Source of the DNA: a virus
Length of the DNA stretch: 64,000 nucleotides
IMG/VR virus record: IMGVR_UViG_3300045051_000081
Coordinates: 1-64,000 of that record
Reading direction: 5' to 3' (one strand)
Translations under genes and position numbers: made by a program
Shown here: in pieces, positions 1-64,000 of the stretch
Layout of the letters: every line of letters starts with the position of its first letter
How positions within the stretch are numbered: position 1 is the first letter of the stretch
Notes under the pieces: generated by a model
Seen by the model: the letters and a program-made list of their open reading frames with translations, nothing else
The model's database searches: none
What the model was told of the DNA's origin: nothing

Positions 1-88
1 GCTTCTCCACCCGCAGCAACGCCTCAACAGCTACATCCGGCGTCTCGTAAAGGTCATCCTTGCGGTCGCTCAAAGAATGCCTCTGCAC
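1..88 (-). CDS. Partial SAM-dependent methyltransferase-like protein (N-terminus only)
   Basis: A minus-strand frame opens at a GTG (86-88) and runs off the left edge without a stop. It reads SDRKDDLYETPDVAVEALLR near its start. A D-x-Y-E-T-P segment followed by an alpha-helical ALLRVE stretch is typical of the N-terminus of phage class I methyltransferases found beside recombination genes; this is family recognition from a short fragment. It overlaps the 3' end of the rusA-like gene by about 35 bases on the same strand, so the two are probably co-translated. The catalytic motifs lie outside the window, so modification of DNA is inferred. A slightly different start codon is possible. Confidence 0.5.
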   Translation of the reverse strand, partial: MQRHSLSDRKDDLYETPDVAVEALLRVEK

Positions 89-464
89 CTGACAACTGTG
101 ATCCAGCACCTGCGATCTCCTTCACTTGGATTACCACGCACTCGTAAGGCGTCTCATCCCTCACAAGATGCAGCCCTTGGAGATACTTGTCGTCTGACGT
201 GAGCCCACGGGATACCATCCAATCGAGGATGCACTTCGCGCGATTATCGAGGTCACCCTTTAGCTTTAGGGGGAAGATCATCCCACAGATGTATGGACCC
301 CGCGCCGGAACAATGTCCTTCTTCTGCATCAGGTAGTGCGCGTCTGCGTTCTTGATCCACGCGCGGTACTTGGCAGATTTTATACGTCCATATCCATGCC
401 CACCCTTGCGATTAAGGAAGGCAGCATTCACAGATGGTGCGATGGGAAGCGTGAACGTCAGCAT
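54..464 (-). CDS. rusA: RusA-family Holliday junction resolvase
   Basis: The 136-aa product has the features of RusA endodeoxyribonucleases. These are small homodimeric enzymes that cut four-way DNA junctions during phage recombination. Visible features are an N-terminal beta strand ending in PIAPSVN (about residues 7-13) and the signature GDLDNRAK (residues 70-77), with acidic residues D71, D73 and D81 and lysine K77 as the metal/catalytic set. Length fits the family (about 120-140 aa). It is transcribed divergently from the plus-strand operon starting at 526, which also holds the ERF annealing gene, so the two probably act together in recombination-dependent replication or repair. The assignment is firm; the exact substrate is inferred from the family. 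Confidence 0.9.
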   Translation of the reverse strand: MLTFTLPIAPSVNAAFLNRKGGHGYGRIKSAKYRAWIKNADAHYLMQKKDIVPARGPYICGMIFPLKLKGDLDNRAKCILDWMVSRGLTSDDKYLQGLHLVRDETPYECVVIQVKEIAGAGSQLSGAEAFFERPQG

Positions 465-525
465 TTGCCCTTGACTTCGCTGATCAGCGTATTACAAATG
501 CACACAACACACAAGGGAGTCTGAC

Positions 526-879
526 ATGAAGTCTACCGTTATTTGCGCTGCTCTGGTGCTTGCCACCAGTGCATATGCCGAGCCCATCAAAGACCCGTTG
601 CGGACCCATCTCATTGCGGGCTGGATGAAATACTGCACCGGCACCTTCGATACTCCGGGCAACAAGAAGTCTTGGACCCCGAAGGAAATCTCGGACTTCT
701 GCAGTTGCGGCTCTGTCACTATGGCAGACCGGACCACGCAAGAGCAATACGACGCCCGCCAGAAAACAGGCGAATACGATAAGGCGTGGTGGCAGATGCG
801 CGAGGATGTCCGGGTGTACTGCACCGACAAATACGTGAAGACCCCGGACGTGAACGATATTAAAGACAAGAAGTGGTAG
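526..879 (+). CDS. Small exported (periplasmic) protein of unknown function
   Basis: The 117-aa product starts with a clear signal peptide (MKSTVICAALVLATSAYAEP; likely cleavage after AYA, about residue 18). The mature part has four cysteines that could form disulphides and is rich in Trp, Lys and Asp. The start is fixed by the leader GGGAGTCTGAC directly before the ATG. The same leader precedes the right-arm early genes and the tas gene. It is the first gene of the plus-strand operon. A secreted early protein could alter the host envelope (for example superinfection exclusion), but nothing in the sequence proves this. Confidence 0.75.
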   Translation: MKSTVICAALVLATSAYAEPIKDPLRTHLIAGWMKYCTGTFDTPGNKKSWTPKEISDFCSCGSVTMADRTTQEQYDARQKTGEYDKAWWQMREDVRVYCTDKYVKTPDVNDIKDKKW

Positions 880-1106
880 TTTGACCGGATAACCTGACCC
901 GGCAGCTTTCAGACCTACCGGGAGGGGCGTGCGAACCGCCCCGCAGAGTTCAGACGAGACAGGGGTTACCTCATCGGCCAGCGCGAGGGTCGGTGTTCCA
1001 GAAAGGCGACCTGCGGCTCTGTCTCGTGAGGAGGGTCTGACCTCCCGGTTAGTCATACCGTCCAAGGTCGCTTACTCGCGCATTAATTCACTGGCAGAGG
1101 TGCCCC
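880..1106 (+). other. Structured non-coding leader between two early genes
   Basis: No convincing gene is seen in these 227 bases. They contain a GC hairpin (GGGGCG at 924-929 with CGCCCC at 937-942) and a perfect 9-bp inverted repeat (ACGAGACAG at 954-962, CTGTCTCGT at 1019-1027). A sequence like the phage's usual gene leader (GGAGGGTCTGACC, about 1030-1042) follows, but no start codon follows it. The last point suggests either the remnant of a lost gene or an RNA control element upstream of the GTG start at 1107. Confidence 0.5.
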
Positions 1107-1529
1107 GTGAAACGCAAGCACATCTCATGGAAGAAGAAGTACGCCTGCGCGCTGCTCGCGCTGGGGGATGTCCCCTATGGCCACGCCCGTGAGATGACTG
1201 CAGACCAGATGATCTCGTTGTATCACGTAGATCATGGAATACTCCATGAAACCGAGAACGAGAACGTGGATCAATGGTGGAACCTGACCCCAAGGCTCAT
1301 CTCTGCGCACCGAATCAAGACCAAGCAGGACGCGAAGATCATCGCCAAATCACGTCGTTTGCGCGCCAAGTACATGCCCAACGACCTGACCGAGAAGGGG
1401 CTAACCGAAATCATCAAGCGGATGCCCCGTGTGAAGATCAGTGGCTGGGACGCCAAGCGCACGATCCAGTCCAGAGGCTTCGACAAAACCCTACGTAAGA
1501 AGATGAGTGGAAAGGTAGAGCGGCGATGA
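1107..1529 (+). CDS. HNH-like phage protein
   Basis: A 140-aa basic protein starting at GTG with AGAGG upstream. It contains MTADQMISLYHVDHGILHE followed by a WNLTPRLISAHRIKTKQD segment. This pattern (a D-H pair, then N-L-x-P, then A-H-x-x-K-T) resembles the small HNH endonuclease-like proteins of alphaproteobacterial phages. The canonical second half with zinc-binding cysteines is absent, so nuclease activity is uncertain. It forms the start of an overlapping gene chain (ATGA at 1526) leading to the ERF gene. Possible roles are DNA processing or packaging support. It lies at the far end of the window from the Tas gene, so it is not an obvious nuclease partner. Confidence 0.65.
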   Translation: MKRKHISWKKKYACALLALGDVPYGHAREMTADQMISLYHVDHGILHETENENVDQWWNLTPRLISAHRIKTKQDAKIIAKSRRLRAKYMPNDLTEKGLTEIIKRMPRVKISGWDAKRTIQSRGFDKTLRKKMSGKVERR

Positions 1530-1720
1530 AGGGCAACCTCATTATCAAGGCATTCACGGTGCATTCGAGCTACGACAAAGACGCTGACTTCACCTACTGG
1601 ATTGTGCCGTTGCACGACTATGAGCCAGCCAATGGCGTGAAGTTCCAGATGCAGTTGTTTCACTCCAAGGAAGAAGCCGAGCGGTTCGCTGAACAGCATC
1701 GTGGAAAGAACAAGCAATGA
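1526..1720 (+). CDS. Unknown small early protein
   Basis: 64 aa, with the start overlapping the previous stop (ATGA). It has an N-terminal beta-rich part (LIIKAFTVHSSYD, FTYWIVPLHDY) and a charged helical tail ending in a basic segment. No family was recognised. The overlap on both sides indicates translational coupling in the early operon. Confidence 0.65.
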   Translation: MKGNLIIKAFTVHSSYDKDADFTYWIVPLHDYEPANGVKFQMQLFHSKEEAERFAEQHRGKNKQ

Positions 1721-2640
1721 CCCCCGAGGAGCAGAAGAAATACTGGCTGTGGTGGCAGCACAAGCTTGAGGGCAGGAACCCACCTGCGTCTGAGGGCACG
1801 CCCTATGCAGGCTTCTACCGTATGGTGCGGAAGGCCAGCTATGGTGGCACAAAGTTTGCGATACCGGTTGCCTATTGGCCCGGAGAGGATGGTGAGCTTC
1901 ACTGCCGTGAGGCCCATCGAGACGTGACCGGAGAACGTGGTCGCGACATCTGGATCAACGTCTGCAACAATCCGGTGCCCGAGGAATGGTACCGCGAGGT
2001 GGCGGAGGGCGACGAGCCCGAGTGGCGCGATGGCATGGCCACTGTGGCCCCCATGGGCGACAACCGTCCTCCTGACGAGACCGACTTCGACTATCTGACA
2101 GGCAAGATCAGCGACCTCGCTGCTGCTGCCAAGCTACGCCTTGAGGGCGAGCCTATCACTGAGCAGACCGAGGCTGATCTGATTAGCAATGTCGCTGACC
2201 AACTCAGCGAGTTCTGGAAGAAGGCCGACGAGGCGCGCAAGAAAGAACGTGCGCCATACGACGAGGCACTAAAGGAAATCCAGATCAAGTGGTCGCCGTT
2301 GTTACTGATGGCGGAAACCTACAAGAACTTGAAGTTCAAGCTCCTAACGCCGTGGCTCATCGCCCAGCAGAAGAAGGCAGAAGAGGAAGCCAAGGCGGCG
2401 GTGGCGGCGGGGGAACCAGTGCCTGACGCCCCCCGCCGTCCCCGTGCTGGCACACGCAGCCGTGCCATGAGCCTGAAGAGCTTCAAGTCTGCCGAGATCG
2501 TGGACTACGACCTGTGTCTTAACTTCTTCAAAGAGAACTCAGACGTGCGGGCAACTATACAGGATCTAGCGAACAAAGCCGTCAGAGCCGGTGTGACTGT
2601 GCCGGGTGCCAAGCTCATCGAGGAGCAAAGGACCGTGTGA
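1717..2640 (+). CDS. Unknown early protein with central coiled coil
   Basis: 307 aa. An N-terminal Trp/Tyr-rich part is followed by a typical alphaproteobacterial phage segment, MGDNRPPDETDFDYL (about residue 112 on). A long charged helix rich in Lys/Glu/Ala (about 120-230) and a short C-terminal globular part complete it. It overlaps its neighbours by 4 bases upstream and 1 base downstream (TGATG). Its position just upstream of the ERF gene suggests a role in DNA recombination or as a nuclease/recombinase accessory. No catalytic motif was seen. Confidence 0.75.
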   Translation: MTPEEQKKYWLWWQHKLEGRNPPASEGTPYAGFYRMVRKASYGGTKFAIPVAYWPGEDGELHCREAHRDVTGERGRDIWINVCNNPVPEEWYREVAEGDEPEWRDGMATVAPMGDNRPPDETDFDYLTGKISDLAAAAKLRLEGEPITEQTEADLISNVADQLSEFWKKADEARKKERAPYDEALKEIQIKWSPLLLMAETYKNLKFKLLTPWLIAQQKKAEEEAKAAVAAGEPVPDAPRRPRAGTRSRAMSLKSFKSAEIVDYDLCLNFFKENSDVRATIQDLANKAVRAGVTVPGAKLIEEQRTV

Positions 2641-2981
2641 TGGATGCTGAGAGAAAGCAAAAGCTGCTTGAGGCAATCGTCAAGCGCGAAGCAGAGCTAC
2701 ATGCCAATAAGCTCTCCAACGATCAGGTGTACTGGGATCTCGTGAACTTCACGCGCGATCACGTTGGACGAGCGTCACATGACGCGCTGCTCCGCTTCAA
2801 GTGGGCTGAGTACGGATACAGCGAGGGCTGTGCCGCAGTGTCTTTTGTGCTCTGCACGCTTCTAGCTGTGGTCAATCGCAACCTTCAGGTCACGCCGGAG
2901 CAGTTCGCTGAGATGGCGAAAGAGCGATTGATTGCCATCCGCGAGCAAGAAAAAGACGAGGATGAGGACGACGATGACTAA
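2640..2981 (+). CDS. Unknown acidic-tailed early protein
   Basis: 113 aa, with the ATG at 2640 sharing one base with the preceding TGA. The predicted helices are amphipathic. A moderately hydrophobic stretch (CAAVSFVLCTLLAVVNR, about residues 66-82) could be a buried helix. The protein ends in a run of Asp/Glu (DEDEDDDD). No family was recognised. It sits in the coupled early operon. Confidence 0.65.
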   Translation: MDAERKQKLLEAIVKREAELHANKLSNDQVYWDLVNFTRDHVGRASHDALLRFKWAEYGYSEGCAAVSFVLCTLLAVVNRNLQVTPEQFAEMAKERLIAIREQEKDEDEDDDD

Positions 2982-3117
2982 GACGATGACTGAGTTCCCA
3001 TGGGAATTTATGTACGGCTGGACTGTTGGCGTGGTGGGGTGTCTCATCGGAACTGTTTGGCATCATTACTCGAATCGACATAAACATCATCGCTCCCGGA
3101 GGACACACCATGAATGA
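2974..3117 (+). CDS. Tiny single-pass membrane protein
   Basis: A 47-aa frame starting inside the end of the previous gene. It begins MTKTMTEFPWEFMYGW and has one membrane span (GWTVGVVGCLIGTVW), then a His/Arg-rich cytoplasmic-type tail (RHKHHRSRRTHH). It overlaps the ERF start by 8 bases. Overlap at both ends and a sensible membrane topology support it. The function is unknown. Confidence 0.5.
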   Translation: MTKTMTEFPWEFMYGWTVGVVGCLIGTVWHHYSNRHKHHRSRRTHHE

Positions 3118-4351
3118 ACCCACATCTACGCCCCGGCGGCCCATTGTGCCGGGACCATCAGGGATAGCCGCGAAGGCCATCGCTGTACGTGAACAAGCTG
3201 CGCAGCAGAACGTGCGTCATAATCCTGATGGCAGTCAGCTTGTCAGAGCATCCTCTCCCATGGACTGGGAGCGTGAGCAGCAGGCCAAGCGCATGAGCCT
3301 GCCAACATATGAGGAGGCCAAGGATCGTGCCCGCTACGTGCAACCCGGTCCTGTCGGCAAGCTCGCCGCAGGCATTGCTGGCGTGATGTCCGAGGTCGGG
3401 ACCATCCAGAAGACCGGCTTCAACAAGTTCCATAACTATGCGTATGCCACACTCCAAGACTTGCTCTTCGCGGTCACTCCGCTGATGGGAAAGCATGGCG
3501 TGTGCGTGATCCAGAACGAGGTGGAGCGCACGCAGGTCGAGACCCGGATCATGGTGACCTATGAGTTCAGCATCTTCCATACGTCAGGAGAGGTATGGCC
3601 CGAGAAGCCCCGCTTCACCGGCATGTGCATTGGACGCAATTCCAAGGGAGACTACGACGACAAGGCAATCAACAAAGCGCACAGCGCCGCGAGGAAATAC
3701 TTCCTACTGAGCCTGTTTCAGGTGCCAAGCGGTGACTTCGATGACGCCGATGAAGGACCAGCCACCACTCGCCAGCAACCCAGCCAAACTGAGCGTGCCG
3801 ACCCGGTAAAGCAACCCAAATACGCCGAGCGTCCTCGCACCGTACCGGGACCAGCCAGTCCAACTAAGGAACCCGTAGTAGACGAGCGTCTACCTCACAA
3901 GATCGGCTTTGCTCCCGGTATGACTGCTGACATCTGGGCATCCACCTATGTCAGGGCCATCGGTATGGCCACCAGCCAGCAAGAGATCAGCGAGTGGGAC
4001 GGGCTTAACGACGCCACGCTGCAACGTCTCAGCGACAAGTACCCGGAGGTCTACGAGCAGGTAAAGGCGGTGGCAGACCAGCGCATGGAGCAGCTTGCGC
4101 CGCCTCTGGAGGCTGTCCCAAGCGGCATGCCAGACCCCAAGGAAGACCCCGGAGCCGCGCTGAACTGGATCGCTCAGGGATTGGTGGATTCCAAGACGCT
4201 GCAACAGGCAGAGAACTTCTGGAACAATGCCGTCGCACCGCGCGAGAAGGACTTCGACCCCGTGGACTGGGAGCTTCTACTGGAGGAGTTCAAGCGTAAC
4301 GAGATCAGGCTGAGCCCTGACGAACAGGAACCATCAGAAGCTGCCACATGA
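3110..4351 (+). CDS. erf: ERF-family single-strand DNA annealing protein
   Basis: 413 aa from the ATG at 3110, which has GGAGGA upstream; an in-frame ATG further 5' lacks a ribosome site. The ERF core spans about residues 80-205. It holds the typical FNKFHNYAYATLQDLL segment, the GVCVIQ strand, and the conserved GDYDDKAINKAHSAARKYFL motif that ends in LFQVPSGD. ERF proteins form rings that anneal complementary single strands in phage recombination. The C-terminal 200 residues are acidic and look like a separate helical domain (possible interaction with single-strand binding or nuclease partners, inferred). Together with RusA it forms a recombination pathway. Confidence 0.92.
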   Translation: MNEPTSTPRRPIVPGPSGIAAKAIAVREQAAQQNVRHNPDGSQLVRASSPMDWEREQQAKRMSLPTYEEAKDRARYVQPGPVGKLAAGIAGVMSEVGTIQKTGFNKFHNYAYATLQDLLFAVTPLMGKHGVCVIQNEVERTQVETRIMVTYEFSIFHTSGEVWPEKPRFTGMCIGRNSKGDYDDKAINKAHSAARKYFLLSLFQVPSGDFDDADEGPATTRQQPSQTERADPVKQPKYAERPRTVPGPASPTKEPVVDERLPHKIGFAPGMTADIWASTYVRAIGMATSQQEISEWDGLNDATLQRLSDKYPEVYEQVKAVADQRMEQLAPPLEAVPSGMPDPKEDPGAALNWIAQGLVDSKTLQQAENFWNNAVAPREKDFDPVDWELLLEEFKRNEIRLSPDEQEPSEAAT

Positions 4352-4437
4352 CCCCGGAGATTTTCCAAGCAGCGTTGAACGGCTACATCGCGGTGCTGGT
4401 TACCTACATCGCGTTCAAGATTATGTTCCACGAATGA
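4348..4437 (+). CDS. Tiny membrane peptide
   Basis: 29 aa, linked by ATGA to the ERF stop. It is essentially one hydrophobic helix (GYIAVLVTYIAFKIMF). It is supported only by coupled overlap on both sides and clean membrane character. Confidence 0.4.
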   Translation: MTPEIFQAALNGYIAVLVTYIAFKIMFHE

Positions 4438-4520
4438 CCGGCGAACACGACTTGGCCAGCTTCATCATGCTCTGCGCCATCTGGATCACGCTGATGGCAA
4501 TCTTGATCAAGATACGCTGA
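4434..4520 (+). CDS. Tiny membrane peptide
   Basis: 28 aa, again linked by ATGA to the previous frame and overlapping the next gene by one base (TGATG). A short acidic N-terminus is followed by a single hydrophobic helix (FIMLCAIWITLMAILIKI). It forms a pair with the 29-aa frame before it. The function is unknown. Confidence 0.4.
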   Translation: MTGEHDLASFIMLCAIWITLMAILIKIR

Positions 4521-4999
4521 TGACCATCGAGACCACGGTCGTTAAGCGCGGCGCATTATATGTGGGAGAGGTAGGATTCTTCCCCAGCAATCAGATGGCT
4601 GCGGATGACATCGCGCCAGCCAAGATGGGCGGCGAGGTGGTGTGCAGCTTCTACTCACCGCGCAACCTAGAGAGCCTCAAGTTCCTCTGGGCTCTCGTCC
4701 ACAAGACTGCCGACAACAGCCCGCGCTGGCTGGACAAAGACGAGGCGATGGAAGACCTCAAGATGCGTGCCCGGTTCGCACGCTTCGTGGTAGGGGCCGA
4801 TGGCAAGGTCGAGCTACGCCCTAAGAGCCTGAAGCGAATCAGCGATGAGGCGCTGCGGCTTCTGACCGACAAGATCATGGATATCATTTGTCAAGAAATC
4901 CTCCCCGGTATGAAGAGAAACGACCTCCGCAAGGAGATCGAGTTGATGCTGACGGGAAAACAAAACCAAGGCGGATCATTACGTGGCGACAGAGGCTGA
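4520..4999 (+). CDS. Recombination-module protein (DUF1367/NinB-like)
   Basis: 159 aa. A beta-rich N-terminus is followed by SPRNLESLKFLWALVHKTAD and a helical part containing ALRLLTDKIMDIICQEILPG. The pattern of an RNL.S.KFLW..V..... segment followed by a helix bundle recalls DUF1367 and NinB-type proteins that sit next to annealases and resolvases in phages. The resemblance is to overall pattern only. The genomic context (directly after ERF) supports a DNA-recombination role. Confidence 0.65.
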   Translation: MTIETTVVKRGALYVGEVGFFPSNQMAADDIAPAKMGGEVVCSFYSPRNLESLKFLWALVHKTADNSPRWLDKDEAMEDLKMRARFARFVVGADGKVELRPKSLKRISDEALRLLTDKIMDIICQEILPGMKRNDLRKEIELMLTGKQNQGGSLRGDRG

Positions 5000-5187
5000 T
5001 CCTTCAGGCTGCTGCAAGGGTGGACTACTTGCCCTTCAGGGCAAGCCGCCAAATCAATGTACCCGGCGGCGTCTGGGGCTCACTCGTGGACAGAGGATTC
5101 CTGCGACATAACCCAAGGGGATGGGAGATCACAGAGGAGGGGCGCGCGAAACTGCGACATGGAGGACGAAGCTATGGCGAAGGCTAG
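4888..5187 (+). CDS. Small winged-helix-like protein
   Basis: 99 aa in another frame, with a long 112-base overlap with the previous gene if the ATG at 4888 is used. A GTG at 5019 is a shorter alternative. The C-terminal half (RQRLILQAAARV, then VWGSLVDRGFLRHNPRGWEI, then TEEGRAKL) has the order helix, helix, beta-wing typical of small winged helix DNA-binding proteins. That half is almost certainly coding; the start is not settled. Confidence 0.55.
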   Translation: MSRNPPRYEEKRPPQGDRVDADGKTKPRRIITWRQRLILQAAARVDYLPFRASRQINVPGGVWGSLVDRGFLRHNPRGWEITEEGRAKLRHGGRSYGEG

Positions 5188-5374
5188 ATATTACGTGAAA
5201 CGAGACACACTCACATGGCTGGTCATGGATAGGCTCAGACCGATAACACAGAAGACGGTCGCGGTTCTCTCCACCCGCAAGGAGGCCCGCGACAAAACGA
5301 GAGAACTAAACGACGAAGAAAGACGTGATCACTCCGCTGACCAGCAGCTTACCGTGGACGGAGAGTCGATATGA
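5174..5374 (+). CDS. Unknown small early protein
   Basis: 66 aa from the ATG at 5174, with GGAGGACGA upstream. An upstream in-frame ATG has no ribosome site and lies inside the previous gene. It has an N-terminal beta hairpin (RYYVKRDTLTWLVMDR) and a charged helix (TRKEARDKTRELNDEERR). It overlaps the next gene by ATGA. Confidence 0.65.
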   Translation: MAKARYYVKRDTLTWLVMDRLRPITQKTVAVLSTRKEARDKTRELNDEERRDHSADQQLTVDGESI

Positions 5375-5676
5375 CAGACAGACTGACTGACTTGATCGTT
5401 GGGCTGCAGCGCATGGCAGAGAACGCCAGATTGCGGGGCGATGACCTGCGGTACACTCAGCAGCAGGAGGTCTACGATCACATCCAGTGGCTGGATGCCC
5501 AGCTAGGCATGGTCGAGAAGGTGCGTAGTGTCTTCCTTGAGGAGCGCAAGAAGTTCATGCCGGTAGAGCGCGAGCGCCTGCCCCAAAACGGGCAGAATAT
5601 ACCGGAGACCATGCCAAAGGTTGTCACTCAGGGGGCTCGGCCCCAGATTAGTCCTCTGGCTATGAAGGAGAAGTGA
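5371..5676 (+). CDS. Unknown helical early protein
   Basis: 101 aa, mostly helical and charged (DLIVGLQRMAENARLRGDDL, QEVYDHIQWLDAQLGMVEKV), with a Pro-rich C-terminus. Coupled by ATGA to the gene before it. No family was recognised. Confidence 0.65.
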   Translation: MTDRLTDLIVGLQRMAENARLRGDDLRYTQQQEVYDHIQWLDAQLGMVEKVRSVFLEERKKFMPVERERLPQNGQNIPETMPKVVTQGARPQISPLAMKEK

Positions 5677-5677
5677 C

Positions 5678-5977
5678 ATGGCAGAGTATACGATTGATGC
5701 GCTGACCGGCTGGCTACGCAAGCAGCCCCCAGACGCAGAGTATGTCTGGTCGGACCCAGTGTTCTGTCTGGTGGGGCACTATCTGGCCGACAACGGAGCG
5801 TGCTGGGGCGAGCGGAGCTATTCCGACATCCCGCACTACGAGGAGATTGCTAAGGAGAAGCCGTGGACATTTGGCGCTGCACTTGAACGTGCGGAGGCGC
5901 TCAAGGCACTGCCGCCGCCACCGTTGCAGTTGGCACCCCCAACAGCGCGTGAGTTGGCGACAGTAGACGCAGAGTGA
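5678..5977 (+). CDS. Unknown early protein, last gene of the left operon
   Basis: 99 aa with GAAGGAGAAGTG before the ATG, a good ribosome site. It has a mixed alpha/beta N-terminus (YTIDALTGWLRKQPPDAEYV) and a Pro-rich tail (LPPPPLQLAPP). It is the last gene before the convergent junction, followed by a strong inverted repeat at 6001-6045. Confidence 0.65.
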   Translation: MAEYTIDALTGWLRKQPPDAEYVWSDPVFCLVGHYLADNGACWGERSYSDIPHYEEIAKEKPWTFGAALERAEALKALPPPPLQLAPPTARELATVDAE

Positions 5978-6000
5978 CTGACGATAAGCTCTGCGTTTAT

Positions 6001-6045
6001 GGCCGCCGCGTCAGGGGCTGGCACCTCTCCCCCGGCGCGGCGGCC
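6001..6045. terminator. Convergent-junction hairpin, probable bidirectional terminator
   Basis: A perfect 10-bp inverted repeat, GGCCGCCGCG (6001-6010) and CGCGGCGGCC (6036-6045), with an inner GGGG/CCCC pairing possible. It lies between the converging ends of the left early operon and the lysis cluster. It lacks a long T tract on either side, so termination is inferred from position and stability. Confidence 0.6.
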
Positions 6046-6054
6046 TCTTACGTA

Positions 6055-6630
6055 TTACTTAGACGGCGTTGGGACCAATGTCCCCTCAGCCGGGATACCC
6101 ACCACAATCCATCCAGTCACAGGCGTCCACGCAACCTTCCAATCGATAGGCCCGCCTTCTGGCGTTGTCGGCGGCAGATCCGGCGGAAGCACAATGGGGT
6201 GCTCCGGGCGCGGCTGCGGACCCGGCAGGCCATATCCGGGACGGGGGTCAGTCGGACCCCAGATACCAAGCGGCGGTTGCCCACCTGCCGGTGGAATGAA
6301 GATCGGGTGCGACGGGAACGGAGGCAGTCCCTGATCGGGACGCGGCTGCTGACCCGGAAGACCTTGATCAGGATACGGTTGATTGCCCGGAAGACCTTGA
6401 TCTGGATAGGGTTGGTTACCCGGCAGGCCCTGATCTGGATAGGGCGGATTGTAGATCGGATGTGTCGGCACACCGGGTGGCCTTGGTCGCCCGCCCCAGC
6501 CACCGGGAGGCTGCGCAATCGGAGGGGTGGGACGGGGATCGGTCGGCCCCCAGATACCGGGAGGATTCGGGTTGGGGATCGGACTGTCTACGTTTGAGAG
6601 CACGGTAACCAAGCAGAGATACTGCGGCAT
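6055..6630 (-). CDS. Proline-rich repeat protein
   Basis: 191 aa; AAAGGAG sits upstream of the start. After a short globular start (MPQYLCLVTVLSNVD) it is about 30% proline. It has a flanking motif GIWGPTDPRP present twice and a central run of about four 11-12 residue repeats (PYPDQGLPGNQ type). The last 40 residues (WKVAWTPVTGWIVVGIPAEG) look like a small beta fold. Such extended repeats often act as spacers or adhesive stalks. It is the last gene of the minus-strand late region, so it may be a virion or lysis-associated protein. The function is unknown. Confidence 0.7.
   Translation of the reverse strand: MPQYLCLVTVLSNVDSPIPNPNPPGIWGPTDPRPTPPIAQPPGGWGGRPRPPGVPTHPIYNPPYPDQGLPGNQPYPDQGLPGNQPYPDQGLPGQQPRPDQGLPPFPSHPIFIPPAGGQPPLGIWGPTDPRPGYGLPGPQPRPEHPIVLPPDLPPTTPEGGPIDWKVAWTPVTGWIVVGIPAEGTLVPTPSK
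6330..6445. repeat. Tandem repeats of about 33-36 bp inside the proline-rich gene
   Basis: Near-identical consecutive units built on CCCGG(A/C)AG(A/G)CC(T/C)TGATC encode the PDQGLPG peptide repeats. The high identity of the units suggests recent expansion or contraction by slippage or recombination. Confidence 0.7.
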
Positions 6631-6693
6631 AGGGGATTCTCCTTTGAAGGGAACGCGACATCCTTGTCATGTCATCATGACAAGCACAACTAC

Positions 6694-6864
6694 TCACTCG
6701 TGCAGCAGCTTCTTCTTTTTCTTGAAATGCAGCGGGAAACACAACTCCTCCCGTACCTCGGCAGGACGCCCGCACATCGCGCAAGTGTACGTAGGTCTCA
6801 CGTCCAGCCATGGCTTCCCACAGGCTGTGCCTCGGTAAAATCCGTCACCCAGCCTCTCGTTCAT
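6694..6864 (-). CDS. Small zinc-ribbon-like protein
   Basis: A 56-aa frame coupled by ATGA to the upstream membrane protein gene. It contains YTCAMCGRPAEV (C28, C31) plus C15 and C42, a possible single zinc site. A basic tail (HFKKKKKLLHE) follows. The composition and overlap make it a likely real gene. The function is unknown. Confidence 0.6.
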   Translation of the reverse strand: MNERLGDGFYRGTACGKPWLDVRPTYTCAMCGRPAEVREELCFPLHFKKKKKLLHE

Positions 6865-7373
6865 GGTGGCATTTTGAACAACTCATGCTCCGGGAACGCT
6901 TGCACTATTGGCATCTGCCATTCCACGCCATCCAACGGCAACCACTTCGGTAAGCCCTGCTTCTCTGGCTGTGGTGGCGTAGGTGTCGGTATCTGTTTTT
7001 GCAGTTCCTGTTCTCTTAACTCTCGCAACCGAAACGAACGGTCCCGTTCCTTGTCGAGAGCTTCCTGCATACGCTTGATTTCGTTGTTGTTGTAATTCAA
7101 CATCGTCTCGGTAATCTTCTGCATGTTATCCATCATGCCCTTGGTCACCTCGGCGCTGACGCAACCTCCTAGTATAATCTGTTGCTGTTGCTGCCACTCG
7201 ATGATCATCTTTGCCATCACGCTGCGCTGTTCGAGAGTCGCCGCACTGGAGTAATACAGCATGGCCGAGAGCGCGAACACGACAACCACCAACGCAAGCG
7301 AGAGTGGGTTCTCCCTCATTACCCCAAAGAAGGAGCGGGTAGTTTCACCGACTTCTTTGGAAACATCGATCAC
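6861..7373 (-). CDS. Membrane-anchored coiled-coil protein (spanin-like candidate)
   Basis: 170 aa. One membrane span (about residues 23-46; LSLALVVVVFALSAMLYYSS) is followed by a long Gln/Lys/Glu/Arg-rich coiled coil (about 55-125) and a Pro-rich C-terminus. This matches the layout of inner-membrane spanins (Rz) or an anchored lysis accessory: N-in anchor and periplasmic coiled coil. It overlaps the endolysin gene by 4 bases (ATGA), which supports a lysis role. No Rz1-type lipoprotein was recognised nearby, so a spanin assignment is inferred. Confidence 0.65.
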   Translation of the reverse strand: MIDVSKEVGETTRSFFGVMRENPLSLALVVVVFALSAMLYYSSAATLEQRSVMAKMIIEWQQQQQIILGGCVSAEVTKGMMDNMQKITETMLNYNNNEIKRMQEALDKERDRSFRLRELREQELQKQIPTPTPPQPEKQGLPKWLPLDGVEWQMPIVQAFPEHELFKMPP

Positions 7374-8935
7374 GCGATCTCCGGCTCATCCTCCGAGGTG
7401 CCTTCCACTAGCTCTTGTATCTTCTCCAGTAACTCATCCACCTCTGGTACGATCTCCGCCTCGTGACGCTTGATCGGTCCCCAATGATCCTTGAGAACAC
7501 GAAGCCCCACCGCTGTGCTCATCACCGCGAACGCGGGACAGTATTTCGCGAGCCACTGATAAGCCGCTCCGTCACCGGAACCGTAGACATTCAGGTTGTT
7601 TGCGGTGGGATAAATCCCCTCGCTGAAGATATCCAGAAACCCATTGGGATCTGCCCAGTACTCGTGGAATAGCTCCTCGATGTACGAGGACGAGTTGTGG
7701 AAGTTCCAGCTAGACTGGAACAGTCCCGCTTCACACGTATCACTTGACGTGTTGCTGGCCGACATGTCGCGGCCCTCGCAGTACTTGCCCGAGGATTCAC
7801 GCATCCCCAGACCTATCAGTAATACGAAGAGATGCCGGATACGCTCGCGCGAGGTGCCGTTGTTCATGTCTTCGTTATCGAACTGATCCGCGTACCACTC
7901 CATGGCGTCCTTATCTGGACTACCCAGTGGCTTAGCCATCGCCTGCGCAGACGCCTTGCCGGTCTGGAACATCTGCATGGCCACCGCGAAGCACATGGCC
8001 ATCCCGGAGATGTATCCGGGATAGGACGTGCCTCGGCCCTCCCACTCGTAGTCGTCCAAGCCAGATGCCACCACCAGCCTATCGATGTCCGACATCATCT
8101 CCACCGTGATGCCACTGTTGCCGTTGGCCATGCGCGTATCGAGAGCGTCCACCTCGGCCCATGTCATCGGGCCAACAACACCATCCGCGCCTAGCTCGCA
8201 CGCCGCTTGGAACGCACGTACCTGTGTATCCGTAATAGAACCAAAATCACCATCCGCCGGTATCCCCAGTGATCGCTGCAGCCGCGCCACAGCTTCCCCT
8301 TGATCACCCTTCTTAAGAGTAGGATGCGAATCAACGTCAGGCCCCGGCCCTTCCGGCGGGGGCTCTGTGACTGGAGGCCTGTCGGGTTGCTGGCCCGCCT
8401 GCTCGTCAGCGAGACCCTCGGCGATTGCCACGCAGATCTCGGAGAATCTGTCGTGATATATGTCCACATCTGCGTGCGAATTGACGAAGCATACCTCCAC
8501 TAGGACGGCTACTTCGTTGGTGTTGTTCAGGAAGGCGAAGTTCCCTGACTTGGGACCACGATTTTTCAGTCCAGAAGCGGTACATATTTTGTCCACCACC
8601 CTGTCAGCGACCTTCTGGCCCGCCGAAGAAGCATAGAACACTTCGCTACCCACCGGACCACTAGGCTGGGGGTCTGTACTATTGAAGTGGATGCTCACGT
8701 CTAGGTCGTGATTGCCCTGTGCATTGTGGTAGTCACAGATGCGATCAAGGTTCTCGTCCTGAGATTTGCTGACCGTATCCTCGTAGGTGACCACATCCAC
8801 GTCCATCGAGCGCAGCACTGCCGCTACCTCGTTGACGACCTTCACCGCTTCAGTGTGCTCGTGGATGCCCCAAGGGGATGGGCCTACAGCACCAGAGATA
8901 TACTTCCCGTGGCCTGAACTGATGACGATCTTCAT
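7370..8935 (-). CDS. Modular endolysin: N-acetylmuramoyl-L-alanine amidase plus peptidoglycan-binding domain
   Basis: 521 aa. Residues 1-175 are an Amidase_3 domain, a zinc enzyme cutting the bond between muramic acid and the stem peptide. The metal/catalytic residues are visible as H9 (SSGHG), E26 or E29, H83 (SIHFN) and E147 (LVEVCF). A Pro-rich linker (about 180-200) leads to a PG_binding_1 domain (about 204-265; KKGDQGEAVARLQRSLG, then DGVVGPMTW). The last 230 residues form a separate domain with GLGMRESSGKYCEGRD and AGLFQSSWNFHN. This is reminiscent of a lysozyme or transglycosylase-type fold with a Glu in M-R-E-S-S; a second muralytic activity is possible. It is coupled to the downstream membrane gene. 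No signal peptide is present, so release needs a holin. Confidence 0.9.
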   Translation of the reverse strand: MKIVISSGHGKYISGAVGPSPWGIHEHTEAVKVVNEVAAVLRSMDVDVVTYEDTVSKSQDENLDRICDYHNAQGNHDLDVSIHFNSTDPQPSGPVGSEVFYASSAGQKVADRVVDKICTASGLKNRGPKSGNFAFLNNTNEVAVLVEVCFVNSHADVDIYHDRFSEICVAIAEGLADEQAGQQPDRPPVTEPPPEGPGPDVDSHPTLKKGDQGEAVARLQRSLGIPADGDFGSITDTQVRAFQAACELGADGVVGPMTWAEVDALDTRMANGNSGITVEMMSDIDRLVVASGLDDYEWEGRGTSYPGYISGMAMCFAVAMQMFQTGKASAQAMAKPLGSPDKDAMEWYADQFDNEDMNNGTSRERIRHLFVLLIGLGMRESSGKYCEGRDMSASNTSSDTCEAGLFQSSWNFHNSSSYIEELFHEYWADPNGFLDIFSEGIYPTANNLNVYGSGDGAAYQWLAKYCPAFAVMSTAVGLRVLKDHWGPIKRHEAEIVPEVDELLEKIQELVEGTSEDEPEIA

Positions 8936-8981
8936 GGGGCACCTCCCGAATCACGGCGTCATCTTACCACGCATAGGATAG

Positions 8982-9086
8982 CTACCCATCGAGCAACCAG
9001 ATGGCTGCCAGCGTCAGGACGACAGTGATCACCACGATTGCCGCACCCCAGAGCAGGTCATGCTCCCCGTCATAGTCCATGTTCAT
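8982..9086 (-). CDS. Tiny membrane protein
   Basis: 34 aa. An acidic N-terminus (MNMDYDGEHD) is followed by one hydrophobic helix (LWGAAIVVITVVLTLAAIWL). The start overlaps the preceding frame by ATGA. It is the third of three coupled tiny membrane genes just upstream of the endolysin. A holin or antiholin role is plausible but unproven. Confidence 0.55.
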   Translation of the reverse strand: MNMDYDGEHDLLWGAAIVVITVVLTLAAIWLLDG

Positions 9087-9199
9087 GGGTCAGGAACCGT
9101 CTCCCAAGCACCGCTAAAGTACCCGTAGGTGGCCAAGATCAAGAGCACCAAGAACGCAACCGCCGCGATGGTCACGGCCATCCTTGTCTGCCTGTCCAT
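9083..9199 (-). CDS. Tiny membrane protein
   Basis: 38 aa with a basic N-terminus (MDRQTRM), one hydrophobic helix (AVTIAAVAFLVLLILATYGY) and a short outside tail. It overlaps the preceding gene by one base (TGATG) and the next by four (ATGA). Its topology (N-in, C-out) fits a pinholin-sized protein; this is inference. Confidence 0.55.
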   Translation of the reverse strand: MDRQTRMAVTIAAVAFLVLLILATYGYFSGAWETVPDP

Positions 9200-9378
9200 C
9201 ACCTGATGGGGCTTCCATAGACACTAAGACCTAGGATGCCGGTGAGGATGAACAGGACGAGCCAGCTACCAAACGGCCCCCATGTACCGAGACGATCTCC
9301 ACTCCAAGGGCTTATGCCAAAAATACCGAAGATCCCAACCAGCACGTAGATCAACCAGAACCAGATGTTGGCACCCAT
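9199..9378 (-). CDS. Two-span membrane protein, holin candidate
   Basis: 59 aa with AAGGGAG upstream of the start. There are two hydrophobic helices (IWFWLIYVLVGIFGIFGI and FGSWLVLFILTGILGLSVYG) joined by a short loop (SPWSGDRLGTWGP). Two-helix proteins of this size next to an endolysin are commonly holins. It heads a three-gene coupled cassette of membrane proteins. Confidence 0.6.
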   Translation of the reverse strand: MGANIWFWLIYVLVGIFGIFGISPWSGDRLGTWGPFGSWLVLFILTGILGLSVYGSPIR

Positions 9379-9426
9379 AGTCGTCTCCCTTGACCGTTAG
9401 CCTCCGATGTATTACATTTGGTATAT

Positions 9427-9510
9427 GGCCTAGGTGAACTGCTCTGAAACACAGCGCCCTAGGGGAAGCAATTCCTGCACTGGGTACGGGACGAGAAGCG
9501 CACCTAGGCC
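9427..9510. other. Long-range 10-bp inverted repeat at the end of the 1944-aa gene
   Basis: GGCCTAGGTG (9427-9436) and CACCTAGGCC (9501-9510) are perfect complements separated by 64 bases. The second arm touches the stop codon of the large virion gene. The element could be a transcription end or RNA-processing structure separating virion genes from the lysis cassette. No T tract was seen. Confidence 0.5.
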
Positions 9511-12500
9511 TACTCCTCCTCATTGTTGACGAGACCCTTTATTACCCCCGCCGCGCCAACAACTGGCGGCACCGTGAAGTAGGCAAAGCCCGCCGGATTC
9601 GGCCTCGGTCGGGTCGGCTGCAAGCCCATCTGCCCCTCCTCCTCCCCCGCCACCTTCTCGTAAGTCTTGTGCCCAGAAGCAGTGTGCTCGTCTGACACCT
9701 TACGCAGTTGCTCACGCGACATCGCTGGCATCCGCTCCAGACCGGGAAACATATTCTCATGCGGCTCAAGCCGCCTTCGGATGCGATCCCACTCCAGCCA
9801 CTGTGAGGGGAACAGGTTTAAGCCCTGCTGCGTGGCAAGCCGCTGGTTCCAATCGAGTGCGCGGCGATACGCTTCGCCCATGACCTTGACGTGGCTTGGC
9901 TCAGACGGCCACTGCGCATTGGCCAGATGCGGCGGCACATTCGGACTGATCTCACCCTTCCGCGTGCGGAGCTTTAAGTTCTGCTCGTTGCCGACATATT
10001 CGAGCTTCATCTTAGTCAGGAAGCCCTCGCCACCAGAAGCTTGCCTGAGTTGGCGATAATTCCTGACCGGACGGTCCTCGTTATTATCATTCCAACGATC
10101 AACAGCACGCTTCTCAAACGCTCTCTGCTCAGCCCTGTTCTTGAAAAGCCTGCCGGTACGCTCGAACTCGTTGACCATGTGCCGGTCGATTGCCGAGATA
10201 CCGGCATGCATCGGATCCTGCCATACGCCACCGAACGAGCCCGTCTTCATCGCCGTCCCCTTCACCTGAGACGTGAGCCGTTCGACATAGCTGGGCCAAT
10301 CCTCTGTAGCCGTCTTGGTAAACCACTGCGGGTGTTGCTCCCACATCTGTGCCAACTCAGCGATGCGGGTGTAGTCAGTCGAGCCGCGCACACCGAGGCC
10401 GCCCCTCGATTCAGCATCGATACCGAGCATGTTGGCGATGTTATTGCTGGCCGCCAGCCGTTCTTCCTGAGAAACCGCGTCACCGACCTTCCATGGGATG
10501 GAATTAGCCAGTTGTTGACGTAATCCCGGCTCGCGCATGCGCAGGATCGACTGCGTAAGCTGGTTGGGGAATAACGGATTATTGGGCGAGGTCATACCGA
10601 ACATCAGCCCCGACCATGTCCGCTCGGGGGACACCGGCTGTGCCACATCCATCGAGCGCATCAGCTTCTGATGCAGCGGGATATGCAACTCACGCGGAAT
10701 ACGGGATGGATCGATGCCGTCTGCCTTCATCCGCAGCATATCGTAGTAGGTGAACTGACCCTCCAATCCACCGGGGATATTGAAGGGCGTGTTATCACTG
10801 TATCTGAACGCCGTGGCTGGCGACTCCGGCCCCAGCCTTTCAACACCGAAGTGCTTGCCGACCTCCGCAAACTCCTGCGGAGTCCACTCCGCCGGTCCCT
10901 TGCCGCGATAGGTAAACGGCATGTTGTCTAGTGTGCTCATCGAGCCGCGCAGTTCCGGGTTGCCCAATAGCATCGGCACCTCGGGTGCTTTGACTGCCTC
11001 GGCTGGCGCAGCCTGCGTATCCTTGTACTCAGACCTGTACTCTGGCCCCTCGTACTCCGACTTGTAGATCTTCGCATCGTTGAACGGCTTCTCACCCGGC
11101 TTGAGCCTCCGGTTCTTATCGATCATCTGGTTCTGGCGCTTGATATCCTCTGTCTCCCACGAGGCCCTAGACGGAAGCGTACTGTCGGCGCGTGTCTGCA
11201 CGTTGCGCGCCTCGGTTTCTCCAGCCTGTGCCTTGTAGATGCGGTGGCGCACGACCCGAATCATATTCTGCTTCTCTTGCAGACTTGCCGCATCCCAGTC
11301 CACGCCACTACGCTTGGCCATATTCTGGGCGATAGTCTCGACCTCAGAGTTCTTCAACGGAAGCTGTCGCGGGTTGGAACCGGGCGCAAAACCCTCGCGC
11401 TCCTGAATGGCATGCTGGATCTCATGCAGCAGCATGTCGCGCGCACCTACGTCGCTCGCGAACTGCTTCTCAAACAGATCGCCCATCCCGCCACGCTCAT
11501 ACGTGGGAGCCCTGACCTCTATCTCTCCTGCTCTCCCAAATCTCTTTTGGTTCTTGGTCGGCGGCGTGTAGCTAGCCCCCGGCTTGATCCCCTCGCCTAC
11601 CTCCAGACTGGTCCGCATATTCCGTAGCCACGGATAAGCCTCGTAGAGCGCCGGATGATGGAAGACCTCCTCCAGCCTTTTGTTAGGCCTGAACCCAGTA
11701 TCGCGTGAGGCTCCCCCTTGCCCCCCTTCAACACGCTCACTTGGGGCCTCCGGGATGACCCGCGACTCCGCATCGGAGATCTCGAACTTGGGTTTTCCTT
11801 CTGAGCCAAACTCCCACCCCGTCCTATTACGGATGGTCGCGTGCGGGACGCCTGCGGCAAGCATCTTCTCTGCCTCTGCCAGCATCCCCTTGTTTGCAGT
11901 CAAAGCACCGCGCCCACCGAAGACACCAATACCGGGCTTCGGAAACGGCGCATTGGCCCCGTACAGCATCAACGCGGCTGCCGCACCAGCAGGCATCTCC
12001 TCGGGAGGAGGCCCACCGTAGGGCATGTCTTCCTGACTGCCAGCGTACTCACCCCTGCGCTGCAGATCGCCAGCGGCATGCGTGAACTGTTCAGGCGCAC
12101 CCAGTAATCCCTTGCCCATCTCCTTGAGCACATACGTAGGAAGCGTCTCACCTTCCTTGTTGACCTTGGGTGCCGGGATGTCCTGCACAGGAGTAGTCGA
12201 GGTAACGGTGGAGCCTGCAGTTGCGCTCAGGCCGCCGGGGGTATTCCTTCGCTTCAACTCGGCATCAAGTGGATCAGGCTCACTCGAATCAGCGTTGACA
12301 CCGCCGCCGTCAGCGCGGCGATATGCAGCCCGCAGCCCACCCTTGTAGCCGGGGCGACGATCCTCGATGTTGATCGATGCTGGTGCGTTCTCGATGAACT
12401 GCGACCATGCCTTGTCGTTGAGAGGCACACGCGGATAGAACTCCTGCGCTGCGGCGATGGTGTCTTGGTTCTTGGCCAGCGCCCGCGCCACTTCCTCCTT

Positions 12501-15344
12501 GAACTCTGGACTATCGACTGGATAAGGAACCGAACCGCCGTTCTGATACCTTACTTTCCTCTTCGCTTGAGCAGACCGGCGAGCGAGCGATGATCTTTCG
12601 CGCGCCTCAACAGCACGCGCTTTATTTCGGGCCTTGATTCCTTCGCGGCCAAGCGGGCGTACCGTTCCGCCACTTGCATAGCCCGCTGGTGCTGGCTGGT
12701 CATGTCTGTCCGGTTCTCCTGCTATCGGGGTACGAGCAGCACGCCCCGCATACATCCGCATCGTTCGCAAGAACGCGATGTTCTCTTGTGGCGTGGTCTT
12801 GCCAAGGAGGTAGTGCCCCTTCGCTGGGTCAACCATGCCCTCCACAATCAGATCCTGTACCGACTTGATGCCAGCATCACGCATGGCCTTGACTTGGCCT
12901 GCACTTAGGAACCCCACCACGGCTCCCAGCGGCCCGCCAGCAATCCCACCCGTCGCTCCGCCAAATATATGAAGCATCTTCGACAGTCTGCTCCCCTGCA
13001 GACCAAAGTGCCTCATCGCGTACAGATCTTGCGCGGTGTTTGATCCACCGGGAATCTTGGTGGCGTCAATGCTCATCTTGGCGCGACGCATGTCTCGCGC
13101 GATCAACTGCATGGTGTTGATCTGTTCTGGCGTGAAGCCAAACTCACGCAGAGCCGCACCGTTCTGACGAATAAACGACTGGAATTGATCCGCCCGCAGG
13201 ACGTTGATCTCGGTTGTACCGGCAGCAGTATTGGATACCAGCTTGTTGGTGATCCAATCCGAGATCGCCCTACGCGCACCATCGCGCGCCTCTGGCGTAG
13301 TCAGCCTCGCCATCACATTCCGCGCATCAGCAACCGCAGTCTTGCTGCCAAAGATGCTGCCAAGGAGCTTGGAGATATCTTCCTTATCCCTCAGCCCCAT
13401 AAGGTCGCCGAAGATGCCCTCGTTTCCCCGCTTGCTGACAGCCGCACGCTGAGCCGCCGCTTCCTTGGTGACGACCGGAACATTGGCCGTGGCTTGCCTT
13501 GATGCCAGCGTCGATTGCTCAAGCTCGTCCAGCCGCCGCGCCAGCGCACCGCCATCACGCTCAGCCACAGCACGCAGCGCATGCTGCTTGCTGTTCGCCC
13601 AACTCCTCAGACTGGTAGGATTGATATTGCCGTTCACATCAGTGGCACGAGCCCGCAAATCAGCGACCAGCGCCTCGGTCACCTCCTGCAACCCGCCTCC
13701 GGGACGACCTTGGGTCGCACGCAAGTAGGCGTTGACGGTGTCGTAGCCCTTGGGACCACTAGGAATGATCCTCCCCGGCACAGCAGAGGGGGTCATCTTC
13801 TGCTCGCCGCCCTGCCCCGGCTTCACGATGCCTTGGACCGGCTCCGTCTTGAAGATCGCCGACCGTTCCTTGGTCGCTGCTGTTGCTGCAGCCAGACGTT
13901 CTGCCGCATCCGCACCCATGGCAGCTTGCCCCGGTCCTGCCGGAACACCCGCTTCAAACGGAGCAACAGCCGACTGCTCTACGGCTGTCCGCAATTCAGC
14001 CATACGCCCATAGGCTTTGGTGGGACCACGCGCGCGCATCTCCGCCCGCATCTCATCCGAGATAAGACTACGCAGCGACCGCATTTCTGCGAACGAAACG
14101 ACGGGGGTATATTGTCCGATAACTCCCTGAATGCGCCTCTCAGCATCCGTAATAGTCTCAGCGTCAGCCAGCGTCATGCCATTCCGAAGACGGAAATCTG
14201 CGTTGATCACCGGATCAGCATTGACCGAGAGCCTTCCTTGCGGATCGATACCCTCCCACAGCCTGCTCGCAGCATTGCGTGACGCAGTGTTGGCCTCGGT
14301 TAGCTCACGCTGAAAAACCTGCCCGGAAATATCCGGGGTAAAGCCGGTGCCACCTGCCGCTCGATCTGCTCGCTGCGCCCGTTCCGCTGCTACTCGTGCC
14401 GCTTCTTCGGCTCGCGCTACTGCTGTTCTCTCCGCTGACTCGGCAATGGCATCCTCAACTCGCATCCGCTCCCTGATATTGTTGGCAACCTCCTCAGGAT
14501 TACCGGGTGTCTCCGTCGTCTCCAGCGCACGCTGCCTTGCCGCAGCCTGCTCTGCCCGCCGCTCCTGAAACGGAGCCTGCGCCTTCGTCTGCACACCACG
14601 CTCCAACTGCCCCAGTCCATAGTTGCCCGAGGCTTGGAACGTCGTCGGCTCTGAACCGGGAATGATCTCCTCGACATCGGCAAGCTTGGTCCGTACCTGC
14701 TCCGGGGTCTCCTTCCCTTCCTTCGCAGCCTGCTTCAATGCCAACCCGGCTTGCGTCTCCTGCCCCTCTTTGGTGTACAGCCGCCCCTCATCCGCAAGCG
14801 AACCAGCCTTCGGCTCTGCAGTCTTTGTCTTGTAGGGGAGAGGCTTGCCAATTTGCTTGAGCCCAAGACCGGGGGTCGCTAGCTGCGCAGCAAACTCTGA
14901 GTATTCCTTGGGAACGCCGAGCCTTTGCTCACCGGGCTCACCAATGACAGCACGATACGCAGCGTTGATCGGCGAGCCGATGTAACCAAGCGCACCGAAG
15001 CCTACATTACCGAGACCCCAGAGCAGATTGCCCTCATCCCCCTCCTTGCCAGTCCGCGTGACAGCCTGTTTCAGTTGTCCGAGGCCCCTACCTACTTGGT
15101 TCTGCGCCTCCTGCCGCATCTCCGTATAGATCTCGGGGTAATCCAGAACAGTCGTGTTCGTTCGCGTGGGCTCTGGCTTCTCTCCCGGCTGCAACGCTCG
15201 CTTACGCTCCCATGGCGGAATCCTGTCCTCTTCCTCCGGGGTAAGAGGCTTGGCATCGCTGGGGCGTACCGTGACCCTCGCCGGAGCCTGCGCAGGCTGC
15301 TGCGGGCGTTCCCATGGAGGGATTCTATCGGGATCGTCAGCCAT
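9510..15344 (-). CDS. Giant virion/ejection polyvalent protein with zincin-like motif
   Basis: 1944 aa, starting at the ATG that overlaps the previous stop (TTG one codon earlier is an alternative). The N-terminus has two DRIPPWER repeats. A large helical Ala/Arg/Glu-rich region follows (about 190-900). GG-x-V motifs appear (YASGGTVRP, RYQNGGSVPYP). Around residues 1240-1400 there is a metallopeptidase-like HEIQHAIQEREGF motif with further conserved residues, as in large polyvalent protein-associated domains. The C-terminal 400 residues hold another polyvalent-type domain (MTSPNNPLFPNQL, AGISAIDRHMVNEF). Such proteins are packaged in virions and enter the cell with the DNA. It is the last structural gene before lysis. 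Peptidase activity is inferred from HExxH only. Confidence 0.75.
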   Translation of the reverse strand: MADDPDRIPPWERPQQPAQAPARVTVRPSDAKPLTPEEEDRIPPWERKRALQPGEKPEPTRTNTTVLDYPEIYTEMRQEAQNQVGRGLGQLKQAVTRTGKEGDEGNLLWGLGNVGFGALGYIGSPINAAYRAVIGEPGEQRLGVPKEYSEFAAQLATPGLGLKQIGKPLPYKTKTAEPKAGSLADEGRLYTKEGQETQAGLALKQAAKEGKETPEQVRTKLADVEEIIPGSEPTTFQASGNYGLGQLERGVQTKAQAPFQERRAEQAAARQRALETTETPGNPEEVANNIRERMRVEDAIAESAERTAVARAEEAARVAAERAQRADRAAGGTGFTPDISGQVFQRELTEANTASRNAASRLWEGIDPQGRLSVNADPVINADFRLRNGMTLADAETITDAERRIQGVIGQYTPVVSFAEMRSLRSLISDEMRAEMRARGPTKAYGRMAELRTAVEQSAVAPFEAGVPAGPGQAAMGADAAERLAAATAATKERSAIFKTEPVQGIVKPGQGGEQKMTPSAVPGRIIPSGPKGYDTVNAYLRATQGRPGGGLQEVTEALVADLRARATDVNGNINPTSLRSWANSKQHALRAVAERDGGALARRLDELEQSTLASRQATANVPVVTKEAAAQRAAVSKRGNEGIFGDLMGLRDKEDISKLLGSIFGSKTAVADARNVMARLTTPEARDGARRAISDWITNKLVSNTAAGTTEINVLRADQFQSFIRQNGAALREFGFTPEQINTMQLIARDMRRAKMSIDATKIPGGSNTAQDLYAMRHFGLQGSRLSKMLHIFGGATGGIAGGPLGAVVGFLSAGQVKAMRDAGIKSVQDLIVEGMVDPAKGHYLLGKTTPQENIAFLRTMRMYAGRAARTPIAGEPDRHDQPAPAGYASGGTVRPLGREGIKARNKARAVEARERSSLARRSAQAKRKVRYQNGGSVPYPVDSPEFKEEVARALAKNQDTIAAAQEFYPRVPLNDKAWSQFIENAPASINIEDRRPGYKGGLRAAYRRADGGGVNADSSEPDPLDAELKRRNTPGGLSATAGSTVTSTTPVQDIPAPKVNKEGETLPTYVLKEMGKGLLGAPEQFTHAAGDLQRRGEYAGSQEDMPYGGPPPEEMPAGAAAALMLYGANAPFPKPGIGVFGGRGALTANKGMLAEAEKMLAAGVPHATIRNRTGWEFGSEGKPKFEISDAESRVIPEAPSERVEGGQGGASRDTGFRPNKRLEEVFHHPALYEAYPWLRNMRTSLEVGEGIKPGASYTPPTKNQKRFGRAGEIEVRAPTYERGGMGDLFEKQFASDVGARDMLLHEIQHAIQEREGFAPGSNPRQLPLKNSEVETIAQNMAKRSGVDWDAASLQEKQNMIRVVRHRIYKAQAGETEARNVQTRADSTLPSRASWETEDIKRQNQMIDKNRRLKPGEKPFNDAKIYKSEYEGPEYRSEYKDTQAAPAEAVKAPEVPMLLGNPELRGSMSTLDNMPFTYRGKGPAEWTPQEFAEVGKHFGVERLGPESPATAFRYSDNTPFNIPGGLEGQFTYYDMLRMKADGIDPSRIPRELHIPLHQKLMRSMDVAQPVSPERTWSGLMFGMTSPNNPLFPNQLTQSILRMREPGLRQQLANSIPWKVGDAVSQEERLAASNNIANMLGIDAESRGGLGVRGSTDYTRIAELAQMWEQHPQWFTKTATEDWPSYVERLTSQVKGTAMKTGSFGGVWQDPMHAGISAIDRHMVNEFERTGRLFKNRAEQRAFEKRAVDRWNDNNEDRPVRNYRQLRQASGGEGFLTKMKLEYVGNEQNLKLRTRKGEISPNVPPHLANAQWPSEPSHVKVMGEAYRRALDWNQRLATQQGLNLFPSQWLEWDRIRRRLEPHENMFPGLERMPAMSREQLRKVSDEHTASGHKTYEKVAGEEEGQMGLQPTRPRPNPAGFAYFTVPPVVGAAGVIKGLVNNEEE

Positions 15345-18300
15345 CAATGGCTCCAGTTCAGCAAGCCTTTACCCCACCGCTTCTCGAACTTCTCAACCGC
15401 CTCAGGATCACTCCCGTATTTCTTGATCCATTCGACTTCAACCGGCGGAATAATCGCCATCCGCGCCTGTGCCGCGTACTTCTCCGGTGGATTGGCGTGA
15501 TTGAAGACCGCTTCAAGCTGGTTCAAATCACCGAAGTACAGTTCCTGATTCCGGGGGTTGGACAGGAAGTCATGCCGCTCCCGCTCGCGTCTGGCTGCTG
15601 CCTCCATGGATGCGATGATCATCCGAGAGCCCTCCACAGTCTGCGAGGCATTGGGGAACGCACGCATTGCTGCTTGGATGATCGGCGCTGCGTTATGCGT
15701 GCCACCACCAGTCGTTCTGGAGGCTTCGAAGCCGCCCATGACACCGGTCTTCTCTGACTGCTCCAGTGAGCCAACCACCGTGGGATCGAAGTACGGCTTC
15801 TGCCCACCAAGCTGCGCGAAGTAGTTGACCCACTGCGCAGCACTCAAACGCTGCTGGTAGCCCGGACCCTGTGCCAAGAACCTCTTCTTGAACTGGTCGT
15901 CAGTCTCGTTGGGCAGGCGCTCCAGTGAAGCCTTCATGTCCGACAGCTTCAATTGCGTTCGATTGCCACCCTCGGCATACTTGCGCGCCTCCTCCATGAT
16001 CTTGTCGTTGCGCTTCTGCGTGGCCGTCACCTGCGGCTTGAGCACCGGTTTGGGGTCGATGATGTACTTGGTGTGCTCCGGGTTATCGGGATCAAGCTCG
16101 ATGGTGCTTTGCAGCGACGGCTTGGCAGGCACTGCATTCGGATCAGGCGCAGGCTTCACCGTGCCTGTAGCGGGCGGCTTCTCACCCGGCTTCCCTGTCA
16201 CTGGCCCTTCCGCTGTGCCCCAGCGGATCTCCATGGTCTTCTGGTTATAGAACTCCGTTCCCTTGATAGGATGAACGCGACCAGTCGGCCTCCACTCTTC
16301 TTTGAGTGCCTTTTGCTTTTCCCAATCCAACCTATCCCTTGCCACCTTCTTCGCATCGTATCCCGGATTGGGCACCTGCGTATCCCACATCCTGCCGTCA
16401 GGATACTGATAGATCAGCGTGGGAAACTCAGTACGTAACGTAGGCTTGTTATCCAGCACATTCTGCGCACGGTTATGCTCGATAGCACCCGCCGCACCAG
16501 CAAGACCCTCACCTACTCCAGTCCCAAGATACGGGCTCTGGCTGCGCAGCATGGCAATGCCAGCCGCTGTCAACGGATTAGTCGCCCAACGCTCAGCGAA
16601 ACTACGCGGTGGCGCACCGGGGATGGCCCGCATCTCGGCAGGACCGTAACCAAGATTAGTGGGATCGTATTGCCGAGGCTGCGGCGTCGTTCTCTTCTGA
16701 CCGCTGACCTCAAGATCGCCCGTGGTGTTAGGACCACCAGCAAGCTGCGTGACGTTGGCTCCCGAGCCAACCGGGGCACCGGGAACGAAGCCGATGGGAG
16801 TACGATCAGGACCGGTGTAACCACTCGCCCTTGCAAGAGCCAGACCGCGCTGCCCCTCGATGCCGTAACGCTCGCGACCTATAGAGGCTGTCTGCGGACC
16901 ACCGGCAAAGCCGACATCACGCCCAGTTCTCGGGTCACGGCTGGCGTTACCCGTCCCATAGTTGATCGGGTTCGCACCTGCCCACAACGAGTCATCAACG
17001 CCCTGCCCTGTGACTGCTCTCGATGCCCGCGTTTGCCAAGGATAGTAGTTGGGATTGTTGACCAGATTCCCGAGAGGCTGACCCTCCTGCACTGCACGAT
17101 CAATCACAGAGGCCTGATACCCCTGCCGTGCCACCGGCTTCACACCCACCTCCGCCGTGGTGTTCGCGTCAAACCTACGCGCTAGCCGAGGATTGTCCTC
17201 TAGCTCGCGCTGCACCCGCTCGCGCGTCAGCACCTGTGGCGCAACCTCAGTCGCCTGATACGGCAGGTTTCCTGCAGGCGAGCCGCGCGGCGGGCCAGTG
17301 AGAGACCTTGGCCCCTCGGTGCCGAGGAAAGGCGCAAGCGGATCGGGAGACGGGATACTTGGCCGCGTGGGGAGTTTGTCCAGCCCGAACCCATCGCGCG
17401 AGGGCGGAGGCCGCTCTCGAACAAGCATCCCTGTGCCCTCTGCAGGGACAGACTGACCCGGTCGGAGCCCCATCCGCTCCCTAAATAGTCGCTCATCTTC
17501 CGGGTTACCGGTGACCGGCGTGCGAGCGGGAACAGCAGGATCACCGCTGTCCAGCGTATCGCCCTTGTCGCCCTCATCATTGGGGCCGCCAGCTTCGAAG
17601 TACCGGATAGGACCAGCCTCGACCGGACCACCATGCTTGAAGAGACCGCCGAACAGCTTGCCAGCCGCACCTCCAATAACGCCACCAATCGGGCCTCCAA
17701 TGGCTGTGCCAGCAACCGAACCAAGCGTTCCGCCAATAGTGCTGCCAGCGGAGCCACTGCTCGCCTGTGGCGCTGTAGTCGGCGAGGCCTGCTGCCCCAT
17801 GCCTGTGCTGGAGGCAGCCGCAAGAGAAGGAATCCTTATGTAGGGCTGCTTGTATCTCGGGATCTTGAACGCCCCGAAGATGTTAGGAGGCTCGTCCTGA
17901 GTGGGCTTCTGCTGGCCTACCTTCTCGATATCGCTGAGCACCTCATCCTTCGTACCGGAGGTCTGAATGCTGGTGTCCTTGCCGTAGGTGTCGTCTCTTC
18001 CACGATCACGCTCGTCACGATCATACTCATCGCCACCACCGCCACCAAACATGCTTCCGAAACGCGAATCATCGTCTACATAGCCGCCGCTGGCGAGACG
18101 CGGAACGGTACCCCCATCCTTGCTGGTGAAGAGCCCACCTATCGCCGAGCCAATGCCCAGCGCCTGCGTCAGCGGGTTAGGCGTCGGCGGCGTGCTGACA
18201 CCGGTCGAGTTCGCCGAGGTGCTGGTCGTCCCTTGGCCCACCGTCCCCGTCAATGGGCCGATACCACCTAGAGCCGCGCCCTCCCAGTTGGCAACTTGGA

Positions 18301-18952
18301 ACGGATAGGCGCTCTGCTGCTGCGCATTTGCCGTTGCAACGTCCAACTCACGCTGCGCCTGTGCCTGCTCCACAGTGCCAGCCTTCATCGCCGTCTCGGC
18401 ACCCTGAACGCTGAACGCCTTTAACTTGTTGTATTCGTCCAGCGCCTGCGTGTAGCCAGACTGATAGAGCCCCGCAATGACAGGGGCCTGCGCAAGCTGC
18501 TGCTGCCCGCCTACCTCCGCTGCAGCTACGCCAGCGCGGTCGCCACCGAAGGCGTTACCAGACCGGATGCCCTGACTGAGAAGATTGTTGGCTGCGATCT
18601 TGTTCTGATTGTTGAACCAATCCTGCGTGGTGTTGACCACGTTCTGAGTAAACGGAGACTGGATCTCGGCAACCCTAGCAGGATCGAAGTCGCCAAGATG
18701 CATGCCCGTGTCGAACATGTAATTGACGGCTTCGGTCTGATGCGGATTGAGCGGCGCAACACTCGACAGCATGGCCGGGTTGAACGGCGTATCTGCAAGT
18801 GTATCGACCTTGCTCAGGAAATCCTCATAGCGAGCCCCCGTCGCGGGGGTTGGACCCTGCGCGAAGTTGGTCGTGGACATACCTGTCGAGGTGCCGCCTG
18901 TGGTAGTCGATGCACCTGATGGAGTTGGCGCGCTACCTTTGCTCCCGCACAT
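15344..18952 (-). CDS. Large internal virion protein
   Basis: 1202 aa if started at MCGSKGSAPT (18952), which has GAGGG five bases upstream. An ATG nine codons earlier lies within the end of the upstream gene and has a poorer site. The N-terminal part (about 1-300) is helical with Gln-rich segments, followed by low-complexity Gly/Pro linkers. GG-x-V motifs occur (GGTVPRLASGGYVDD, FKHGGPVEAG, RYFEAGG). The C-terminal 350 residues are charged and helical. The position between a GNAT gene and a giant ejection-like protein, and the MCG start common in podovirus internal proteins, support an inner core or DNA-ejection role. This is inferred. Confidence 0.7.
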   Translation of the reverse strand: MCGSKGSAPTPSGASTTTGGTSTGMSTTNFAQGPTPATGARYEDFLSKVDTLADTPFNPAMLSSVAPLNPHQTEAVNYMFDTGMHLGDFDPARVAEIQSPFTQNVVNTTQDWFNNQNKIAANNLLSQGIRSGNAFGGDRAGVAAAEVGGQQQLAQAPVIAGLYQSGYTQALDEYNKLKAFSVQGAETAMKAGTVEQAQAQRELDVATANAQQQSAYPFQVANWEGAALGGIGPLTGTVGQGTTSTSANSTGVSTPPTPNPLTQALGIGSAIGGLFTSKDGGTVPRLASGGYVDDDSRFGSMFGGGGGDEYDRDERDRGRDDTYGKDTSIQTSGTKDEVLSDIEKVGQQKPTQDEPPNIFGAFKIPRYKQPYIRIPSLAAASSTGMGQQASPTTAPQASSGSAGSTIGGTLGSVAGTAIGGPIGGVIGGAAGKLFGGLFKHGGPVEAGPIRYFEAGGPNDEGDKGDTLDSGDPAVPARTPVTGNPEDERLFRERMGLRPGQSVPAEGTGMLVRERPPPSRDGFGLDKLPTRPSIPSPDPLAPFLGTEGPRSLTGPPRGSPAGNLPYQATEVAPQVLTRERVQRELEDNPRLARRFDANTTAEVGVKPVARQGYQASVIDRAVQEGQPLGNLVNNPNYYPWQTRASRAVTGQGVDDSLWAGANPINYGTGNASRDPRTGRDVGFAGGPQTASIGRERYGIEGQRGLALARASGYTGPDRTPIGFVPGAPVGSGANVTQLAGGPNTTGDLEVSGQKRTTPQPRQYDPTNLGYGPAEMRAIPGAPPRSFAERWATNPLTAAGIAMLRSQSPYLGTGVGEGLAGAAGAIEHNRAQNVLDNKPTLRTEFPTLIYQYPDGRMWDTQVPNPGYDAKKVARDRLDWEKQKALKEEWRPTGRVHPIKGTEFYNQKTMEIRWGTAEGPVTGKPGEKPPATGTVKPAPDPNAVPAKPSLQSTIELDPDNPEHTKYIIDPKPVLKPQVTATQKRNDKIMEEARKYAEGGNRTQLKLSDMKASLERLPNETDDQFKKRFLAQGPGYQQRLSAAQWVNYFAQLGGQKPYFDPTVVGSLEQSEKTGVMGGFEASRTTGGGTHNAAPIIQAAMRAFPNASQTVEGSRMIIASMEAAARRERERHDFLSNPRNQELYFGDLNQLEAVFNHANPPEKYAAQARMAIIPPVEVEWIKKYGSDPEAVEKFEKRWGKGLLNWSH

Positions 18953-19565
18953 TCTTACCCTCGTCTCGTCCTCCGACACGAAGGATAGTCTCGACCACGG
19001 GAACCACTTCCCGCGTTCGCTCGGTGTGCGCCTTCTTATTCAACTCCTCGATGCGCCGCATCTCCTCACGCATCTTCTCGTTCTGACGTGGGATCGTTCC
19101 GTACATGAAGAACGCACCGACACAAGGCATGTGCCTCGCGTAGAGCCGCACCTTACCTTCGGTGCGGTCGAAGCTGTTGATGCCAACCTGCACCGGCAGC
19201 TTCATCAAGTTGCTCGTCCACTTGGCCTGTTCGATCAGCATGCGCGCATAGTTGCTCTTGCGATACTTCGGATGCACGAAGTTCCAACGCTCCAGCAGAT
19301 ACTCGTCGTCCGAGTACCAGTCGCTGACGATCAGCATCCCCATGGTCGCCACCACGCGACCACTCTCATCGATGACCCAGATGAACCCACCCTTGCGCCG
19401 GGTTGCTATCTTGATGCCCTCACGCACCTTGTCATCGTTCACACCGAACATGCCGTTCTCGCTGTGAAGCAGCATCAGCAGCGCGAAGATCTGATCCTCG
19501 TCAGCCGCCGTCGCGAACCGCACACCCGGTACACCCTTGTCTGGATGGTAGTAGGGCTTGTTCAT
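18933..19565 (-). CDS. GNAT-family N-acetyltransferase in the virion cluster
   Basis: 210 aa. The GNAT core includes a beta strand pair (GGFIWVIDESGRVVATMGML) and the segment WNFVHPKYRKSNYARMLIEQ, which matches the acetyl-CoA binding motif (V-x-P-x-x-R-x-x-x-x-A-R). Acetyltransferases in this position are common in T7-like and related podoviruses and may modify a host or virion protein; the substrate is unknown. It overlaps the genes on both sides (4 and about 20 bases). Confidence 0.8.
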   Translation of the reverse strand: MNKPYYHPDKGVPGVRFATAADEDQIFALLMLLHSENGMFGVNDDKVREGIKIATRRKGGFIWVIDESGRVVATMGMLIVSDWYSDDEYLLERWNFVHPKYRKSNYARMLIEQAKWTSNLMKLPVQVGINSFDRTEGKVRLYARHMPCVGAFFMYGTIPRQNEKMREEMRRIEELNKKAHTERTREVVPVVETILRVGGRDEGKNVREQR

Positions 19566-22500
19566 TTGCTCGGCCCCGGCAGTGTCTTCTGGAAGGCCTG
19601 CACCTGCTTACGAATAGCCTCAACGCTCTTGCATAGAATCTTGGACCCCGCATCGGAGTCGCCGCCGCCAATCGCTGCCACGATCTCGGGGTCTACAATC
19701 ATCTCCCCACCCGCCGTGACAATGGGCGTGGTGTCATCGTCCATGTCGTCTATCGGTGGGCCACCGTTGTGACCCATGAACCCGCCATCCTGATAGCCCT
19801 TCGGAACACTCGTCGGCAGGTTCTGATACGGCACCTTCTGCGGCGGCGCTATGATCGGCTTCGGTGCCGGAAGTTGACGCGAGCCGGGGCCTTTGACCCC
19901 ACCCATGCGTCCTATACCACCCTTCAACGCAGGCGCAGCACCTCGCCGCATGCCACCGGTCGCACCCCCGGTCACGCTATGCGTGAGCAGGTTGCCCCAC
20001 ATCTTGGCACCCGCCATCGTGTTCCCCTCACCCAATCCAGACACCACGTCAGCCGGGATCACAAAGCTGCCGGTGCGTGCCCGCATCGGGATGCGATCTG
20101 TGCGACCGGACACAGTAGAATTGATCAGGTGAGCCCCCGGCGCTCGCGCTGGCATATTGATGGCAGCCAGACCCGCACCCTTGGGCTGCGCCACGTTCCT
20201 CGCCCCGAAGTGGGACTGCTGCCCCATGGAGTTCATCGAGGAGGGGCTCATCACCGGCTTGGCAATCCCGCCTGCCGCCAGTCCCGGCACTAGACCACCA
20301 TGCTTGAAGCCGCCTCCACCAAATGCGCTCTGATCCTGTGGAGCCGCTCCCAGTCCAGCCGTAGGCGATGACATCACGTTGCTGACCATGGCATCCACAT
20401 TCAGAGGGCTCGACGGATTGCCGCCGCCGCTTCCCTTGCCACCACCAAGATCAGAGAAGCCGACCGAAGTCGCGCTTGACCCCGCCGTCTCCTCGATCCG
20501 CCTCTGCTCCTGACTTTGCATGCCCTGTAACACCATCATGGCCGCTGTCGGAATAGGAACCCGGAAGGCCTCCGCCGTCGCTGCCACAAGACCGGGAGCC
20601 GTCGCCGCCACCGAGGACGCTAGATCGGGATTGGCCTGCGCTGCCTGTGTCGCCGATATCACAGCCTGCGTGGCAGCGGGCGAGGCAGGATTAGGAACAC
20701 CGGGAGAGGGCGATTGGGTCGCTGGCGACGGAGAGGGCGTCTGTGTCTGTGGCGTCTGTGTTTGTGGCTGCGTCTGTGGCGTCTGCGTCTGCGGAGCAGG
20801 GGTCTGAGTCGTCCCTTTGATACCGGGCGCTGGACTGAGTGGCCCCTGAGTGAATGTCTGGTTTGTCTTATCCAGCGCAGTCGGGCTCGTTATACTGGTA
20901 TTAGCGGGAGCTATATTCCCCGGCTCAGCCAAGCCGGGAGCCTGCGGCCCGTAGTTTGGGCCGAAGTTAGTCGCCAACTGCGCAGCTTGCTGCTCCGCCT
21001 GTTGGTTCTGCGACACCATCGCATCCACGACATCCGCAATAGTCGCAGGCGACCGCCCCGCAATGTCAGCGGAAGGCTGCGCATTTGGATCAGCAGCAGG
21101 AGTCCCAGTGAAACCAGTAAAGCCTGAGGGATCCATTCCCTCGAACGCTTCCGTATTGGCGTGACCCTGAGCGGCAAGGCCGGGAGCGGGAGCAGCAGGG
21201 GCGGGAGCGGGCGCAGGAGCAGGGGCGGGATTGTAACTCTGCATCGCCTGATCAATACCTTTGGCGATCTCGCTTTGAACCATGCTGTAAGCAGGGACAC
21301 CAAGCACCGAATAGTTGGGGCCATAACCCAACTGAGCAGCAATCTGCGTGGCAATGCTTGTAAGCGCACTTCTGGCCGCAGCGGCTGGCACCCCCGCCTT
21401 TTCCATCGCTGACTTAGCCTGCGCCCCCCTCGCCATGCCTTCTTCCTTGGAGGTCACTGTCCCCCTCGTGGCATTCGTAACAATGCTCTGTACGGTCTGC
21501 GCTGTCGTTGGCGCAGGAGCAGGAGCAGGCTGATCCTGATCCGTCTGATCCATGCTCTCGTTGATGTCTTGATTGGCGTGCCCCACCTCTGCAGGATCAA
21601 GCCCAGCCTGAGCCGCCATCGTCGCTTGATTCGCGTGGCCCTGAGAGACAGCAGTCGAGGGGTCCATTCCCTCGTAAGCCCCCATGTTGGCGTGACCGGG
21701 AGCAACATCAGCAAGACCGGGAGTAGCCGCCATCGTTGCCGGATTGGCGTGACCTTGAGCGACAGCCGCAGCAGGCGCATCCATCCCTTCATATGCCGAC
21801 TGATTGGCATGGGCTCCGGTGGGATTGGTAAGACCGGGTGTTGGCGCTGCAGGAGCAGGCGCGAGAGCATCCAGCGTCTGCGCTTGAGTAGCGATAGCAG
21901 CCTGTGTCTGCGCTTGGTTTGTCGCTATCGTTTGATCGACGGTTGCAGCGATGTCCTGATTGGTCAGTCCCGGAGTGGGAGCAGCAGGAGCAACAGTAGG
22001 AGCAGCCGTTCGATCAGCAGGCGTCAGCGTGCCAAGTGTCTCTGCTATCGCTGCAGCTTTCGCATCCGCTATAGTTTGTGCAGCTTGTTGCGCTGCTTGC
22101 TGTGCCGCCTGAGTATCAAACGCCGCACCGGGAAGGGCATCATGTGCAGTAGACAGACTCTCCATGTCAGCCGGGGTTGCTGGGGCACCCTTACTTGCAG
22201 CAAAGTCCGCAGCGTGTGCAGCATCTATCGCTTGCTGCGCCGTTAAGCCGGGTGCAGCAACAGGAGCAACCTCCGCAGCCTTCTCCGCTGCAACCTCCGT
22301 TGGATTCTCAGCTTGAACAGCAGCAGCAATCTCTGCAGCAACCTCATTCGTGGGATCAGCCGAGGTCTGCGCGTCCTCCGTACCGGGTTGCCCCGTCTCC
22401 GCAGCAGGGGTAGCCCCAAGATCAGTCTGATTCATCGCCTGCGCTGCCGCCGTCAGCGCAGTAGCTAGAGCGGGATTGGATTGGGCCTGCGCTGCAGCAG

Positions 22501-25500
22501 CAGCATGTGCAGCATTGGCATTATCCTGCGCCGCCGCAGCATCAGCATCCGCGAACGCATCCGGTCCCGCAGCCGTCAACCCTTGAGGACCACCGAGGCC
22601 GCCGGGTGTTGTACTGTATGCATCAAAGCCGGGAGCGAGACCGCCAGTGGGACTGACGCCGAGTACGCCAGTCGTCGGCGTCATACCGGAGGTGGGAGCC
22701 AACGAAGCTGCCTTATCTGCCAGCGCAGCCGCCAAACTAGGATTCTGAGAAGCGGCCATCGTATTCGCTAGAGCATGCGATGCGGCCAAGCCGGTGGGAG
22801 AAGTCGATGGCTGGTCTTGCGCTGCAGCCGCAATCTCATCTGCAGTCATGCTTGCTGCTTGCGCTGTACCAATAAGCCCACCAACAAGGCTAGATTGGTT
22901 ATTCGTGCTGGGGGCAAGACCCCCAACCACACCTTTCGCATCAGGTCCGGGGTCTGGTGCTGCCAAGCCCGGATCCACCACGTTGCCACGATCATCAGTC
23001 GTTATGCCGTAGGCTGCTGGATTCCCGAACGGCCCACCCGGATCGCCATAAAATCCGCTGTGAGGATCGCTAACCGATAAGCCGGGTACCGCGCCGGTAT
23101 TGATAGAAGCCGCAGGTGCAGCGAGGTTTGGCCCGCCCTTCGCTTGATCACCGAGCGACTGCATATCAAACGCTGCAGGAGAAAGGGCTGCTGCGAGCGT
23201 TGCAAACGAAGGCGCGGGTGCTGGCGTTTGAGCCTGTGCCGCGTTGATCCCGAGTACGCTGCCCAGATTCGCTTGGTTGAGCGAAGGCGTGAATGACGGG
23301 GGTGGACCAATGTCGAACGGATTGGGCGAGGGCGGTGGCGGGGCCACAGGCGCGAACGGCTCTTGCGGACTTACCGGAACTGAAGGATCGATGGCAGGCC
23401 CGTAAGGCGCGTCGTGCTGCGTTCCCACATACGGATCAAGAGCCGCCAGCGACAGGGCCTGCGCCTGTGCCACCGTCGTCTCTTGCGCGCCGGGAGTATA
23501 CCCGAGGCCGCCTTTTGCATCAGGTCCGGGATCTGGTGCCGGTTGACCCGGATCCACCACATTGCCTCGGTCATCGGTTGTGATGCCATAGGCCGCCGGA
23601 TTCCCAAACGGACCTCCCGGATCAGCATGAAATCCGCTGTGGGGATCGCTGACCGATAAGCCAAGACCGGGAGCGGGAGCAGGAGCAGCAGCAGGAGCAG
23701 GCGTATCAGTCTGATCAGTCTGGTCCGTTTGAGTCTGATCCGTTTGGGCCGCAGCGATATCAGCCGCAATGCTCTGCGCTTGATTGCTCTCGAAACCTCC
23801 ACCCTTAGCGCCACTACCCGGATCAGACCCTAACCCGCCAAAGTCACCGGGGCCTTGTGTAGTAGTCTGATTATTCGCCTTATCCATATCGACGCCGCGA
23901 CCCGCCAGTTCGAGCGCATACGCCACATCGAGATCAGTCACCGCTCCCTTTGAAAGATCACCAAGCGGCTCTGTGGTTACACCACGGTCAGTGGTTGGAG
24001 CGTCGAAACCCGGATCTTTATCAGCAGGAGCAGGAGCAGGAGACAATCCCGGTGCCGGTGCCGCCTTGTCTGCTTCCGCTTGCGCATCCGCCTGCGCCTG
24101 ATCATCGCTAACACTGGGACTGCTCTTCTCCCCCGCCGCCGACAGCGCATCAGCAGCCGCTTGCGACACTGCGCCTGAGACCGATGGCGCACCGCCCCAA
24201 CCCCCTGTCCCACCACTATCCAAATCAGTGCCAAAAGCACCGTTGGGTGCGCCAAAACCAAATGTACCGGGAGCAGCTAAGTTGCCAAACTGACCATTCG
24301 CCCACGAGGCCGTCATGTCATGAGTGCCGAGGGCATCACGATCACCAAGCCCAAACGCACCAAAGGCTGGACTTGCAGGCGGAGCCGCAATCGAAACAGT
24401 CGGTGTCGCAAAGCTCGGTGAGTACTCCGCTGACGGATTGGTTTGATCTACATCGGAATCATCTTGATCAGGCGCACCGAGATCACCCTTGCCACCAGTC
24501 GTAGCCAAGCTTGCTAGAGAGACACCACTCTTGCCGCCGCCAGTCGTGTCCGTATCTGTGCTGGGAGCATCCGTGCTAGGAGCATCCGTACTTGCTACGT
24601 CTGTGCTGCTCTTCTCGCCACCGCCCTTCTCACCGCCACCCTTCTCGCCAAAGCCGAAACCAGCCGCAGCAGTATTGGTAGCTGCCGCCGCAGGCCCACC
24701 CTTGCCGTCATCGCTAGCCTGATCATCAGATGCCGTTACGTCGGTGCCGCCACTGACCGAGGTGGAGTAGCCAGAAGTGGAATCAGTATCGCTGGATTGA
24801 TCCCCGCTCGCGCTCGCGAGGCCACCTCCAACGCCACTTGAGTAACCGCCACCCACATCGCTCGTATTGCCCGCGTAGCCGCCAGCAGACGGCCCACCAG
24901 TTGGAGCGCCGCCCTTGCCGCCACCAGCAACACCGGGACCACCGCCACCGAGAGTGCCACCAAAGCCGGGACCGTAGCCTGCAGCATAAGCCGCCTCAGT
25001 GGCACCGAGATCGGCAGCAGCAAGACCCAGAGCATTGGTGCCGCCACCACCAGCATCACCTATTCCGAAGGAGCCTGTCCCCGGCGTTGCAGCACCGAGA
25101 TCGCCGGGACCGAAGAATCCACCAGTCAGCGCGCCCTGAGAGGCATAGGCCCCGTAGGCCGCCGCCTGCCCCTTCCCCATACCCGCAGCTTCAAGGCCAG
25201 CCGAGATTTGTCCGGGGGACATGGAAGCCGTAAGACCAAGAGCGGCAGCAGAAATGCCGGGTGCGCCATACGCCGCAGTCGATGGGTTGCCGAAGTTGCC
25301 GGTGTCGGGACCGGGGCCGCCCTTGCCGCCTTCTGGACCACCCTTGCCGCCGGGATCTCCTAGACCGAAGCCTAGACCAGCCGCAGCGGGGCCTCCAGAC
25401 ACCGCACCCGGACCACCACCGGGGCCTGCACCGGGGCCGCCACCGGGGCCGCCACCGGGGCCGCCCGTGCCGGGAGCACCACCTTGGCTGCCCTCACTGC

Positions 25501-26344
25501 CCGGACCACCCTGACTGCAGCCGCCGCTGTTGCCTTCGCCATAGCCGCCATAGCAGCCGCCGCCCTCACCGCCATAGCAGCCACCACCGCCGCTACAGCC
25601 GCCGCCACCTTCACCGCCGCAGCCGCTACCGCAGCCAGTGCCGCTGCCCTGACTGCCGCCAAACCCACCCAGACCGCCTACGCCAAAGCCTGCAGAACCA
25701 CCGCAGCCGCCGCCGCAGCTACAGCCGCCACATGCGCCGCTGCCGCAGGAATCGCCGCTACAACCACAACCGCCACCAGCGCCGCAGCCGCCGCAAGCGC
25801 CCTCACCACCGCCAGCGCCCTCACCACCGCCACCATCACCGCCGCCACCGCCGCCTTCCAGATAGCGCCAGCCACCCCTACCTCGATGACGTACAGCCGA
25901 GGGGTCGAACAACTCATCGATATCGCCGTCTTGCGTTCGCCGCCGAAACCCCCGCTGACGCGGCGTGCGAATGCCGTTCTCGCGATCTGGCCTGTAGAAG
26001 AAGTTGGGGCGCGGATTGCGCAGTTCTTCGATGGTCTGGAGATATTCGGGAGGCAATTCCGGCATCATCGGCAGCAACGAGGCCGCATCGTCTGGCCCCT
26101 GCCGGTCATCTGCCAATCCGGCAATGTTGTCAGGCTGATAGGGGTCTTTCTTCTGCGTCAGACCGCCTTCCGCATACTTGGATTGCTTGGTCTGGGAGAG
26201 GCCTATCGCAATGGCCTGTTTGCGGTTGGTGACCTTTGGACCTGTCTTGGAGCCAGAATGAAGCTGTCCGCGCTTGAACTCGCCCATGACCTCATGCATC
26301 CCAGCTTGCTTCTGGGCCTTGGTCCGCATGGGTCCGAGCGGCAT
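19562..26344 (-). CDS. 2260-aa low-complexity virion protein (DUF6496-like N-terminus, Cys/Gly-rich, collagen-like and Ala/Gln/Pro-rich tracts)
   Basis: One uninterrupted 6.8-kb frame. Residues 1-60 resemble DUF6496 (MHEVMGEFKRGQLHSGSK, KVTNRKQAIAIGLSQTKQS). From about 162 to 290 it is a Gly/Cys-rich tract with many GCGG units. A collagen-like Gly-Pro tract follows, then about 1500 residues of Ala/Gln/Pro/Thr/Asp sequence with internal repeats (PAPGL, GHAN..., DPHSGF...AYGITTDDRGN). The last 210 residues are a conserved-looking globular part (FKHGGLVPGLAAGG, IPMRARTGSFVIPADVVSG, GNTMAGAKMWGNLL). Both ends carry the GG-x-V motifs seen in the other virion proteins. It is probably a virion or ejected scaffold-like protein. 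The intact frame despite extreme repeats argues for selection. Exact function unknown. Confidence 0.8.
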   Translation of the reverse strand: MPLGPMRTKAQKQAGMHEVMGEFKRGQLHSGSKTGPKVTNRKQAIAIGLSQTKQSKYAEGGLTQKKDPYQPDNIAGLADDRQGPDDAASLLPMMPELPPEYLQTIEELRNPRPNFFYRPDRENGIRTPRQRGFRRRTQDGDIDELFDPSAVRHRGRGGWRYLEGGGGGGDGGGGEGAGGGEGACGGCGAGGGCGCSGDSCGSGACGGCSCGGGCGGSAGFGVGGLGGFGGSQGSGTGCGSGCGGEGGGGCSGGGGCYGGEGGGCYGGYGEGNSGGCSQGGPGSEGSQGGAPGTGGPGGGPGGGPGAGPGGGPGAVSGGPAAAGLGFGLGDPGGKGGPEGGKGGPGPDTGNFGNPSTAAYGAPGISAAALGLTASMSPGQISAGLEAAGMGKGQAAAYGAYASQGALTGGFFGPGDLGAATPGTGSFGIGDAGGGGTNALGLAAADLGATEAAYAAGYGPGFGGTLGGGGPGVAGGGKGGAPTGGPSAGGYAGNTSDVGGGYSSGVGGGLASASGDQSSDTDSTSGYSTSVSGGTDVTASDDQASDDGKGGPAAAATNTAAAGFGFGEKGGGEKGGGEKSSTDVASTDAPSTDAPSTDTDTTGGGKSGVSLASLATTGGKGDLGAPDQDDSDVDQTNPSAEYSPSFATPTVSIAAPPASPAFGAFGLGDRDALGTHDMTASWANGQFGNLAAPGTFGFGAPNGAFGTDLDSGGTGGWGGAPSVSGAVSQAAADALSAAGEKSSPSVSDDQAQADAQAEADKAAPAPGLSPAPAPADKDPGFDAPTTDRGVTTEPLGDLSKGAVTDLDVAYALELAGRGVDMDKANNQTTTQGPGDFGGLGSDPGSGAKGGGFESNQAQSIAADIAAAQTDQTQTDQTDQTDTPAPAAAPAPAPGLGLSVSDPHSGFHADPGGPFGNPAAYGITTDDRGNVVDPGQPAPDPGPDAKGGLGYTPGAQETTVAQAQALSLAALDPYVGTQHDAPYGPAIDPSVPVSPQEPFAPVAPPPPSPNPFDIGPPPSFTPSLNQANLGSVLGINAAQAQTPAPAPSFATLAAALSPAAFDMQSLGDQAKGGPNLAAPAASINTGAVPGLSVSDPHSGFYGDPGGPFGNPAAYGITTDDRGNVVDPGLAAPDPGPDAKGVVGGLAPSTNNQSSLVGGLIGTAQAASMTADEIAAAAQDQPSTSPTGLAASHALANTMAASQNPSLAAALADKAASLAPTSGMTPTTGVLGVSPTGGLAPGFDAYSTTPGGLGGPQGLTAAGPDAFADADAAAAQDNANAAHAAAAAQAQSNPALATALTAAAQAMNQTDLGATPAAETGQPGTEDAQTSADPTNEVAAEIAAAVQAENPTEVAAEKAAEVAPVAAPGLTAQQAIDAAHAADFAASKGAPATPADMESLSTAHDALPGAAFDTQAAQQAAQQAAQTIADAKAAAIAETLGTLTPADRTAAPTVAPAAPTPGLTNQDIAATVDQTIATNQAQTQAAIATQAQTLDALAPAPAAPTPGLTNPTGAHANQSAYEGMDAPAAAVAQGHANPATMAATPGLADVAPGHANMGAYEGMDPSTAVSQGHANQATMAAQAGLDPAEVGHANQDINESMDQTDQDQPAPAPAPTTAQTVQSIVTNATRGTVTSKEEGMARGAQAKSAMEKAGVPAAAARSALTSIATQIAAQLGYGPNYSVLGVPAYSMVQSEIAKGIDQAMQSYNPAPAPAPAPAPAAPAPGLAAQGHANTEAFEGMDPSGFTGFTGTPAADPNAQPSADIAGRSPATIADVVDAMVSQNQQAEQQAAQLATNFGPNYGPQAPGLAEPGNIAPANTSITSPTALDKTNQTFTQGPLSPAPGIKGTTQTPAPQTQTPQTQPQTQTPQTQTPSPSPATQSPSPGVPNPASPAATQAVISATQAAQANPDLASSVAATAPGLVAATAEAFRVPIPTAAMMVLQGMQSQEQRRIEETAGSSATSVGFSDLGGGKGSGGGNPSSPLNVDAMVSNVMSSPTAGLGAAPQDQSAFGGGGFKHGGLVPGLAAGGIAKPVMSPSSMNSMGQQSHFGARNVAQPKGAGLAAINMPARAPGAHLINSTVSGRTDRIPMRARTGSFVIPADVVSGLGEGNTMAGAKMWGNLLTHSVTGGATGGMRRGAAPALKGGIGRMGGVKGPGSRQLPAPKPIIAPPQKVPYQNLPTSVPKGYQDGGFMGHNGGPPIDDMDDDTTPIVTAGGEMIVDPEIVAAIGGGDSDAGSKILCKSVEAIRKQVQAFQKTLPGPSK
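22926..23672. repeat. Diverged direct repeat of about 150 bp inside the giant gene
   Basis: Two copies, about 22931-23085 and 23513-23670, encode the same block (DPHSGF, DPGGPFGNPAAYGITTDD, RGNVVDPG, then DPGPDAKG). They are about 85% identical by eye and keep the frame. They reflect segmental duplication within the gene. Confidence 0.75.
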
Positions 26345-26348
26345 CTCG

Positions 26349-26663
26349 CTACCTTCTGAAGTTGGCCTTATCCGTACCGGTCTCAGTCGCTGACATCGTG
26401 GCTGTCGTCTCTATGATCTCCAGCAACGCTACTAGCGCGCGCCGATTCTGGTAAGCGACGAAATCCCGGCTAACCAGATTGGCCCCCAGCCGCAGGGCAT
26501 CGATACGCGCGATCTCCGCCTTGATCTCCGCAACAAGCTCCGGGTCCATGACCAGCGGCTCGCTCTCCGCCGAGGCGCGCTGTATCGGGGATGGTTGTGC
26601 CGGGGAGCGCATGACATCGCGCTGATAGGCTCTTGCCAGATATAGCTTCAGGTCTCGTCTCAT
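26349..26663 (-). CDS. Unknown helical small protein
   Basis: 104 aa from the ATG coupled (ATGA) to the preceding stop; the longer frame upstream overlaps a real gene. It has a basic N-terminus (MRRDLKLYLARAYQRDVMR) and helical acidic segments (DPELVAEIKAEIARIDALRL). It lies between small tail-end genes and the 2260-aa gene. No family was recognised. Confidence 0.65.
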   Translation of the reverse strand: MRRDLKLYLARAYQRDVMRSPAQPSPIQRASAESEPLVMDPELVAEIKAEIARIDALRLGANLVSRDFVAYQNRRALVALLEIIETTATMSATETGTDKANFRR

Positions 26664-26872
26664 TTGACTGGCCCTAACATTCTCTCGGATATCGCCTGAT
26701 GCAGCCTGTGGATTGCCTGCACCGTCAGCAACAGATGCTCGTGATACTGGAAGAGCCACTGCTCTTCAGGGTCTTGGTCTGATTCCGAAGCCGATGGCAA
26801 CGCAGTCTGGTTCGACCGTGCAGACGGCTGCGGCCAGCGCGCGACGTTGGGCGGGGGGTCACCAAAGGCCAT
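26660..26872 (-). CDS. Unknown small protein
   Basis: 70 aa starting MAFGDPPPNVARW. A Pro/Ser linker leads to a helix (EEQWLFQYHEHLLLTVQAIH). It starts one base past the previous stop and overlaps the next gene by ATGA. It is a likely minor virion or assembly component judged by location only. Confidence 0.6.
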   Translation of the reverse strand: MAFGDPPPNVARWPQPSARSNQTALPSASESDQDPEEQWLFQYHEHLLLTVQAIHRLHQAISERMLGPVK

Positions 26873-26873
26873 C

Positions 26874-27134
26874 TCACGCTCCAATAACCTTCCAGTTTTT
26901 CCCGTTGTACCAAGCCAGAACCTTGTTGAATCCGCCGGAGGTGACGGTCTGCCCCCACCCGGTCTTGCCGCTATCACTGATGCAGCAGACCATGCCAGCA
27001 GTAGGCTCCGCAGGAAGCTCAGAAAACGGCACCGGCACCATGGTGTACCCGGTCGCGTGATCGATATGATCGGCCAGCGTGCCGAAGGCCTGCGCCATCA
27101 GAAGCTGCGTCTGGATGATCCGGTCGCCCCTCAT
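26874..27134 (-). CDS. Small conserved tail-module protein
   Basis: 86 aa, coupled by ATGA to the gp10-like gene. A helical N-terminus (DRIIQTQLLMAQAFGTLADH) is followed by a beta domain (FSELPAEPTAGMVCCISDSG, WYNGKNWKVIGA). The last part resembles the small beta domains that end phage tail or fibre proteins. It is probably a tail accessory protein. Confidence 0.65.
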   Translation of the reverse strand: MRGDRIIQTQLLMAQAFGTLADHIDHATGYTMVPVPFSELPAEPTAGMVCCISDSGKTGWGQTVTSGGFNKVLAWYNGKNWKVIGA

Positions 27135-28645
27135 GGACGTTTCCCTGCCGGTTTGAACCGGAGCAACGTCGCCCCCACGCGCGCGGAGAACCCCTTGCGC
27201 GCCACCCAATCAAACCGTGCCGCGATGTGCCGTCCCCGCGCTCTCGGATTGAAGAACTGCGTGGTCTCGGTCATCGACCAAGGACCATAGGTCCGCACCT
27301 TTGACGCTGCATACCCCAACGTCTTGAGCGTGAGGTTCACCGCCCCGTTCTTCCCGAACCACTTGAAGTCAGGCTGACACTGATCAACCATCGGGATCAT
27401 CGTGCCATCGCCAATCTCGGCATACCCCGTCTCGATGAACACGCCACGCATCGGCTGGTCATCATCGTCAAACCCGGTCTCGTGCTGCTGCACCCGGTAG
27501 TTCAGGTCAGCGCCAAGCGGCGGCCCGAAGATGTTGACGTTGATCCACGCTGTGCGTCCCAGAACACCGCTGTCCCAAGCAGGCCCGTTGGTGTTCATCT
27601 TGACGTAGTGGTCGGGTTCATTCGACAGGATTATGCCATCAACCTCCTCCTCCCCCTCACGGTAGGGTTCCCTGAGGGAAGGATGATAGAACGTCACCTC
27701 GTCAGCGAATGAATTGGCAGCCGCATGACACTTGTTGATGTTCTCAACATCCAGATCGAAGAAGGCAAAGTCCCAGACCGGACAATCCAACGACTGCACG
27801 CCACTGTCGCCAAACTTCCAGAACCCATCCTGCCCACGCCAATAGGTCGTGCGCCCCAGCGTGACCACCGCGTGCGGCGCAACCAAGCCGCAGCCGGTAC
27901 CCATGATCGTGAAGCCATAGATCAGGGGTGGGCCGATATAGCTCATCGACCACACATCCACGTCAGTGAATATCAGCGTCGTCTGCGGTGCTTGGATCGC
28001 ACCCATGATGCGTGAGCCACGCGAGAGCCGGAACGTCCCCGCCTGATTGCCCACCGCTGCAATCCAGATCGTCTCATTGCCCGCATCAGAGAACCGGATC
28101 AGCAGCGGATCGAGCAACCCGGTATCATCAGTCGCCGTCATCGTCCCCCACAGGATGATCTGTGCCTGCGGCATGGCCACAAACATGCCGTGACTGTGTG
28201 GAGGGGCCTCTGTAATCGGCGCTACCGTAGGTGGCGGAAAGGGATCTGGCAGCGGTGGCGGCTTGTAGATCAACAACGGCCCGTGTGTGCAGAGCGCAAG
28301 ACCATACTCGCCGAAGTTATCGAGGAACCATGCTGACTTGCGCGGGTCTGACAACGAAAACTCCGTCGTCAGCACATACCGCCCATCATCATCATTGACA
28401 GCAAGCTCAAGCCCTTTGTCGGTGCCAACCAGAAGACTCTTGCGATCCTCCAGATCGAGCCAAGCGTGCATCCTGCGAATGTAGTGAGCGAACGGATCCT
28501 GAAATAACCGTAGCCAGCCCGCGAACTTCTCCACCAGACCCGAGCGCCAGCGGATGAGATTGCCGGTGTACCAAGCCCCGCTGGCCTGCGTCTGCGTGGC
28601 CTGATTGTTGAAGCCGGGAGGCGCTTGGATCTTGACCAGAGGCAT
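27131..28645 (-). CDS. P22 gp10-like tail/DNA-stabilisation protein
   Basis: 504 aa, dominated by beta strands. Typical motifs of the P22 gp10-like packaged DNA stabilisation proteins are seen: N-terminal TGNLIRWRSGLVEKFAGW, DVDVWSMSYIGPPLIYGF, and CGLVAPHAVVTLGRTTYWRG followed by a DGFWKF motif. In the P22 family gp10 attaches below gp4 to close the portal and hold DNA before the needle is added. One-base overlap with the adaptor gene upstream suggests stepwise tail assembly. Family assignment is from motif recognition. Confidence 0.8.
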   Translation of the reverse strand: MPLVKIQAPPGFNNQATQTQASGAWYTGNLIRWRSGLVEKFAGWLRLFQDPFAHYIRRMHAWLDLEDRKSLLVGTDKGLELAVNDDDGRYVLTTEFSLSDPRKSAWFLDNFGEYGLALCTHGPLLIYKPPPLPDPFPPPTVAPITEAPPHSHGMFVAMPQAQIILWGTMTATDDTGLLDPLLIRFSDAGNETIWIAAVGNQAGTFRLSRGSRIMGAIQAPQTTLIFTDVDVWSMSYIGPPLIYGFTIMGTGCGLVAPHAVVTLGRTTYWRGQDGFWKFGDSGVQSLDCPVWDFAFFDLDVENINKCHAAANSFADEVTFYHPSLREPYREGEEEVDGIILSNEPDHYVKMNTNGPAWDSGVLGRTAWINVNIFGPPLGADLNYRVQQHETGFDDDDQPMRGVFIETGYAEIGDGTMIPMVDQCQPDFKWFGKNGAVNLTLKTLGYAASKVRTYGPWSMTETTQFFNPRARGRHIAARFDWVARKGFSARVGATLLRFKPAGKRP

Positions 28646-29409
28646 CAGGCAGCCCTCGGTGTAGGAGGACCAGACGCGGGCACGTCACCTTTCATACGAC
28701 CAGCCTCCAGCATCGCGCTGGCTCTCAGCGTCTCGTATGTCCCGTTCCATGTTATGGCCTTCTGCGGATCGTCTGCCTGCGCACCGAAGTCACGCTGATA
28801 GCCACTGGCAAACACCATGCAGGCAGCACAGAAGAGGTCAGCGTAGTTGACCGACAGAAACGTCTCGGTGTTGACCGCAGACAACAGCGCGGGGCGGATC
28901 ACCCCGAAGTACTCGACGGCATAAGCCTTGTTTGGGACCGGTGCCAACCGGACAGAGTATGACAATGTCTGCGGAAATGTGGATGTGGACGTGCCAACAA
29001 CAGCATACTTCTCTGGCACCCCAAGTGGTGACGGTTGCATGCTGTTCGTGTTGGGATCGTACCGACTGCCCGACCAGATCATATCCAGCGCCTCGGGGCT
29101 GAAACGCTCCAGCGTCTTTCGTGCCGTGAAATTCACCACCTCCCCAGCCTGCCAGCCCTTCCCAGTCGGGACCAACACACTCATCTCCCGAAGAACCAGC
29201 ACCGTGCTCGGGAGCGGAGTCTCACGATTCCCCACAGTTAATGTCCCAGTGGTCATCGCTGTCGTTGCCAGAAACTCAAGCTCGCGGTAAATCCTGTTAT
29301 CGGCATAAGTGAACATCAGTGGGACGATGCGCTTGAAGTTCTCGTCCTCCTGATTGAGCGGAATCTCCAAAATCGTCTGCAGAGCCTTGAGCACCTGATC
29401 GTAGTTCAT
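28645..29409 (-). CDS. Head-to-tail adaptor protein (SU10/P22 gp4-like)
   Basis: 254 aa from MNYDQVLKAL, whose ATG overlaps the previous TGA. The N-terminal helices and the segment NFKRIVPLMFTYADNRIYRE are typical of SU10-type adaptors. The middle part has beta strands (TGTLTVGNRETPLPSTVLVL) and the C-terminal half carries helices (SVNYADLFCAACMVFASGYQ). The adaptor binds the portal ring and receives the tail hub. It directly precedes the gp10-like gene, as expected. Confidence 0.8.
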   Translation of the reverse strand: MNYDQVLKALQTILEIPLNQEDENFKRIVPLMFTYADNRIYRELEFLATTAMTTGTLTVGNRETPLPSTVLVLREMSVLVPTGKGWQAGEVVNFTARKTLERFSPEALDMIWSGSRYDPNTNSMQPSPLGVPEKYAVVGTSTSTFPQTLSYSVRLAPVPNKAYAVEYFGVIRPALLSAVNTETFLSVNYADLFCAACMVFASGYQRDFGAQADDPQKAITWNGTYETLRASAMLEAGRMKGDVPASGPPTPRAA

Positions 29410-29738
29410 TCGACCGGTTCTCCTTGTATGTGGGTCCAAAGAGAGAGCGTGTTGCCCAGACTGGTCTTCACTACAGCCCGCACCGTGTACCTCACATCAG
29501 GTAGCAACCCAGCGATCCGCTGTATGGTCGCGGTCTGCGCGGTTGTCCCCTCCGGGGTCACCAGAGCCGGGGCATCGATCAGGTGGGAATCGGGGTCGGG
29601 ATCATCCCCCTCGCGCACAGTTAAATCCCAGACCGTCTCGGTGAGGGTCTCGCCATCAACGAGGTCGTTCACGAAGTCCAAGCCATACAGCAGGCTCTCG
29701 GCCTGCTCGGCTGGTGAGAAGTCCCTGCCCGTATAAAT
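29406..29738 (-). CDS. Phage structural protein with probable ATT start codon
   Basis: The frame continues upstream of the only ATG/GTG/TTG candidate (TTG at 29681) with good protein-like sequence, YTGRDFSPAEQAESLLYGLD. This begins exactly six bases after an AGGAGG ribosome site that overlaps the preceding stop. The codon there is ATT (29736-29738). With this start the protein has 110 aa: an N-terminal helix containing GRDFSPAE, then an immunoglobulin-like beta domain (VWDLTVREG, VTPEGTTAQTATIQRIAGLL, VRYTVRAVVKTS). Similar small proteins sit between adaptor and fibre genes in related phages. The ATT start is inferred. Confidence 0.6.
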   Translation of the reverse strand: MYTGRDFSPAEQAESLLYGLDFVNDLVDGETLTETVWDLTVREGDDPDPDSHLIDAPALVTPEGTTAQTATIQRIAGLLPDVRYTVRAVVKTSLGNTLSLWTHIQGEPVE

Positions 29739-29747
29739 CGGAGCCTC

Positions 29748-31799
29748 CTACGGCACTAACTCTCTGATTCGCTGGACTTCGTTGACCAACTCTACCACCT
29801 CGGGGTTGAGGTTCTCCAGTTCAGACATGTCCTCGACCTCCCCCTCCAGCCACGTCACCCGCCCGCCCAGACCAGACAGCCAGACCATACGCTGGATCTC
29901 ATTTCTCAGGCCAAACTCACCCCGCAAGTCCTCCCAATTCGGGGCGTGATAGAAGAAGTTGGCAACGTCTTCCCCCTCCTGCGCCGCCAGAACCGCAAAG
30001 TACTCGTCCGTAAAGTGCGCGGTATCCGCACCCTCAACCACCTCCATCGCCCCACGCACCACCGGCACCGTGCCAAGGAAGACCGCGAGATCGCTCCCAG
30101 CCAAGGTCTTGTCGTTGGTGACACTGCTGTCAGCGGTGTAGACCGTGGAGTCGGCAGTCAGCGCCCGGTCCTCGCTGGCATCCAGCGCGCCGAATATCAG
30201 GTCTACAGCCACACCTGAGAACTTCGCGTCATCCCCGGCAAACAGATACAGATCAGCCGTCAGATTGGAGTTATCGACGGTGTAAGCCGTGGAGTCGGCA
30301 GTCGGCCATAACCCAGCCGGAAAGCGATCCTCATGAGCCTCCAGCACGCCAATGCGCGTGACGCCATCAAAGACCTCGCCGGGGAACGCAGCAACGTCAC
30401 TTGCCTCGTCTGCGTGCAGCGAACCGAAGCAGGGAATGAAGACCCTGAACTCCGCAGTATCACCGCCGAAGGTATCGTTGTTCCGCGTGATGTTGTCGTC
30501 TGCGGTGTAAAGCTCGGAGTCGGCTCGTAACGGAGAAGCCTCAACCGCATCCAGAATACCGATACGTAGGTTGGCAACCGTGCCCGTCGCAGCAAATACG
30601 TCCTGTGTCGTCTCGGTCGCAGCTAGCGTGCCATGCCACGCCACCAAACCCGTAAAGGTCGCAGTGCCCTGAGAAGCCTCAGTTGCCGTTATCGTGCCAG
30701 AGAGAACTGGCCACGCGACCGTACCGGCGAACGATGCTGTGCTCGCACCCTCAGTCGCCGCCAGCGTCCCAGCCCAACCCGTCGTGCCGGTGAATGCCGC
30801 AACGTCAGCAACGCTCTCGGTCGCAGCCAATGTCCCGCTGCGTCCAACCAATCCCGTGAATGCAGATGTGTCAGCAGTAGCCTCGGTTACTGCCAGCGTG
30901 CCGGTACGAACAGGAAACGCAACATTGCCAGCAAATGACGAGGTATCCGTTACATCAGTTGCCGTCAGTGTGCCGCTAACACCAGTAGCAAGAACCTGTC
31001 CCGCGAACGTTGCCGCATCGCCCGGATTCACCGCATCAGCAGTGACAAGCTCACTGTCTGCGTAGTACGCCTCGGAGTCGGCAGTCGGTGCGGTCGTGCC
31101 CTCATAGACATTCAGCGTGCCGGTCCACGCCACCGAGCCACTGAAGCTCGCCGTCTCAGCGCCGCCTTCAGTCGCAGCTAACAGACCAGCAACGCTTGGT
31201 GCAAAATCAGACGTGGTGATTGCACCAGCCGACTCCACGTAGAACATGACATCGTTGCCAGCCGCGCCGACCGCAACGGTATTCCACTCACACTCAACCC
31301 ACAGATACTCATTGAGTAGCGTGATCGCCCCGCCGAGATTCCAAGCAACAACAGACGTGGCTGAAGCGGAGGTAGAAAGAACGGATGTTGTGCCACCTGC
31401 CTGCAGCGCGCTAGTAAGCTGGGTCGCATCGCTGCCGTCCGGGTTTGTTGATTTCCAAATACGAGCTTTGATACTGCCGCTCTGCGTAGATGCAGACGTT
31501 GCACGAACACGAAAATTCAAATTCCAAACAGTGTTGGCGAAGATCCCGGTAAGCGGATTCTCTGTTCGCCAGCAGGCATTCGCTGCAAATGTTGGGATCG
31601 AATCCGAAACGGTGAATGTCGCCGCAGCACGCTTGGTGCCAGCAAGCATCGCTGAGGTTCGACCGGCTGCTGTTGTGCCAACAATCCAGCCTGTCGCAGT
31701 AATCGCACCAGTCGGCGCAGTGCCACCGTCTTGCAGCGACAACGAGGTCGATGCACCAGATGGTGCAGCATTCTTGAAATAGAGGGTCTTCGTGGCCAC
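29748..31799 (-). CDS. Repeat-containing fibre/baseplate-like structural protein
   Basis: 683 aa starting at GTG. Residues 1-210 form a beta-sandwich-like N-terminal domain (YFKNAAPSGASTSLSLQDGG). From about 210 to 600 there are some fifteen short repeats of about 18-22 aa with consensus GTLAATE....AxFTGxVAW. Related variants (TADSEAYYADSELVTAD) come later. The C-terminus is a helical coiled coil (ENLNPEVVELVNEVQRIREL). The composition (Thr/Ala/Gly) and repeats suggest a trimeric fibre or appendage. It is translationally linked to the ATT-start gene. Confidence 0.7.
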   Translation of the reverse strand: MATKTLYFKNAAPSGASTSLSLQDGGTAPTGAITATGWIVGTTAAGRTSAMLAGTKRAAATFTVSDSIPTFAANACWRTENPLTGIFANTVWNLNFRVRATSASTQSGSIKARIWKSTNPDGSDATQLTSALQAGGTTSVLSTSASATSVVAWNLGGAITLLNEYLWVECEWNTVAVGAAGNDVMFYVESAGAITTSDFAPSVAGLLAATEGGAETASFSGSVAWTGTLNVYEGTTAPTADSEAYYADSELVTADAVNPGDAATFAGQVLATGVSGTLTATDVTDTSSFAGNVAFPVRTGTLAVTEATADTSAFTGLVGRSGTLAATESVADVAAFTGTTGWAGTLAATEGASTASFAGTVAWPVLSGTITATEASQGTATFTGLVAWHGTLAATETTQDVFAATGTVANLRIGILDAVEASPLRADSELYTADDNITRNNDTFGGDTAEFRVFIPCFGSLHADEASDVAAFPGEVFDGVTRIGVLEAHEDRFPAGLWPTADSTAYTVDNSNLTADLYLFAGDDAKFSGVAVDLIFGALDASEDRALTADSTVYTADSSVTNDKTLAGSDLAVFLGTVPVVRGAMEVVEGADTAHFTDEYFAVLAAQEGEDVANFFYHAPNWEDLRGEFGLRNEIQRMVWLSGLGGRVTWLEGEVEDMSELENLNPEVVELVNEVQRIRELVP

Positions 31800-31831
31800 C
31801 CAGTCACCTCATGGGATGGACGGCCTATCCC

Positions 31832-32626
31832 CTATGGAGCCGCGATGTATTCCGTGATCAGCACGAAGCCGTCACCACCCTTGCCGCCGTTTCTTACTGT
31901 TGTGGTTTCATCGCTATACGCACCGCTACCGCCACCACCCGTCGATCCGGCTCCGCCGATAGCCGAAGAACCAGCAACTGTACTAGGGCCGCGACCGCCG
32001 CCACCAAAGAAACTACCGGCACCACTATTGCCACAGTAGGCATAATTCCCCGATGCGGTGATTGTTGTTATACCGCCTACCCCAGCATTACCGGGGATCA
32101 CGACATCACCGACCGCTCCCGTAACCGAGCCACCAGTACCTCCGGGCTGAGGAAGTAAAGTCGATCCTGCGCCACCCCCACCTCCATTGGCAGCACAAAT
32201 AGCCGTCGCAAATGATGCTCCGATATACGTTTGCCCGCCCGTAACTCCAGTACCGCCAGCATTACTACCATTGCCACCAGCACCTACCGTGACATTTATG
32301 CTGGCCCCAATCATCGCAGGGGTGAGAACTCTCCGGGAATATCCACCAGAACCGCCACTGGCAGGAGCAAACACACCGCCCGTTGAATCGCCGCTGCCAC
32401 CGCCACCGCCACCGGCACCCACAAGCTCGGATATAGCCAGAACCAGATTAGCAGAAGGCACATAGTTGGAGTTGCCAGCCGTATCGAACTTCACAATGTT
32501 GATGTTACTTATTCGAAGTGCGTAAAGCTCGGTGAAATTCGCATTGGCCTTGGTGAACGAAGTCTTGAGTGTATCACCCGTGCCATCGTTGGGAGCCGTA
32601 CCGGTGTTGATGGTTTGCTTCGCCAT
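31832..32626 (-). CDS. Glycine-rich tail fibre protein
   Basis: 264 aa. The N-terminus (QTINTGTAPNDGTGDTLKTS, then FTKANANFTELYAL) is a virion-anchoring module shared with the fibre at 33506-35095. After residue 65 it is a glycine-rich receptor-type domain with GGGG and GGTG blocks ending in GKGGDGFVLITEY, typical of phage glycine-rich fibre tips (polyglycine helices). It is probably a receptor-binding tip. Confidence 0.78.
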   Translation of the reverse strand: MAKQTINTGTAPNDGTGDTLKTSFTKANANFTELYALRISNINIVKFDTAGNSNYVPSANLVLAISELVGAGGGGGGSGDSTGGVFAPASGGSGGYSRRVLTPAMIGASINVTVGAGGNGSNAGGTGVTGGQTYIGASFATAICAANGGGGGAGSTLLPQPGGTGGSVTGAVGDVVIPGNAGVGGITTITASGNYAYCGNSGAGSFFGGGGRGPSTVAGSSAIGGAGSTGGGGSGAYSDETTTVRNGGKGGDGFVLITEYIAAP

Positions 32627-32632
32627 TTCAGA

Positions 32633-32806
32633 TCACCGGAACGTATCTGGCGGTTCTGTCAGCGTGATCGTGCCTGTGATCGGCGGCGGCACCTCACGGC
32701 CATGCTTGCGGTGTAGCTCCGCCACCGCGCGCGAGATGTCCTCGAACTTTGCGCCGGTACTGGCATTGAGTAGCGCCGTCAGTTCTTCTTCGAAGCTAAG
32801 TGGCAT
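32633..32806 (-). CDS. Unknown small tail-region protein
   Basis: 57 aa. A helical acidic start (LSFEEELTALLNASTGAKFE) is followed by a C-terminal Pro/Thr strand. It overlaps the upstream gene by 11 bases. Size and position recall a fibre assembly helper. No family was recognised. Confidence 0.6.
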   Translation of the reverse strand: MPLSFEEELTALLNASTGAKFEDISRAVAELHRKHGREVPPPITGTITLTEPPDTFR

Positions 32807-33173
32807 GTGTGATCGTCCCAGCCGTGAGCGTTACCGTCTGGCCTGACGAGATGGTCGTGGAGTTGAGATTGACATCGTTGCCAGCAGTGCCGACCGTGAG
32901 ATTATTCACCTTGGTCGTGTTGCCGCCATCCTTGATACGCGCCACCGCCGCCGTACCAGATGCACCAGCCACCCCTGATTTGGGCGCACCCGCCATGGTG
33001 ATGACACCACCAGACTCGGTGAAGCTCGGGTCAGCCAGCGTGATCGTCACCAGCACCGACGCATAAGCTGCAGTCGCGATCTCCAGAAACGCGGGCGAGG
33101 CATTGGCATCGATCTGCAAGATCGTCGCCGCCATGCGGGCGCTCTTGGTTGCAGTGTCATAGTTGACGGCCAT
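32796..33173 (-). CDS. Small beta-rich virion protein
   Basis: 125 aa from the ATG overlapping the previous stop (TGATG). Thr/Ala/Gly/Val strands alternate (GVITMAGAPKSGVAGASGTA, DVNLNSTTISSGQTVTL). This is a pattern frequent in phage head-fibre and tail decoration proteins. It lies in the fibre cluster. Confidence 0.65.
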   Translation of the reverse strand: MAVNYDTATKSARMAATILQIDANASPAFLEIATAAYASVLVTITLADPSFTESGGVITMAGAPKSGVAGASGTAAVARIKDGGNTTKVNNLTVGTAGNDVNLNSTTISSGQTVTLTAGTITHAT

Positions 33174-33502
33174 CACTTCACCTTTTTGACCTGTGGCCTT
33201 CTGACCTGTCCAAGTTTCTTGGACTTCAGAAAGGCATCCATGGTTACCGGTGGTGAACCTTCCAGCGCCAGAATGCGGCTCTCGTGATCGTAGAGAACCT
33301 CCTCTCCCGGCACGGGCACTGGCGCAGGCTCAAATTCCATCGGGATGGTCGCAATGACATTGTTACCCGCATCGATCTGCTCTTGGGTCGCCCCCTCTTT
33401 GGGATTGAACGCCCATGTTGCTCGATCATCCGGCTTGCCCATCGTCACATTGGTGACGGGGCAGACCTTGGCGATCTCCTTATGAAGTGTTCCTGCATCC
33501 AT
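33173..33502 (-). CDS. Unknown fibre-cluster protein
   Basis: 109 aa. The N-terminus (TLHKEIAKVCPVTNVTMGKP, then DDRATWAFNPKEGATQEQID) is similar in style to small proteins encoded beside tail fibres in many podo- and siphophages. The C-terminus is basic (QVRRPQVKKVK). It may be a fibre chaperone or accessory. No catalytic motif was seen. Confidence 0.6.
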   Translation of the reverse strand: MDAGTLHKEIAKVCPVTNVTMGKPDDRATWAFNPKEGATQEQIDAGNNVIATIPMEFEPAPVPVPGEEVLYDHESRILALEGSPPVTMDAFLKSKKLGQVRRPQVKKVK

Positions 33503-33505
33503 GGC

Positions 33506-35095
33506 TCATATCCGCGTGTTGAAGGTCATTCCCGAAGAGTAGGAATCAACGAGATATCCGTATGCCGTATAGACGGTGGCATCGGTTCTCTCGATGCACT
33601 GCCAATAATGGAAGCCTAGAGCGTTGCTGGTGTGGGCCGCAGTGACCTGCCAGCCCGGATACATGTACCCAAACAGTCCGGGCTCACCTCCCGCTTCGGC
33701 AGGATCACCGTCCACCCAGTCCCTACCAATCGCGATATACGCGCTAGAACCGGGGTCACACCCGCCCACCTGTATGAACTGTGCAGAGACACCGTCTTCT
33801 TCCAAGCCGAACACCGCCTCACACCGATTGGAGGCTTTCAGATTCATCATCTGCCACGTCGCAACAGCCACGGTCCACGAATAGGTATCGTCCTGAACCG
33901 TCGTGCCAATGTTGATCCGGTTATAGGCATTCCAGATGTGGAATTTTCCCGGCACGTTGATGCCAGCCCACTGCCACATGACTGTCCCGTTGCCCTGACA
34001 GTAAGTGGTGCCGACAAACGTCCCCTTATAAGCCGCTGGCCCATTCGTAATCCCAACCGAATTGACCCAGATGCCCTCCTTCCGTTCAATCGCCGTACCA
34101 GAGGAACGATTGTGTTTGTCTGCCCACTCTGGACCGCGCGAGAGACGGATGATGGGAGAAGTAGGAGTGCCGGGAGGAGTAACCGAGTCCGCCCACACGA
34201 ACCAGTCGTAGACCTTCCCCAACATCGTTCCACCGGGAGGAGGACTGTGCGAGGAATCGTTAATCACCGCCGATATCTCATACACACCGGCATCTTCGTT
34301 GGTGAACCTCGTAACGATCATATCCGTGCCGTTCCAGATCGGGATCGTGTTCCCGTTATACGGCGTGTAGAAGATCGTCGTTGCACCAGTTACGTTACCG
34401 AACATGACCGGCGACTTTGACTGCAGCGTCAGACGCCCAGTTGGAGGCGTACCCAAGTATTTCGCCAGCGTGGGTGGGATCGGATCACCACCGGGACCGG
34501 GACCGGGAGCGAGCCCGAGGAGCGCGTCCTGCACGAACTTCGTGGTCGCAAGATTGGTGGAGTTATCAGTCGGAGCCAACGTCGAGGTCGATCTTGGACC
34601 CGGAGTACCAGAAAAAACCGGATTGACCAGCGGCGCATAGGCCGAGAGGTCCACACCAGCGGGCGGAAGAGCATCAGGATCGATATGCGCGAAGTTCGCC
34701 TTCACCCACTCGGTGTTTGCGATACTCTTGTCGTTATCGGTCTTCAGAGGCGTTGGAACAGTCGGGTCACCAGTGAACACCGGATTGTTGATGTTGGCCT
34801 TCAGCGCCAGCTTGGTGTCGTAGTCCGACTTGAGGACGTTATCCGCACTCGTCACGAAATTCGTGGTCGCAATGCTCTGGTCGTTGTCACCCGCCAGCGG
34901 CGTTGGCGCTTGCGGATCACCCGAGAAGTGCGGCGAGTTGATCGGCGCAGCAGGGGTGAGATTCCCGCTGCTATCCGTAGGCATCAACCCATAGAGTTCT
35001 GCGAAGTTGGCGTTGACCTTGATGAATGCGGTACGGAGCGGGTCGCCCGTCCCGTCGTTCGCAACCGTGCCAACATTGATGACCTGTTGACTCAT
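33506..35095 (-). CDS. Tail fibre with fiber_2-type repeats
   Basis: 529 aa. The N-terminal anchor (QVINVGTVANDGTGDPLRTA, FIKVNANFAELYGL) is homologous to the one in the gene at 31832. Then come three or four repeats of the form PVFSGxPxxPTPxxxDNxxSIATTxFV, the tail-fibre repeat that builds triple-stranded shafts. The C-terminal 300 residues form a beta-rich, Trp-rich tip likely to contact the host. Confidence 0.82.
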   Translation of the reverse strand: MSQQVINVGTVANDGTGDPLRTAFIKVNANFAELYGLMPTDSSGNLTPAAPINSPHFSGDPQAPTPLAGDNDQSIATTNFVTSADNVLKSDYDTKLALKANINNPVFTGDPTVPTPLKTDNDKSIANTEWVKANFAHIDPDALPPAGVDLSAYAPLVNPVFSGTPGPRSTSTLAPTDNSTNLATTKFVQDALLGLAPGPGPGGDPIPPTLAKYLGTPPTGRLTLQSKSPVMFGNVTGATTIFYTPYNGNTIPIWNGTDMIVTRFTNEDAGVYEISAVINDSSHSPPPGGTMLGKVYDWFVWADSVTPPGTPTSPIIRLSRGPEWADKHNRSSGTAIERKEGIWVNSVGITNGPAAYKGTFVGTTYCQGNGTVMWQWAGINVPGKFHIWNAYNRINIGTTVQDDTYSWTVAVATWQMMNLKASNRCEAVFGLEEDGVSAQFIQVGGCDPGSSAYIAIGRDWVDGDPAEAGGEPGLFGYMYPGWQVTAAHTSNALGFHYWQCIERTDATVYTAYGYLVDSYSSGMTFNTRI

Positions 35096-35106
35096 TTCTC
35101 CACCCG

Positions 35107-35832
35107 CTAGGTTTGCGCGTCCGCGAGGACGGTCACAGTGTCGTCAGACGTGGGCACAGTCAGATCAGCCGCCCACTGGTAATTCGGGAAGGTGTTCACC
35201 AGCTTGTCGCCATTGTCGGCCAGCACCATGTCGGTATCAGCCGTATTCCCTTCGATCTCCACTGGCGGAAAGATCGGAGAGATATCCGCATGCGTGCAGT
35301 TGTTACTGGTGTCCACCTTGATCGTGCTGGCCCACGCATCCTCTTTCAGCAGCGGTATGCATGGCAGCGGCTCAGGTGGTTTAGGCGGCACCGGGACCGA
35401 GAACCCGTCCTTGTACGTGCGAGTATCGCAGACTGAACCGCTATCGACGGTGACATCCCGGAACATATCAACCGGAGGGAATTGCCGATTGGAAGTGTCA
35501 GCCGTGACACTGCTGGGAAAGCCGTCCAGCGGGATATCCTGCAACTGATCGGCGCGCGGCTTGAACGTATGGCAGTGGATCGGTTCTGACCGGGGGTTGA
35601 GGATTGGCACCGGATCGGGCGGCAGCTTGATGGGTCGCAAAGTTGGGTTGGGCCGGTCGTTGCAGGACTCACACACCAAGAACCCGGTGCGCTTGATGAA
35701 GCGCCCCATGTACTGGGTGTCCCACACCAGATCACGGTGGTTGTACATGAAGCCACAGCGGTCGCAGATCGCGAACGCCGCAGGACGCTGCGGGTCTACA
35801 CGAGCGTGCCCTTTGGGTGCGAAGCTACCCAT
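35107..35832 (-). CDS. Zinc-ribbon structural protein
   Basis: 241 aa. A zinc ribbon is formed by C23/C26 (ICDRCGFMY) and C54/C57 (VCESCND) with the conserved context RPNPTLRPIKLPPDP. This is often seen in small podovirus tail proteins. The remainder is Pro/Thr/Asp-rich with repeated beta elements (KVDTSNNCTHADIS, NTADTDMVLADNGD). It is presumably a tail component. Confidence 0.7.
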   Translation of the reverse strand: MGSFAPKGHARVDPQRPAAFAICDRCGFMYNHRDLVWDTQYMGRFIKRTGFLVCESCNDRPNPTLRPIKLPPDPVPILNPRSEPIHCHTFKPRADQLQDIPLDGFPSSVTADTSNRQFPPVDMFRDVTVDSGSVCDTRTYKDGFSVPVPPKPPEPLPCIPLLKEDAWASTIKVDTSNNCTHADISPIFPPVEIEGNTADTDMVLADNGDKLVNTFPNYQWAADLTVPTSDDTVTVLADAQT

Positions 35833-36605
35833 CAGTACACACTCGATGTGTAGGTGCCGAGCGCAGGCACGACCCGCAACGGAGAATCCTCAACGTCACG
35901 CTCCGAGGCCTGCTTAAAGGTAAACATCGCCCGCTGCCCCAAACCCTCCTTCAGGGCTGGCGCATATAGCTCGGCGCACTTGTACGACAGCGCCGCTACG
36001 TAAGCCTCCATGAAGTGCCTCGGCACATCCGCAGCAGCATCGCCACCCAGCACCGCATCCTGCAGATGGCGTGCGCGGTAGTAATGCAGCACATACTTCT
36101 GATGGTCGTCAGGCACCTGCCACAGTGTGATCGAGGGTCCAACCTGCTTGTTGAACCAGTAGACCGAGGGCGGCCCCGGATCATTCTTCTTGGGGAAGCT
36201 CGCATAGGTGTCGCGGTCAACCGAGGTCAGGATACGATCTTGCTGATGCACCCACTCGGTTGAATCCACAGTCGGCAAGATCCAGTCATCAGCATCGATA
36301 TTCATGTCATCGACGGTGATGTCCTGCTTCCCCGTGGTGATATAGCTCGCCATGACCATGATCGTGGTGGGCTCTACATCATACGTGGCTTGCCCCGCTA
36401 CCAGAGGCACCGATACCCGCTCTACCGTCCAGAGATTAACCTGCTCGTTCGCCCACTCCATCTGGAGCAGGTTGCACGCCATCGCCGCATCTTGCAGATG
36501 ATCAACAGTAAGCTGAGCACGCCTGATCTGACACCGCCCATACGCGGCGACGATCAGATCGGAGAGCGCGGGGCTCCATGATGTCCTACCACTCGCAGCC
36601 ATCAT
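35832..36605 (-). CDS. Second head-tail adaptor / gp4-like tail accessory protein
   Basis: 257 aa (start MMAASG, ATGA overlap). Early residues include LSDLIVAAYGRCQIRRAQLT and the typical VDHLQDAAMACNLLQMEWAN, NLWTVERVSVPLVAGQATYD. These occur in proteins annotated as P22 gp4-like tail accessory factors of podoviruses. C-terminal helices follow (HFMEAYVAALSYKCAELYAP). It is distinct from the adaptor at 28645; the two may form successive rings. Family recognition is by pattern. Confidence 0.75.
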   Translation of the reverse strand: MMAASGRTSWSPALSDLIVAAYGRCQIRRAQLTVDHLQDAAMACNLLQMEWANEQVNLWTVERVSVPLVAGQATYDVEPTTIMVMASYITTGKQDITVDDMNIDADDWILPTVDSTEWVHQQDRILTSVDRDTYASFPKKNDPGPPSVYWFNKQVGPSITLWQVPDDHQKYVLHYYRARHLQDAVLGGDAAADVPRHFMEAYVAALSYKCAELYAPALKEGLGQRAMFTFKQASERDVEDSPLRVVPALGTYTSSVY

Positions 36606-38350
36606 CCCCCCGCCCAATCGTTAACAGCAATAGTGGTGCCGAAAATCTCGAACCCCGGTCGTCCGGTCGCAATTGCCGCGTTTGTGGTGGTATAGAGCTT
36701 CACGCCATTGCGTCGAACTGTCAGCGTGGTGCCAGAGACTTCCAAGCGCAGCACGTCGCCATTGACCGGCACAAAGTCCGTACCGGCACCGTTAATCCCG
36801 GTATAAGCGCCAGCCGCCACCGACTCTAGATACATCTTGGTCCCATCGAAGTACGCAACGTAATAGGTGCCGGGATTGACACCGTTGTGGCGAACGATTG
36901 GACCGGCACCGTTTGCGGCTCCTCCCTGCCAGACAATCTCCGAGTACTGATTGGCGGCAAAAGTCCCGGTGACACGCCACGTCGCACAGTTCGCTGCTGA
37001 TGTGCCTTTTGCTTGATTGCTAACAATCGTCAGGGCGTTTCTATCGGTGCCCCAGTTGGCCCCCAGCGCACCGTTAGCACGATTGAAGTCGTCAGAGATG
37101 CTCCCAGCAGGCGGAGCATAGACAGCTAAATAATCTGTTGCGCTAACATAGGGAAAATCAGTGGCACCAGCCGTGGCCGCATTGGTCGGTATCCAGAACA
37201 TGCCATCGTTTTCTGGTGTTCCCCACGCCGCCCCCGCAGGCACCTTCCACCTGTTGTTCGACCAGACGCTGCCCGTGGTTAGCCACCAGTTCTGGTGATT
37301 AACCCCGTTAGGAATCAGAAACTTGGTGGAGAACGTGTTCCCGGTAAACGTGATGTAGCTGGCGGTCGAGTTGAAACTGTCGGGGAACACACCGCCAAAG
37401 TTAATGGCGTTGTTCCAGCCGCTGATCAGATTATTAGTGATGGTGAAGTGATTGTATCCAACACCACCATGATTGGCAGGAGTGGAGAACTGATAACCAA
37501 TGGCGTTGGTGTTGGCCACAGCTTCAATCGTATTGTGATTGATGACGACATACGCCGAGTAGTCATCGGTACCAAGCGCACCGATAGCATCGGTGTGATC
37601 AGCGCCCCCATTATCGTTGCGCGGATCGTGGAACCAGTTGTGCTCAAAGACGTGCGGCTTGGCCTGCGTCGAGCCCCGCGTATCTATGGCGTTGGCAAAG
37701 CCCCAGAAATCGCAATGCGTAACGGTCAGTTTCCCGCACGTTGTATAGAAGCCGCCGTTTGCGGCGATGCCATATTGATATCCCGCTGCATTGGACACTG
37801 GAGGCACACTTGCGCCCAGCGGCTCGAACGAGCAGTAGTCAAAAGTGATGTTATCCCCCACGATCCCAACATTGAGATCGCCTGTCCGTGCAAACCGACA
37901 ACCGTAGAACGTGACGTTATTTACGGAAGCACCAACAGGATTGCCAACCTCTCCGACTGCTACGCCAGCAGTGAACTCCTTGAAGCTATAAGTCGTGTTG
38001 CTGGCGATTGTCCCCGGACCCGGAGTGAGCAAGCCGGGATAGCCGGGAGCATTGCGAAAACCGGTGTTGGTGGCATCAGGAACACCACCGGCTACTGTAC
38101 CGGTGACAAAGACAGGAATGGGATCGGTCGGCGTAACAGGCGGCGTGCCAGTAGCATAGACGATAGGGATTGGCTGAACCGGAGCGCGAGGAAAGTTAGC
38201 AGCAACCTCAACAACCCGCTGTGCTGCACCGGGACCGACAGGAACCGAACCATCAGTTACTTTGACAACAGGAATCGCCGTTACCGGAGCCAGCTTGCCG
38301 CTGCCCGTCACGACCGACATCGCGTTGATAGGCAGGAAGCTCGCAGCCAT
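36602..38350 (-). CDS. Right-handed beta-helix tailspike, candidate polysaccharide depolymerase
   Basis: 582 aa. After a Pro/Val N-terminal part (1-100) there are regularly spaced parallel beta-helix rungs (NVTFYGCRFARTG, NITFDYCSFEP, LTVTHCDFWGFANAI, FEHNWFHDPRNDN, YVVINHNTIEAVA, YNHFTITNNLISGW). This is the pectate-lyase-like fold. The last 160 residues are a separate jelly-roll domain (DDFNRANGALGANWGT, LRLEVSGTTLTVRRNGVKLY) like concanavalin/LamG domains. Acidic residues in the rungs could be catalytic, but no family-specific active site was identified. It sits between capsid and adaptor genes, unlike the other fibres. Confidence 0.75.
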   Translation of the reverse strand: MAASFLPINAMSVVTGSGKLAPVTAIPVVKVTDGSVPVGPGAAQRVVEVAANFPRAPVQPIPIVYATGTPPVTPTDPIPVFVTGTVAGGVPDATNTGFRNAPGYPGLLTPGPGTIASNTTYSFKEFTAGVAVGEVGNPVGASVNNVTFYGCRFARTGDLNVGIVGDNITFDYCSFEPLGASVPPVSNAAGYQYGIAANGGFYTTCGKLTVTHCDFWGFANAIDTRGSTQAKPHVFEHNWFHDPRNDNGGADHTDAIGALGTDDYSAYVVINHNTIEAVANTNAIGYQFSTPANHGGVGYNHFTITNNLISGWNNAINFGGVFPDSFNSTASYITFTGNTFSTKFLIPNGVNHQNWWLTTGSVWSNNRWKVPAGAAWGTPENDGMFWIPTNAATAGATDFPYVSATDYLAVYAPPAGSISDDFNRANGALGANWGTDRNALTIVSNQAKGTSAANCATWRVTGTFAANQYSEIVWQGGAANGAGPIVRHNGVNPGTYYVAYFDGTKMYLESVAAGAYTGINGAGTDFVPVNGDVLRLEVSGTTLTVRRNGVKLYTTTNAAIATGRPGFEIFGTTIAVNDWAGG

Positions 38351-38372
38351 AGCCCTCTTTCTCGTAATGTGC

Positions 38373-38428
38373 GGAGAGGTTGGAATAGCTGTGTCGGAGG
38401 ACGGTTCCCAGCTTCACCCAACCTCTCC
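38373..38428. other. Strong inverted repeat upstream of the tailspike gene
   Basis: GGAGAGGTTGG (38373-38383) and CCAACCTCTCC (38418-38428) are perfect 11-bp arms, with a smaller hairpin (ACCCG/CGGGT) beside them. In the minus-strand mRNA this is a stable stem in the 99-base gap between the basic 169-aa gene and the tailspike gene. It is a likely RNA-processing, attenuation or terminator element. Confidence 0.6.
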
Positions 38429-38449
38429 TACCCGCGTGGTACGGGTTCG

Positions 38450-38959
38450 TTAAACCTTGCCGCCCTTCTTCTTGGGCTCGGGCGGCTTGTCACCCCTTTC
38501 GATGCCGCGAATGCGGCCCATCTGCGCTTTCCAAGCCTCCGCAGTACCGGGCGATAAGTTCTTCTCGTCACCAATGCTGTAGCGCGGGTCAGGCTTGGGC
38601 ATCGGTACAGAACCGCCATCGGCGTACTTCTTCTTAACGCCACCCTTCACCACGGACTCCATATCGTCCGCATCCTGTAGCAGCTTCTTGTTGGGCGGCC
38701 CCTTCGGGAACCCAGCCTTCATATCTCCTGCATCAGCGCCATCACGACCGCGCACGAAACCGCCGCTGCGGAAATGTCCCGCGCGGTCTGGCCGCTTGTT
38801 CGAAGTCTCCCCAGTCACCTTGGAGTGGAAGGTATTCGAGGTGACCTTCTTCGGGCCGCGCGTTTTCTTCGGCGGCTCGCCGCCCTTGTACAGGACGTTC
38901 TCGCCCACAAACTCGTCACGCAAGTCTCGGGGAGCGTTGCCGATTGGACCCTTGGCCAT
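38450..38959 (-). CDS. Basic virion-associated protein with GG-x-V motifs
   Basis: 169 aa, strongly basic and low in hydrophobics, so probably disordered. It has FRSGGFVRG and KKYADGGSVPMPKP motifs like those in four other virion genes. The end is Lys-rich (PPEPKKKGGKV). It could be a DNA-binding or ejected internal protein. This is inference. Confidence 0.65.
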   Translation of the reverse strand: MAKGPIGNAPRDLRDEFVGENVLYKGGEPPKKTRGPKKVTSNTFHSKVTGETSNKRPDRAGHFRSGGFVRGRDGADAGDMKAGFPKGPPNKKLLQDADDMESVVKGGVKKKYADGGSVPMPKPDPRYSIGDEKNLSPGTAEAWKAQMGRIRGIERGDKPPEPKKKGGKV

Positions 38960-38971
38960 CCGCCCTCCCGA

Positions 38972-39487
38972 TTAGTTGTCAGCCCATGTGATGGTGAACG
39001 TCGCGCCAGTACCACTGCCGCCAGTGCATGACTGCGCAGGCGCTGGTCCGGGCTTCGTCGCATTGCCGGGATTGACGATGCTCACAGCAGAAATAATCCC
39101 ACCAGCAGCCGTGGTAACCCGAAGAACAACGGGACCAGTGTTGGCGGGAAGCGTGAGCGTATCGCCAACCGTGTAGCCGGTGCCACCAGCCGTCACTGCT
39201 ATCGATGAGGCTTTCTGCGAGAGCGATGTCACATCGCCCGAGCCGTCAATGTCGTCCTGAATGCCGGTTGGCGTACAGAACTGACCAGAAGCGGCCCGCA
39301 AAGCCGGGTTTTCCAGAAACGGGACATTGATAATCCCGAGATAGGCTCCAGTCTGGGCGTTGAACGTGCCCAGATTGAACTGACTGTAGCTGGTGCGCTT
39401 GGTGACGATGGCAGCTTGCGGACGCCGCGTCGGGTCGGCAAAGAACCATACCGTCGTTCCAACCTGCGGAAGCATATGCCTCGGCAT
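38972..39487 (-). CDS. Structural beta protein near the capsid gene
   Basis: 171 aa. A beta-rich N-terminus (VGTTVWFFADPTRRPQAAIV) precedes a C-terminal GGTGYTVGDTLTLPANTG and GGSGTGATFTITW repeat, common in phage decoration and fibre proteins. It lies immediately downstream of the capsid gene, so it may be a head decoration or head-fibre protein. Confidence 0.68.
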   Translation of the reverse strand: MPRHMLPQVGTTVWFFADPTRRPQAAIVTKRTSYSQFNLGTFNAQTGAYLGIINVPFLENPALRAASGQFCTPTGIQDDIDGSGDVTSLSQKASSIAVTAGGTGYTVGDTLTLPANTGPVVLRVTTAAGGIISAVSIVNPGNATKPGPAPAQSCTGGSGTGATFTITWADN

Positions 39488-39509
39488 CGGGCTTCTCCCT
39501 TTAACCTAA

Positions 39510-39537
39510 CCTGCCGCTCTCAATCAGCCCCGGCAGG
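39510..39537 (-). terminator. Hairpin after the major capsid gene
   Basis: Seven-base arms CCTGCCG and CGGCAGG with a 14-base loop lie just past the capsid stop. In the minus transcript the stem is followed by a weakly T-rich stretch (TTAGGTTAAA). A partial terminator or mRNA-stabilising 3' end is plausible for a highly expressed gene. Confidence 0.45.
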
Positions 39538-39542
39538 ACGAG

Positions 39543-40454
39543 CTACGAAGTCGGGAACGTCCCGTACACCGCGCGCCAGTCAAAGTACGAGAACGCATAA
39601 CGCTCGCGGCCTTTAACTTTTAAGTTATCCGTATCGAAATCCACATACATATCCATCTCGAACGGCACGCGGTCGTAGTAGATCAGCCCGCGCTTGTCGG
39701 TCTTGAGGAACCAAGCAAAGTTAGAGGTGAGGAACTCGTTCACCATGTAGTCGCGTAGACCACCACCCACATGCTTGATGGCGTTCACATCGTTGTCGTT
39801 GGTGCCGGGACGAAGTTCTGTGCGAAGCAGTCTTACAGCGACTGGTTCCAACGCCGCTGGGACTATCAGAAGCTCGGCGCGCGCCACGATCTTGATGTTG
39901 CGCTCGTCCACCCAAGTGTTGCGGATGGTGGTCATCGCGGTGAGCAACGTGCTCTCGTTCAGACTGACCTGCGTGGCGGGCATGTTGCCCACCGTCCCAG
40001 TGTCGATAGGATGCGCCACATCGAACAGCGCCTTGCCATCACCACCGACCGTCGAGTCATAGACGTTGCCGACATTGAAGATATTCGCCGCGTAGATTTC
40101 CTTCGTCGTCGCGAAGACATCCTGCAGACCGAGGTTCGACGGATTGAACTCTGCCTTGTACTGATTGTCCTCGACGGCCTTCCGGGTGACCACGTAGCCG
40201 AGACTTAGCTCTTTCATCTCAGCCGAGTACATCCAACGCTCACCTGCCCTCTCATCGAAGTAGGTGGAAGCGCCTTCGCCCTTCTCACGCGCCAGCGGCA
40301 AGTAAGCCATCTGGGTGCGGCGTTCGAGCGCCATCTTGGATGACCGCTTCTCGAAACAGCGTGACCACTTCGTCTCGATCTTCTTGTAACGTCCCTCAAC
40401 GGCAGCAAGGCCGGGGAACAACTCGTTCTTGATCGATGCAAGATCAATAGCCAT
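39543..40454 (-). CDS. Major capsid protein
   Basis: 303 aa, in the canonical position after scaffold and decoration-type genes. The N-terminus MAIDLASIKNELFPGLAAVE precedes an extended arm. The core has typical capsid features such as RTQMAYLPLAREKGEGASTY, a VVTRKAVEDNQY helix start, LFDVAHPIDTGTV and the C-terminal VDFDTDNLKVKGRERYAFSY. These resemble Mu gpT-like and related HK97-fold capsid proteins. The size is right for a small HK97-fold subunit. Confidence 0.85.
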   Translation of the reverse strand: MAIDLASIKNELFPGLAAVEGRYKKIETKWSRCFEKRSSKMALERRTQMAYLPLAREKGEGASTYFDERAGERWMYSAEMKELSLGYVVTRKAVEDNQYKAEFNPSNLGLQDVFATTKEIYAANIFNVGNVYDSTVGGDGKALFDVAHPIDTGTVGNMPATQVSLNESTLLTAMTTIRNTWVDERNIKIVARAELLIVPAALEPVAVRLLRTELRPGTNDNDVNAIKHVGGGLRDYMVNEFLTSNFAWFLKTDKRGLIYYDRVPFEMDMYVDFDTDNLKVKGRERYAFSYFDWRAVYGTFPTS

Positions 40455-40481
40455 GATTCATTCCCTTCGAACTTGCGTGCG

Positions 40482-41060
40482 TTAGACGCCGACCATCTGG
40501 CGATAAATGTGATCGTTCCACGCCACCTGAACGATGTTGTTTGCCGAGGTGTGGTCGTAGCCGTTGCCAACCATCGGAGCCGGATCGCCCAGCGCGATGA
40601 CACGGAATAGAGCGGTCGCCGAGGCCGCAGGCGCAGCCAGCGTCCACTTGGAGAATCCGGTTGTGGAAGCAACAATGGTGGGATTAGCCGTCATCCCGAC
40701 ATCGGCGAGGAGGATCGGCCCAGCAGCCGCCTGCACCTCGAACACGACATTGGGGTCATCGATGATGAAGGCATCGACCTCGCCAACCGCACCGGCACCG
40801 GGCCAGTAGTTCGACCAGATCGGATAGCCGAGCGAGGCTGCCAGATAGTGACAGCCGACAAAGACACCAAGACCAGAATGATCCGCTACCGCGCCGGTTA
40901 TGGCTTGGACATACCCGGATGCAAGCGCCTGAACCACATCGCCGCGATTGAGCGCGGTCGCATTGGTCAGCATCTTGCGGGTGTTGTGATTGCCTGTCCA
41001 CGCTGCGCCATCGAGACGCTTGATCGGGCGAAAACCAAACGCAGAATCAATGTTCGCCAT
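40482..41060 (-). CDS. Capsid decoration-type protein
   Basis: 192 aa starting MANIDSAFGFRPIKRLDGAA, a start seen in many phage proteins encoded directly beside the capsid gene. It is beta-rich with a hydrophobic Ala/Val core and no catalytic motif. It is most likely a head decoration or accessory capsid protein. Confidence 0.75.
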   Translation of the reverse strand: MANIDSAFGFRPIKRLDGAAWTGNHNTRKMLTNATALNRGDVVQALASGYVQAITGAVADHSGLGVFVGCHYLAASLGYPIWSNYWPGAGAVGEVDAFIIDDPNVVFEVQAAAGPILLADVGMTANPTIVASTTGFSKWTLAAPAASATALFRVIALGDPAPMVGNGYDHTSANNIVQVAWNDHIYRQMVGV

Positions 41061-41161
41061 AAGCTGGCTCCCCCTTCAAGGGTTACCGGCATTGGCGAGC
41101 TTCGCCGCAGTCCGTGTGGTTAGACCGCTATCGGCGTCCGGGCTTCGAACACCACCCCGAG

Positions 41162-41710
41162 CTACTCGGGGATTTCGATGGCTTCACGCGAGGTCCGAAT
41201 GACCGGAGTGGTTCGCGGAGCCTGCCCCTCGGGGGCCTCAGACATCTTCAGGCGATGCACCTGCATGGCGCGAGTCGCGCGGACATAATCCTCTTGTCTG
41301 GCCTGAACTGTCAAGCGCATGGGCCGCTCCATCAGGATCATGTCGTTGACGATGACCGGCCCCTCGGTCCCCGGAGGGGCAAATCGGTCAGGAAACATGC
41401 TGTGCGGCACGTTGCGCCAACCCTGATCATGGTGGCCCCGCAGCTTGGAATAGTCCTGCTTGCCGTAGGTCTCCCAGTTATTCCACTGGAAGTCGGTCTC
41501 ACGAGCGATCTGCTCCGGGGTGCCATACCCATTGGTCGGACAATACACCCGCCTGATGTCATCGATGTCGTAAGGATTGACGACAGCATCCCCAGTCCGC
41601 ATACGCTGGCGACCATCGTCTATGGGACGGATGTCGCCGCGCGCCTCGGTGCGGATAGGCTCTTCGCGTTGAGTCTCGCGGAGTTCGTTAGGTGACGGAA
41701 CGCGATCCAT
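41162..41710 (-). CDS. Conserved head-module protein
   Basis: 182 aa, very charged. The segment DFQWNNWETYGKQDYSKLRG and the central VNDMILMERPMRLTVQARQE block are typical of small podovirus proteins encoded between scaffold and capsid genes. It has no known enzyme motif and is presumably a minor head or assembly component. Confidence 0.7.
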   Translation of the reverse strand: MDRVPSPNELRETQREEPIRTEARGDIRPIDDGRQRMRTGDAVVNPYDIDDIRRVYCPTNGYGTPEQIARETDFQWNNWETYGKQDYSKLRGHHDQGWRNVPHSMFPDRFAPPGTEGPVIVNDMILMERPMRLTVQARQEDYVRATRAMQVHRLKMSEAPEGQAPRTTPVIRTSREAIEIPE

Positions 41711-41717
41711 ATTCGCC

Positions 41718-42647
41718 TCATGTAATAGGAGTGATCCGGCCTTCCTTCAGGAGTTTCACGTAGTTCGTAGCCCACTCGCTCGGGGTGACGCCCTGCTCCT
41801 CGGCCAGTCGCCGCATCTTCGGCGTCAGACGGAAGGTACCCGGTGCAAGATTGTCACCACCGGGCGCGGGGCCGCGCGTGACCGGCGCTGAATAACCGGG
41901 AATACGAGGAGCCGCCCCATTCTCACTTGGCGCTTGACCGTTGCCCCCGAGTGACGATTCGACGTACCGGAAGTAGCCCTCGGTATCAACCGCATGGCCA
42001 GCATCCAGCGCCTTGTCGTGGGCATCGATGGCAATCTTCTTGAGCGTGCCGTCGCCCCGGATCAACTCGGGGTGCTTGCGCAAGAATGCCTGTGTCGCCG
42101 GGGTGCGATTGGCAATCGCCCGCTCCACCGGATCTGTCGGCACCTGCCGCTGTGGTTGCTGCTGCTGCGGTTGCTGCCGTGGTTGCTGTGGCTGCTGCCG
42201 CTGCTGCTGCAACGCCTGCTTTTCGCGCTCCGCAATGGCCAGCGCGCCGCCTATACGTCCCAACTGCTTGTTAATCGCAGCAGCGGTTTTGAAGTCCCCC
42301 TCATTCATGGCCACTTCGGCATGAGCGGCAAGATTGTCCATCTCCCCCGTCATGCCTTGAATCTGGCTGTCTACGTAGGCCTCGTAGTTGTTGCCGCCGC
42401 GCTGCTCAGCTTCCTGCGCGTAACGCACGGCCTGATCGCGCTCTGCTGCAATGCGGCGGGCCTGATCCTCGACCGCCGCGCGCGCCCTGCGCTCGTTGGC
42501 GATCTGTAACTGCAGATCCTGCAGGCCCACTTGGGGCTCAACCGCAGCAGGCGGGCCGGGGACCGGCGGCGGCTTGGCCTCGACCTTGGCCTCCACCTCT
42601 GGCTCAGCGTTAAGGTTGACGACTAGGTCTTCACCTTCCTCAGCCAT
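41718..42647 (-). CDS. Scaffolding protein
   Basis: 309 aa, acidic N-terminus, long coiled coil (about residues 45-150; ERRARAAVEDQARRIAAERD) and a striking Gln/Pro tract (about 145-170). The C-terminal helix-turn-helix-like segment (LTPKMRRLAEEQGVTPSEWA) would bind the capsid subunit, as in P22-like scaffolds. Position, acidity and helical content all fit. Confidence 0.82.
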   Translation of the reverse strand: MAEEGEDLVVNLNAEPEVEAKVEAKPPPVPGPPAAVEPQVGLQDLQLQIANERRARAAVEDQARRIAAERDQAVRYAQEAEQRGGNNYEAYVDSQIQGMTGEMDNLAAHAEVAMNEGDFKTAAAINKQLGRIGGALAIAEREKQALQQQRQQPQQPRQQPQQQQPQRQVPTDPVERAIANRTPATQAFLRKHPELIRGDGTLKKIAIDAHDKALDAGHAVDTEGYFRYVESSLGGNGQAPSENGAAPRIPGYSAPVTRGPAPGGDNLAPGTFRLTPKMRRLAEEQGVTPSEWATNYVKLLKEGRITPIT

Positions 42648-42656
42648 TATCCCCTC

Positions 42657-43133
42657 CTAATATACCAGCTTGGGGTCATCGACCGTTCCAAGGATCCTCA
42701 CATCGGGGATCCACCGGCAATGCACCCGGTTGACCGTGGTCTGTCTGGCGTCGTGGATGTCCCACATGATCCAGTCGCCGATTTTCACGTCCTGACCGTG
42801 GAACTTGTTGCGGTCGTCATCGACAAAGGCCAACGGCCCCTTGCCAAGAACCAACCCCACCTTGCCCTGCCAGAGAGCCTCGTCTTGCGACTTTTGCGAG
42901 CGATAGAACTTCTGGCCGCCCGGAAGGGTCTCATACGCCGGAAGGTAATAAGTCGCCGCTATCACGTAATTGCCGAACCAGTGGATGTTATCCATCCACA
43001 TCTGACACCGGTCCAGCAAAAACTCGCGCGGATCCTTCGCGTATAGCTCCGCCTCGTGATCGTTGTTCCAAGGCGTCTGCGGCCCCTGTGCCATGGTCGC
43101 CGTGACAGCGGCTGCCCCAAGAATATGCGCCAT
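42657..43133 (-). CDS. GroES-like protein of the head module
   Basis: 158 aa. The C-terminal 80 residues read GKVGLVLGKGPLAFVDDDRN, VKIGDWIMWDIHD, CRWIPDVRILGTVDDPKLVY. This is the same order of elements as GroES co-chaperonins: GKVLxxGP, then VKxGDWVxY, then a final IxxxDDxxILATVDDP. An N-terminal segment of about 75 residues is extra (NDHEAELYAKDPREFLLDRC, WFGNYVIAATYY). Phages such as T4 (gp31) encode co-chaperonins that fit their capsid protein into GroEL. This is inferred here from pattern. It is coupled by TGATG-type overlap to a small gene upstream. Confidence 0.65.
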   Translation of the reverse strand: MAHILGAAAVTATMAQGPQTPWNNDHEAELYAKDPREFLLDRCQMWMDNIHWFGNYVIAATYYLPAYETLPGGQKFYRSQKSQDEALWQGKVGLVLGKGPLAFVDDDRNKFHGQDVKIGDWIMWDIHDARQTTVNRVHCRWIPDVRILGTVDDPKLVY

Positions 43134-43378
43134 CAGTTCACTCTCCCCATACGGTCTCGTTCCGGCTCATCGCTATCCATGCGATGCGCCAGCGCATTCA
43201 TCTCATTGATTGCCAGTTCCAGCCCCTCGATCCGGCCAGCCGTGCGCTGGAAGATCTCCCACGACTGCGAGGCCCGGAGCCCCGCATGGAGCCCCGGCCT
43301 TTCATTGTCGCCAAACAGAATCCGGTGAAGGACGCGCTCCAGCGCATCCTTGAAGACCTGATCCTCACGGTCGTACAT
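43133..43378 (-). CDS. Small helical head-module protein
   Basis: 81 aa, alpha-helical and charged (DREDQVFKDALERVLHRILF, IEGLELAINEMNALAHRMDS). The start overlaps the preceding stop by one base and the end overlaps the next gene. No family was recognised. It lies between the 536-aa repeat protein and the GroES-like protein. Confidence 0.62.
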   Translation of the reverse strand: MYDREDQVFKDALERVLHRILFGDNERPGLHAGLRASQSWEIFQRTAGRIEGLELAINEMNALAHRMDSDEPERDRMGRVN

Positions 43379-44988
43379 CAGATCTCCGTCTTCGCTGGCA
43401 CCTTGCGCGCGCCCGCAATCTTGGCCAGCCGACCCTGTCCGGTAGCACCCCCAGCCTTGTAGCCCTTGATCTTGCCGCCGTCCTTCGCCCCAATCTGGAA
43501 CATGTTCTTGCCAGCGGCACCGGGAACGGCACCCGGCTTGAATCCGGCATTCTGACTGGAGCGTGCGAGCGACTGCGTGGACCCGGCGACCGCCTGACCG
43601 GCCTTTGTCGCCGCATCCTGCGCGCCTTGTGCCGCTTTCACCGCGTAACCGCCATCAGAGCCAGAAGACGATGATGGACCGAGGAGCTTCCCTATCTTCT
43701 GCGCTGCACTCACCGCACCCTTCAGACCAAAGCCACCAGACGTATCCGCCGATGAGGGAACAGACGTGCTGCTGGCTTGCGGCTCGACCTCGTCACCATC
43801 CTCATAATGCCTGATGCTACCTCCATCAGCCTTCTTGGACTTCTTGATCATCTTGGCGATGAGCTTCTTGTCCTCGGCCTCATCGTCATGGGCCTTGCCG
43901 CCGTCCTTATATCCGGGACGGGTTGGCCTTCCGCCCGTGAGCGGCACGACCGGCGGACGCGCACCGGCTGCGCCCGGTCGCTGACCGGGTACGGCACCGG
44001 GAGTGAACGGTCTGCGAGGCTGCATTCCTTGCGGGCCAAGTCCGGGCGTTCCTGCAGGACCACCCATCTGGCGCTTCTTGATCGCGCCACCTTTCTTGAA
44101 GGCCCTGCCGCCGATGCCACCACCACCTGTGATGTCCGTAACGGCAGGAGCCGCCAGCGGAGCCGGTTCCGGCGCTAACGCTGTAGCCGCTCCACCACCA
44201 CCGCCATCAACACGGTAGGGGCCGGGACCGGGGCCTACATCCACACCCGTATCCATTCCCGCCGGAACACCAGACCCCATCGAGGATCCGCCGCCACCGC
44301 CGCCCCCGAACAGCGCGAGCGGATTGACCGGCGGTCTATCGTCCTCATCGTCCCGACCCGGAGCACGCCCTCGGGAGGTTATTGGGCCTCCGTTAGCCTT
44401 TTTTTTTACGCTGCCGCCGTTGGCGAAGCCCTTTCCCCAGTTGTGATAGGTCGATCCCTTGATCGTGCCGCCACGAGCCATGCCGGGAGGCCGAGGACCG
44501 GGCATCGGCATCGGCATCGGCCCAGCCGCCGCAGGCGGCGGAACGTTAACATTAATCGGTGGCCCACCGGCTCCGGGCGGCATGGGAGGACGAGCGGCAG
44601 GCGGCGGAGGTAGCCCACCGGGAGCGCCGCCCACCGGAACGGGCACGGGGCGCGGCACCGGCACAGGGACCGGACGCGGAGGAGCCGCAGCACCACCACC
44701 CGGAGACGCGATCACAATGTTCGTGGTGGAATGACCCTTACGGCTCTTCTTCTTGCCGCCGCCACCGACAAACCCGCCACCAGCGAAGTGGTTGGCCGGT
44801 CGATCCGCGCGCTTCTTGGCGGAACCGCCCTCGATGGTCAGTTCACGCGAAGTGCCCGCATTTTTCGAGGGGTAGCTCGTTTTCTTGTACATCGAACTGG
44901 AGCCGAAGGACTTACCGGCTTTCGCGCCCAACGCACTCAGACGACGTTTCTGTGAAGCCTTGGCCTGCGAGGCATAAGGGTGTGCCAT
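43378..44988 (-). CDS. Low-complexity basic protein with GG-x-V motifs
   Basis: 536 aa from MAHPYASQAKASQKRR, with GGAGATAACC before the ATG; a longer upstream frame overlaps a small gene. The N-terminus is basic. The middle is Pro/Gly-rich (PRPVPVPVPRPVPVPVGG, MPMPMPGPRPPGMA). Motifs FAGGGFVGGGG, FANGGSVKKK, KKGGAIKKRQMGG, YKDGGKAHDDEAEDKKLIAK and KADGGSIRHY recur. The C-terminus again has KDGGKIKGYKAGGAT. It is probably disordered and perhaps an internal virion or DNA-associated protein. A family with MAHPYA... starts occurs in phages of Rhizobiales. Confidence 0.7.
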   Translation of the reverse strand: MAHPYASQAKASQKRRLSALGAKAGKSFGSSSMYKKTSYPSKNAGTSRELTIEGGSAKKRADRPANHFAGGGFVGGGGKKKSRKGHSTTNIVIASPGGGAAAPPRPVPVPVPRPVPVPVGGAPGGLPPPPAARPPMPPGAGGPPINVNVPPPAAAGPMPMPMPGPRPPGMARGGTIKGSTYHNWGKGFANGGSVKKKANGGPITSRGRAPGRDDEDDRPPVNPLALFGGGGGGGSSMGSGVPAGMDTGVDVGPGPGPYRVDGGGGGAATALAPEPAPLAAPAVTDITGGGGIGGRAFKKGGAIKKRQMGGPAGTPGLGPQGMQPRRPFTPGAVPGQRPGAAGARPPVVPLTGGRPTRPGYKDGGKAHDDEAEDKKLIAKMIKKSKKADGGSIRHYEDGDEVEPQASSTSVPSSADTSGGFGLKGAVSAAQKIGKLLGPSSSSGSDGGYAVKAAQGAQDAATKAGQAVAGSTQSLARSSQNAGFKPGAVPGAAGKNMFQIGAKDGGKIKGYKAGGATGQGRLAKIAGARKVPAKTEI

Positions 44989-44990
44989 GG

Positions 44991-45101
44991 TTATCTCCGC
45001 CAACCAACGTAGACGACAAACGGCCAGCCTAGCGCCAACCGCCAAATGCTCCTCCGAAGGTACACGTACCAGATTCCACGGTTTACATTCTCGATTTTCA
45101 T
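44991..45101 (-). CDS. Tiny unknown protein
   Basis: 36 aa in the portal-to-repeat-protein gap, coupled by ATGA to the frame before it. It is rich in Trp/Tyr/Arg (GIWYVYLRRSIWRLALGW). It ends just before the next gene's ribosome site. Support is positional only. Confidence 0.4.
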   Translation of the reverse strand: MKIENVNRGIWYVYLRRSIWRLALGWPFVVYVGWRR

Positions 45102-45232
45102 GGATATGCCCCGCGCGGGATCACCACTTGCGGCAGCACCACGTAACTGAAAACCCCGTTCCATCGCACGGCCTTGTCTCTCACCCAGACAATCGGCCCC
45201 ATGTAACCTACTACCCAAAAATCCAAGATCAT
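45098..45232 (-). CDS. Tiny hydrophobic protein after the portal gene
   Basis: 44 aa starting with ATGA overlap at the portal stop. It is largely hydrophobic and aromatic (MILDFWVVGYMGPIVWV, FSYVVLPQVVIP). It may be a small beta protein or membrane-associated peptide. The coupled start supports it. Confidence 0.45.
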   Translation of the reverse strand: MILDFWVVGYMGPIVWVRDKAVRWNGVFSYVVLPQVVIPRGAYP

Positions 45233-47523
45233 ATGATCCGGCCCCTCGGCGGCGGAAGCTGCGCCTGCGGCGGCGCAATCATACTGGGCCACTGCCGCAC
45301 GAACTGCTCGGCAACAGGAGTGGCCAACGGATGGATCAGCGCGCCTTCCGCAAGATTCATCTGCTCCTGCGCAAGCTTCTGGCCCTCGATCTTCTCCCGC
45401 GAGGCACGCTCTTCGCGGTTGTTGGCGAGCTTCATGTACTCCTTGAGCACACCCATCTTCTCCGAGAGAATCTCGATCTGCGCCTTCATCTGGTCGTCTT
45501 GCGTCTTCTGCTTGAGTTCGACCATCTTGAACTGGATCTCGGCCATGTCGGCCATGACCTTCGGGTCCATACCCGGTTGCTGCTGCTCGTCCTTCTTGGC
45601 CATCATGTCATCGACGTTACCCATGCCGACCATGGTCGCCACCCGGCGGATCACGGAGGGGATGTCCCACTCGTCGGGCTTAAGCTGGACAAGCTGAACC
45701 AGAGCCACCGCCTTCATCACACGTATGGTGTGCGACGGCGTGTTTGGGTCCGCTTGGGGCGTGAGGTTACATTCCTGTAGCGCCCGCACCAGATCCTCCC
45801 GCTCCCAATCACGCGCGGGTGACGGCTTGGCACATAGCAGGCTGTCAGGGTCATCAATGAACAGATCGCGGAGTAGGGAGAACTCTTCCGCTTGCGCAAT
45901 GTGCATCCCCTTGTGAACGCTATCCAAGACCTTGACGGCTTGGTCCAGCATGGCAAGCGTCGTGCCGACAGGAACGTCCTGCCGTCCCTCCCCGACCATC
46001 AATTCGGGCGTCCCGCCGACACGACGTGCCTCCTCCTCGATGTGCTGAGTGACTTGAACGAGCCCTGCCGTCACATCCTTGTAGGGCAGGGGCATCACGT
46101 TCTGAGCGATGGGCTGGCCGCCAGTATTGATTCTTACGCCCGAGCCCAGCCCAACGCGGAAGCTCATGGTGTCTTGGCGGCCCACTGTCTCCGAATAGAG
46201 AAATCCCGGCCAAGACGAGAACGCCGCACTGTCTAGCGCGAGCCGCCACGCCGTGGTGATCGCGGCAGTGGCGTTGCCCATGATGTTCAGCAATCCTATC
46301 CCGTAGAAGCCCAGACCCTCTACGAAGGGGTACTTCACGATAGGCATGTGCTTCAGGTACCGCTCGTCGTCCTGTTTCCAGTTGCGGCGCACCTCAAGGA
46401 TGGTCTGCGAGTCCTTATCTATGGTGACCCGATAAGGGAGGGGCAGACCGGTGATCTTGGACTTCTCCTTGTGCTCAAACCCCGCGATGTCCAGTTCGCA
46501 GTAGCACTCGTAGATCGTGTGCTTGTAGTCGTCTGGACGCATCGCGTAGGGCGAGAGCCCTGCCACGTCCTTCTCGGCACGCTCCACCGAGTCCGGGTCG
46601 GGTGCGCTCGGTGAGTGGACATCCACATCAAGATACGTTCCGGCAAGCTGCATCCGCTTCAATGTGGATTGTTGCATATTGATACGATGCGTGACCCGCC
46701 CGCAGTCTGACAACGAGACCTCGTTGTCACTGACGATGATGTCATCGGCATCGATGGACTTGGAGACCGGTCGTCGTCGTATCGGACACCGGTAGACCTT
46801 CTTGAAGGCGCAGCCGCCAAAGCCCTGCATGAAGAACATGCGGTTGGTGTCGGGATAGTATTCCCGGTCCACCACAGTGAGATACCGGTTGAACAACGCC
46901 TCCAGATCCTCCGCGAGGACATCGCTGTCGTCTTGAATCTTGGCTTGCTCGTACTTCTGCTGGCGCGAGGGGGTGCGGATGGTGGAGGTGTTGTTGATCT
47001 TGACCGGCCCGCCCGCCGGGAGAAGCTCACCTCGGGCGTTGGCTTGGAATCTCATCACCGCATCGAGCATGATGGGCGAACGGATGGTCGCCTGCCCCTC
47101 AACGGCGGTATCGGCGTCTGCACTCGGACTTCGTGGACTTTCTACTTTAAGGGCTAAGTGCTTGATCCCGGAGGCTCTTCTTTCGATCCAGTCCTGTCTG
47201 GACTGCAGATCGGCGTCGATCCCGTTGAGGAGTTCGTCACAGATCCGGGCAAGCTCGTTCTCATCGATGTACTCGCCCAGATTGGCGTCGTGAAGCTTGG
47301 CCCCAGCCGGGTCGCGGTCCTGCGCCTTACGCCCATCCAACCGGATGATGAGGGAACCGTCCTTCTGCTCAATGCCGACTTCCTCGACCGGCTCATCGGC
47401 ATCCTCCTGAAGAACGATGATCGTCCCCTCCGGGAGCCCCAAAGGGGCCTGACCGGGCAGTGGATCGTCCAGATTCCGATAGTGCTCGGTGGGGGTCGCG
47501 CCGTTCCCGTTGATGACGGCCAT
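45229..47523 (-). CDS. Portal protein
   Basis: 764 aa. Early motifs include ELARICDELLNGIDADLQSR, QDWIERRASGIKHLALK and IRSPIMLDAVMRFQANARGE, followed by DREYYPDTNRMFFMQGFGGC. These are typical of P22/SU10-like podovirus portal proteins. A long C-terminal helical barrel region is present (MAEIQFKMVELKQKTQDDQM, AQIEILSEKMGVLKEY). The dodecameric portal is the DNA gate and terminase docking site. Position right after terL and its small followers fits. Confidence 0.88.
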   Translation of the reverse strand: MAVINGNGATPTEHYRNLDDPLPGQAPLGLPEGTIIVLQEDADEPVEEVGIEQKDGSLIIRLDGRKAQDRDPAGAKLHDANLGEYIDENELARICDELLNGIDADLQSRQDWIERRASGIKHLALKVESPRSPSADADTAVEGQATIRSPIMLDAVMRFQANARGELLPAGGPVKINNTSTIRTPSRQQKYEQAKIQDDSDVLAEDLEALFNRYLTVVDREYYPDTNRMFFMQGFGGCAFKKVYRCPIRRRPVSKSIDADDIIVSDNEVSLSDCGRVTHRINMQQSTLKRMQLAGTYLDVDVHSPSAPDPDSVERAEKDVAGLSPYAMRPDDYKHTIYECYCELDIAGFEHKEKSKITGLPLPYRVTIDKDSQTILEVRRNWKQDDERYLKHMPIVKYPFVEGLGFYGIGLLNIMGNATAAITTAWRLALDSAAFSSWPGFLYSETVGRQDTMSFRVGLGSGVRINTGGQPIAQNVMPLPYKDVTAGLVQVTQHIEEEARRVGGTPELMVGEGRQDVPVGTTLAMLDQAVKVLDSVHKGMHIAQAEEFSLLRDLFIDDPDSLLCAKPSPARDWEREDLVRALQECNLTPQADPNTPSHTIRVMKAVALVQLVQLKPDEWDIPSVIRRVATMVGMGNVDDMMAKKDEQQQPGMDPKVMADMAEIQFKMVELKQKTQDDQMKAQIEILSEKMGVLKEYMKLANNREERASREKIEGQKLAQEQMNLAEGALIHPLATPVAEQFVRQWPSMIAPPQAQLPPPRGRII

Positions 47524-47565
47524 AGCTGGTGGCTCCAGAATCGCGAAGCCACAATATCACGTACT

Positions 47566-47880
47566 TCAAGTAATGGCAGAGCCACCATCGATAGGACGCA
47601 GCGGCAGGATCGGCGCAGGCATCCAAGCACGCGGAGCCTTATGCGGTTGCCCCGCATTGGTGCGCCAATCCCCCAGCGGAGAAAGCGACATCAACTGCAG
47701 CCCATCCTCACAGGCGCAGATCAGCATCACGCCTCGGGGCGGCATGATCTCCATGCTGCGCCAGCCGTTGAGGGCATAATCGATGAACCCCTCATAGATC
47801 GCAGCCAGCGCAGCAAGCTGAGACTGGTCATAGGCGCGCTCCGACCAGCGCCTGATGAACTCATCCGCAGTCTCCTGCAT
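47566..47880 (-). CDS. Unknown small protein near the packaging genes (DUF551-like C-terminus possible)
   Basis: 104 aa from MQETADEFIRRWSERAYDQS, coupled by TGATG to the preceding gene. The C-terminal part (VMLICACEDGLQLMSLSPLG, then APRAWMPAPILPL) has the W-M-P-x-P ending seen in DUF551 domains. This resemblance is weak. The longer upstream frame overlaps the previous gene and is unlikely. Confidence 0.6.
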   Translation of the reverse strand: MQETADEFIRRWSERAYDQSQLAALAAIYEGFIDYALNGWRSMEIMPPRGVMLICACEDGLQLMSLSPLGDWRTNAGQPHKAPRAWMPAPILPLRPIDGGSAIT

Positions 47881-48068
47881 CAGGGGACCGGCAGAACGGG
47901 CATAGGTGGTGCGACCTCCGTATAGATCATCTGGAAGATGCTGGTCGCCGTGGTCAGCCAAAGCGCCCGCCGGTCGGGAGCCCAGAACGCACCCGTCGCC
48001 GGTAGCTCCTGCAGTAGCCCCATGATGAAGGGGTGAAGGTCTTCAAGTGAGCCATCACCATTAAGCAT
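47880..48068 (-). CDS. Unknown small protein
   Basis: 62 aa from MLNGDGSLEDLHPFIMGLLQ, overlapping the previous gene's end. It is helical and hydrophobic (RRALWLTTATSIFQMIYTEV) with a Pro-rich tail. It is presumably a small component of the head-packaging gene group. Confidence 0.58.
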   Translation of the reverse strand: MLNGDGSLEDLHPFIMGLLQELPATGAFWAPDRRALWLTTATSIFQMIYTEVAPPMPVLPVP

Positions 48069-48684
48069 CGTCCCCTCCGGTACCGTCCCGCCGCTTGCGT
48101 CCACCGTTGCTACCAGCCTCTTCCGTCCTCTTGGCATCATCTCCTCCTTTGTGGTCGTCTTCTTTGAACACCTCGTCCATCACATGCCGCCAGCGCCCGA
48201 GGTTGATTAGCTCGACTGGACGACCAGAAGCCTCGGACTCAGAGAGATCGAGCTTGCGCTCAACCCGCTCTCTGAGTTCCTCCTTGGTTAATTCCCGCGC
48301 GGTGATCTCCGGTACAGGCTTTTCCGCCTTGCGAACAAGCGCCATCAGACCCGAGCCATACCCATTCCAATCGGCGGGGTTGGACTTCTGCTGGGCGAGT
48401 TGCTGGTACTTCGCAAGATCGCTTGGCTGAGTAACCGGAATACTGCCCTTGCTGGCGCACATCAGAAACTCCATGAAGATACGCAGCTTGGTGATGTGCT
48501 CGTTATCCTCGATCTCCCTACGAGAGAGCGTCATCATCTTGTAGTTACCGGGCTCCCCTGCCCTGACCACCACCGTATCGGTCATGAACTCGACATAGCT
48601 CTCGATCCGTATCCCCTTCCTGCGACCGACCTCGGCCAGCCCCGGAAGAAGCTCGTTCTGAATGCTGGTCAACGAGATCGCCAT
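48061..48684 (-). CDS. Head-module protein sharing the capsid N-terminal peptide
   Basis: 207 aa. The first 17 residues (MAISLTSIQNELLPGLA) closely match the first residues of the major capsid protein (MAIDLASIKNELFPGLA); the rest is unrelated. A beta-rich section (IESYVEFMTDTVVVRAGEPG) is followed by charged helices (ARELTKEELRERVERKLDLS) and a hydrophilic tail. It directly follows terL. Possible roles are capsid binding through the shared segment or a packaging accessory; both are inference. Confidence 0.65.
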   Translation of the reverse strand: MAISLTSIQNELLPGLAEVGRRKGIRIESYVEFMTDTVVVRAGEPGNYKMMTLSRREIEDNEHITKLRIFMEFLMCASKGSIPVTQPSDLAKYQQLAQQKSNPADWNGYGSGLMALVRKAEKPVPEITARELTKEELRERVERKLDLSESEASGRPVELINLGRWRHVMDEVFKEDDHKGGDDAKRTEEAGSNGGRKRRDGTGGDDA

Positions 48685-48686
48685 GG

Positions 48687-50351
48687 TCAGCCAAGAGCCG
48701 GATAGAGCGCAACCGGTGCTCTCACGTACTTGTTCTCATCGATATGATCGAGTTCGTCTTCGTCTGGCATCTGCGCCAGACCGAGTAATCTTAGATGCGC
48801 CAGAGCCTGTGTCATGGCATCAGCGAGGTCGTCATGCTGGCCTTTCGGCAACTCGGCTAGCTCGGTGATCACCTTGTCGGCCCACTCCTTGAAGAGGTAG
48901 TCGCCGTTCCCGGTGCCCTCAGCAGGCGCGTATATCAGCCCGCATTCGAACAGGTTCTGCACCGCATAGGCTCTAGCCACCTTGTCACCCTCAGGATTCA
49001 CAAGCTGGACGCCGAAGTCCGAGCGATCCTGCGTTTTTGGGTTAAAGCTCAGCAAATCCGAGATATGGCGGGCTCTACGGCGCAATTCTTGGGCCACCGG
49101 GTGCCCTGACGCCTTGTCTTCGATCAAAACGCGGTTCACCTTGAATTTTCGGCAGGTTTCCTCGACTTTTTTGATCAAATCATAGAGTTCGAGGCGCTCA
49201 GCCCACGCCCACATGAGAATAAGCCGTCTATTCTCCCACTGATCGCGACAAACACCCAAAACCACCGCCGCCGAGGGGTCATTCTGCTTCTTTTCAGTCT
49301 GCGCAGTGTCCAGACTCAGTACCGTGTAGCTCATCACCGGCAATTTCGGCCACGGGACACCAAATCGCGGGCATTCCTCCGCTGTATAGGGCCGCCAGTG
49401 TTCCCGCTTGATGATTCCGCCGCCACGCGGGGCAGGCCTCTGCTGATACTGCCCCGCATACGCAAAGCTCCCCTTCTCCCTCTCGATATTCGCGACTGCT
49501 TCGGGTGAGAACCTCTCTGGCCACGCTAAATCTCCGTCCTCCGTTCGCGGATCGACCCACCCAATCGTGTTGAAGGGCTCGCGACCCGTCTCAAACTCCA
49601 TCGGCACCATCAAATGACAGTAGGGCCATCCTTGTTCCAAGATGAACCCGGAGATATCAAGCTGATGGACCCGCTGCATGATGATAATAATGGCACTATC
49701 GTCCAGATTATTGAGCCGGTCGGTGATCGTCTCGCGAAACCAGCGCACGGTATCTGTCCTAACGATGTCTGACTCGGACTTGTGGACATCGTGAGGGTCA
49801 TCGATAACGACGCGATCACCTCTTTCTCCAGTACCAATGCCCTTAACGGACGACGCGAACTTGGAGCCCGTCTTGTCGTTCGTGATTTTGATCTCGCCTT
49901 CCTTTTCGAGATTGAATTGGTCACCCCATAGCTCCCTGTACTTGTCGTGCATCACCAGTTTGCGAAATTTGGTGTTGTCACGCTCGGTCAGACCACTCGA
50001 ATACGAGAAACTCACGTAGCGCAGGTGCGCCATGCCCATCGGCCCCCACTCCCATGCGGGCCAAAAGACATTCACCATGAGGGATTTCATGGATCCGGGA
50101 GGGACATTGATGAGAAGTCTCGTGATTTTCCCTAAGGTGACCGCTTCTAGATGCTCACATATGGCGTAGAGCACCCAGCCTTCGACCAACTTGGTCTCGG
50201 GTTCGAGTATGTTCCAGAATCTGCGCACAAAGTCGATCAAACCGCCCGGTCTAGACTGCTTCTTGCGCTCCCTACGAAGCTCAAGCTCCTCCTGCATGGC
50301 CTTAAGCACATCAGGAGCAAGCTCGGGCGCGATATCGACTGCTTCAGTCAT
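48687..50351 (-). CDS. terL: Terminase large subunit
   Basis: 554 aa, the packaging motor ATPase-nuclease. The ATPase has a Walker A-like NVPPGSMKS (82-90) and Walker B VVIDDPHD (181-188). The C-terminal RNase H-like nuclease has LSLDTAQTE (D348), VLIEDKASG (E411, D412) and HDDLADAM (D507, D508, D511). Residues 35-60 form the typical start (FVRRFWNILEPETKLVEGW). GAGAG lies close to the ATG. The guide-like repeat array starts 45 bases upstream of its start, so terL may share a transcript with tas and the array. The small subunit appears to be encoded separately near 57.4 kb. Confidence 0.95.
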   Translation of the reverse strand: MTEAVDIAPELAPDVLKAMQEELELRRERKKQSRPGGLIDFVRRFWNILEPETKLVEGWVLYAICEHLEAVTLGKITRLLINVPPGSMKSLMVNVFWPAWEWGPMGMAHLRYVSFSYSSGLTERDNTKFRKLVMHDKYRELWGDQFNLEKEGEIKITNDKTGSKFASSVKGIGTGERGDRVVIDDPHDVHKSESDIVRTDTVRWFRETITDRLNNLDDSAIIIIMQRVHQLDISGFILEQGWPYCHLMVPMEFETGREPFNTIGWVDPRTEDGDLAWPERFSPEAVANIEREKGSFAYAGQYQQRPAPRGGGIIKREHWRPYTAEECPRFGVPWPKLPVMSYTVLSLDTAQTEKKQNDPSAAVVLGVCRDQWENRRLILMWAWAERLELYDLIKKVEETCRKFKVNRVLIEDKASGHPVAQELRRRARHISDLLSFNPKTQDRSDFGVQLVNPEGDKVARAYAVQNLFECGLIYAPAEGTGNGDYLFKEWADKVITELAELPKGQHDDLADAMTQALAHLRLLGLAQMPDEDELDHIDENKYVRAPVALYPALG

Positions 50352-50396
50352 CGTGTCTCTCTCGAATCACGAGGAGATTATGCGCTCTTGAAAGAT

Positions 50397-51956
50397 GGGT
50401 TGCTTACGGAAGGTGGCACGCTTACCGCGCCGGGGTTTCTAGGCTGTGATGGCACGCTAATGGCTGCTGGGTTGCTCTCATCTGATGGCGCACTAGAACA
50501 CGATGGTGTGCTTTCTAGAGATGGCACGCTAATGCTCTATGGGTAGCTTACCTGACAAGGCGCGCTGTTACGCTCTGGGTTGCTGAAGACGTTTGGCACG
50601 CTGCTGTCGCTTGGGTTGCTTCGTGCATGATGGCACGCTGGTGACGGTTGGATTACTTGAGATCGGTGGCACGCTTGGGCATCTCGGGTTGCTGGTGGAG
50701 GTTGGCACACTAATACTCAACGGATTTCTTAGTCGATTCGGCACGCTGTCGAGGGTTGGGTTGCTTGAGATTTGTGGCACGCTCTCGCTTGCTGGATTTC
50801 TAGTTCTTCTACGACACGCTTCCGGGTTTGGGTTGCTATGGGGCTTGGCACGCTTCGGCGTCTTGGGTTGCTATCTCCTCTTTGGCACGCTTACGCGCAT
50901 CGGTGTTCTGTCAGCGTGTGGCCCGCTTGTAGTGCGTGGGTTACTCGTGCGGAACGGCTCGCTTTTTGACCTTGGGTTACTGGCCTTAACTGGCACGCTG
51001 TCCATGTCTGGGTTACTAAACGACATGTGGCACGCTTTTACCCTCCGGGTTGCTATTTTGAAGTGGCGCGCTCGCCGCATCAGGGTTGCTAGGTGCCGTA
51101 GGCGCGCTAGAAGGTGCGGGGTTACTTGACGACGATGGCACGCTGGTTTGAGGTGGGCTGCTCCTCTAGCTTGGCACGCTGGCCGAATGCGGGTTTCTCG
51201 AAGCCGTAGGCACGCTCTACAGTTCCGGTTTTCTCAGTTTACATGGCACGCTGGGACCACTTGGGTTTCTCTATGACCAATGGCACGCTAGGTAGCGCAG
51301 GGTTGCTTGTTTTTGGTAGCACGTTTATGGGTGTCGGATTTCCGGCTCTTAATGGCACGCTGCTTCAACGCGGTTTACTCCAGCCAAACGGCACGCTGAC
51401 ATTGCAAGGGTTGCTCCGAGATGGTGGCGCGCTATTGGTGCTTGGGTTACTAAGCTTAAGTGGCACGCTCGTCGCATTTGGGTTGCTACTGTACAAAGGC
51501 ACGCTCCTTGCGCTTGGGTTACTGAGATAGAATGGCGCGCTCTATTGGCATGGTTTTCTAGTCAGAACTGGCACGCTTTTGCGCAACGGGTTGCTGGTGT
51601 GGGACGGCACGCTACATTCAACTGGGTTACTTGACGAGCTTGGCACGCTGTGGGTTTTTGGATTACTCATCGCAACTGGCACGCTTGTGGTCTACGGATT
51701 GCTCTTGTCGTAGGGCACGCTTCACGTCGTCGGGTTTTTCGTCTTATGCGGCACGCTCGTCGGGATTGGGTTACTGGTGAAAGTCGGCGCGCTGCTCGAT
51801 CTTGGGTTGCTCTAAGCCTACTGACGCGCTTGCGGTGAACGGATTGCTTATCAGCCGTGGCACGCTCGTTCCAGTTGGGTTGCTCGCACTCTGAAGCACG
51901 CTTAACGTCTGTGGGTTGCTCAGCTAGAGTGGCACGCTTGCCGTTCATGGGTTGCT
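50397..51956 (-). repeat. TIGR-type tandem interspaced guide RNA array (43 A-cores, 44 B-cores)
   Basis: There are 87 consecutive 8-bp cores. On the plus strand they alternate strictly between core B (GGGTTGCT) and core A (GGCACGCT), with start-to-start distance 18 bp. Only eight steps deviate, by one base. The 10-bp stretches between cores all look different. The full period is therefore 36 bp, with two spacers and two distinct repeats, as in TIGR arrays that give 36-nt guide RNAs with two spacers. A is exact in 29 of 43 and B in 18 of 44; B varies mainly at positions 3 and 6 (GG[GAT]TT[GAT]CT). The base before a core is often T. On the tas strand the cores read AGCGTGCC and AGCAACCC. The array fills the whole gap between tas and terL; strand assignment is inferred from tas. 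No continuous reading frame survives. Confidence 0.92.
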
Positions 51957-51961
51957 TACCA

Positions 51962-53038
51962 CTACGCGGCATGTGGCGGCTGACCCATCTTGGCCACCCG
52001 ATAGGGCGCAGTGACACTTAGCCCTTCTTGCTCGCGCCACTTCACCCAGAGATCCGTGAGGAATTGCTTCACCATCACACGGGTGGCATCAGTGTGTATT
52101 CTTCCGGGGGTCCAGTGACGCCGTAGATCTTCTTCGGTCCCCACTCCCGCCTTGAGTTGCTTGTGGAGCTTCTTCCACACCGCAACCGTGACCTTGACCC
52201 GCGTAGGATCCGTGGTGACGCGGTGTTTGCGGTCATCGTAGACCTTGCGCCGGATAGGGCATTTGGAGCGTAAGAATCCGGGGCCGAGAACGCCCATGAG
52301 CTTGGTCTTCAGGAACGGGTTATACGTGACACCCATGCGGGTTTTCATCTCACCGTTTTTCGCACGGTAAGTACGCTCTACGAGGTGCTCTTCCCGGCGT
52401 GAGCGTCCCGAGCCTTTGTCCACGTCCAAGCCTGCGTACTTGTGAAAGCTGGAAGCGTGTCGCGCTTTGCGCGGGTCCAAGTAGGAAATAAGCACGCCGC
52501 CCATGGCGGGGCCGACACCGACCACGTCTTTGAGGTAGTTCCGGTAGATCGGGATCTCCATGAGAGTGCCTTCAAGGTCGCGGAACTGCTTGGCCTCCTG
52601 CTTTTCGAGGGCGAGATAGCTCTCCACCAGCGCCAGTTCAGCAGCGGTACTGATAATCGGCGAGCCGGTCAGGTCCAGCTTCTTCATGAGAACTCTTCCT
52701 TTCTTGGAAGTGATCCCATCCGTGAGGCGCTTGTATTCCGCCTTGATGATCTTGATCACCTTCTTCTTGCGTTTCTCTTCTTTCTTGCGCTCGGCTGCAG
52801 CGGCTTCGTCCTCTTCACTCACTTCCTCGACCACATCTTCCACCGCATCTGGATCGATGTCCACGCGAGGATCATCAGGCTTGTCGAGGTCCACGGCTTT
52901 AAGTCTTGCGCGGAAATTCGCACAGAGGCGTAAACCTGATTGCATGCGTAGTTGCTGGAGATCGTAGGCCCCGCGCACCATGGCGCGGAGCGTGTTGAGA
53001 ATATCGGATTCAAAGACCGTGATTGTAGGCGCACCCAT
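51962..53038 (-). CDS. Tas-like protein (IS110/Nop-related domain, no visible nuclease domain)
   Basis: 358 aa from the ATG at 53038, preceded by AAGGAGTCTGACG; an upstream in-frame start lacks this site. Residues 1-55 are helical. Residues 62-110 are a highly charged linker/coiled coil (EEVSEEDEAAAAERKKEEKR), and 110-165 more helices. From about 163 the sequence matches the Transposase_20 (IS110 C-terminal) pattern: LKDVVGVGPAMGGVLISYL (169-187), FHKYAGLDVDKGSG (198-211), YNPFLKTKLMGVLG (239-252) and HTDATRVMVKQFL (315-327). TIGR-associated (Tas) proteins carry such a Nop/IS110-related RNA-binding domain. No RuvC-like DEDD or HNH motif is seen, so it would be a nuclease-less type. No terminal inverted repeats suggest an IS element. 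Its 3' end touches the guide-like array. Confidence 0.85.
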   Translation of the reverse strand: MGAPTITVFESDILNTLRAMVRGAYDLQQLRMQSGLRLCANFRARLKAVDLDKPDDPRVDIDPDAVEDVVEEVSEEDEAAAAERKKEEKRKKKVIKIIKAEYKRLTDGITSKKGRVLMKKLDLTGSPIISTAAELALVESYLALEKQEAKQFRDLEGTLMEIPIYRNYLKDVVGVGPAMGGVLISYLDPRKARHASSFHKYAGLDVDKGSGRSRREEHLVERTYRAKNGEMKTRMGVTYNPFLKTKLMGVLGPGFLRSKCPIRRKVYDDRKHRVTTDPTRVKVTVAVWKKLHKQLKAGVGTEEDLRRHWTPGRIHTDATRVMVKQFLTDLWVKWREQEGLSVTAPYRVAKMGQPPHAA

Positions 53039-53040
53039 CG

Positions 53041-53217
53041 TCAGACTCCTTCTTTGTGTTTGAGCTTCTCCAATAAGAGCATCCTTGCCCACGAGGAAAG
53101 CTGGAGCCCTTTCCTGTCGGCATCGGATTCAAATCTCACCCGCTCGTCCTCGGTCAGACGCACCACCATGATGGACGTGCGCAGCGACGGCTTTGCTTTT
53201 CGCGGTTTTTTGCTCAT
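53041..53217 (-). CDS. Small ribbon-helix-helix-like DNA-binding protein upstream of tas
   Basis: 58 aa from MSKKPRKAKPSLRTSIMVVR. A basic N-terminal tail is followed by a short strand (RTSIMVVRLTEDE) and two helices (ERVRFESDADRKGLQLSSWA, RMLLLEKLK). This is the layout of MobC/Arc-type ribbon-helix-helix repressors. It ends two bases before the tas start and is certainly in the same transcript. It probably autoregulates the operon through the inverted repeat at 53228-53248 (inference). Confidence 0.72.
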   Translation of the reverse strand: MSKKPRKAKPSLRTSIMVVRLTEDERVRFESDADRKGLQLSSWARMLLLEKLKHKEGV

Positions 53218-53285
53218 AGCGTCCCTCTCGGCTAGACAAGCTAACCGAATTGTATTACGAAAGTCAACACATCGGACAGCGCGCC
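53218..53285. promoter_or_regulatory. Divergent promoter region with an operator-like inverted repeat
   Basis: Between the RHH-tas transcript and the plus-strand operon lies TCGGCTAG (53228-53235), a 5-base gap, and CTAACCGA (53241-53248), an imperfect palindrome matching 7 of 8 positions. The flanking AT-rich stretch (AATTGTATTACGAAAG) may hold promoter elements. It is a good candidate site for the RHH protein. Confidence 0.5.
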
Positions 53286-53525
53286 ATGACATATGAGATC
53301 CAGCACATAGCCCGGATCAGGGAACTGGAAGCCGAGCTAGCCAAGGTACGCGAGGGGGCCGCGCTCATCGTGCATGCCCTGAACTGCGCAATCCAACTGA
53401 CAGAGGCTCTTATCACGTATATGCCGGATCAGAGCCCGTTGCATCCTAGTGTGGGTGCCTGCAAAGGCGCGCTGGACAACGCAATGCGAGCGATCAACGT
53501 GACGTTAAGGAACCCAGTCCCATGA
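53286..53525 (+). CDS. Unknown small helical protein
   Basis: 79 aa starting MTYEIQHIARIRELEAELAK; the frame also has an earlier in-frame ATG at 53250. It is mainly helical with a leucine-heptad start, then a hydrophobic helix (ALIVHALNCAIQLTEALITY). It is divergently transcribed from the RHH-tas transcript and coupled by ATGA to the next gene. No family was recognised. Confidence 0.65.
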   Translation: MTYEIQHIARIRELEAELAKVREGAALIVHALNCAIQLTEALITYMPDQSPLHPSVGACKGALDNAMRAINVTLRNPVP

Positions 53526-53965
53526 ACGGCTCCGACCCAATGCCAGAGCATGATAACGAGGTGGCACGGCTGAAGGCCGAGATCGAGCGGCTTGAGCACA
53601 ACCAGATCACCGCCTCGCACACCGCGATTGCACAGGCCGCCGCCATTCAGGCCCAGCATGCCAGCGCCAGCATGCGCGAGGCTGACGCCCAAATGCAGCG
53701 CGCTGATGCGCTCGACGCCAAATGCACACAGTTCACCAATGCGCTGATGCGGGCGATGAGCTTGATCGATGAGCTTCTCCGGGAGAATACAAGGCTCTGC
53801 GCTGCATCGGGCGACCCACCCAGCGTGAGATTATTCGCAGCCAAGAATAGCTTCGATGTGGCGATGCACAAGCTGTTGGGGGATGGTGATCAAGCAACCA
53901 CCACTGCTGACACTACCGAGGTCACTACGAGTCTGACAATCTCAACAGAAGGAGAAGCCAAATGA
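53522..53965 (+). CDS. Unknown coiled-coil protein
   Basis: 147 aa. The N-terminal 110 residues are a long Ala/Gln/Glu-rich coiled coil (EVARLKAEIERLEHNQITAS). It is coupled on both sides by overlap. The end is Thr/Glu-rich. The function is unknown. Confidence 0.65.
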   Translation: MNGSDPMPEHDNEVARLKAEIERLEHNQITASHTAIAQAAAIQAQHASASMREADAQMQRADALDAKCTQFTNALMRAMSLIDELLRENTRLCAASGDPPSVRLFAAKNSFDVAMHKLLGDGDQATTTADTTEVTTSLTISTEGEAK

Positions 53966-54756
53966 AGCACCTCGTTTTTCCCGAGCTAGTACGGGTCGCC
54001 AAGACCCAAGAGTTCAACCAATGGCTGGTTGCCGATGCCGTGCTCAAGGAGACCACCGAGAACAACACCGGCACCAAGGGCCTCATGGCGGCGCAGGAAG
54101 AACTCAAGGAGAACGGCGTCGAGTACACGATTGCGTACTTGAGACTTCTTCGACAAGCGGCGGAGATGTTCTCCCACAACCGCAGGCACAAGGGTCTTCC
54201 GCTGCGGGTACACTTCGCGGCGGGTCACCCGGATGCGCTGGATGTCATCGTGGCGGCTGCCGAGAAGGCGGGGAGGGCCGTCTCGCAGGCCTTCGTGGAA
54301 GATGTCCTTCGCGAAATCCGGGCCGAGGCGCGCGAGAAGGCCGCCGAGGAACGCAGACGGCTCCACAAGATGGAAGCCAAAGCAGCAGAGGAGGAACTCA
54401 AGGCCCAGACCCCCGAAGAAAGAGAGAAGGCCAAGGCCAAGCGCAAGAAGGCCCGTGCGAGACGCCAAGCCGTGCGCTCGCCCCGGCGCAAGGATCTGCC
54501 CGCCCCCGAGGAGAAGGATGTCAATCCGCTCGCGGCGCGCGCGCAGTTCATGAAGAACGCCAACGAGGCTCGCCGCCTCGCCAACAAGTCCCTCAAGCTG
54601 ATCAAGTCCAATCTTGACGAGTATTCGCCCGCCGCCATTGCAGGATTGCTGGACGCTTGCCTGACGGTCGCGAACACATGGCGAGAATCCGCCAACACGC
54701 TGGGATCCACCCAGCGCAAGAGCGGCAAAGGACTTCTGTCAGTGGTCAACGAGTAA
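53962..54756 (+). CDS. Unknown nucleic-acid-binding-like protein
   Basis: 264 aa. The N-terminal 110 residues are helical with alternating charge (KTQEFNQWLVADAVLKETTE, YTIAYLRLLRQAAEMFSHNR). A long Ala/Glu/Lys-rich coiled coil (about 115-165) follows, then a basic linker (KRKKARARRQAVRSPRRKDL). The C-terminal 65 residues are another helical domain (SLKLIKSNLDEYSPAAIAGL). The basic linker and coiled coil suggest DNA binding or a host-takeover role, but no family was recognised. Confidence 0.65.
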   Translation: MKHLVFPELVRVAKTQEFNQWLVADAVLKETTENNTGTKGLMAAQEELKENGVEYTIAYLRLLRQAAEMFSHNRRHKGLPLRVHFAAGHPDALDVIVAAAEKAGRAVSQAFVEDVLREIRAEAREKAAEERRRLHKMEAKAAEEELKAQTPEEREKAKAKRKKARARRQAVRSPRRKDLPAPEEKDVNPLAARAQFMKNANEARRLANKSLKLIKSNLDEYSPAAIAGLLDACLTVANTWRESANTLGSTQRKSGKGLLSVVNE

Positions 54757-54775
54757 GGATTAAGGATGGGATAAT

Positions 54776-55273
54776 ATGTCGATCATGTCGGAATACGCTG
54801 ACTTTCTGTACGACGCGCTCCCGTGCCGTACCTACGAAGATATCTTGGTGGAGATGAAGAAGACCTTCCCCGCCTTCACCCTGACGATGGTGAATAATAC
54901 TATACACTGGATCCGCGCGCACCAAGACGAGAACGATCCCGACTATCCCGGCTTCAACATCGCGTACATCAAGGTCGGAATGCCGGGATGGGACGAAGGG
55001 TTACGCATCTTCGCCATCAACAAGAACGACCCCTCATTCAAGTTCGATGACGACCAGAGAGACCACTTCGACAATGGCCTTCTGATGACGGCGCTAAGCG
55101 TGGACACCCGCATCCGGTTCCAGATCGAGATGCTGGAGGCTGGGCAAATCCACGAGGTCAGGCGGGTCTACCGCGAGGCCTACGAGGACTACGCCTATGC
55201 CCTGCAAGGAATGATCCGGGCCATCAAGCGGGCACAGCGGATCATCAAGGAGAAACAGAACGGAACAACCTGA
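54776..55273 (+). CDS. Unknown protein before the operon terminator
   Basis: 165 aa; a weak ribosome site (AAGGATGGGA) precedes the ATG. Helix-rich start (EYADFLYDALPCRTYEDILV), a mid beta part (FNIAYIKVGMPGWDEGLRIF) and C-terminal helices (REAYEDYAYALQGMIRAIKR). No known domain. It is the last gene of the plus-strand block and is followed by short repeats and a strong terminator. Confidence 0.65.
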   Translation: MSIMSEYADFLYDALPCRTYEDILVEMKKTFPAFTLTMVNNTIHWIRAHQDENDPDYPGFNIAYIKVGMPGWDEGLRIFAINKNDPSFKFDDDQRDHFDNGLLMTALSVDTRIRFQIEMLEAGQIHEVRRVYREAYEDYAYALQGMIRAIKRAQRIIKEKQNGTT

Positions 55274-55307
55274 CACTTCCCGGCACTTTCTGACACTTCC
55301 CGACACT
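55271..55307. repeat. Short direct repeats after the operon
   Basis: TGACACTTCCCG occurs twice (starts near 55271 and 55291), with related GGCACTTTC and CGACACT halves. They form four phased CACT-containing segments just before the terminator. They might bind a regulator or be a relic. Confidence 0.5.
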
Positions 55308-55315
55308 CAGCGTCA

Positions 55316-55353
55316 AGAGCCTCCAGATTCATCCTCTGGGGGCTCTTTAATTT
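55316..55353 (+). terminator. Intrinsic terminator of the plus-strand operon
   Basis: A 12-bp stem (AGAGCCTCCAGA with TCTGGGGGCTCT, one G-U pair) and a 7-base loop are followed by TTAATTT. It is placed 43 bases after the last plus-strand stop and overlaps the end of the minus-strand gene at 55347. Confidence 0.85.
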
Positions 55354-55499
55354 AAGGTCTTCCGACGAATGTAGGGTTTGCGTTGCGGGAAATCGGCCCA
55401 GAACCAGATGCCCTCGCGCGGGATCATTGGATATAGCTCCGGGAACGCTGGAAAAATCCCGGCCCACGGATGTAGCGCAAAGCCGTAACGCTCAGTCAT
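55347..55499 (-). CDS. Unknown small protein at the convergent end
   Basis: 50 aa starting MTERYGFALHPWAGIFPAFP. It is rich in aromatic residues and prolines and contains MIPREGIWFWADFP. It ends within the plus-strand terminator. It is supported by its continuous frame, sensible composition and position after the coiled-coil genes. Confidence 0.5.
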   Translation of the reverse strand: MTERYGFALHPWAGIFPAFPELYPMIPREGIWFWADFPQRKPYIRRKTLN

Positions 55500-55522
55500 C
55501 GACAGCCTTCAGCCCATCACAA

Positions 55523-55936
55523 TTATGGCTTGCTCTGTCCTGCACCACCAAGCCCACCACGGCCTAGACCGTAGTGAGCGCCGTGACGCTTGAGCACGTC
55601 CTCCAGCATCTCCTTGGTGGTGTGGCGCTCGGCCTTGAGCCGCTCGTTCTCCAGCCGCATCGGCATCTGCTCATTCTTGAGCCGCTCGTTCTCCGCCTTC
55701 AGGTTCTCGATATCGAGGCATAGCTGTTGCTGATCGGCGCGCAGCTTCTCACCCTCCTTACGCCAATCATCAAGCTCATCCTTGAGGTGCGCGTTCTTGG
55801 CGTGCAAATCCTCGTTCACAAGCGCCTTGTAAACTTCCACCTCACCTCGCAACCGTGCGATCTCGTCCAGCGCCGCGCGCAGGGCTATGTCGGCCTTCGC
55901 CATATTGGCGCGGCAAGGCTCGTGAATGTCGGTCAT
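55523..55936 (-). CDS. Unknown coiled-coil protein
   Basis: 137 aa from MTDIHEPCRANMAKADIALR; the longer frame upstream overlaps a separate small gene. It is almost entirely a Leu/Glu/Lys heptad coiled coil (about 15-110) with a Gly-rich end (GLGRGGLGGAGQ). It overlaps the upstream gene by ATGA. The function is unknown. Confidence 0.65.
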   Translation of the reverse strand: MTDIHEPCRANMAKADIALRAALDEIARLRGEVEVYKALVNEDLHAKNAHLKDELDDWRKEGEKLRADQQQLCLDIENLKAENERLKNEQMPMRLENERLKAERHTTKEMLEDVLKRHGAHYGLGRGGLGGAGQSKP

Positions 55937-56088
55937 GGCTTTTGCTCCAAGGCGCTGACGGTCAGTGCGGCTTGAGCCAGCGCCATCCACTTTTCTTTCC
56001 ATTCGTCTCGCTCGCGAGTTAGCCGCTCGATCTCGGCCTCCAGCTTCTCGCACTTATCCAACAGTCTCCCATATGCTCGCTCGCTCAT
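55933..56088 (-). CDS. Unknown small helical protein
   Basis: 51 aa starting MSERAYGRLLDKCEKLEAEI, one long charged helix. It is coupled (ATGA) to genes on both sides. Part of a run of four overlapping small genes. Confidence 0.6.
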   Translation of the reverse strand: MSERAYGRLLDKCEKLEAEIERLTRERDEWKEKWMALAQAALTVSALEQKP

Positions 56089-56285
56089 GGCTTAGGCTCT
56101 TTGGGCTCTTGGGGAGGCTCCTTAAAGAAGCCGCGCTCTTGCAGATCATCGATGACCTTGGCGGCGGTCTCCGAGAATATCCACCAGTTGGGCGAGCCAT
56201 CCGTGCTGTCAATCGGCTCGATTCCAACGATGCGGCACAACCCCATCGCAAGCACCTTCTTGGCGTGCTCGACTCTGGTCGTCAC
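56085..56285 (-). CDS. Unknown small protein
   Basis: 66 aa. The helical N-terminus (TTRVEHAKKVLAMGLCRIVG), a Trp-Trp motif (SPNWWIFSETAAKVIDDLQE) and a Pro/Glu/Lys tail are visible. It overlaps its neighbours by ATGA at both ends. No family was recognised. Confidence 0.62.
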   Translation of the reverse strand: MTTRVEHAKKVLAMGLCRIVGIEPIDSTDGSPNWWIFSETAAKVIDDLQERGFFKEPPQEPKEPKP

Positions 56286-56473
56286 AGCACCGCCCCTAGT
56301 TCGTTCATCAAATCCAACATCACGTTGGCGTTGAACTCGGTGGGCTCCTTGTAGCCGAGCATGTGATAACGGTAGGCCTTCTCGGCGGCCCGCTCGATGG
56401 CCTTGAGCCGCACGATCTCGGCATCCTTCTCCGCCAAGGCATTGTGCACCGCATCAACCTGAAAGCCGTTCAT
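56282..56473 (-). CDS. Unknown small helical protein
   Basis: 63 aa (MNGFQVDAVHNALAEKDAEI, AIERAAEKAYRYHMLGYKEP, ANVMLDLMNELG). It is helical with a basic center and is coupled to the next frame by ATGA. The function is unknown. Confidence 0.62.
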   Translation of the reverse strand: MNGFQVDAVHNALAEKDAEIVRLKAIERAAEKAYRYHMLGYKEPTEFNANVMLDLMNELGAVL

Positions 56474-56476
56474 GGC

Positions 56477-56731
56477 TTACCTCCAGCCTTGCCAAAAGCG
56501 CCGGGTCACCACCGGGTTTGCTATGATCGCTGCCGCTGCCGCCACAACCGGTATCCAGACGTGCGGCATCGCCAGCGGAGCGCGCGTCAAGGTCAGTAAC
56601 CCGGTCGCCTCCCGTGTAATGGTGTAGCCCAGCGCAACCTCCTGCCAGTCGTAAGGCACCGAGGTGCCCTCAACCTTCAACTGTGCCAAATGGCCCAGCC
56701 AAGGATCAACGAACTGATCGGAAATCGCCAT
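56477..56731 (-). CDS. Small membrane protein
   Basis: 84 aa from MAISDQFVDPWLGHLAQLKV. The N-terminal 55 residues are soluble and a C-terminal span (HVWIPVVAAAAAIIANPVV) ends in a basic tail (TRRFWQGWR). Its start nearly touches the divergent plus-strand gene at 56730. The function is unknown; a lysis or envelope role is possible. Confidence 0.6.
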   Translation of the reverse strand: MAISDQFVDPWLGHLAQLKVEGTSVPYDWQEVALGYTITREATGLLTLTRAPLAMPHVWIPVVAAAAAIIANPVVTRRFWQGWR

Positions 56732-57182
56732 GAAGCCTCCCGTCTGCCGCCTCTGCCACGAAGCCCACTGGGGTAGCTGCCCTACCTTCGCTGGCGAGCA
56801 TGTCCCCCGCCTCAGCAACCAGAGGAAGTCATGGCCACCCTCACGTCCACCTTCGTCTCCTGCCTCATCATCGTCGCCATCCTCAGTATCCCCGCCAGCC
56901 TCGCCCTCATCGTCATCGCCCACTACCTCAGCCGAGATGCTGCCGTCCGACAACCTCGTCACCCTGCGGCAACGGATCGCCGACCTCGAACTGCGGGTCA
57001 CCCAACTGGACGCACGCCTGACCAAAGCTGAAGCTGGCGTTGTGACAAAGAGGACAAAAGGGACAAAGTCCGAGGACAAACCTAGCGGGACAAAAGGGGG
57101 TCGTCCAGCAAGTTTGTCCCCCTCCGCTGCCGCACTCAAGAAACGCAGGCAGCGCGCCAAGCTAGCTAAAGAGGGGGGTTAG
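56730..57182 (+). CDS. Zinc-ribbon/coiled-coil protein with a Pro/Ser middle
   Basis: 150 aa. MKPPVCRLCHEAHWGSC (Cys/His cluster) is followed by a Pro/Ser-rich stretch (about 35-70). A leucine heptad helix (LRQRIADLELRVTQLDARLT) and a basic tail (LSPSAAALKKRRQRAKLAKE) complete it. The last part resembles phage DNA-binding proteins. The Pro/Ser tract coincides with a membrane-protein frame in another register, which may explain its composition. Confidence 0.6.
   Translation: MKPPVCRLCHEAHWGSCPTFAGEHVPRLSNQRKSWPPSRPPSSPASSSSPSSVSPPASPSSSSPTTSAEMLPSDNLVTLRQRIADLELRVTQLDARLTKAEAGVVTKRTKGTKSEDKPSGTKGGRPASLSPSAAALKKRRQRAKLAKEGG
56831..57031 (+). CDS. Possible overlapping membrane gene nested in the previous one
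   Basis: 66 aa in a second frame, with AGAGGAAG four bases before the ATG. The N-terminal half is a clean membrane helix (FVSCLIIVAILSIPASLALI, then VIAHYL), and the rest is basic and Pro-rich. Only the coincidence of a good ribosome site and a strong hydrophobic helix supports it. Confidence 0.35.
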   Translation: MATLTSTFVSCLIIVAILSIPASLALIVIAHYLSRDAAVRQPRHPAATDRRPRTAGHPTGRTPDQS

Positions 57183-57377
57183 CCAGTAGAAACCCGGATT
57201 AGCAATGAAATCAAGACGTTGGGGCCAAAGTATAAAAATTGGCCAGATTTTTCTGGGGGGGGCCTTCTCATATTTATAATTCTCGCGCCGGGGGGTGCCG
57301 GGGGGCCTCGCCCCTGCCCTGCCGCCTGCGCCGCCACGCCGCGCGCCTGCTGTCTCATGAACAGCGGCACAGCCACG

Positions 57378-57884
57378 CTATCCCCTTGATCCATCTATGC
57401 TATCGTCGCTGTTGCTCTCGCCGGGAAGCACAGGGGAAGCGGCGCGACCGCGCTTCCTACGTACCGGACGGCCCTCCGGTATGTCGGGAGTCTCCGGGAT
57501 CTGGGGAGACGGCGTCACATCGATAACCCCTTGTTCGCGCTTGGCTAACATCGCTTGGATGGCCTCGATGCCCGCTTCCAGTTGCTCGTCGCTCATGGCC
57601 TTCACGCCACCAGTGTGCGTGACCTCCAACTCGCGCGGCACCAGTAACACCAGCAACTTCAAGAAGATGGCAGGCGACTGACGCATGACCTTGTCGATGG
57701 CCTGCCGCCCTCCCGTCCTGAATGCGGCGTGCATCTCGCGTATGGTGTCGGCGTTCAACTCCCGGCGCGCACGCGATGCGCCACCGGGGTTGCCAGACGC
57801 ACCCGGCTCGAACCTCCCCTTGGCGTTGCGCTGTGCGGTGAGCTTGGCGTTGCTGGTGACCAACGCTGTCTGCCGATTGGACAT
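57378..57884 (-). CDS. terS: Probable terminase small subunit (DUF5681-like start)
   Basis: 168 aa from MSNRQTALVTSNAKLTAQRN. The segment KGRFEPGASGNPGGASRARR matches the DUF5681 start (K-G-x-F-x-P-G-x-S-G-N-P-G). REMHAAFRTGGRQAIDKVMR and QSPAIFLKLLVLLVPREL follow, the arrangement seen in small terminase-like proteins of related phages. The C-terminal third is acidic then basic. terL is over 7 kb away on the same strand, with the repeat array and other operons in between. DNA recognition for packaging is inferred. Confidence 0.6.
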   Translation of the reverse strand: MSNRQTALVTSNAKLTAQRNAKGRFEPGASGNPGGASRARRELNADTIREMHAAFRTGGRQAIDKVMRQSPAIFLKLLVLLVPRELEVTHTGGVKAMSDEQLEAGIEAIQAMLAKREQGVIDVTPSPQIPETPDIPEGRPVRRKRGRAASPVLPGESNSDDSIDGSRG

Positions 57885-57980
57885 GGTCTGACGGCCCTGT
57901 GCTGGGGGACAGAGGTGCCCTACATGCACCTGACTGTCTGGACGCCGCGACCCTAGCAGACCGTGGGCTGATCCGCCTAG

Positions 57981-58205
57981 CTAGGCTGCGCTCGCACCCG
58001 GCTGCGCCCTGTGGCATGGCCTGCACAGCCAGTGCGTCGTCAGCCTGCCACAGTCCCGGCAAGCGACCAGAGGTGAGCCACCCGCATCCGGCCAGTCACC
58101 AGCCGCAACCGGCCTGCCGTTGGCCACGAGGTGGCGCACCGGGCTCGCCGCGCCCTCGCTGCGGTCCCGTCGCTTGACCCGCTTCCATACGTGACCGTGT
58201 ACCAT
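57981..58205 (-). CDS. Small zinc-finger-like protein (uncertain)
   Basis: 74 aa. It contains VACRDCGRLTTHWLCRPCHR, two C-x2-C pairs that could bind one zinc, after a Gly/Arg N-terminal part. The ribosome site is weak (AGGTT). It lies upstream of terS on the same strand. Confidence 0.42.
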   Translation of the reverse strand: MVHGHVWKRVKRRDRSEGAASPVRHLVANGRPVAAGDWPDAGGSPLVACRDCGRLTTHWLCRPCHRAQPGASAA

Positions 58206-58241
58206 TGCAACCTAACCGCTAAGTGTGGCGCAGAAACCACA

Positions 58242-58257
58242 TAGGATTATAATCCTA
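58242..58257. promoter_or_regulatory. 16-bp perfect palindrome
   Basis: TAGGATTATAATCCTA is a perfect AT-rich palindrome, typical of a dimeric repressor or initiator site. Confidence 0.6.
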
Positions 58258-58516
58258 ACCGGGTAAGTAAGTGTTGCCCCACTGCATCACCTCACTTGGG
58301 GAGAGGAAGGAGAGAGACACACTGAACCACCGGAAGACCCCTTACTGATGCACCAGCCCTCGCTGCTGCTGCACGCGCGCGAGTCTCCGACCCGATTCGG
58401 CACTAGGTCAAATCGGCCTGTGGATAACACCATCGGTAGTAGTACCCCTGACATGTTGCGTAAATGCCACACTAGTGATGGTTACAACTGCAACGAGTAC
58501 ACAGATGGGGGCTGAC

Positions 58517-58553
58517 ACGATAGTTACATCGATAGAATCAGTGTAACTATCGT
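58517..58553. promoter_or_regulatory. 11-bp inverted repeat with GTTAC half-sites
   Basis: ACGATAGTTAC (58517-58527) and GTAACTATCGT (58543-58553) flank a 15-base center containing ATCGAT. They may be an operator pair or a stem. Confidence 0.6.
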
Positions 58554-58852
58554 ACTTGAACCGCTGCGCGAATCAAATCACATCCAGATATTCCATAACG
58601 TGTTCTCGCTACGTGCTCATTCGGATGCCTCTGGGAGCCCCTGCGGAGCCCGCTGGTGCGCTCCCGCGCCGACCATGTCAGGGTAGCGCCCCTCCCGGAT
58701 AAACGCACCAGCGGCGATTTCATCTGTGAGTTGTAGACCACAACTGTGAGCCTAAGTTCACACTCTTCGTTGACGTTGCACATAAGAAGAGTGGAACAAA
58801 CGTCGAACAATCGTTACACACGTAACAGATTAAATCTCCTCCCGGATAGGAC

Positions 58853-58912
58853 CGAGGGGTGGCGTTATGGCATGGGTGAGCGTATAACATCGTCATACCC
58901 CTCGCCGAGGGG
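58853..58912 (+). promoter_or_regulatory. Three-segment attenuator-like leader
   Basis: CGAGGGGT (58853-58860) can pair with ACCCCTCG (58897-58904). The same CCCCTC can instead pair with GAGGGG (58907-58912) to form a compact hairpin immediately before the gene leader at 58919. Mutually exclusive structures are typical of attenuators or translational switches. The function is inferred. Confidence 0.5.
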
Positions 58913-58932
58913 CCAACCGGAGTCTGACCATC

Positions 58933-59166
58933 ATGTCTCTCGAACAAGCCCTCGCAGTCGTCCAAGCCGCTGGCTATCGCGTCACCAAGCCCCGCGCTCC
59001 CAAGGCCAAGGCCCGCATGTTCAACGCGGTCGGCAAGCCCTTCTCCCCGTCATACGACCCCAACTACCGCATGAAGCACAAGGTGAGCACCGCGCACCTG
59101 TTCAAGCCCTACGGCAGCGACATGCGCCTCACCCCTTGGACCTTCACCGTCGCAGGGCAGGCGTGA
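58933..59166 (+). CDS. Unknown basic early protein
   Basis: 77 aa (MSLEQALAVVQAAGYRVTKP). The N-terminal helix-turn pattern (EQALAVVQAAGYRVTKPRAP) resembles small DNA-binding folds; the rest is basic. It is preceded by GGAGTCTGAC. First gene of the right operon. Confidence 0.62.
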   Translation: MSLEQALAVVQAAGYRVTKPRAPKAKARMFNAVGKPFSPSYDPNYRMKHKVSTAHLFKPYGSDMRLTPWTFTVAGQA

Positions 59167-59176
59167 CCCTTCGCAG

Positions 59177-59194
59177 CAGGCCCTGCGGGGCCTG
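59177..59194 (+). terminator. Hairpin after the first right-arm gene
   Basis: CAGGCCC (59177-59183), TGCG loop and GGGCCTG (59188-59194), extended outward by CTTCG/CGAAG. It lies 10 bases after a stop codon. There is no T tract, so it is a processing or weak termination stem. Confidence 0.5.
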
Positions 59195-59239
59195 TCACGA
59201 AGTGCCATCCCGGCCCTTCACAACAGGATGTCTGACACC

Positions 59240-60010
59240 ATGACGAACACTTGGACCAAGGCAAACGGCGCATGGGCGGTGCAATGCCCGACCCAGCAAG
59301 CCCCCGGCACGGTCGTGACCGTGACCAACCGCGCAGGCGAGCAGAAGACCGCCACACTGGGCGCGCTCGTGGCCTCCACCCGCTGGGGCTTCGTGTACGC
59401 GGTCGCACCGCAGGCCCGTGAGCCCCGCGTCGAGGCGCAGGTGGGCGACGTGGGCGGCATCATGGCCTTGTTCAACCGCACCGCCAAGCGCCTCAAGTTC
59501 CCGGCCATCATGCTGTACATCCCCGGCGTTGACGACATTGTCGTGCGCGTCAACGTGGCAGGCCCGCGCGCCAAGGTTCCGGGCTCCCTCACCATCACGG
59601 GCGAGCGCAGCATGGACGGCACCCGCCCATGGTACGGGCGCATCTTGCAGGATGGCACCTATCAGCCCTCGCGGGAGGCACCGGCAGGCATTGCTGAGCG
59701 CCTTGCACAGTTCGCTGCCGAGCCCGCCAAGATCGCCAGCGAGCACGGCAAGCTCACTGGGCGCTGCTGCTTCTGCAACCTCCCGCTGGGTGGCAACAGC
59801 CCCAACAGCCCCTCCGGGCGCAAGTCCTTGGCCGTGGGCTATGGCGAGACCTGCGCCGCCAATTGGGGCCTGCCGTGGGGCAAGGACAAGGAGGCCTTCG
59901 TGGCCGAGGGCGTGCCCGCCACCCCTGCCCGCAAGATCGATCTGGATGACAACCCCCTCGACTACGAGGGCGACGACTACGCGGGCACCCTTCGCTACCT
60001 GCGCGCCTGA
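59240..60010 (+). CDS. DUF6011-like zinc protein
   Basis: 256 aa from MTNTWTKANG, preceded by the leader variant GGATGTCTGAC; the ATG four codons earlier is within that leader. An N-terminal domain with beta strands (TVVTVTNRAGEQKTATLGAL) is followed by GRCCFCNLPLGGNSPNSPSG and GYGETCAANWGLPWG (about 180-215). These match the C-x2-C...GYG..C...WGLPW pattern of DUF6011. The function is unknown; a zinc-dependent nucleic acid role is common for such small domains. Confidence 0.72.
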   Translation: MTNTWTKANGAWAVQCPTQQAPGTVVTVTNRAGEQKTATLGALVASTRWGFVYAVAPQAREPRVEAQVGDVGGIMALFNRTAKRLKFPAIMLYIPGVDDIVVRVNVAGPRAKVPGSLTITGERSMDGTRPWYGRILQDGTYQPSREAPAGIAERLAQFAAEPAKIASEHGKLTGRCCFCNLPLGGNSPNSPSGRKSLAVGYGETCAANWGLPWGKDKEAFVAEGVPATPARKIDLDDNPLDYEGDDYAGTLRYLRA

Positions 60011-60013
60011 CCG

Positions 60014-60047
60014 TTGACAATCCACGCCCCTGTCACTATGACAGGGG
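60014..60047 (+). promoter_or_regulatory. Promoter-hairpin element before the AAA+ gene
   Basis: TTGACA (60014-60019), 17 bases, then TATGAC (60037-60042), a sigma70-like promoter. The -10 lies in a perfect hairpin (CCCCTGTCA 60027-60035 and TGACAGGGG 60039-60047) with a 3-base loop. The same combination recurs before 61777. Confidence 0.6.
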
Positions 60048-60070
60048 CTCAACCCTCTGAGGAGTCTGAC

Positions 60071-61708
60071 ATGACGACCGCCACCCTGATGACCACGACC
60101 GCTCTCACCCGCTCGCAGGCCGAGGCCGATAACGTCACCACGCTACTGCGTGCCCGCAACTGCATCCTCTGGTGCGTGACCTCCGAGGAGGCCCGCGTCG
60201 AGGTGCATCTGGCCGAGGCCGCCCTCGCCGCCAAGTTCCGCATCCGGTTTTGGGATTGCGGCGCAGGCGTCACCGACATGCAGGGCCGCGCGCTAGGCCT
60301 CGACGGCAAGGTGCTTGAGCCCGACTACACCGGGCAGATCCCGCCCTCACCCTCCACGGGGGCCGACGTTGCCCTGCGCCAGATCAAAGACACCTCCGAG
60401 AAGGGGCCTGAGGCCTGCGTCTGGGTGATGCGTGACCTCCCGGCGTGGATCACGGGGCCGGGAGGCGTGCTGACGCTCCGCCCCCTGCGCAACCTCGCGC
60501 GCTCCCTCCCGGCGGCGGAGTATCCGCAGGCCATTATCGTGCTGAGCCCGAGCGCAGAGGTACCGCCCGAGCTTCAGGGCCATGCCGTGGTCATCAACTG
60601 GCCGATGCCCGACCGGGCCGAGCTTGCGGGCATGCTCGACAGGCTGGCGAGCAACTACAAGCTTGACCTCAACGGGAGCAGGGACGCGGCCATCGATGCA
60701 GCCGTGGGCCTGAGCGGCGAGGAGGCCGAGTCCTGCTTTGCCCGGTCGCTGGTCGCGCTCAAGCGCATCGACCCTGCGCGCATCGCACAGGAAAAGAAGA
60801 CCGTCATCGCCAAGGCCGGTCTCTTGGAGTGGATGACGGCGCTCCCCGGCGGGTTCGATAACGTGGGCGGGCTCGACGTGGTCAAGACGTGGACCCTGCA
60901 GCGCAAGCTTGCGTACACCGCAGAGGCCCGCAGCTATGGCCTGCCACGCCCCAAGGGAGTCTTCCTCGTGGGCGTGTCGGGCTGCGGCAAGAGCCTCATC
61001 GCCAAGGCCATCGCGACCGTGTTTGGCGACTGGCCGCTCGTGCGTTGGGATTTCGGTGCCATGAAGAGCAAGTTCATGGGCGAGAGCGAGGGCAACTTTC
61101 GCAAGGTTCAAGAGATCCTCGCCACCATGGGCCGGGTCGTGGTGCTCATCGATGAGATTGAGAAGGGCCTGTCCGGTGCCGTCAATGGCGGTGCTGATGG
61201 TGGCGTGGCCGCCGACCAGCTTGGGTCATTCCTGACGTGGATGCAGGAGAGGCAGGACGAGGTGTTCGTCATCGCCACATCCAACGACGTGACCAAGCTC
61301 CCGCCCGAGCTTCTCCGCAAGGGCCGCTTCGATGAGCTTTTCTGGGTCGATCTTCCGACCCATCGCGAGCGCATGTCGGTGCTCGCGGCTGCCCTGCGGC
61401 AGGCCGGTCGCGGCAAGATAGAGGTGAACCTAGAACAGGTCGCGGGAGCCACTGAGAAGTTCAGCGGCGCAGAGATATCCGCCCTCGTGCCCGATGCCAT
61501 GTTCGCCGCCTTTGCCGATGGTGGGCGCGAGCTTGCGACCGCTGATCTGATCGCAGCGGCGCGTGCCATCACGCCCCTTGCCGAGACCAGCAAAGAGACC
61601 ATCGACAAGATGCGCGCATGGGCCAAGGGCCGCACCCGCCCCGCGACCACACCTGAGATGGTCGGCGAGGTGGCTGCTGCCCAGACCGGTCGCAAGCTTG
61701 ACCTCTGA
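60071..61708 (+). CDS. AAA+ ATPase
   Basis: 545 aa from the ATG after GGAGTCTGAC (60061-60070). Residues 1-250 are an N-terminal domain typical of the Ycf46/FtsH-CDC48-like phage ATPases (ACVWVMRDLPAWI, NLARSLP...IIVLSP). The AAA+ core has Walker A GVSGCGKS (301-308), Walker B VVVLIDEIE (356-364), sensor N405 (ATSND) and arginine-finger region LLRKGRFDE (414-422). A C-terminal helical lid follows. It could be a remodeller of protein or DNA complexes early in infection. The specific target is unknown. Confidence 0.85.
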   Translation: MTTATLMTTTALTRSQAEADNVTTLLRARNCILWCVTSEEARVEVHLAEAALAAKFRIRFWDCGAGVTDMQGRALGLDGKVLEPDYTGQIPPSPSTGADVALRQIKDTSEKGPEACVWVMRDLPAWITGPGGVLTLRPLRNLARSLPAAEYPQAIIVLSPSAEVPPELQGHAVVINWPMPDRAELAGMLDRLASNYKLDLNGSRDAAIDAAVGLSGEEAESCFARSLVALKRIDPARIAQEKKTVIAKAGLLEWMTALPGGFDNVGGLDVVKTWTLQRKLAYTAEARSYGLPRPKGVFLVGVSGCGKSLIAKAIATVFGDWPLVRWDFGAMKSKFMGESEGNFRKVQEILATMGRVVVLIDEIEKGLSGAVNGGADGGVAADQLGSFLTWMQERQDEVFVIATSNDVTKLPPELLRKGRFDELFWVDLPTHRERMSVLAAALRQAGRGKIEVNLEQVAGATEKFSGAEISALVPDAMFAAFADGGRELATADLIAAARAITPLAETSKETIDKMRAWAKGRTRPATTPEMVGEVAAAQTGRKLDL

Positions 61709-61716
61709 CGTATAAC

Positions 61717-61746
61717 TTGACAAAGCCCATGACACCGTGTCATGGG
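61717..61746 (+). promoter_or_regulatory. Second TTGACA-hairpin element
   Basis: TTGACA (61717-61722) is followed by the perfect hairpin CCCATGACA (61726-61734) and TGTCATGGG (61738-61746). It is analogous to the element at 60014-60047 and precedes the GGAGTCTGCC leader. Confidence 0.55.
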
Positions 61747-61776
61747 TTATCCCCTCGAACCCAACAGGAGTCTGCC

Positions 61777-62595
61777 ATGCTTAACACCTCTACTCTCCGC
61801 CCCGGCCTGATGGTGTCGCTCAAGACATCGATACAGGGCAACGTCAACTACCGCACCCTCACGCTAGAGGGCGACCACATCACCGAGACCGGCGAGCGCA
61901 AGGCCCGCTGGGAGACCGAGCGCACCGTGACCGACCCGGTCGAACATGAGGCCGCCATCCGCGCCCGCAGCTTGGCCCGGAGCAAGATCCAGTGCGTCTG
62001 CGCTAACAGCGCCTTTGGCCTGCTGTGCCCCGAGTCCAAGGCTGTCGAGCTTGAGCAGGCTGTGACCGAGGCCCGCCGGATCGTGGACGCCTTCAACCAG
62101 ACGGCAGGCCTGACGCGCCTGCGGTTCAACCTGATGACCGGGCGCATCATGCCCGACGACGTGGAGGCCATCCGCGCCATCAACAGCGAGATGTCTGACT
62201 TGCTGGCCAGCATGGCCGAGGGCTTGTCCCGCCTCGACGTGGCGCAGGTGCGTGACGCGGCCAACAAGGCACGGTCGGTCGGCTCCATGCTCACCCCCGA
62301 GGCGCAGGAGAAGGTGGCAGCAGCCATCGAGGTGGCGCGCAAGACCGCTCGCCAGATCGTGGCCACGGCTGACGAGGGCGTGGGTGAGATCGACCGCGCA
62401 GCCATCCGCAAGGTGCTCGATGCGCGCACCGGGTTCCTCGATGTCGAGTTCGAAGAGGGACAGGTACAGGTCGCGCCCTCCGAGCCCGCAGCAGCGGCAG
62501 CCATGGGCCGGTTGATTGACGACTACGGCGCGAACGCCGAGGTCGAAGTCTATCCGGGCATGTCCATCCCCGTCCGCGTCATCGACCTCGATTGA
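61777..62595 (+). CDS. Unknown helical early protein
   Basis: 272 aa from MLNTSTLRPGLMVSLKTSIQ with GGAGTCTGCC directly upstream. An N-terminal beta domain leads to a long helical region (AVELEQAVTEARRIVDAFNQ, AARKTARQ-like segments) and a C-terminal beta part. No catalytic motif or family was recognised. It forms a transcript with the AAA+ gene group, so a related early function is possible. Confidence 0.65.
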   Translation: MLNTSTLRPGLMVSLKTSIQGNVNYRTLTLEGDHITETGERKARWETERTVTDPVEHEAAIRARSLARSKIQCVCANSAFGLLCPESKAVELEQAVTEARRIVDAFNQTAGLTRLRFNLMTGRIMPDDVEAIRAINSEMSDLLASMAEGLSRLDVAQVRDAANKARSVGSMLTPEAQEKVAAAIEVARKTARQIVATADEGVGEIDRAAIRKVLDARTGFLDVEFEEGQVQVAPSEPAAAAAMGRLIDDYGANAEVEVYPGMSIPVRVIDLD

Positions 62596-62608
62596 GCAGG
62601 AGACAGCC

Positions 62609-62953
62609 ATGGCATGCGAGACCCGCTTGAAGCCCCAGCAGACCATCAGCCAGCGCGCGGCTGAGATCCGGTCTGCAGTGCAACGCCTCGTGGCCGCCCT
62701 CGTGGCCGGTCGCGTCCAACTGAAGGTCGGGGCCAATGGTGCCCCGGTCTTCACCGGGTGGCAGGAGGAGTCCCGCGACGGGATCAGCGACCTCTGCGCC
62801 TACCGGCAGATCATGCGGACGGGTGACGCCACCTCCCGCATGCTCATCCAGAGGGCCGAGCAGATGTCCGGTCGCCCCGTGAACAAGGCTGCGGTCGCTG
62901 CGGGGCTCCACAGCCACGACGGCGGGACGACGTGGCACTCCCATAAGCACTGA
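62609..62953 (+). CDS. Unknown early protein with C-terminal HSHDGG/HSHKH
   Basis: 114 aa from MACETRLKPQQTISQRAAEI; GGAGACAGCC precedes the ATG. A helical N-terminus precedes NGAPVFTGWQEESRDGISDL and the His-rich end (GLHSHDGGTTWHSHKH). The latter could bind metal. No family was recognised. Confidence 0.62.
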   Translation: MACETRLKPQQTISQRAAEIRSAVQRLVAALVAGRVQLKVGANGAPVFTGWQEESRDGISDLCAYRQIMRTGDATSRMLIQRAEQMSGRPVNKAAVAAGLHSHDGGTTWHSHKH

Positions 62954-62965
62954 GCGATTGCGGCT

Positions 62966-62991
62966 ATGGGCGGTCTTCTCTGGCCGCCCAT
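62966..62991 (+). terminator. Intergenic hairpin
   Basis: ATGGGCGG (62966-62973) and CCGCCCAT (62984-62991) with a 10-base loop, 13 bases after a stop codon. There is no T tract, so it is a processing or weak termination structure. Confidence 0.5.
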
Positions 62992-63040
62992 GACGGCAAC
63001 CGCCGACGACCGACCACACCAGCCAACAGGAGTCTGACCA

Positions 63041-63592
63041 ATGCAAACCGCGAAGATCAAAGCAGGCGAGACCTACGCCATGGACCGCAGGGGCGACCTC
63101 GTTCGCTTCGTGGTGCAGGCTGTCATCACCAGCAAGACCCGGAGTAAGACCGAGAGCAAGATCGAGGGCTACATCGAGGAGGACCGCAAAGAGGGCGAGC
63201 CGGTCCCCACGCGCACGGTAGACCCGGAGCGGCTGATCGGTCCTTATGCCGAGCAGGCCGAGCTTGTCGAGCGCAAGCGGCAGGAGGAGGCGGCGCGCAC
63301 CGCCGCACACAAGGAGAGGCTCCGCGTGGGCGACCTTGACCGGCGCATGCTCTACGCCTTCGTGGGCGTGGCCGTGCCCAAGGTGAAGCCCGAGGAGTAC
63401 AGCCAGCCCTTCCGCCTTGGCTACAACGGCAAGGTGGACACCAGCGATGAGGGCTTGAAGCTCATCCTCGCCAAGGTGCGCGCGCTGCAGGCGGAGACCA
63501 GAGGTATGGAGCCGCAGACGACGACGACCGAGCACAGCCCTGAGCTACTCGCTGCAGCTAAGGCGCAGTGGAAACGTGAAGGCAAGGTGTGA
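63041..63592 (+). CDS. Unknown early protein
   Basis: 183 aa starting MQTAKIKAGETYAMDRRGDL after GGAGTCTGAC (63029-63038). A beta-barrel-like start (GETYAMDRRGDLVRFVVQAV) is followed by a charged coiled coil (AEQAELVERKRQEEAARTAA). A C-terminal strand/helix mix ends it. No domain was recognised. Confidence 0.65.
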   Translation: MQTAKIKAGETYAMDRRGDLVRFVVQAVITSKTRSKTESKIEGYIEEDRKEGEPVPTRTVDPERLIGPYAEQAELVERKRQEEAARTAAHKERLRVGDLDRRMLYAFVGVAVPKVKPEEYSQPFRLGYNGKVDTSDEGLKLILAKVRALQAETRGMEPQTTTTEHSPELLAAAKAQWKREGKV

Positions 63593-63599
63593 TTGAGCC

Positions 63600-63624
63600 C
63601 GCGCCCATCCTCGTGGTGGGCGCG
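63600..63624 (+). terminator. Intergenic hairpin
   Basis: CGCGCCCA (63600-63607) and TGGGCGCG (63617-63624), in the gap before the gene at 63653. It is like the other intergenic stems of the right arm. Confidence 0.5.
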
Positions 63625-63652
63625 ACCGCAATCATGCAACAGGAGTCTGACC

Positions 63653-63820
63653 ATGTTTAGCGAACGCGAACTTTTGATCCTGCAGACGCTGGTCGATATG
63701 GCCATTGTGAATCGCCCCGCGTGTTTCTGGGCGCATGTCGAAACGGACCAGCTAGGCCACAAGATACACCGCGTGCTGCAGGCCACACGCAAGGTCGAGG
63801 CCGAGGGGCGGGCACCATGA
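63653..63820 (+). CDS. Small early protein
   Basis: 55 aa starting MFSERELLILQTLVDMAIVN after GGAGTCTGAC (63642-63651). Helical with a CFWAHVETDQLG center. It is coupled by ATGA to the next gene. No family was recognised. Confidence 0.6.
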   Translation: MFSERELLILQTLVDMAIVNRPACFWAHVETDQLGHKIHRVLQATRKVEAEGRAP

Positions 63821-63975
63821 CCTCCTCCATCCGCAGGCACACCGACGAGGATTGGAGCCGCAAGCTTCGCAAGCTTCGTCGCCAGCGCCGCAAGCGCAAC
63901 CGCATCGACAATGCCGCACCCAAGAGCGTCCGCACCGTGTCTGGTGGGCTGCCCTCGCTGGGGAGGAAACGGTGA
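63817..63975 (+). CDS. Very basic small protein
   Basis: 52 aa (start overlaps the previous stop). About one third Arg/Lys (RKLRKLRRQRRKRNRIDNAA). It may bind nucleic acid. It ends in a GTGA overlap with the next gene. Confidence 0.55.
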   Translation: MTSSIRRHTDEDWSRKLRKLRRQRRKRNRIDNAAPKSVRTVSGGLPSLGRKR

Positions 63976-64000
63976 AGCCCGCCTCTACCCTCCTCGATGC
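63972..64000 (+). CDS. Partial gene at the right edge
   Basis: A GTG overlapping the previous stop (GTGA) opens a frame (MKPASTLLDA) that runs off the window, with GGGAGGAAAC just upstream. Too short to identify. Confidence 0.45.

Follow-up and report, generated by a model that had tools for sequence, protein, structure and literature searches.

The window, a stretch of 64,000 nucleotides within a 71,071-bp viral record, carries a giant low-complexity gene that is under purifying selection and whose product, as judged by sequence comparison, is an inflated form of a widespread compact phage protein. The best reading as a whole, held with somewhat less than even confidence, is that of a mostly disordered protein that is virion-associated, probably ejected, and equipped with a metallothionein-style thiolate knot. 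The frame had been described as intact from the letters alone, which is borne out by a single uninterrupted frame that starts with ATG and has no internal stop. The gene and its parts are as follows:

19562-26344, minus strand: giant 2260-aa low-complexity protein (open reading frame, purifying selection)
26352-26357, minus strand: Shine-Dalgarno-like AGAAGG, 8-13 nt upstream of the ATG of the giant gene
26186-26302, minus strand: DUF6496 (PF20106) match, aa 15-53 (33.3 bits, cut-off 24)
25517-25795, minus strand: Gly/Cys tract, aa 184-276, 15 Cys in 93 residues (composition)
25703-25786, minus strand: conserved Cys core, aa 187-214 (CGAGGGCGCSGDSCGSGACGGCSCGGGC), unchanged in the closest relative and present as an ordered motif in others
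25085-25474, minus strand: Gly-rich GGGP-type tract, aa 291-420, not collagen (composition)
20345-25084, minus strand: Ala/Pro/Gln/Thr/Asp-rich low-complexity linker, aa 421-2000, variable between relatives (composition)
19955-20113, minus strand: C-terminal module 1 (GRTDRIPMRARTGSFVIPADVVSGLGEGNTMAG...), beta-hairpin and two helices, aa 2078-2130 (profile, AlphaFold2)
19565-19738, minus strand: C-terminal module 2 (TPIVTAGGEMIVDPEIVAAIGGGD...LPGPSK), a duplicate of module 1, aa 2203-2260 (profile, AlphaFold2)

The version of the gene in the closest relative (IMG/VR 3300014969_000018) encodes 2258 aa, as joined from two contig-end pieces with an exact overlap of 25 aa (75 nt), and was found again in 3300017792, i.e., in two assemblies. 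Nei-Gojobori-type counts between the window and this relative gave omega values between 0.08 and 0.38 for each of the 15 segments: the N-terminus stands at 0.08, the C-terminus spans 0.14-0.28 and the linker 0.17-0.38. The whole giant protein is therefore made and selected. A chance reading frame or an assembly artefact is ruled out by purifying selection and by the presence of the relative in two assemblies. A frameshift in close relatives, which the sequence-only reading had named as something that would speak against it, is absent from the closest one; the distant L136 has a lone in-frame TAA (8670-8672) between linker and C-terminus, which divides its 2760-codon giant gene. The Cys/low-complexity portion comprises 2316 codons, and the C-terminal portion begins with Met near a conserved stretch; the stop could represent gene fission, a sequencing error or readthrough. 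Contigs from several assemblies stop within the giant gene (L015, L016, L017, L018, L025, L128 and L133), and four of these seven breaks fall in the Gly/Cys tract. Assemblies break in this gene recurrently, and it is probably under-represented in databases.

The family relationship is carried by the conserved last 180 residues, which contain two copies of one beta-beta-alpha-alpha module (pLDDT ~90 each; AlphaFold2, 68 sequences). This fold had no significant match in the PDB (best VIA-align Z 2.5), and its structural matches in BFVD were unnamed phage proteins. A C-terminal profile retrieved at least 566 relatives in IMG/VR, 80 of which were kept, together with 12 in bacterial genomes and MAGs, which upholds the earlier suggestion of a conserved phage domain at this end. 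Most of the relatives listed have 140-300 aa, with a short linker that joins an N-terminal phrog_2423 element to the common C-terminus (phrog_11341-type); these compact homologues have about zero Cys and retain both C-terminal modules. One of them, UOF80319.1 of MW202675, matches the window protein over 48 aa at 52% (E 5e-13), and the module signatures GRTDxxPM..GSxVxPADxxS..G.GN and PI..AGGE...P..V..G.G are present in the latter. Both proteins also have an N-terminal 'MPL...QAIA..L' element; however, the compact protein (~190 aa) has a short linker, no Cys and a phrog_2423 N-terminus, whereas the window protein has DUF6496 instead. The N-terminal modules of the giants differ among themselves (DUF6496, a 'YGSEKGERVFYASRNAGRITG' type, phrog_2423 and others) and the C-terminus is common to all; since N-termini have been swapped within the giant clade, phrog_2423 does not define the C-terminal family. 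Tape-measure profiles matched compact relatives only, and weakly (E 0.1-0.3). No named family in the libraries searched covers the arrangement. The comparison provides a widespread but unnamed phage protein with a position and a domain plan. In L149 and L150 (Hollowayvirus LKA5 and D14S), the start of a ~720-aa protein adjoining an 11.5-kb gene is weakly similar to the C-terminal module.

The giant gene lies among the following neighbors:

9510-15347, minus strand: 1945-aa gene, possible second internal/ejection protein (gene order; weak matches only)
15344-18979, minus strand: 1211-aa gene in the place of 'internal virion protein D' of MW202675 (gene order; no PHROG or Pfam match)
18933-19565, minus strand: GNAT acetyltransferase (PF13508), next gene of the operon, its ATG overlapping the stop of the giant gene by 4 bp at 19562-19565 (Pfam)
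26349-26759, minus strand: 136-aa gene between nozzle and giant gene, without a family match in PHROG or Pfam
27131-28645, minus strand: nozzle/stabilization-type virion protein (phrog_3287, E 6e-48)
28645-29439, minus strand: SU10-type head-tail adaptor (PF24175)

Among the relatives surveyed, a podovirus-type nozzle gene was found upstream at all 71 testable loci and the GNAT gene next downstream in 74 of 82, and the window has both, the nozzle upstream and GNAT immediately downstream. In MW202675, the order is stabilization protein, a 113-aa protein, the compact form (193 aa), acetyltransferase and 'internal virion protein D', which resembles the window in its succession of nozzle, family member, GNAT and large internal protein. 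Gene order of this kind, together with enzyme matches below cut-off in the linkers of relatives, suggests that the protein is probably virion-associated or ejected. Those matches comprise a VanY match in L034 (E 8e-5) and ART-PolyVal matches in L044 and L116 (E 2e-5 and 9e-5), all below the curated cut-offs of Pfam. Phage polyvalent proteins are encoded near virion genes and have been predicted to be injected (Iyer et al. 2017, PMC5512222); ejection may be inferred here because the neighbors are virion genes and because VanY-like and ART-PolyVal-like domains, kinds described as injected cargo, occupy the same slot. Polyvalent proteins and the window protein are both very large and encoded among late virion genes, and ART-PolyVal-like domains of the former (also VanY-like ones) occur in linkers of relatives of the latter; however, polyvalent proteins combine several disparate enzyme domains per chain, whereas none was recognized in the mostly low-complexity window protein. 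By eye, other apparent linker domains were seen in L095 (kinase/HipA-like, 6845-10486) and L032 (D,D-peptidase-like, 4481-10477), which Pfam did not confirm.

It is improbable that the protein is instead a late non-virion factor acting in lysis or host takeover or serving as a substrate of the adjacent GNAT. The 4-bp coupling and the frequent adjacency to the GNAT gene would fit such a role, but the gene follows that of the nozzle in every relative checked and is placed ahead of putative internal-virion genes, and a separate endolysin is encoded at 7370-8935. A literature search found no virion proteomics of any family member and nothing useful on DUF6496 or Gly/Cys phage virion proteins, and the search for cultured relatives with proteomics led no further than a weak local resemblance to proteins of Hollowayvirus. 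Phage phiM5, whose particle proteome is annotated, was not matched by the compact protein; in this phage, the nozzle-type gene is followed by a small hypothetical gene and a tailspike.

A GNAT tree (midpoint root) placed ten giant-clade phages in one clade with support of 100/98, in which the window is the first branch; the nearest outsiders are phages with the compact form, among them a locus in a Bosea bin. A single inflation event is therefore the simplest account. Two clade members depart from the pattern, L032 with 3 Cys and L036 with 0 Cys and only 714 aa, which probably reflects secondary loss; thus, the Cys knot is not essential to all. In this clade, the short linker between the usual short N-terminal module and the C-terminal pair has grown to ~2000 low-complexity residues, starting with a selected Gly/Cys tract. 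The terminal modules would anchor the protein inside the virion or on its surface, close to the portal or tail, with the linker serving as cargo space, filled by enzymes (VanY-like or ART-PolyVal-like) in some relatives; an unfolded linker could be stored in the capsid and exit via the tail along with the DNA. This arrangement suggests that the linker is a slot for either enzymes or ~2000 disordered residues, and we group the protein with phage virion-cluster proteins whose linker takes up cargo.

Within the window protein, the DUF6496-like N-terminus recognized earlier scores above the gathering threshold and covers just ~40 of 2260 residues. It is the sole Pfam match, with no enzyme domain, and the PHROG search gave no match, including phrog_2423 at the N-terminus. 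Behind the Gly/Cys tract, Gly-rich GGGP-type, Ser/Asp and Ala/Pro/Gln/Thr segments follow up to about aa 2000, in agreement with the Ala/Gln/Pro low complexity first noticed, and the linker carries recurring PGL, GHAN and EGMD motifs (in the giant protein, PGL[ASTVG] 12 times against 1 expected and GHAN 5 times against 0.03). The description as collagen-like has to be dropped: collagen is built of long unbroken Gly-X-Y triplet repeats, whereas the longest run here, situated within the Cys tract, has 9 triplets, and the part that contains proline is a period-4 GGGP repeat. A fibrous protein is likewise disfavored by the lack of such a repeat and of a confident predicted structure for the tract (AlphaFold2 of N-terminus and Cys tract, pLDDT 47, pTM 0.17).

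The Gly/Cys-rich tract itself was correctly perceived, as it holds 15 of the 16 Cys of the giant protein at 55% Gly, and it is present in ten phages. Its core follows the pattern CGC[ST]GxxCGxGACGxCxC, with spacing CXC-X4-C-X4-C-X2-CXC-X3-C and small residues separating the cysteines. The stretch aa 187-214 is unchanged in the closest relative although three Cys codons differ synonymously (TGT/TGC); of the outer cysteines, 238, 256, 264 and 276 have given way to Gly or Tyr, and 250 has been lost by deletion. The core motif occurs in order in L019, L023 and L133 and more weakly in L136 and L128. Local alignments revealed order beyond composition (0 of 400 shuffles) for the window with L019, L023 and L133 and for L023 with L019 and L133; the window/L136 alignment was weaker (8 of 400). 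The pairs L023/L128 and L136/L024 also exceeded composition, and pairs of the window with L022, L024, L027 and L128 did not in the same shuffle test. A degenerate DNA pattern of the core had nine matches in 2.9 million viral contigs, six in the giant gene and three in short spurious frames, and the motif is thus nearly unique in this collection.

Codon usage in the tract is also unusual, with Gly codons at GGY:GGR = 71:1 against 231:83 elsewhere in the window gene (p 1e-7); all nine genes tested are biased the same way. Across 25457-25864 of the window (aa 161-290), Gly is written almost only as GGC or GGT, as in the tracts of eight relatives, and Ser in the window tract is mostly AGC or AGT. 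Since nearly all Gly codons are GGY, the tract is largely a run of NGY codons, in which a single change at the first base turns Gly, Cys and Ser into one another; this points to a possible birth by repeat expansion, with selection maintaining the tract afterwards.

The chemistry of the core is open to several readings, of which a metal rather than a disulphide ligand set is favored slightly above evens, because the number of cysteines is variable and unpaired, CC pairs are absent and the core has no His. The clusters contain 10-25 Cys (odd or even; 16-27% Cys), with CXC in all, CXXC in most and CC in none, and the core is also devoid of Lys, Arg and aromatics; such features are more in keeping with a metallothionein-like string of ligands than with a defined disulphide fold. 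In the giant clade, the Cys core would then most likely wrap a metal-thiolate cluster in the manner of metallothioneins, a speculative step that would yield a compact knot within an otherwise unfolded chain. Fungal copper metallothioneins (family 8, Neurospora/Agaricus) have the spacing [CXC]-X5-[CXC]-X3-[CXC]-X2-C (PMC4755600), and share with the phage core the CXC motifs, the small residues between them and the high Cys density; however, their seven-Cys spacing is not matched, the phage core is embedded in a 2260-aa protein, and homology is not claimed. A 28-aa low-complexity query with the core, a weak test, matched no metallothionein in the PDB. A redox cross-linker, reduced in the cell or capsid and forming inter-chain disulphides outside or in the host periplasm that would bind the copies together as a network or as the lining of a channel, appears unlikely. 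The ten phages do retain many cysteines in a flexible Gly-rich chain, where varying numbers would be tolerated, but core order and spacing are kept in several pairs beyond the needs of random cross-linking while outer cysteines are freely lost, and a phage-encoded glutaredoxin partner was not found in the ten phage records (some of which are fragments).

Slightly less probable still is that repeat expansion produced the tract and linker almost neutrally, with the two ends doing the work and the bulk being a flexible spacer. The predominance of NGY codons in the Cys region, the wide divergence of the linker, the reduction or absence of Cys in L032 and L036 and the commonness of the compact form are consistent with this; nevertheless, all segments are under purifying selection, the core amino acids are fixed while their codons change, and the motif order is retained across several divergent clade members. 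Conversion of the tract to thiazoles or oxazoles as a microcin-B17-like precursor was considered in view of its composition, which we take to resemble the microcin B17 core, but it is highly implausible and was rejected, as YcaO was found in none of the ten phage records in a search that detected its positive controls and was confined to phage genes.

Returning to the metal-thiolate reading, the strongest form of the proposal, that a phage clade packs a ~2000-residue disordered protein with a genuine metallothionein-like knot into the virion and delivers it via the tail into the host, is doubtful. If true, it would describe a virion-borne metal cluster that evolved when cargo born of repeats was inserted into a widespread small protein of the tail region, and a conserved Cys knot in a virion-cluster protein would offer testable metal or redox chemistry in phage particles.

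Two further observations concern other genes of the window. The motif [YFL][AKQRH]xGG is enriched in several structural-region proteins, encoded at 43378-45045 (5 against 0.5 expected), 38450-38959 (2 against 0.1) and 15344-18979 (3 against 0.6). Near the terminase, the gene at 51962-53092 has a PHROG 'transposase' match (E 2e-29) and may be misnamed or a true insertion.

What the first reader, a model, noticed from the sequence alone, without database searches (positions are those of the whole stretch)
50379..53217. Phage-borne TIGR-Tas-like locus: alternating two-repeat guide array next to a Nop/IS110-related protein
Seen: 87 cores alternate between GGCACGCT and GGGTTGCT at 18-bp spacing (36-bp period) with about 86 different-looking 10-bp spacers. 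They abut a 358-aa protein whose C-terminal half has Transposase_20/IS110-type motifs (LKDVVGVGPAMGGVL, FHKYAGLDV, YNPFLKTKL). A ribbon-helix-helix gene precedes it. Established: TIGR-Tas systems use 36-nt guide RNAs with two short spacers and two alternating repeats, and Tas proteins with a Nop domain related to IS110. Inference: this locus is a TIGR-Tas system with about 43 guides, placed directly before terL.
Basis: partly seen in the sequence, partly recalled or inferred. Interest (0 to 1): 0.98.

Follow-up and report, generated by a model that had tools for sequence, protein, structure and literature searches.

The report
Phage TIGR-Tas system with 44 guides
A virus of bacteria carries a recently discovered RNA-guided DNA-targeting system (TIGR-Tas) with an unusually long array of 44 two-part guides, and comparing about 1,100 guides from related viruses suggests that the two halves of a guide read opposite strands of gene-coding DNA and share one base pair, which gives a first handle on what these systems aim at.

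Summary
The observation and its reading both hold. On the minus strand, 50379-51975 is an alternating edge (AGCGTGCC) / loop (AGCAACCC) array with an 18-bp half-period: 44 two-spacer units. It starts at the stop codon of a 358-aa Tas protein and ends 28 bp before terL. The protein passes NCBI's curated TIGR-Tas model (E 2.9e-30). Its AlphaFold model's eleven best PDB matches are all TasH/TasR chains. It has no detectable HNH or RuvC domain, so it is TasA-type. Of 64 related Tas loci examined, 57 have such arrays.

Beyond membership, in 1,025-1,125 distinct guides: (1) the last bases of spacers A and B are complementary in 37% versus 24-25% expected (Z about 12); no other position pair comes close. 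(2) Reading spacer A as one strand and spacer B as the other, overlapping by 1 bp, the implied 19-bp sites lack stop codons only in the two registers with codon wobble at positions 1, 4, 7, 10... (3) Whole units turn over between sister phages, while retained units stay almost unchanged.

Guides therefore appear to address protein-coding DNA. No target was found in the phage itself, its relatives or IMG/VR.

Verdict: a true, unusually large TIGR-TasA system, a new member of a known kind. The guide statistics are the more novel part.

The parts
51962..53038 (-). tas gene: TasA-type Nop-domain protein, 358 aa (ATG at 53038, stop 51964-51962)
   Evidence: NCBIfam NF052498 TIGR_Tas_endo E 2.9e-30, 105.9 bits over cut-off 100; PDB TasR 9mty 4e-8 and TasH 21kl 7.7e-5 by sequence; Foldseek top 11 chains all Tas; helices 8-47 and 78-106, then Nop/Transposase_20-type region
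50379..51975 (-). TIGR dual-repeat array, 44 units edge(AGCGTGCC)-spacer A-loop(AGCAACCC)-spacer B, 36-bp period
   Evidence: chain score 776 versus none in shuffles
51968..51975 (-). 5' truncated edge repeat CACATGCC, lying inside the last codons of tas
50379..50386 (-). 3' truncated edge repeat (AGCG|CATA), 28 bp before the terL start codon; the same sequence ends the L002 array
53041..53292 (-). small ribbon-helix-helix-like protein directly upstream of tas (inner ATG at 53217); conserved only in the nearest relatives
   Evidence: NikA-like/DUF6290 below cut-off, E 3-5e-5; found upstream of tas in L002, L003 and L076 only
48687..50351 (-). terminase large subunit, downstream neighbour on the same strand
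   Evidence: phrog_38 E 2.6e-79, Terminase_6C

Best explanation
This is a virus-borne TIGR-Tas system of the TasA (nuclease-less) type. The array is transcribed with tas and probably runs on towards terL. It is cut in the edge repeats into about 36-nt guides, each carrying two short spacers, and a Tas dimer binds each guide. Spacer A pairs with one strand and spacer B with the other strand of the same short DNA site, the 3' ends of the two spacers meeting on one shared base pair. The sites are largely protein-coding DNA of other replicons (competing phages, other mobile elements, or the host), not of this phage. Lacking a nuclease, Tas most likely acts by binding and bending DNA, that is by blocking it, or by recruiting something else. 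Shown here: array, protein, association, orientation, overlap covariation and coding register. Inferred: transcription, processing, dimer and binding, from the published homologues. Unknown: the actual targets and the benefit to the phage.
For: Family model, sequence and fold. Array anatomy with truncated edges as in Faure 2025, PMC12045711. 57 of 64 related Tas loci carry co-directional arrays. Repeats AGCGTGCC/AGCAACCC are close to the published Salicola phage CGphi29 repeats AGCGAGCC/AGACAACC. Complementarity of the last spacer bases: 37.1% versus 24.3% in 1,125 units, Z 12.4, no other position pair above 2.5; 36.8% versus 24.7%, Z 11.6 after removing near-duplicates. Stop codons depleted only in the two registers with wobble at site positions 1, 4, 7, 10...: 169 versus 221 and 201 versus 243. 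Joint coding likelihood exceeds within-array shuffles only for opposite strands with gap -1 mod 3: z 3.4, 0 of 1,000. Tas under strong purifying selection: 105 of 121 nt differences from L002 at third codon positions, 4 aa changes. Retained units far more conserved than those sites.
Against: No target found in the phage, in fetched loci, in close relatives or by exact scans of IMG/VR for four guides. A direct test of codon phase on diverged homologous guides is not significant once position 1 is left out. Stop depletion suggests that only about 40% of guides sit in the preferred coding register. Faure 2025 reported no obvious covariation between spacers. No promoter or terminator could be named.
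Confidence: 0.82

Rival explanations
1. An IS110-type transposon or its remnant next to an unrelated repeat array.
For: Sub-threshold Transposase_20 match (E 0.0065) and a PHROG labelled transposase; IS621 and ISCro4 appear in the fold search.
Against: No DEDD domain N-terminal to the Nop part; Tas structures and the TIGR-Tas model score far better; the array-protein pairing recurs in 57 of 64 loci.
Confidence: 0.02
2. The array is itself a protein gene (SVPxxxSNPxxx, or GTLxxxGLLxxx on the other strand), and its open frames cause the stop-codon depletion.
For: The period is a multiple of 3, and the two depleted registers are also the frames in which the repeats read through.
Against: It predicts that spacers A and B are coding on the same strand; the strand preference is anticorrelated (z -3.2), and the joint likelihood favours opposite strands only (z 3.4 against -2.3 for the array-ORF reading). 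Both strands are depleted about equally. It does not explain the last-base complementarity.
Confidence: 0.04
3. TIGR-TasA system, but the last-base complementarity is an RNA-RNA pair between the two spacers at the centre of the folded guide, not a shared target base pair.
For: Both bases lie just before a repeat and near the pseudo-two-fold axis of the published complex.
Against: The reading-frame relation between the two spacers, computed without those bases, independently gives gap -1 mod 3, which an RNA-RNA pair does not predict.
Confidence: 0.2
4. TIGR-TasA system used as a regulator of the phage's own or host genes rather than against competitors.
For: TasA lacks a nuclease; the array sits directly before terL without a clear terminator.
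Against: No paired matches in the 64-kb window, nor in the remaining 7 kb of the genome, above shuffled pairs. Host genes could not be tested because the host is unknown.
Confidence: 0.15

Closest known systems
TIGR-TasA systems (Faure et al. 2025, PMC12045711), e.g. FpTasA
   Same: Nop-domain-only effector, dual-repeat array with truncated edge repeats, 36-nt period, phage-borne
   Different: 44 units here against 5-15 typical; array fused to the tas stop codon and running towards terL; spacers A and B covary at their last base, whereas the paper saw no obvious covariation
SpTIGR-TasH of Salicola phage CGphi29 (HQ634153)
   Same: Nearly the same repeats: edge AGCGAGCC, loop AGACAACC; homologous C-terminal half
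   Different: TasH has an N-terminal HNH nuclease; its spacers are 8 nt with a fixed A where the window has variable, covarying base 10
TaTasR (PDB 9mty)
   Same: Nop domain, best solved relative by sequence (4e-8), two-spacer guide
   Different: N-terminal RuvC nuclease; UG...CCA repeats; contiguous 18-bp site used in assays
IS110-family bridge-RNA recombinases (IS621)
   Same: Related RNA-binding domain, weak fold match (E 3e-2)
   Different: DEDD recombinase with a single bridge RNA and no array

Membership tests
TIGR-Tas | Effector with Nop domain of the Tas family | tested here: met
   NCBIfam NF052498 above curated cut-off; Foldseek top 11 all Tas
TIGR-Tas | Adjacent array of two alternating 8-12-nt repeats with about 9-nt spacers, 36-nt unit | tested here: met
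   44 units, 18-bp half-period
TIGR-Tas | Truncated edge repeats at array ends | tested here: met
   CACATGCC and AGCG|CATA
TIGR-Tas | Rho-independent terminator after the array | tested here: not met
   None at the array end; the few hits in the region are below chance number. The paper calls this typical, not universal
TIGR-Tas | Edge and loop repeats share their flanking motifs (box D/box C-like ends) | tested here: met
   Both begin AG and end CC, followed mostly by A, in W, L002 and L003
TIGR-Tas | Spacer A and spacer B address opposite strands of one site | tested here: met
   Statistical only, over the family; targets not identified
TIGR-Tas | About 36-nt processed guide RNAs bound to Tas | not testable with these tools
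   Needs small-RNA sequencing
TasA subtype | No HNH or RuvC domain at the N terminus | tested here: met
   No such Pfam/NCBIfam hit; N-terminal part of the model is coiled-coil helices
IS110 transposon | DEDD transposase domain with mobile ends and bridge RNA | tested here: not met
   Only a sub-threshold match in the Transposase_20 region; N-terminal part is coiled coil
CRISPR-Cas | cas genes and single 25-36-nt repeats | tested here: not met
   Two alternating 8-nt repeats; no cas match among the flanking proteins searched

The most novel reading that the evidence does not exclude
TIGR-TasA arrays are large, heritable libraries of guides against protein-coding DNA of other genetic elements. 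Each guide's two spacers cover one 17-19-bp site on opposite strands and share its central base pair, in a codon register that keeps the TasR-type seed (array-spacer bases 5-6) on codon positions 1 and 2, so synonymous mutation can hardly escape at the seed. Arrays evolve by gain, loss and shuffling of whole two-spacer units while kept units are conserved, resembling an adaptive memory without known adaptation genes.
Probability: 0.4. Interest if true: 0.88.

Novelty: new member of a known kind. Interest (0 to 1): 0.74.

Why it matters
What TIGR arrays target and how they change is open (Faure 2025 names spacer origin and array expansion as enigmas). This locus and its relatives give over a thousand guides in which the geometry of the site, its coding nature and the unit of array turnover become measurable. 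That narrows the search for natural targets to coding DNA, gives a defined 1-bp-overlap design rule for testing TasA, and points to phage pairs and a cultured Microcystis phage in which to look.

Tried and rejected
Target searches in the phage itself, 1.25 Mb of fetched loci and 0.53 Mb around terL of close relatives showed no excess over shuffled pairs. Exact IMG/VR scans for four guides gave three hits for one (L071, in the predicted KLVTFN frame of a terminase gene; L072/L073 not in a frame that looks like a gene), none for two, and two apparently chance hits for the last; not claimed as targets. My first idea that differences between homologous guides fall on one codon phase failed once the variable first base was left out. 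A Walker-motif bias was not above shuffles. Plasmids carry no relative; no window-Tas match in annotated phages. Rfam: nothing credible.

Full report
What is there. The window is 64 kb of a 71,071-bp IMG/VR virus record. On the minus strand the order is: small ribbon-helix-helix-like gene, tas, array, terL. The array reads edge AGCGTGCC, spacer A, loop AGCAACCC, spacer B, with an 18-bp half-period. There are 87 full cores with a truncated edge at each end, that is 44 units. The first truncated edge lies in the last codons of tas, so spacer A of unit 1 contains the tas stop codon. The array ends 28 bp before terL, with no terminator to speak of. Shuffling the stretch leaves no chain at all.

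The protein. The 358-aa product passes NCBI's curated TIGR-Tas model (105.9 bits, cut-off 100), though that model is named 'endonuclease' and this protein shows no nuclease. Best solved relatives by sequence are TasR 9mty (4e-8) and TasH 21kl (7.7e-5). An AlphaFold model from 14 relatives (pLDDT 78.9) matches TasH/TasR in all of the top 11 PDB chains, then IS621 and Nop5 more weakly. The N-terminal part is coiled-coil helices, so by Faure's nomenclature it is TasA-type. Tas is under strong purifying selection: between the window and L002, 105 of 121 nucleotide differences are at third codon positions and only 4 amino acids differ.

Relatives. A profile scan of IMG/VR found 176 relatives (best 80 kept), against 11 contigs, nearly all from MAGs, among 84,980 prokaryote species and none on plasmids, so the clade is virus-borne. 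Of 64 Tas loci examined, 57 have a dual-repeat array; a both-strand scan of the fetched loci found arrays only on the tas strand. Repeats differ between sub-families (AGCGTGCC/AGCAACCC, AGCGAGCC/AGAAACCC, AACGAGTC/AGACAACC and others) and match the published Salicola phage repeats in kind. Among 61 terL relatives, tas was seen before terL only in the subclade with terL at least 95% identical; dozens of relatives at 73-86% lack it there, so the system is an accessory insertion.

How arrays change. The window and L002 have 87% identical terL genes. 11 of 44 units are shared with at most 2 differences in 16 sites, where shuffled pairing gives 0.4; 6 of these are identical. The rest look unrelated. 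The Tas genes differ at 29% of third codon positions, so neutral drift would have left shared units with about 4-5 differences. No spacer was found kept with a new partner in four array pairs. Units are therefore kept or replaced whole, as pairs, roughly in order but locally shuffled. Near-identical neighbouring units in some arrays (L143 units 8/9, L150 23/24, L130 22/24) suggest local duplication.

What the guides read. In 1,125 distinct units with 10-nt spacers, the last base of A and the last base of B are complementary in 37.1% against 24.3% in within-array shuffles (Z 12.4). No other of the 100 position pairs exceeds 2.5, and all six repeat families with enough units show it; it survives removal of near-duplicates (Z 11.6). 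Taking the site as spacer A merged with the reverse complement of spacer B over one shared base pair, stop codons are depleted in exactly one register per strand (169 versus 221, z -4.5; 201 versus 243, z -3.4), the other four being within 1 sd. Both have codon wobble at site positions 1, 4, 7, 10, 13, 16, 19. A codon-usage model agrees on the register; with array ORFs left out of its training, and over both spacers jointly, only opposite strands with gap -1 mod 3 beats shuffled pairings (z 3.4, 0 of 1,000). The alternative that the array itself is an ORF predicts same-strand coding and is rejected (z -2.3; strand preference anticorrelated, z -3.2). Depletion sizes suggest that about 40% of guides sit in this register (inference). 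Counting from the base after CC, this is the only register that keeps bases 5-6, the seed mapped for TasR in Faure 2025 (my mapping), off wobble positions.

What this does not show. No target was identified. A direct codon-phase test on diverged homologous guides was not significant when the variable first base was left out. The last-base pairing could be RNA-RNA, though the reading-frame result argues for a shared target base pair. Transcription, processing and DNA binding are inferred from the homologues.

Verdict. As a system it is a new member of a known kind. The guide geometry, coding register and whole-unit turnover go beyond what the 2025 description reports and bear on its stated open questions.

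Noticed in passing
L223 3986-4330 (PP438412.1 about 22092-22436): Cultured Microcystis phage Mvi-JY20 carries an unannotated TIGR array (TGCGAGCC / CGAAACCC) after a tas-like ORF and, again, just before a gene annotated terL; an isolate with a known host, useful for target search.
   Followed up: partly
53041-53292: Ribbon-helix-helix gene upstream of tas is conserved only in the window's nearest relatives (L002, L003, L076).
   Followed up: partly
L197 3998-4810 and L198 1882-2697: Two terL relatives have a distant Tas homologue on the opposite strand, with array-like chains nearby, at another place in the genome: perhaps independent acquisitions.
   Followed up: no
50593-51129 (+) and 50568-50780 (-): Long open frames across the array (GTLxxxGLLxxx, SVPxxxSNPxxx) that a gene caller would annotate as repetitive proteins; most likely spurious.
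   Followed up: partly
55270-55307: Short tandem repeat (10/20-bp unit GACACTTCCC) at the end of a small ORF.
   Followed up: no
L071 10867-10885 (-): Exact 19-bp match of an L002 guide (unit 5) in a GpA-type terminase gene, in the predicted frame KLVTFN; about one chance hit was expected, so unproven.
   Followed up: partly
1717-4351 and 7370-8935: Erf-like annealing protein, exonuclease and endolysin genes; no tRNA genes. TerL and portal are nearest to an uncultured Manatee Spring phage, with Roseobacter, Paracoccus and Rhizobium phages among the next hits.
   Followed up: no

What the first reader, a model, noticed from the sequence alone, without database searches (positions are those of the whole stretch)
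51962..53038. Tas-like protein lacks a visible nuclease domain
The protein has an N-terminal coiled coil and a C-terminal IS110/Nop-like domain but no DEDD/RuvC or HNH signature. In TIGR-Tas terms it would be a nuclease-less type. It could block, regulate or tag targets, or recruit another enzyme. The phage's HNH-like protein (1107-1529) is at the other end of the window and is not an obvious partner. A targeting-only system in a virus might serve to silence host or competing phage genes.
Basis: partly seen in the sequence, partly recalled or inferred. Interest (0 to 1): 0.75.

Follow-up and report, generated by a model that had tools for sequence, protein, structure and literature searches.

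The report
Phage TIGR-TasA: RNA-guided, nuclease-less system
A soil bacteriophage carries a known type of RNA-guided DNA-targeting protein (TasA) that has no DNA-cutting domain, next to an unusually long array of about 43 guide RNAs; close relatives carry nearly the same protein with largely different guides, which makes the open question of what such phage guides target directly testable.

Summary
The minus-strand gene 53038-51962 encodes a 358-aa protein whose modelled fold is a coiled coil plus a Nop/IS110-like RNA-binding domain. Structural alignment to TasH starts at TasH residue 61 and to TasR at residue 108, leaving no room for their N-terminal nuclease domains. It scores above the NCBIfam TIGR-Tas cut-off. 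Directly downstream lies a dual-repeat TIGR array (36-nt period, 43 edge-to-edge units) ending 30 nt before the terminase gene. This is TIGR-TasA, the nuclease-less class that Faure et al. 2025 already call the commonest form: a new member of a known kind. Of 31 homologous viral loci, 29 have an adjacent array; no neighbouring nuclease recurs; no relative was found in 84,980 bacterial and archaeal genomes. New details: the cassette sits at a variable site beside an Acb2 (anti-CBASS) gene upstream of terminase. A close relative (Tas 99% identical, omega 0.03) shares only 13 of 43 spacer pairs, inherited as intact pairs. No target was found in the own genome or in 1.8 Mb of related phage DNA. 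Most likely it is a guide-programmed DNA binder that blocks transcription or replication of host or competitor DNA; DNA binding and role are inferred.

The parts
51962..53038 (-). tasA: 358-aa nuclease-less Tas protein (coiled coil + Nop/IS110-like RNA-binding domain)
52562..53017 (-). predicted coiled-coil part (residues 8-159, with low-confidence linkers 50-74 and 101-129)
   Evidence: structural match to TasH/TasR
51980..52561 (-). C-terminal Nop/IS110-like RNA-binding domain (residues 160-353)
52331..52381 (-). beta hairpin, residues 220-236; possible counterpart of the TasR wedge loop (inference)
   Evidence: wedge loop described in PMC12045711
50382..51956 (-). TIGR array: 44 loop repeats (consensus AGCAACCCA, third base variable) alternating with 43 edge repeats (AGCGTGCCA), spacers mostly 9 nt (8-10), period 36, ending in a truncated edge AGCGC
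53041..53217 (-). 58-aa ribbon-helix-helix-like DNA-binding protein gene (weak NikA-like/DUF6290 match), 2 nt upstream of tasA; also present in relatives without TIGR-Tas
48687..50351 (-). terminase large subunit; the array lies in its 5' leader, probably the same transcription unit (inference)
   Evidence: no terminator or promoter above chance

Best explanation
The locus is a dual-repeat TIGR-TasA system of a soil tailed phage. The array is transcribed together with tasA (and probably terL) and processed into 36-nt tigRNAs, each holding two 9-nt spacers. A TasA dimer binds one tigRNA and, by analogy with TasR and TasH, opens an 18-bp target in which spacer A pairs with one strand and spacer B with the other. 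With no nuclease domain it stays bound and bends the DNA rather than cutting it. The likeliest use is programmable blocking of transcription or replication of host or competing-element DNA, carried as an accessory cassette. Shown here: membership, lack of a nuclease domain, array anatomy, strong purifying selection on TasA, spacer turnover in intact pairs. Inferred: processing, dimerisation, DNA binding, blocking, targets.
For: Full-length structural match to TasH/TasR without their nuclease parts. Profile hits to TasR 9mty (E 8e-26) and TasH 21kl (E 2e-20). NCBIfam NF052498 105.9 bits against cut-off 100. Dual-repeat array adjacent to 29 of 31 homologues. Tas omega 0.033 at pS 0.41. 13 spacer pairs shared with L002 as edge-spacer-loop-spacer units against 1 under the alternative pairing and 0.05 expected for shuffled spacers. 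Cassette at a variable site next to Acb2 homologues. Published: TasA binds 36-nt tigRNAs; TasR/TasH targeting rules (PMC12045711).
Against: No target was found in the own 71 kb or in 1.78 Mb of relatives; real pairs did no better than shuffled pairs. For TasA itself the parts of PMC12045711 read here report RNA binding, not DNA binding. The model has low-confidence linkers. Co-transcription is inferred, because no promoter or terminator stood out.
Confidence: 0.72

Rival explanations
1. TasA is only the targeting subunit and recruits a nuclease or other effector in trans (phage HNH, host enzyme, or a ParB-like partner).
For: Precedent: fibrillarin recruitment by box C/D Nop proteins and tasParB operons in other TasA loci (PMC12045711). 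In one relative, L091, an HNH-endonuclease gene starts 46 nt after tasA.
Against: No Pfam or PHROG family matches more than 3 of 127 neighbour proteins of 15 non-redundant loci, and no nuclease family more than 2. The window HNH-like ORF is 50 kb away, with no family match and no copy in relatives held. No ParB-like gene adjoins tasA here.
Confidence: 0.1
2. The guides act on the phage's own genome or on packaging (for example RNA-guided bending or marking during DNA packaging), as the cassette lies in the terminase leader.
For: Array ends 30 nt before terL, and in L003 abuts its start. tasA lies near a terminase gene in four phage groups (W group, L068, L073, L086).
Against: No spacer pair matches the own 71-kb record or relatives. 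Other tasA loci lie next to polymerase, helicase or reverse-transcriptase genes.
Confidence: 0.1
3. It is an IS110-type RNA-guided recombinase or a degraded transposase.
For: Transposase_20 match and PHROG 4285 'transposase' label; fold match to IS621/ISCro4 from residue 121 on, Z about 13.8.
Against: DEDD domain absent. The column aligned with the probable IS621 catalytic serine is S in only 6 of 26 family members (K, R, Q or H in most others). Closer to TasR and TasH in every search. Strong purifying selection.
Confidence: 0.02
4. Non-functional relic carried near terminase.
For: No detectable targets; heterogeneous repeats.
Against: omega 0.033 with 41% of synonymous sites changed; array kept at 36-nt spacing in 29 of 31 loci.
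Confidence: 0.04

Closest known systems
TIGR-TasA (Faure et al. 2025, PMC12045711)
   Same: Solo Nop-domain protein with coiled coil; adjacent array of two alternating 9-nt repeats and 9-nt spacers, 36-nt unit; mostly viral; no nuclease.
   Different: Array of 43 units (usually 5-15); no terminator seen after the array, which runs into the terminase leader; no ParB-like partner.
TIGR-TasH and TIGR-TasR (PDB 9w04, 21kl, 9mty)
   Same: Same coiled coil and Nop/IS110-like domain over 190-233 aligned residues.
   Different: Lacks the N-terminal HNH or RuvC domain.
IS110/IS621 bridge-RNA recombinases
   Same: RNA-binding domain and coiled coil.
   Different: No DEDD domain; long array in place of one bridge RNA.
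[quoted passage not shown]
   Same: Would work like them: guide-directed binding without cutting, carried by mobile elements (analogy only).
   Different: Unrelated protein and guide layout; no membership claimed.

Membership tests
TIGR-Tas (dual-repeat) | Nop-domain protein with coiled coil | tested here: met
   Model aligns over residues 5-357 with TasH (Z 20.2), 6-356 with TasR (Z 18.0); profile E 8e-26; NCBIfam NF052498 above cut-off
TIGR-Tas (dual-repeat) | Adjacent array of two alternating 8-12-nt repeats interspaced by about 9-nt spacers | tested here: met
   44 loop and 43 edge repeats, 78 of 86 parsed spacers 9 nt; adjacent arrays in 29 of 31 homologous loci
TIGR-Tas (dual-repeat) | Shared box D and box C motifs at the ends of edge and loop repeats | tested here: met
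   In this array both repeats begin AG and end CCA (last base variable); in the freshwater lineages edge AACGAGTCA and loop AGAAAACCA agree less
TIGR-Tas (dual-repeat) | Array ends with truncated edge repeat and rho-independent terminator | tested here: inconclusive
   Truncated edge AGCGC present; no terminator-like site there; 'typical', not obligatory, in the paper
TIGR-Tas (dual-repeat) | Processing to 36-nt tigRNAs bound by Tas | not testable with these tools
   needs small-RNA sequencing of the complex
TIGR-Tas (dual-repeat) | Tandem-spacer DNA targeting, one spacer per strand | not testable with these tools
   needs a binding assay; spacer pairs do evolve as pairs
TasA subtype | No nuclease domain | tested here: met
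   No residues left for one: match begins at TasH 61 and TasR 108; no nuclease model in Pfam, PHROG, PADLOC
IS110 transposase | N-terminal DEDD domain and conserved catalytic serine | tested here: not met
   Aligned part starts at IS110-type residue 121 or later with our residue 5; serine column not conserved, 6 of 26
CRISPR-Cas | Single repeat type with cas genes | tested here: not met
   Two alternating 9-nt repeats, no cas family among the listed neighbours

The most novel reading that the evidence does not exclude
In this phage clade TIGR arrays change their guides by gain, loss and exchange of whole edge-to-edge units among phages, without adaptation genes and without a fixed growing end, while kept guides stay conserved because their targets are. 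This would be a recombination-driven guide turnover distinct from CRISPR adaptation, giving a nuclease-less system a changing target list.
Probability: 0.35. Interest if true: 0.7.

Novelty: new member of a known kind. Interest (0 to 1): 0.42.

Why it matters
TasA is the commonest TIGR effector, yet its function, its targets and the way its arrays grow are all open in the only primary paper found (PMC12045711). This phage family gives what that paper lacked: close relatives with nearly the same protein and different guides, sister phages without the cassette at the same site, and arrays of 36 to 55 units. Spacer pairs inherited as units fix the edge/loop reading of the array from sequence alone. 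The family can be used to look for targets and to study guide turnover. It also warns that NCBIfam would name this nuclease-less protein an 'RNA-guided endonuclease'.

Tried and rejected
Targets as spacer A + reverse complement of spacer B (gap 0-2) in the own window: no better than re-paired controls. Four geometries in 0.82 Mb of relatives: nothing. 439 pairs in 1.07 and 1.78 Mb: 0 and 1 distinct pairs with at most 1 mismatch, controls 4-6. Single pairs in whole collections: 0 hits; 5 hits in 257 Gb, about what chance gives, in unrelated genes; one phage seen twice; 36 contigs for TCACAGCCT/GGCGCGGTA, 35 of them one homologous site in an HNH gene of prophage-like contigs, so one independent site plus one other, not above chance, and 0 of 385 genomes of one class. 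Named phages: no Tas homologue. Host guess from terminase and portal relatives: alphaproteobacterial phages are among the nearest but all under 60% identity, so the host stays unknown. Folding of predicted 36-nt RNAs alone: no stable structure, z near 0. The ribbon-helix-helix gene as a dedicated partner: rejected, since it is present without tasA. PADLOC: no match.

Full report
What is there. The finding's coordinates hold an uninterrupted gene on the minus strand, 53038 to 51962, 358 residues. The record is a 71,071-base IMG/VR phage genome with terminase, portal, major head and Erf-type recombination genes. Five bases after the tas stop codon begins an array on the same strand, 51956 to 50382, made of alternating AGCAACCCA-type and AGCGTGCCA repeats with mostly 9-nt spacers, period 36. 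The terminase gene starts 30 nt after it.

No nuclease. An AlphaFold2 model from a 26-sequence alignment of phage homologues (pLDDT 73, pTM 0.65) shows a long-helix coiled coil followed by a helical domain with one beta hairpin. Foldseek ranks TasH and TasR first. VIA-align gives TasH Z 20.2 over residues 61-301 and TasR Z 18.0 over 108-317, with IS110-type transposases at about 13.8 from residue 121 on. These stand well above the helical background rows (8.6 and below). Since our protein starts where the nuclease parts of these enzymes end, no nuclease domain is hidden. The profile agrees: TasR E 8e-26 and TasH E 2e-20. NCBIfam's TIGR-Tas model is passed at 105.9 bits, cut-off 100.

Membership. 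Faure et al. 2025 (PMC12045711) define TasA as the solo Nop-domain member of TIGR systems, call it the commonest effector and show that it binds 36-nt tigRNAs. The present locus meets the testable features. It is therefore a new member of a known kind. What TasA does is stated there as unclear; blocking transcription or replication, aiding integrases, and ParB-linked roles are proposed.

Relatives. A scan of IMG/VR found 31 loci with homologues at 34-99% identity. 29 of them have a 36-nt dual-repeat array next to the gene; the two without are L083, where the gene starts 77 bases from the contig end, and L092. Several loci are the same phage from different samples. A scan of 84,980 bacterial and archaeal genomes found none, although it rests on two short peptide patterns. 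Named phages gave none.

Site. Among contigs with a related terminase, most lack tas and array but many keep a ribbon-helix-helix gene upstream of terminase, often followed by an Acb2/Tad1-hairpin gene (PF24729; L005 E 1.3e-8, L038 E 2.3e-8, both above cut-off). The tasA-array cassette lies between these and terminase in W, L002, L003 and L005; W and L002 lack the Acb2 gene there. Acb2 and Tad1 are known phage sponges for immune signalling nucleotides (established knowledge), so this is a variable site that also holds counter-defence genes. L038 and L039 carry a different TasA lineage (NF052498 202 bits) with its own arrays, on the opposite strand, a little further upstream.

Partners. No protein family matches more than 3 of 127 neighbours of 15 non-redundant tasA loci. 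One locus, L091, has an HNH gene directly downstream. The HNH-like ORF at 1107-1529 matches no family and no related locus held.

Array dynamics. W and L002 have TasA proteins 99% identical, while 41% of synonymous sites differ (omega 0.033). Their arrays share 13 similar spacer pairs of 43 and 40, six of them identical; the shuffled expectation is 0.05. The distances are two-peaked, 0-4 for shared pairs and near chance for most of the rest. Pairing matters: read as AGCGTGCCA-spacer-AGYAACCCA-spacer, 13 pairs are shared; read the other way, one; and no case has one identical spacer with an unrelated partner. This identifies AGCGTGCCA as the edge repeat and the two spacers as one functional unit. 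The order is partly kept (Kendall 0.72). In other near-identical pairs of phages, differences lie inside the array or at either end (L079/L080, L081/L082, L086/L087), unlike the one-ended growth of CRISPR. Shared spacers differ at 14 of 234 positions and their repeats at 27 of 234, but the pairs were chosen by spacer similarity, so this comparison is biased and only suggestive of selection on guides.

Targets. With the published rule (spacer A plus reverse complement of spacer B, gap 0-2; the orientation was worked out here from the reported 8-nt 3' overhangs), no target appears in the window, in 1.78 Mb of relatives plus the genome's last 7 kb, or convincingly in collection scans. The most notable exact match, a pair shared by W and L002 against a conserved HNH-endonuclease site in 35 prophage-like contigs, is one independent site and within chance. 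These searches accept at most one mismatch and sample only part of the possible targets, so they do not show that targets are absent. Spacer GC is 0.51 against 0.60 for the phage, unexplained.

Mechanism. By homology TasA should dimerise, hold one 36-nt tigRNA and open an 18-bp target with one spacer per strand; without a nuclease it should remain bound. Blocking host or competitor DNA fits the lack of self-targets, the changing guides, the conserved protein and the accessory counter-defence site, but binding, blocking and target identity are inferred, not shown.

Noticed in passing
L005 7443-7670 (+), L038 6363-6668 (+), L003 1128-1352 (+): Acb2/Tad1-hairpin (anti-CBASS/anti-Thoeris type) gene directly upstream of the tas/terminase site in many relatives; absent in the window phage and L002.
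   Followed up: partly
L038 4723-5529 (-), L039 5157-5963 (-): A second, distant TasA lineage (268 aa) with its own arrays near the same terminase site in sister phages, on the opposite strand.
   Followed up: partly
window 51962-53038 (-): NCBIfam NF052498 would name this nuclease-less protein 'TIGR-Tas system RNA-guided endonuclease'; the model covers only the RNA-binding part.
   Followed up: yes
L068, L073, L086 and the window group: tasA and array lie close to terminase genes in four phage groups; L068 and L073/L086 terminases match different profiles.
   Followed up: partly
L091 6904-7968 (+): HNH-endonuclease / restriction-alleviation-like gene starts 46 nt after tasA, the one case of an adjacent nuclease.
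   Followed up: no
window 50382-51956 (-): Spacers have lower GC (0.51) than the phage (0.60); the same holds in most related arrays.
   Followed up: no
L157-L192 (one homologous site in 35 contigs): Spacer pair TCACAGCCT/GGCGCGGTA (shared by window and L002) matches exactly, with a 2-nt gap, a conserved HNH-endonuclease coding site in many prophage-like contigs; one independent site, within chance.
   Followed up: yes
L003 2733-2805: Neighbouring units share the same first spacer (AGTGTGATC) but differ in the second, a hint of unit duplication with exchange of one half.
   Followed up: no
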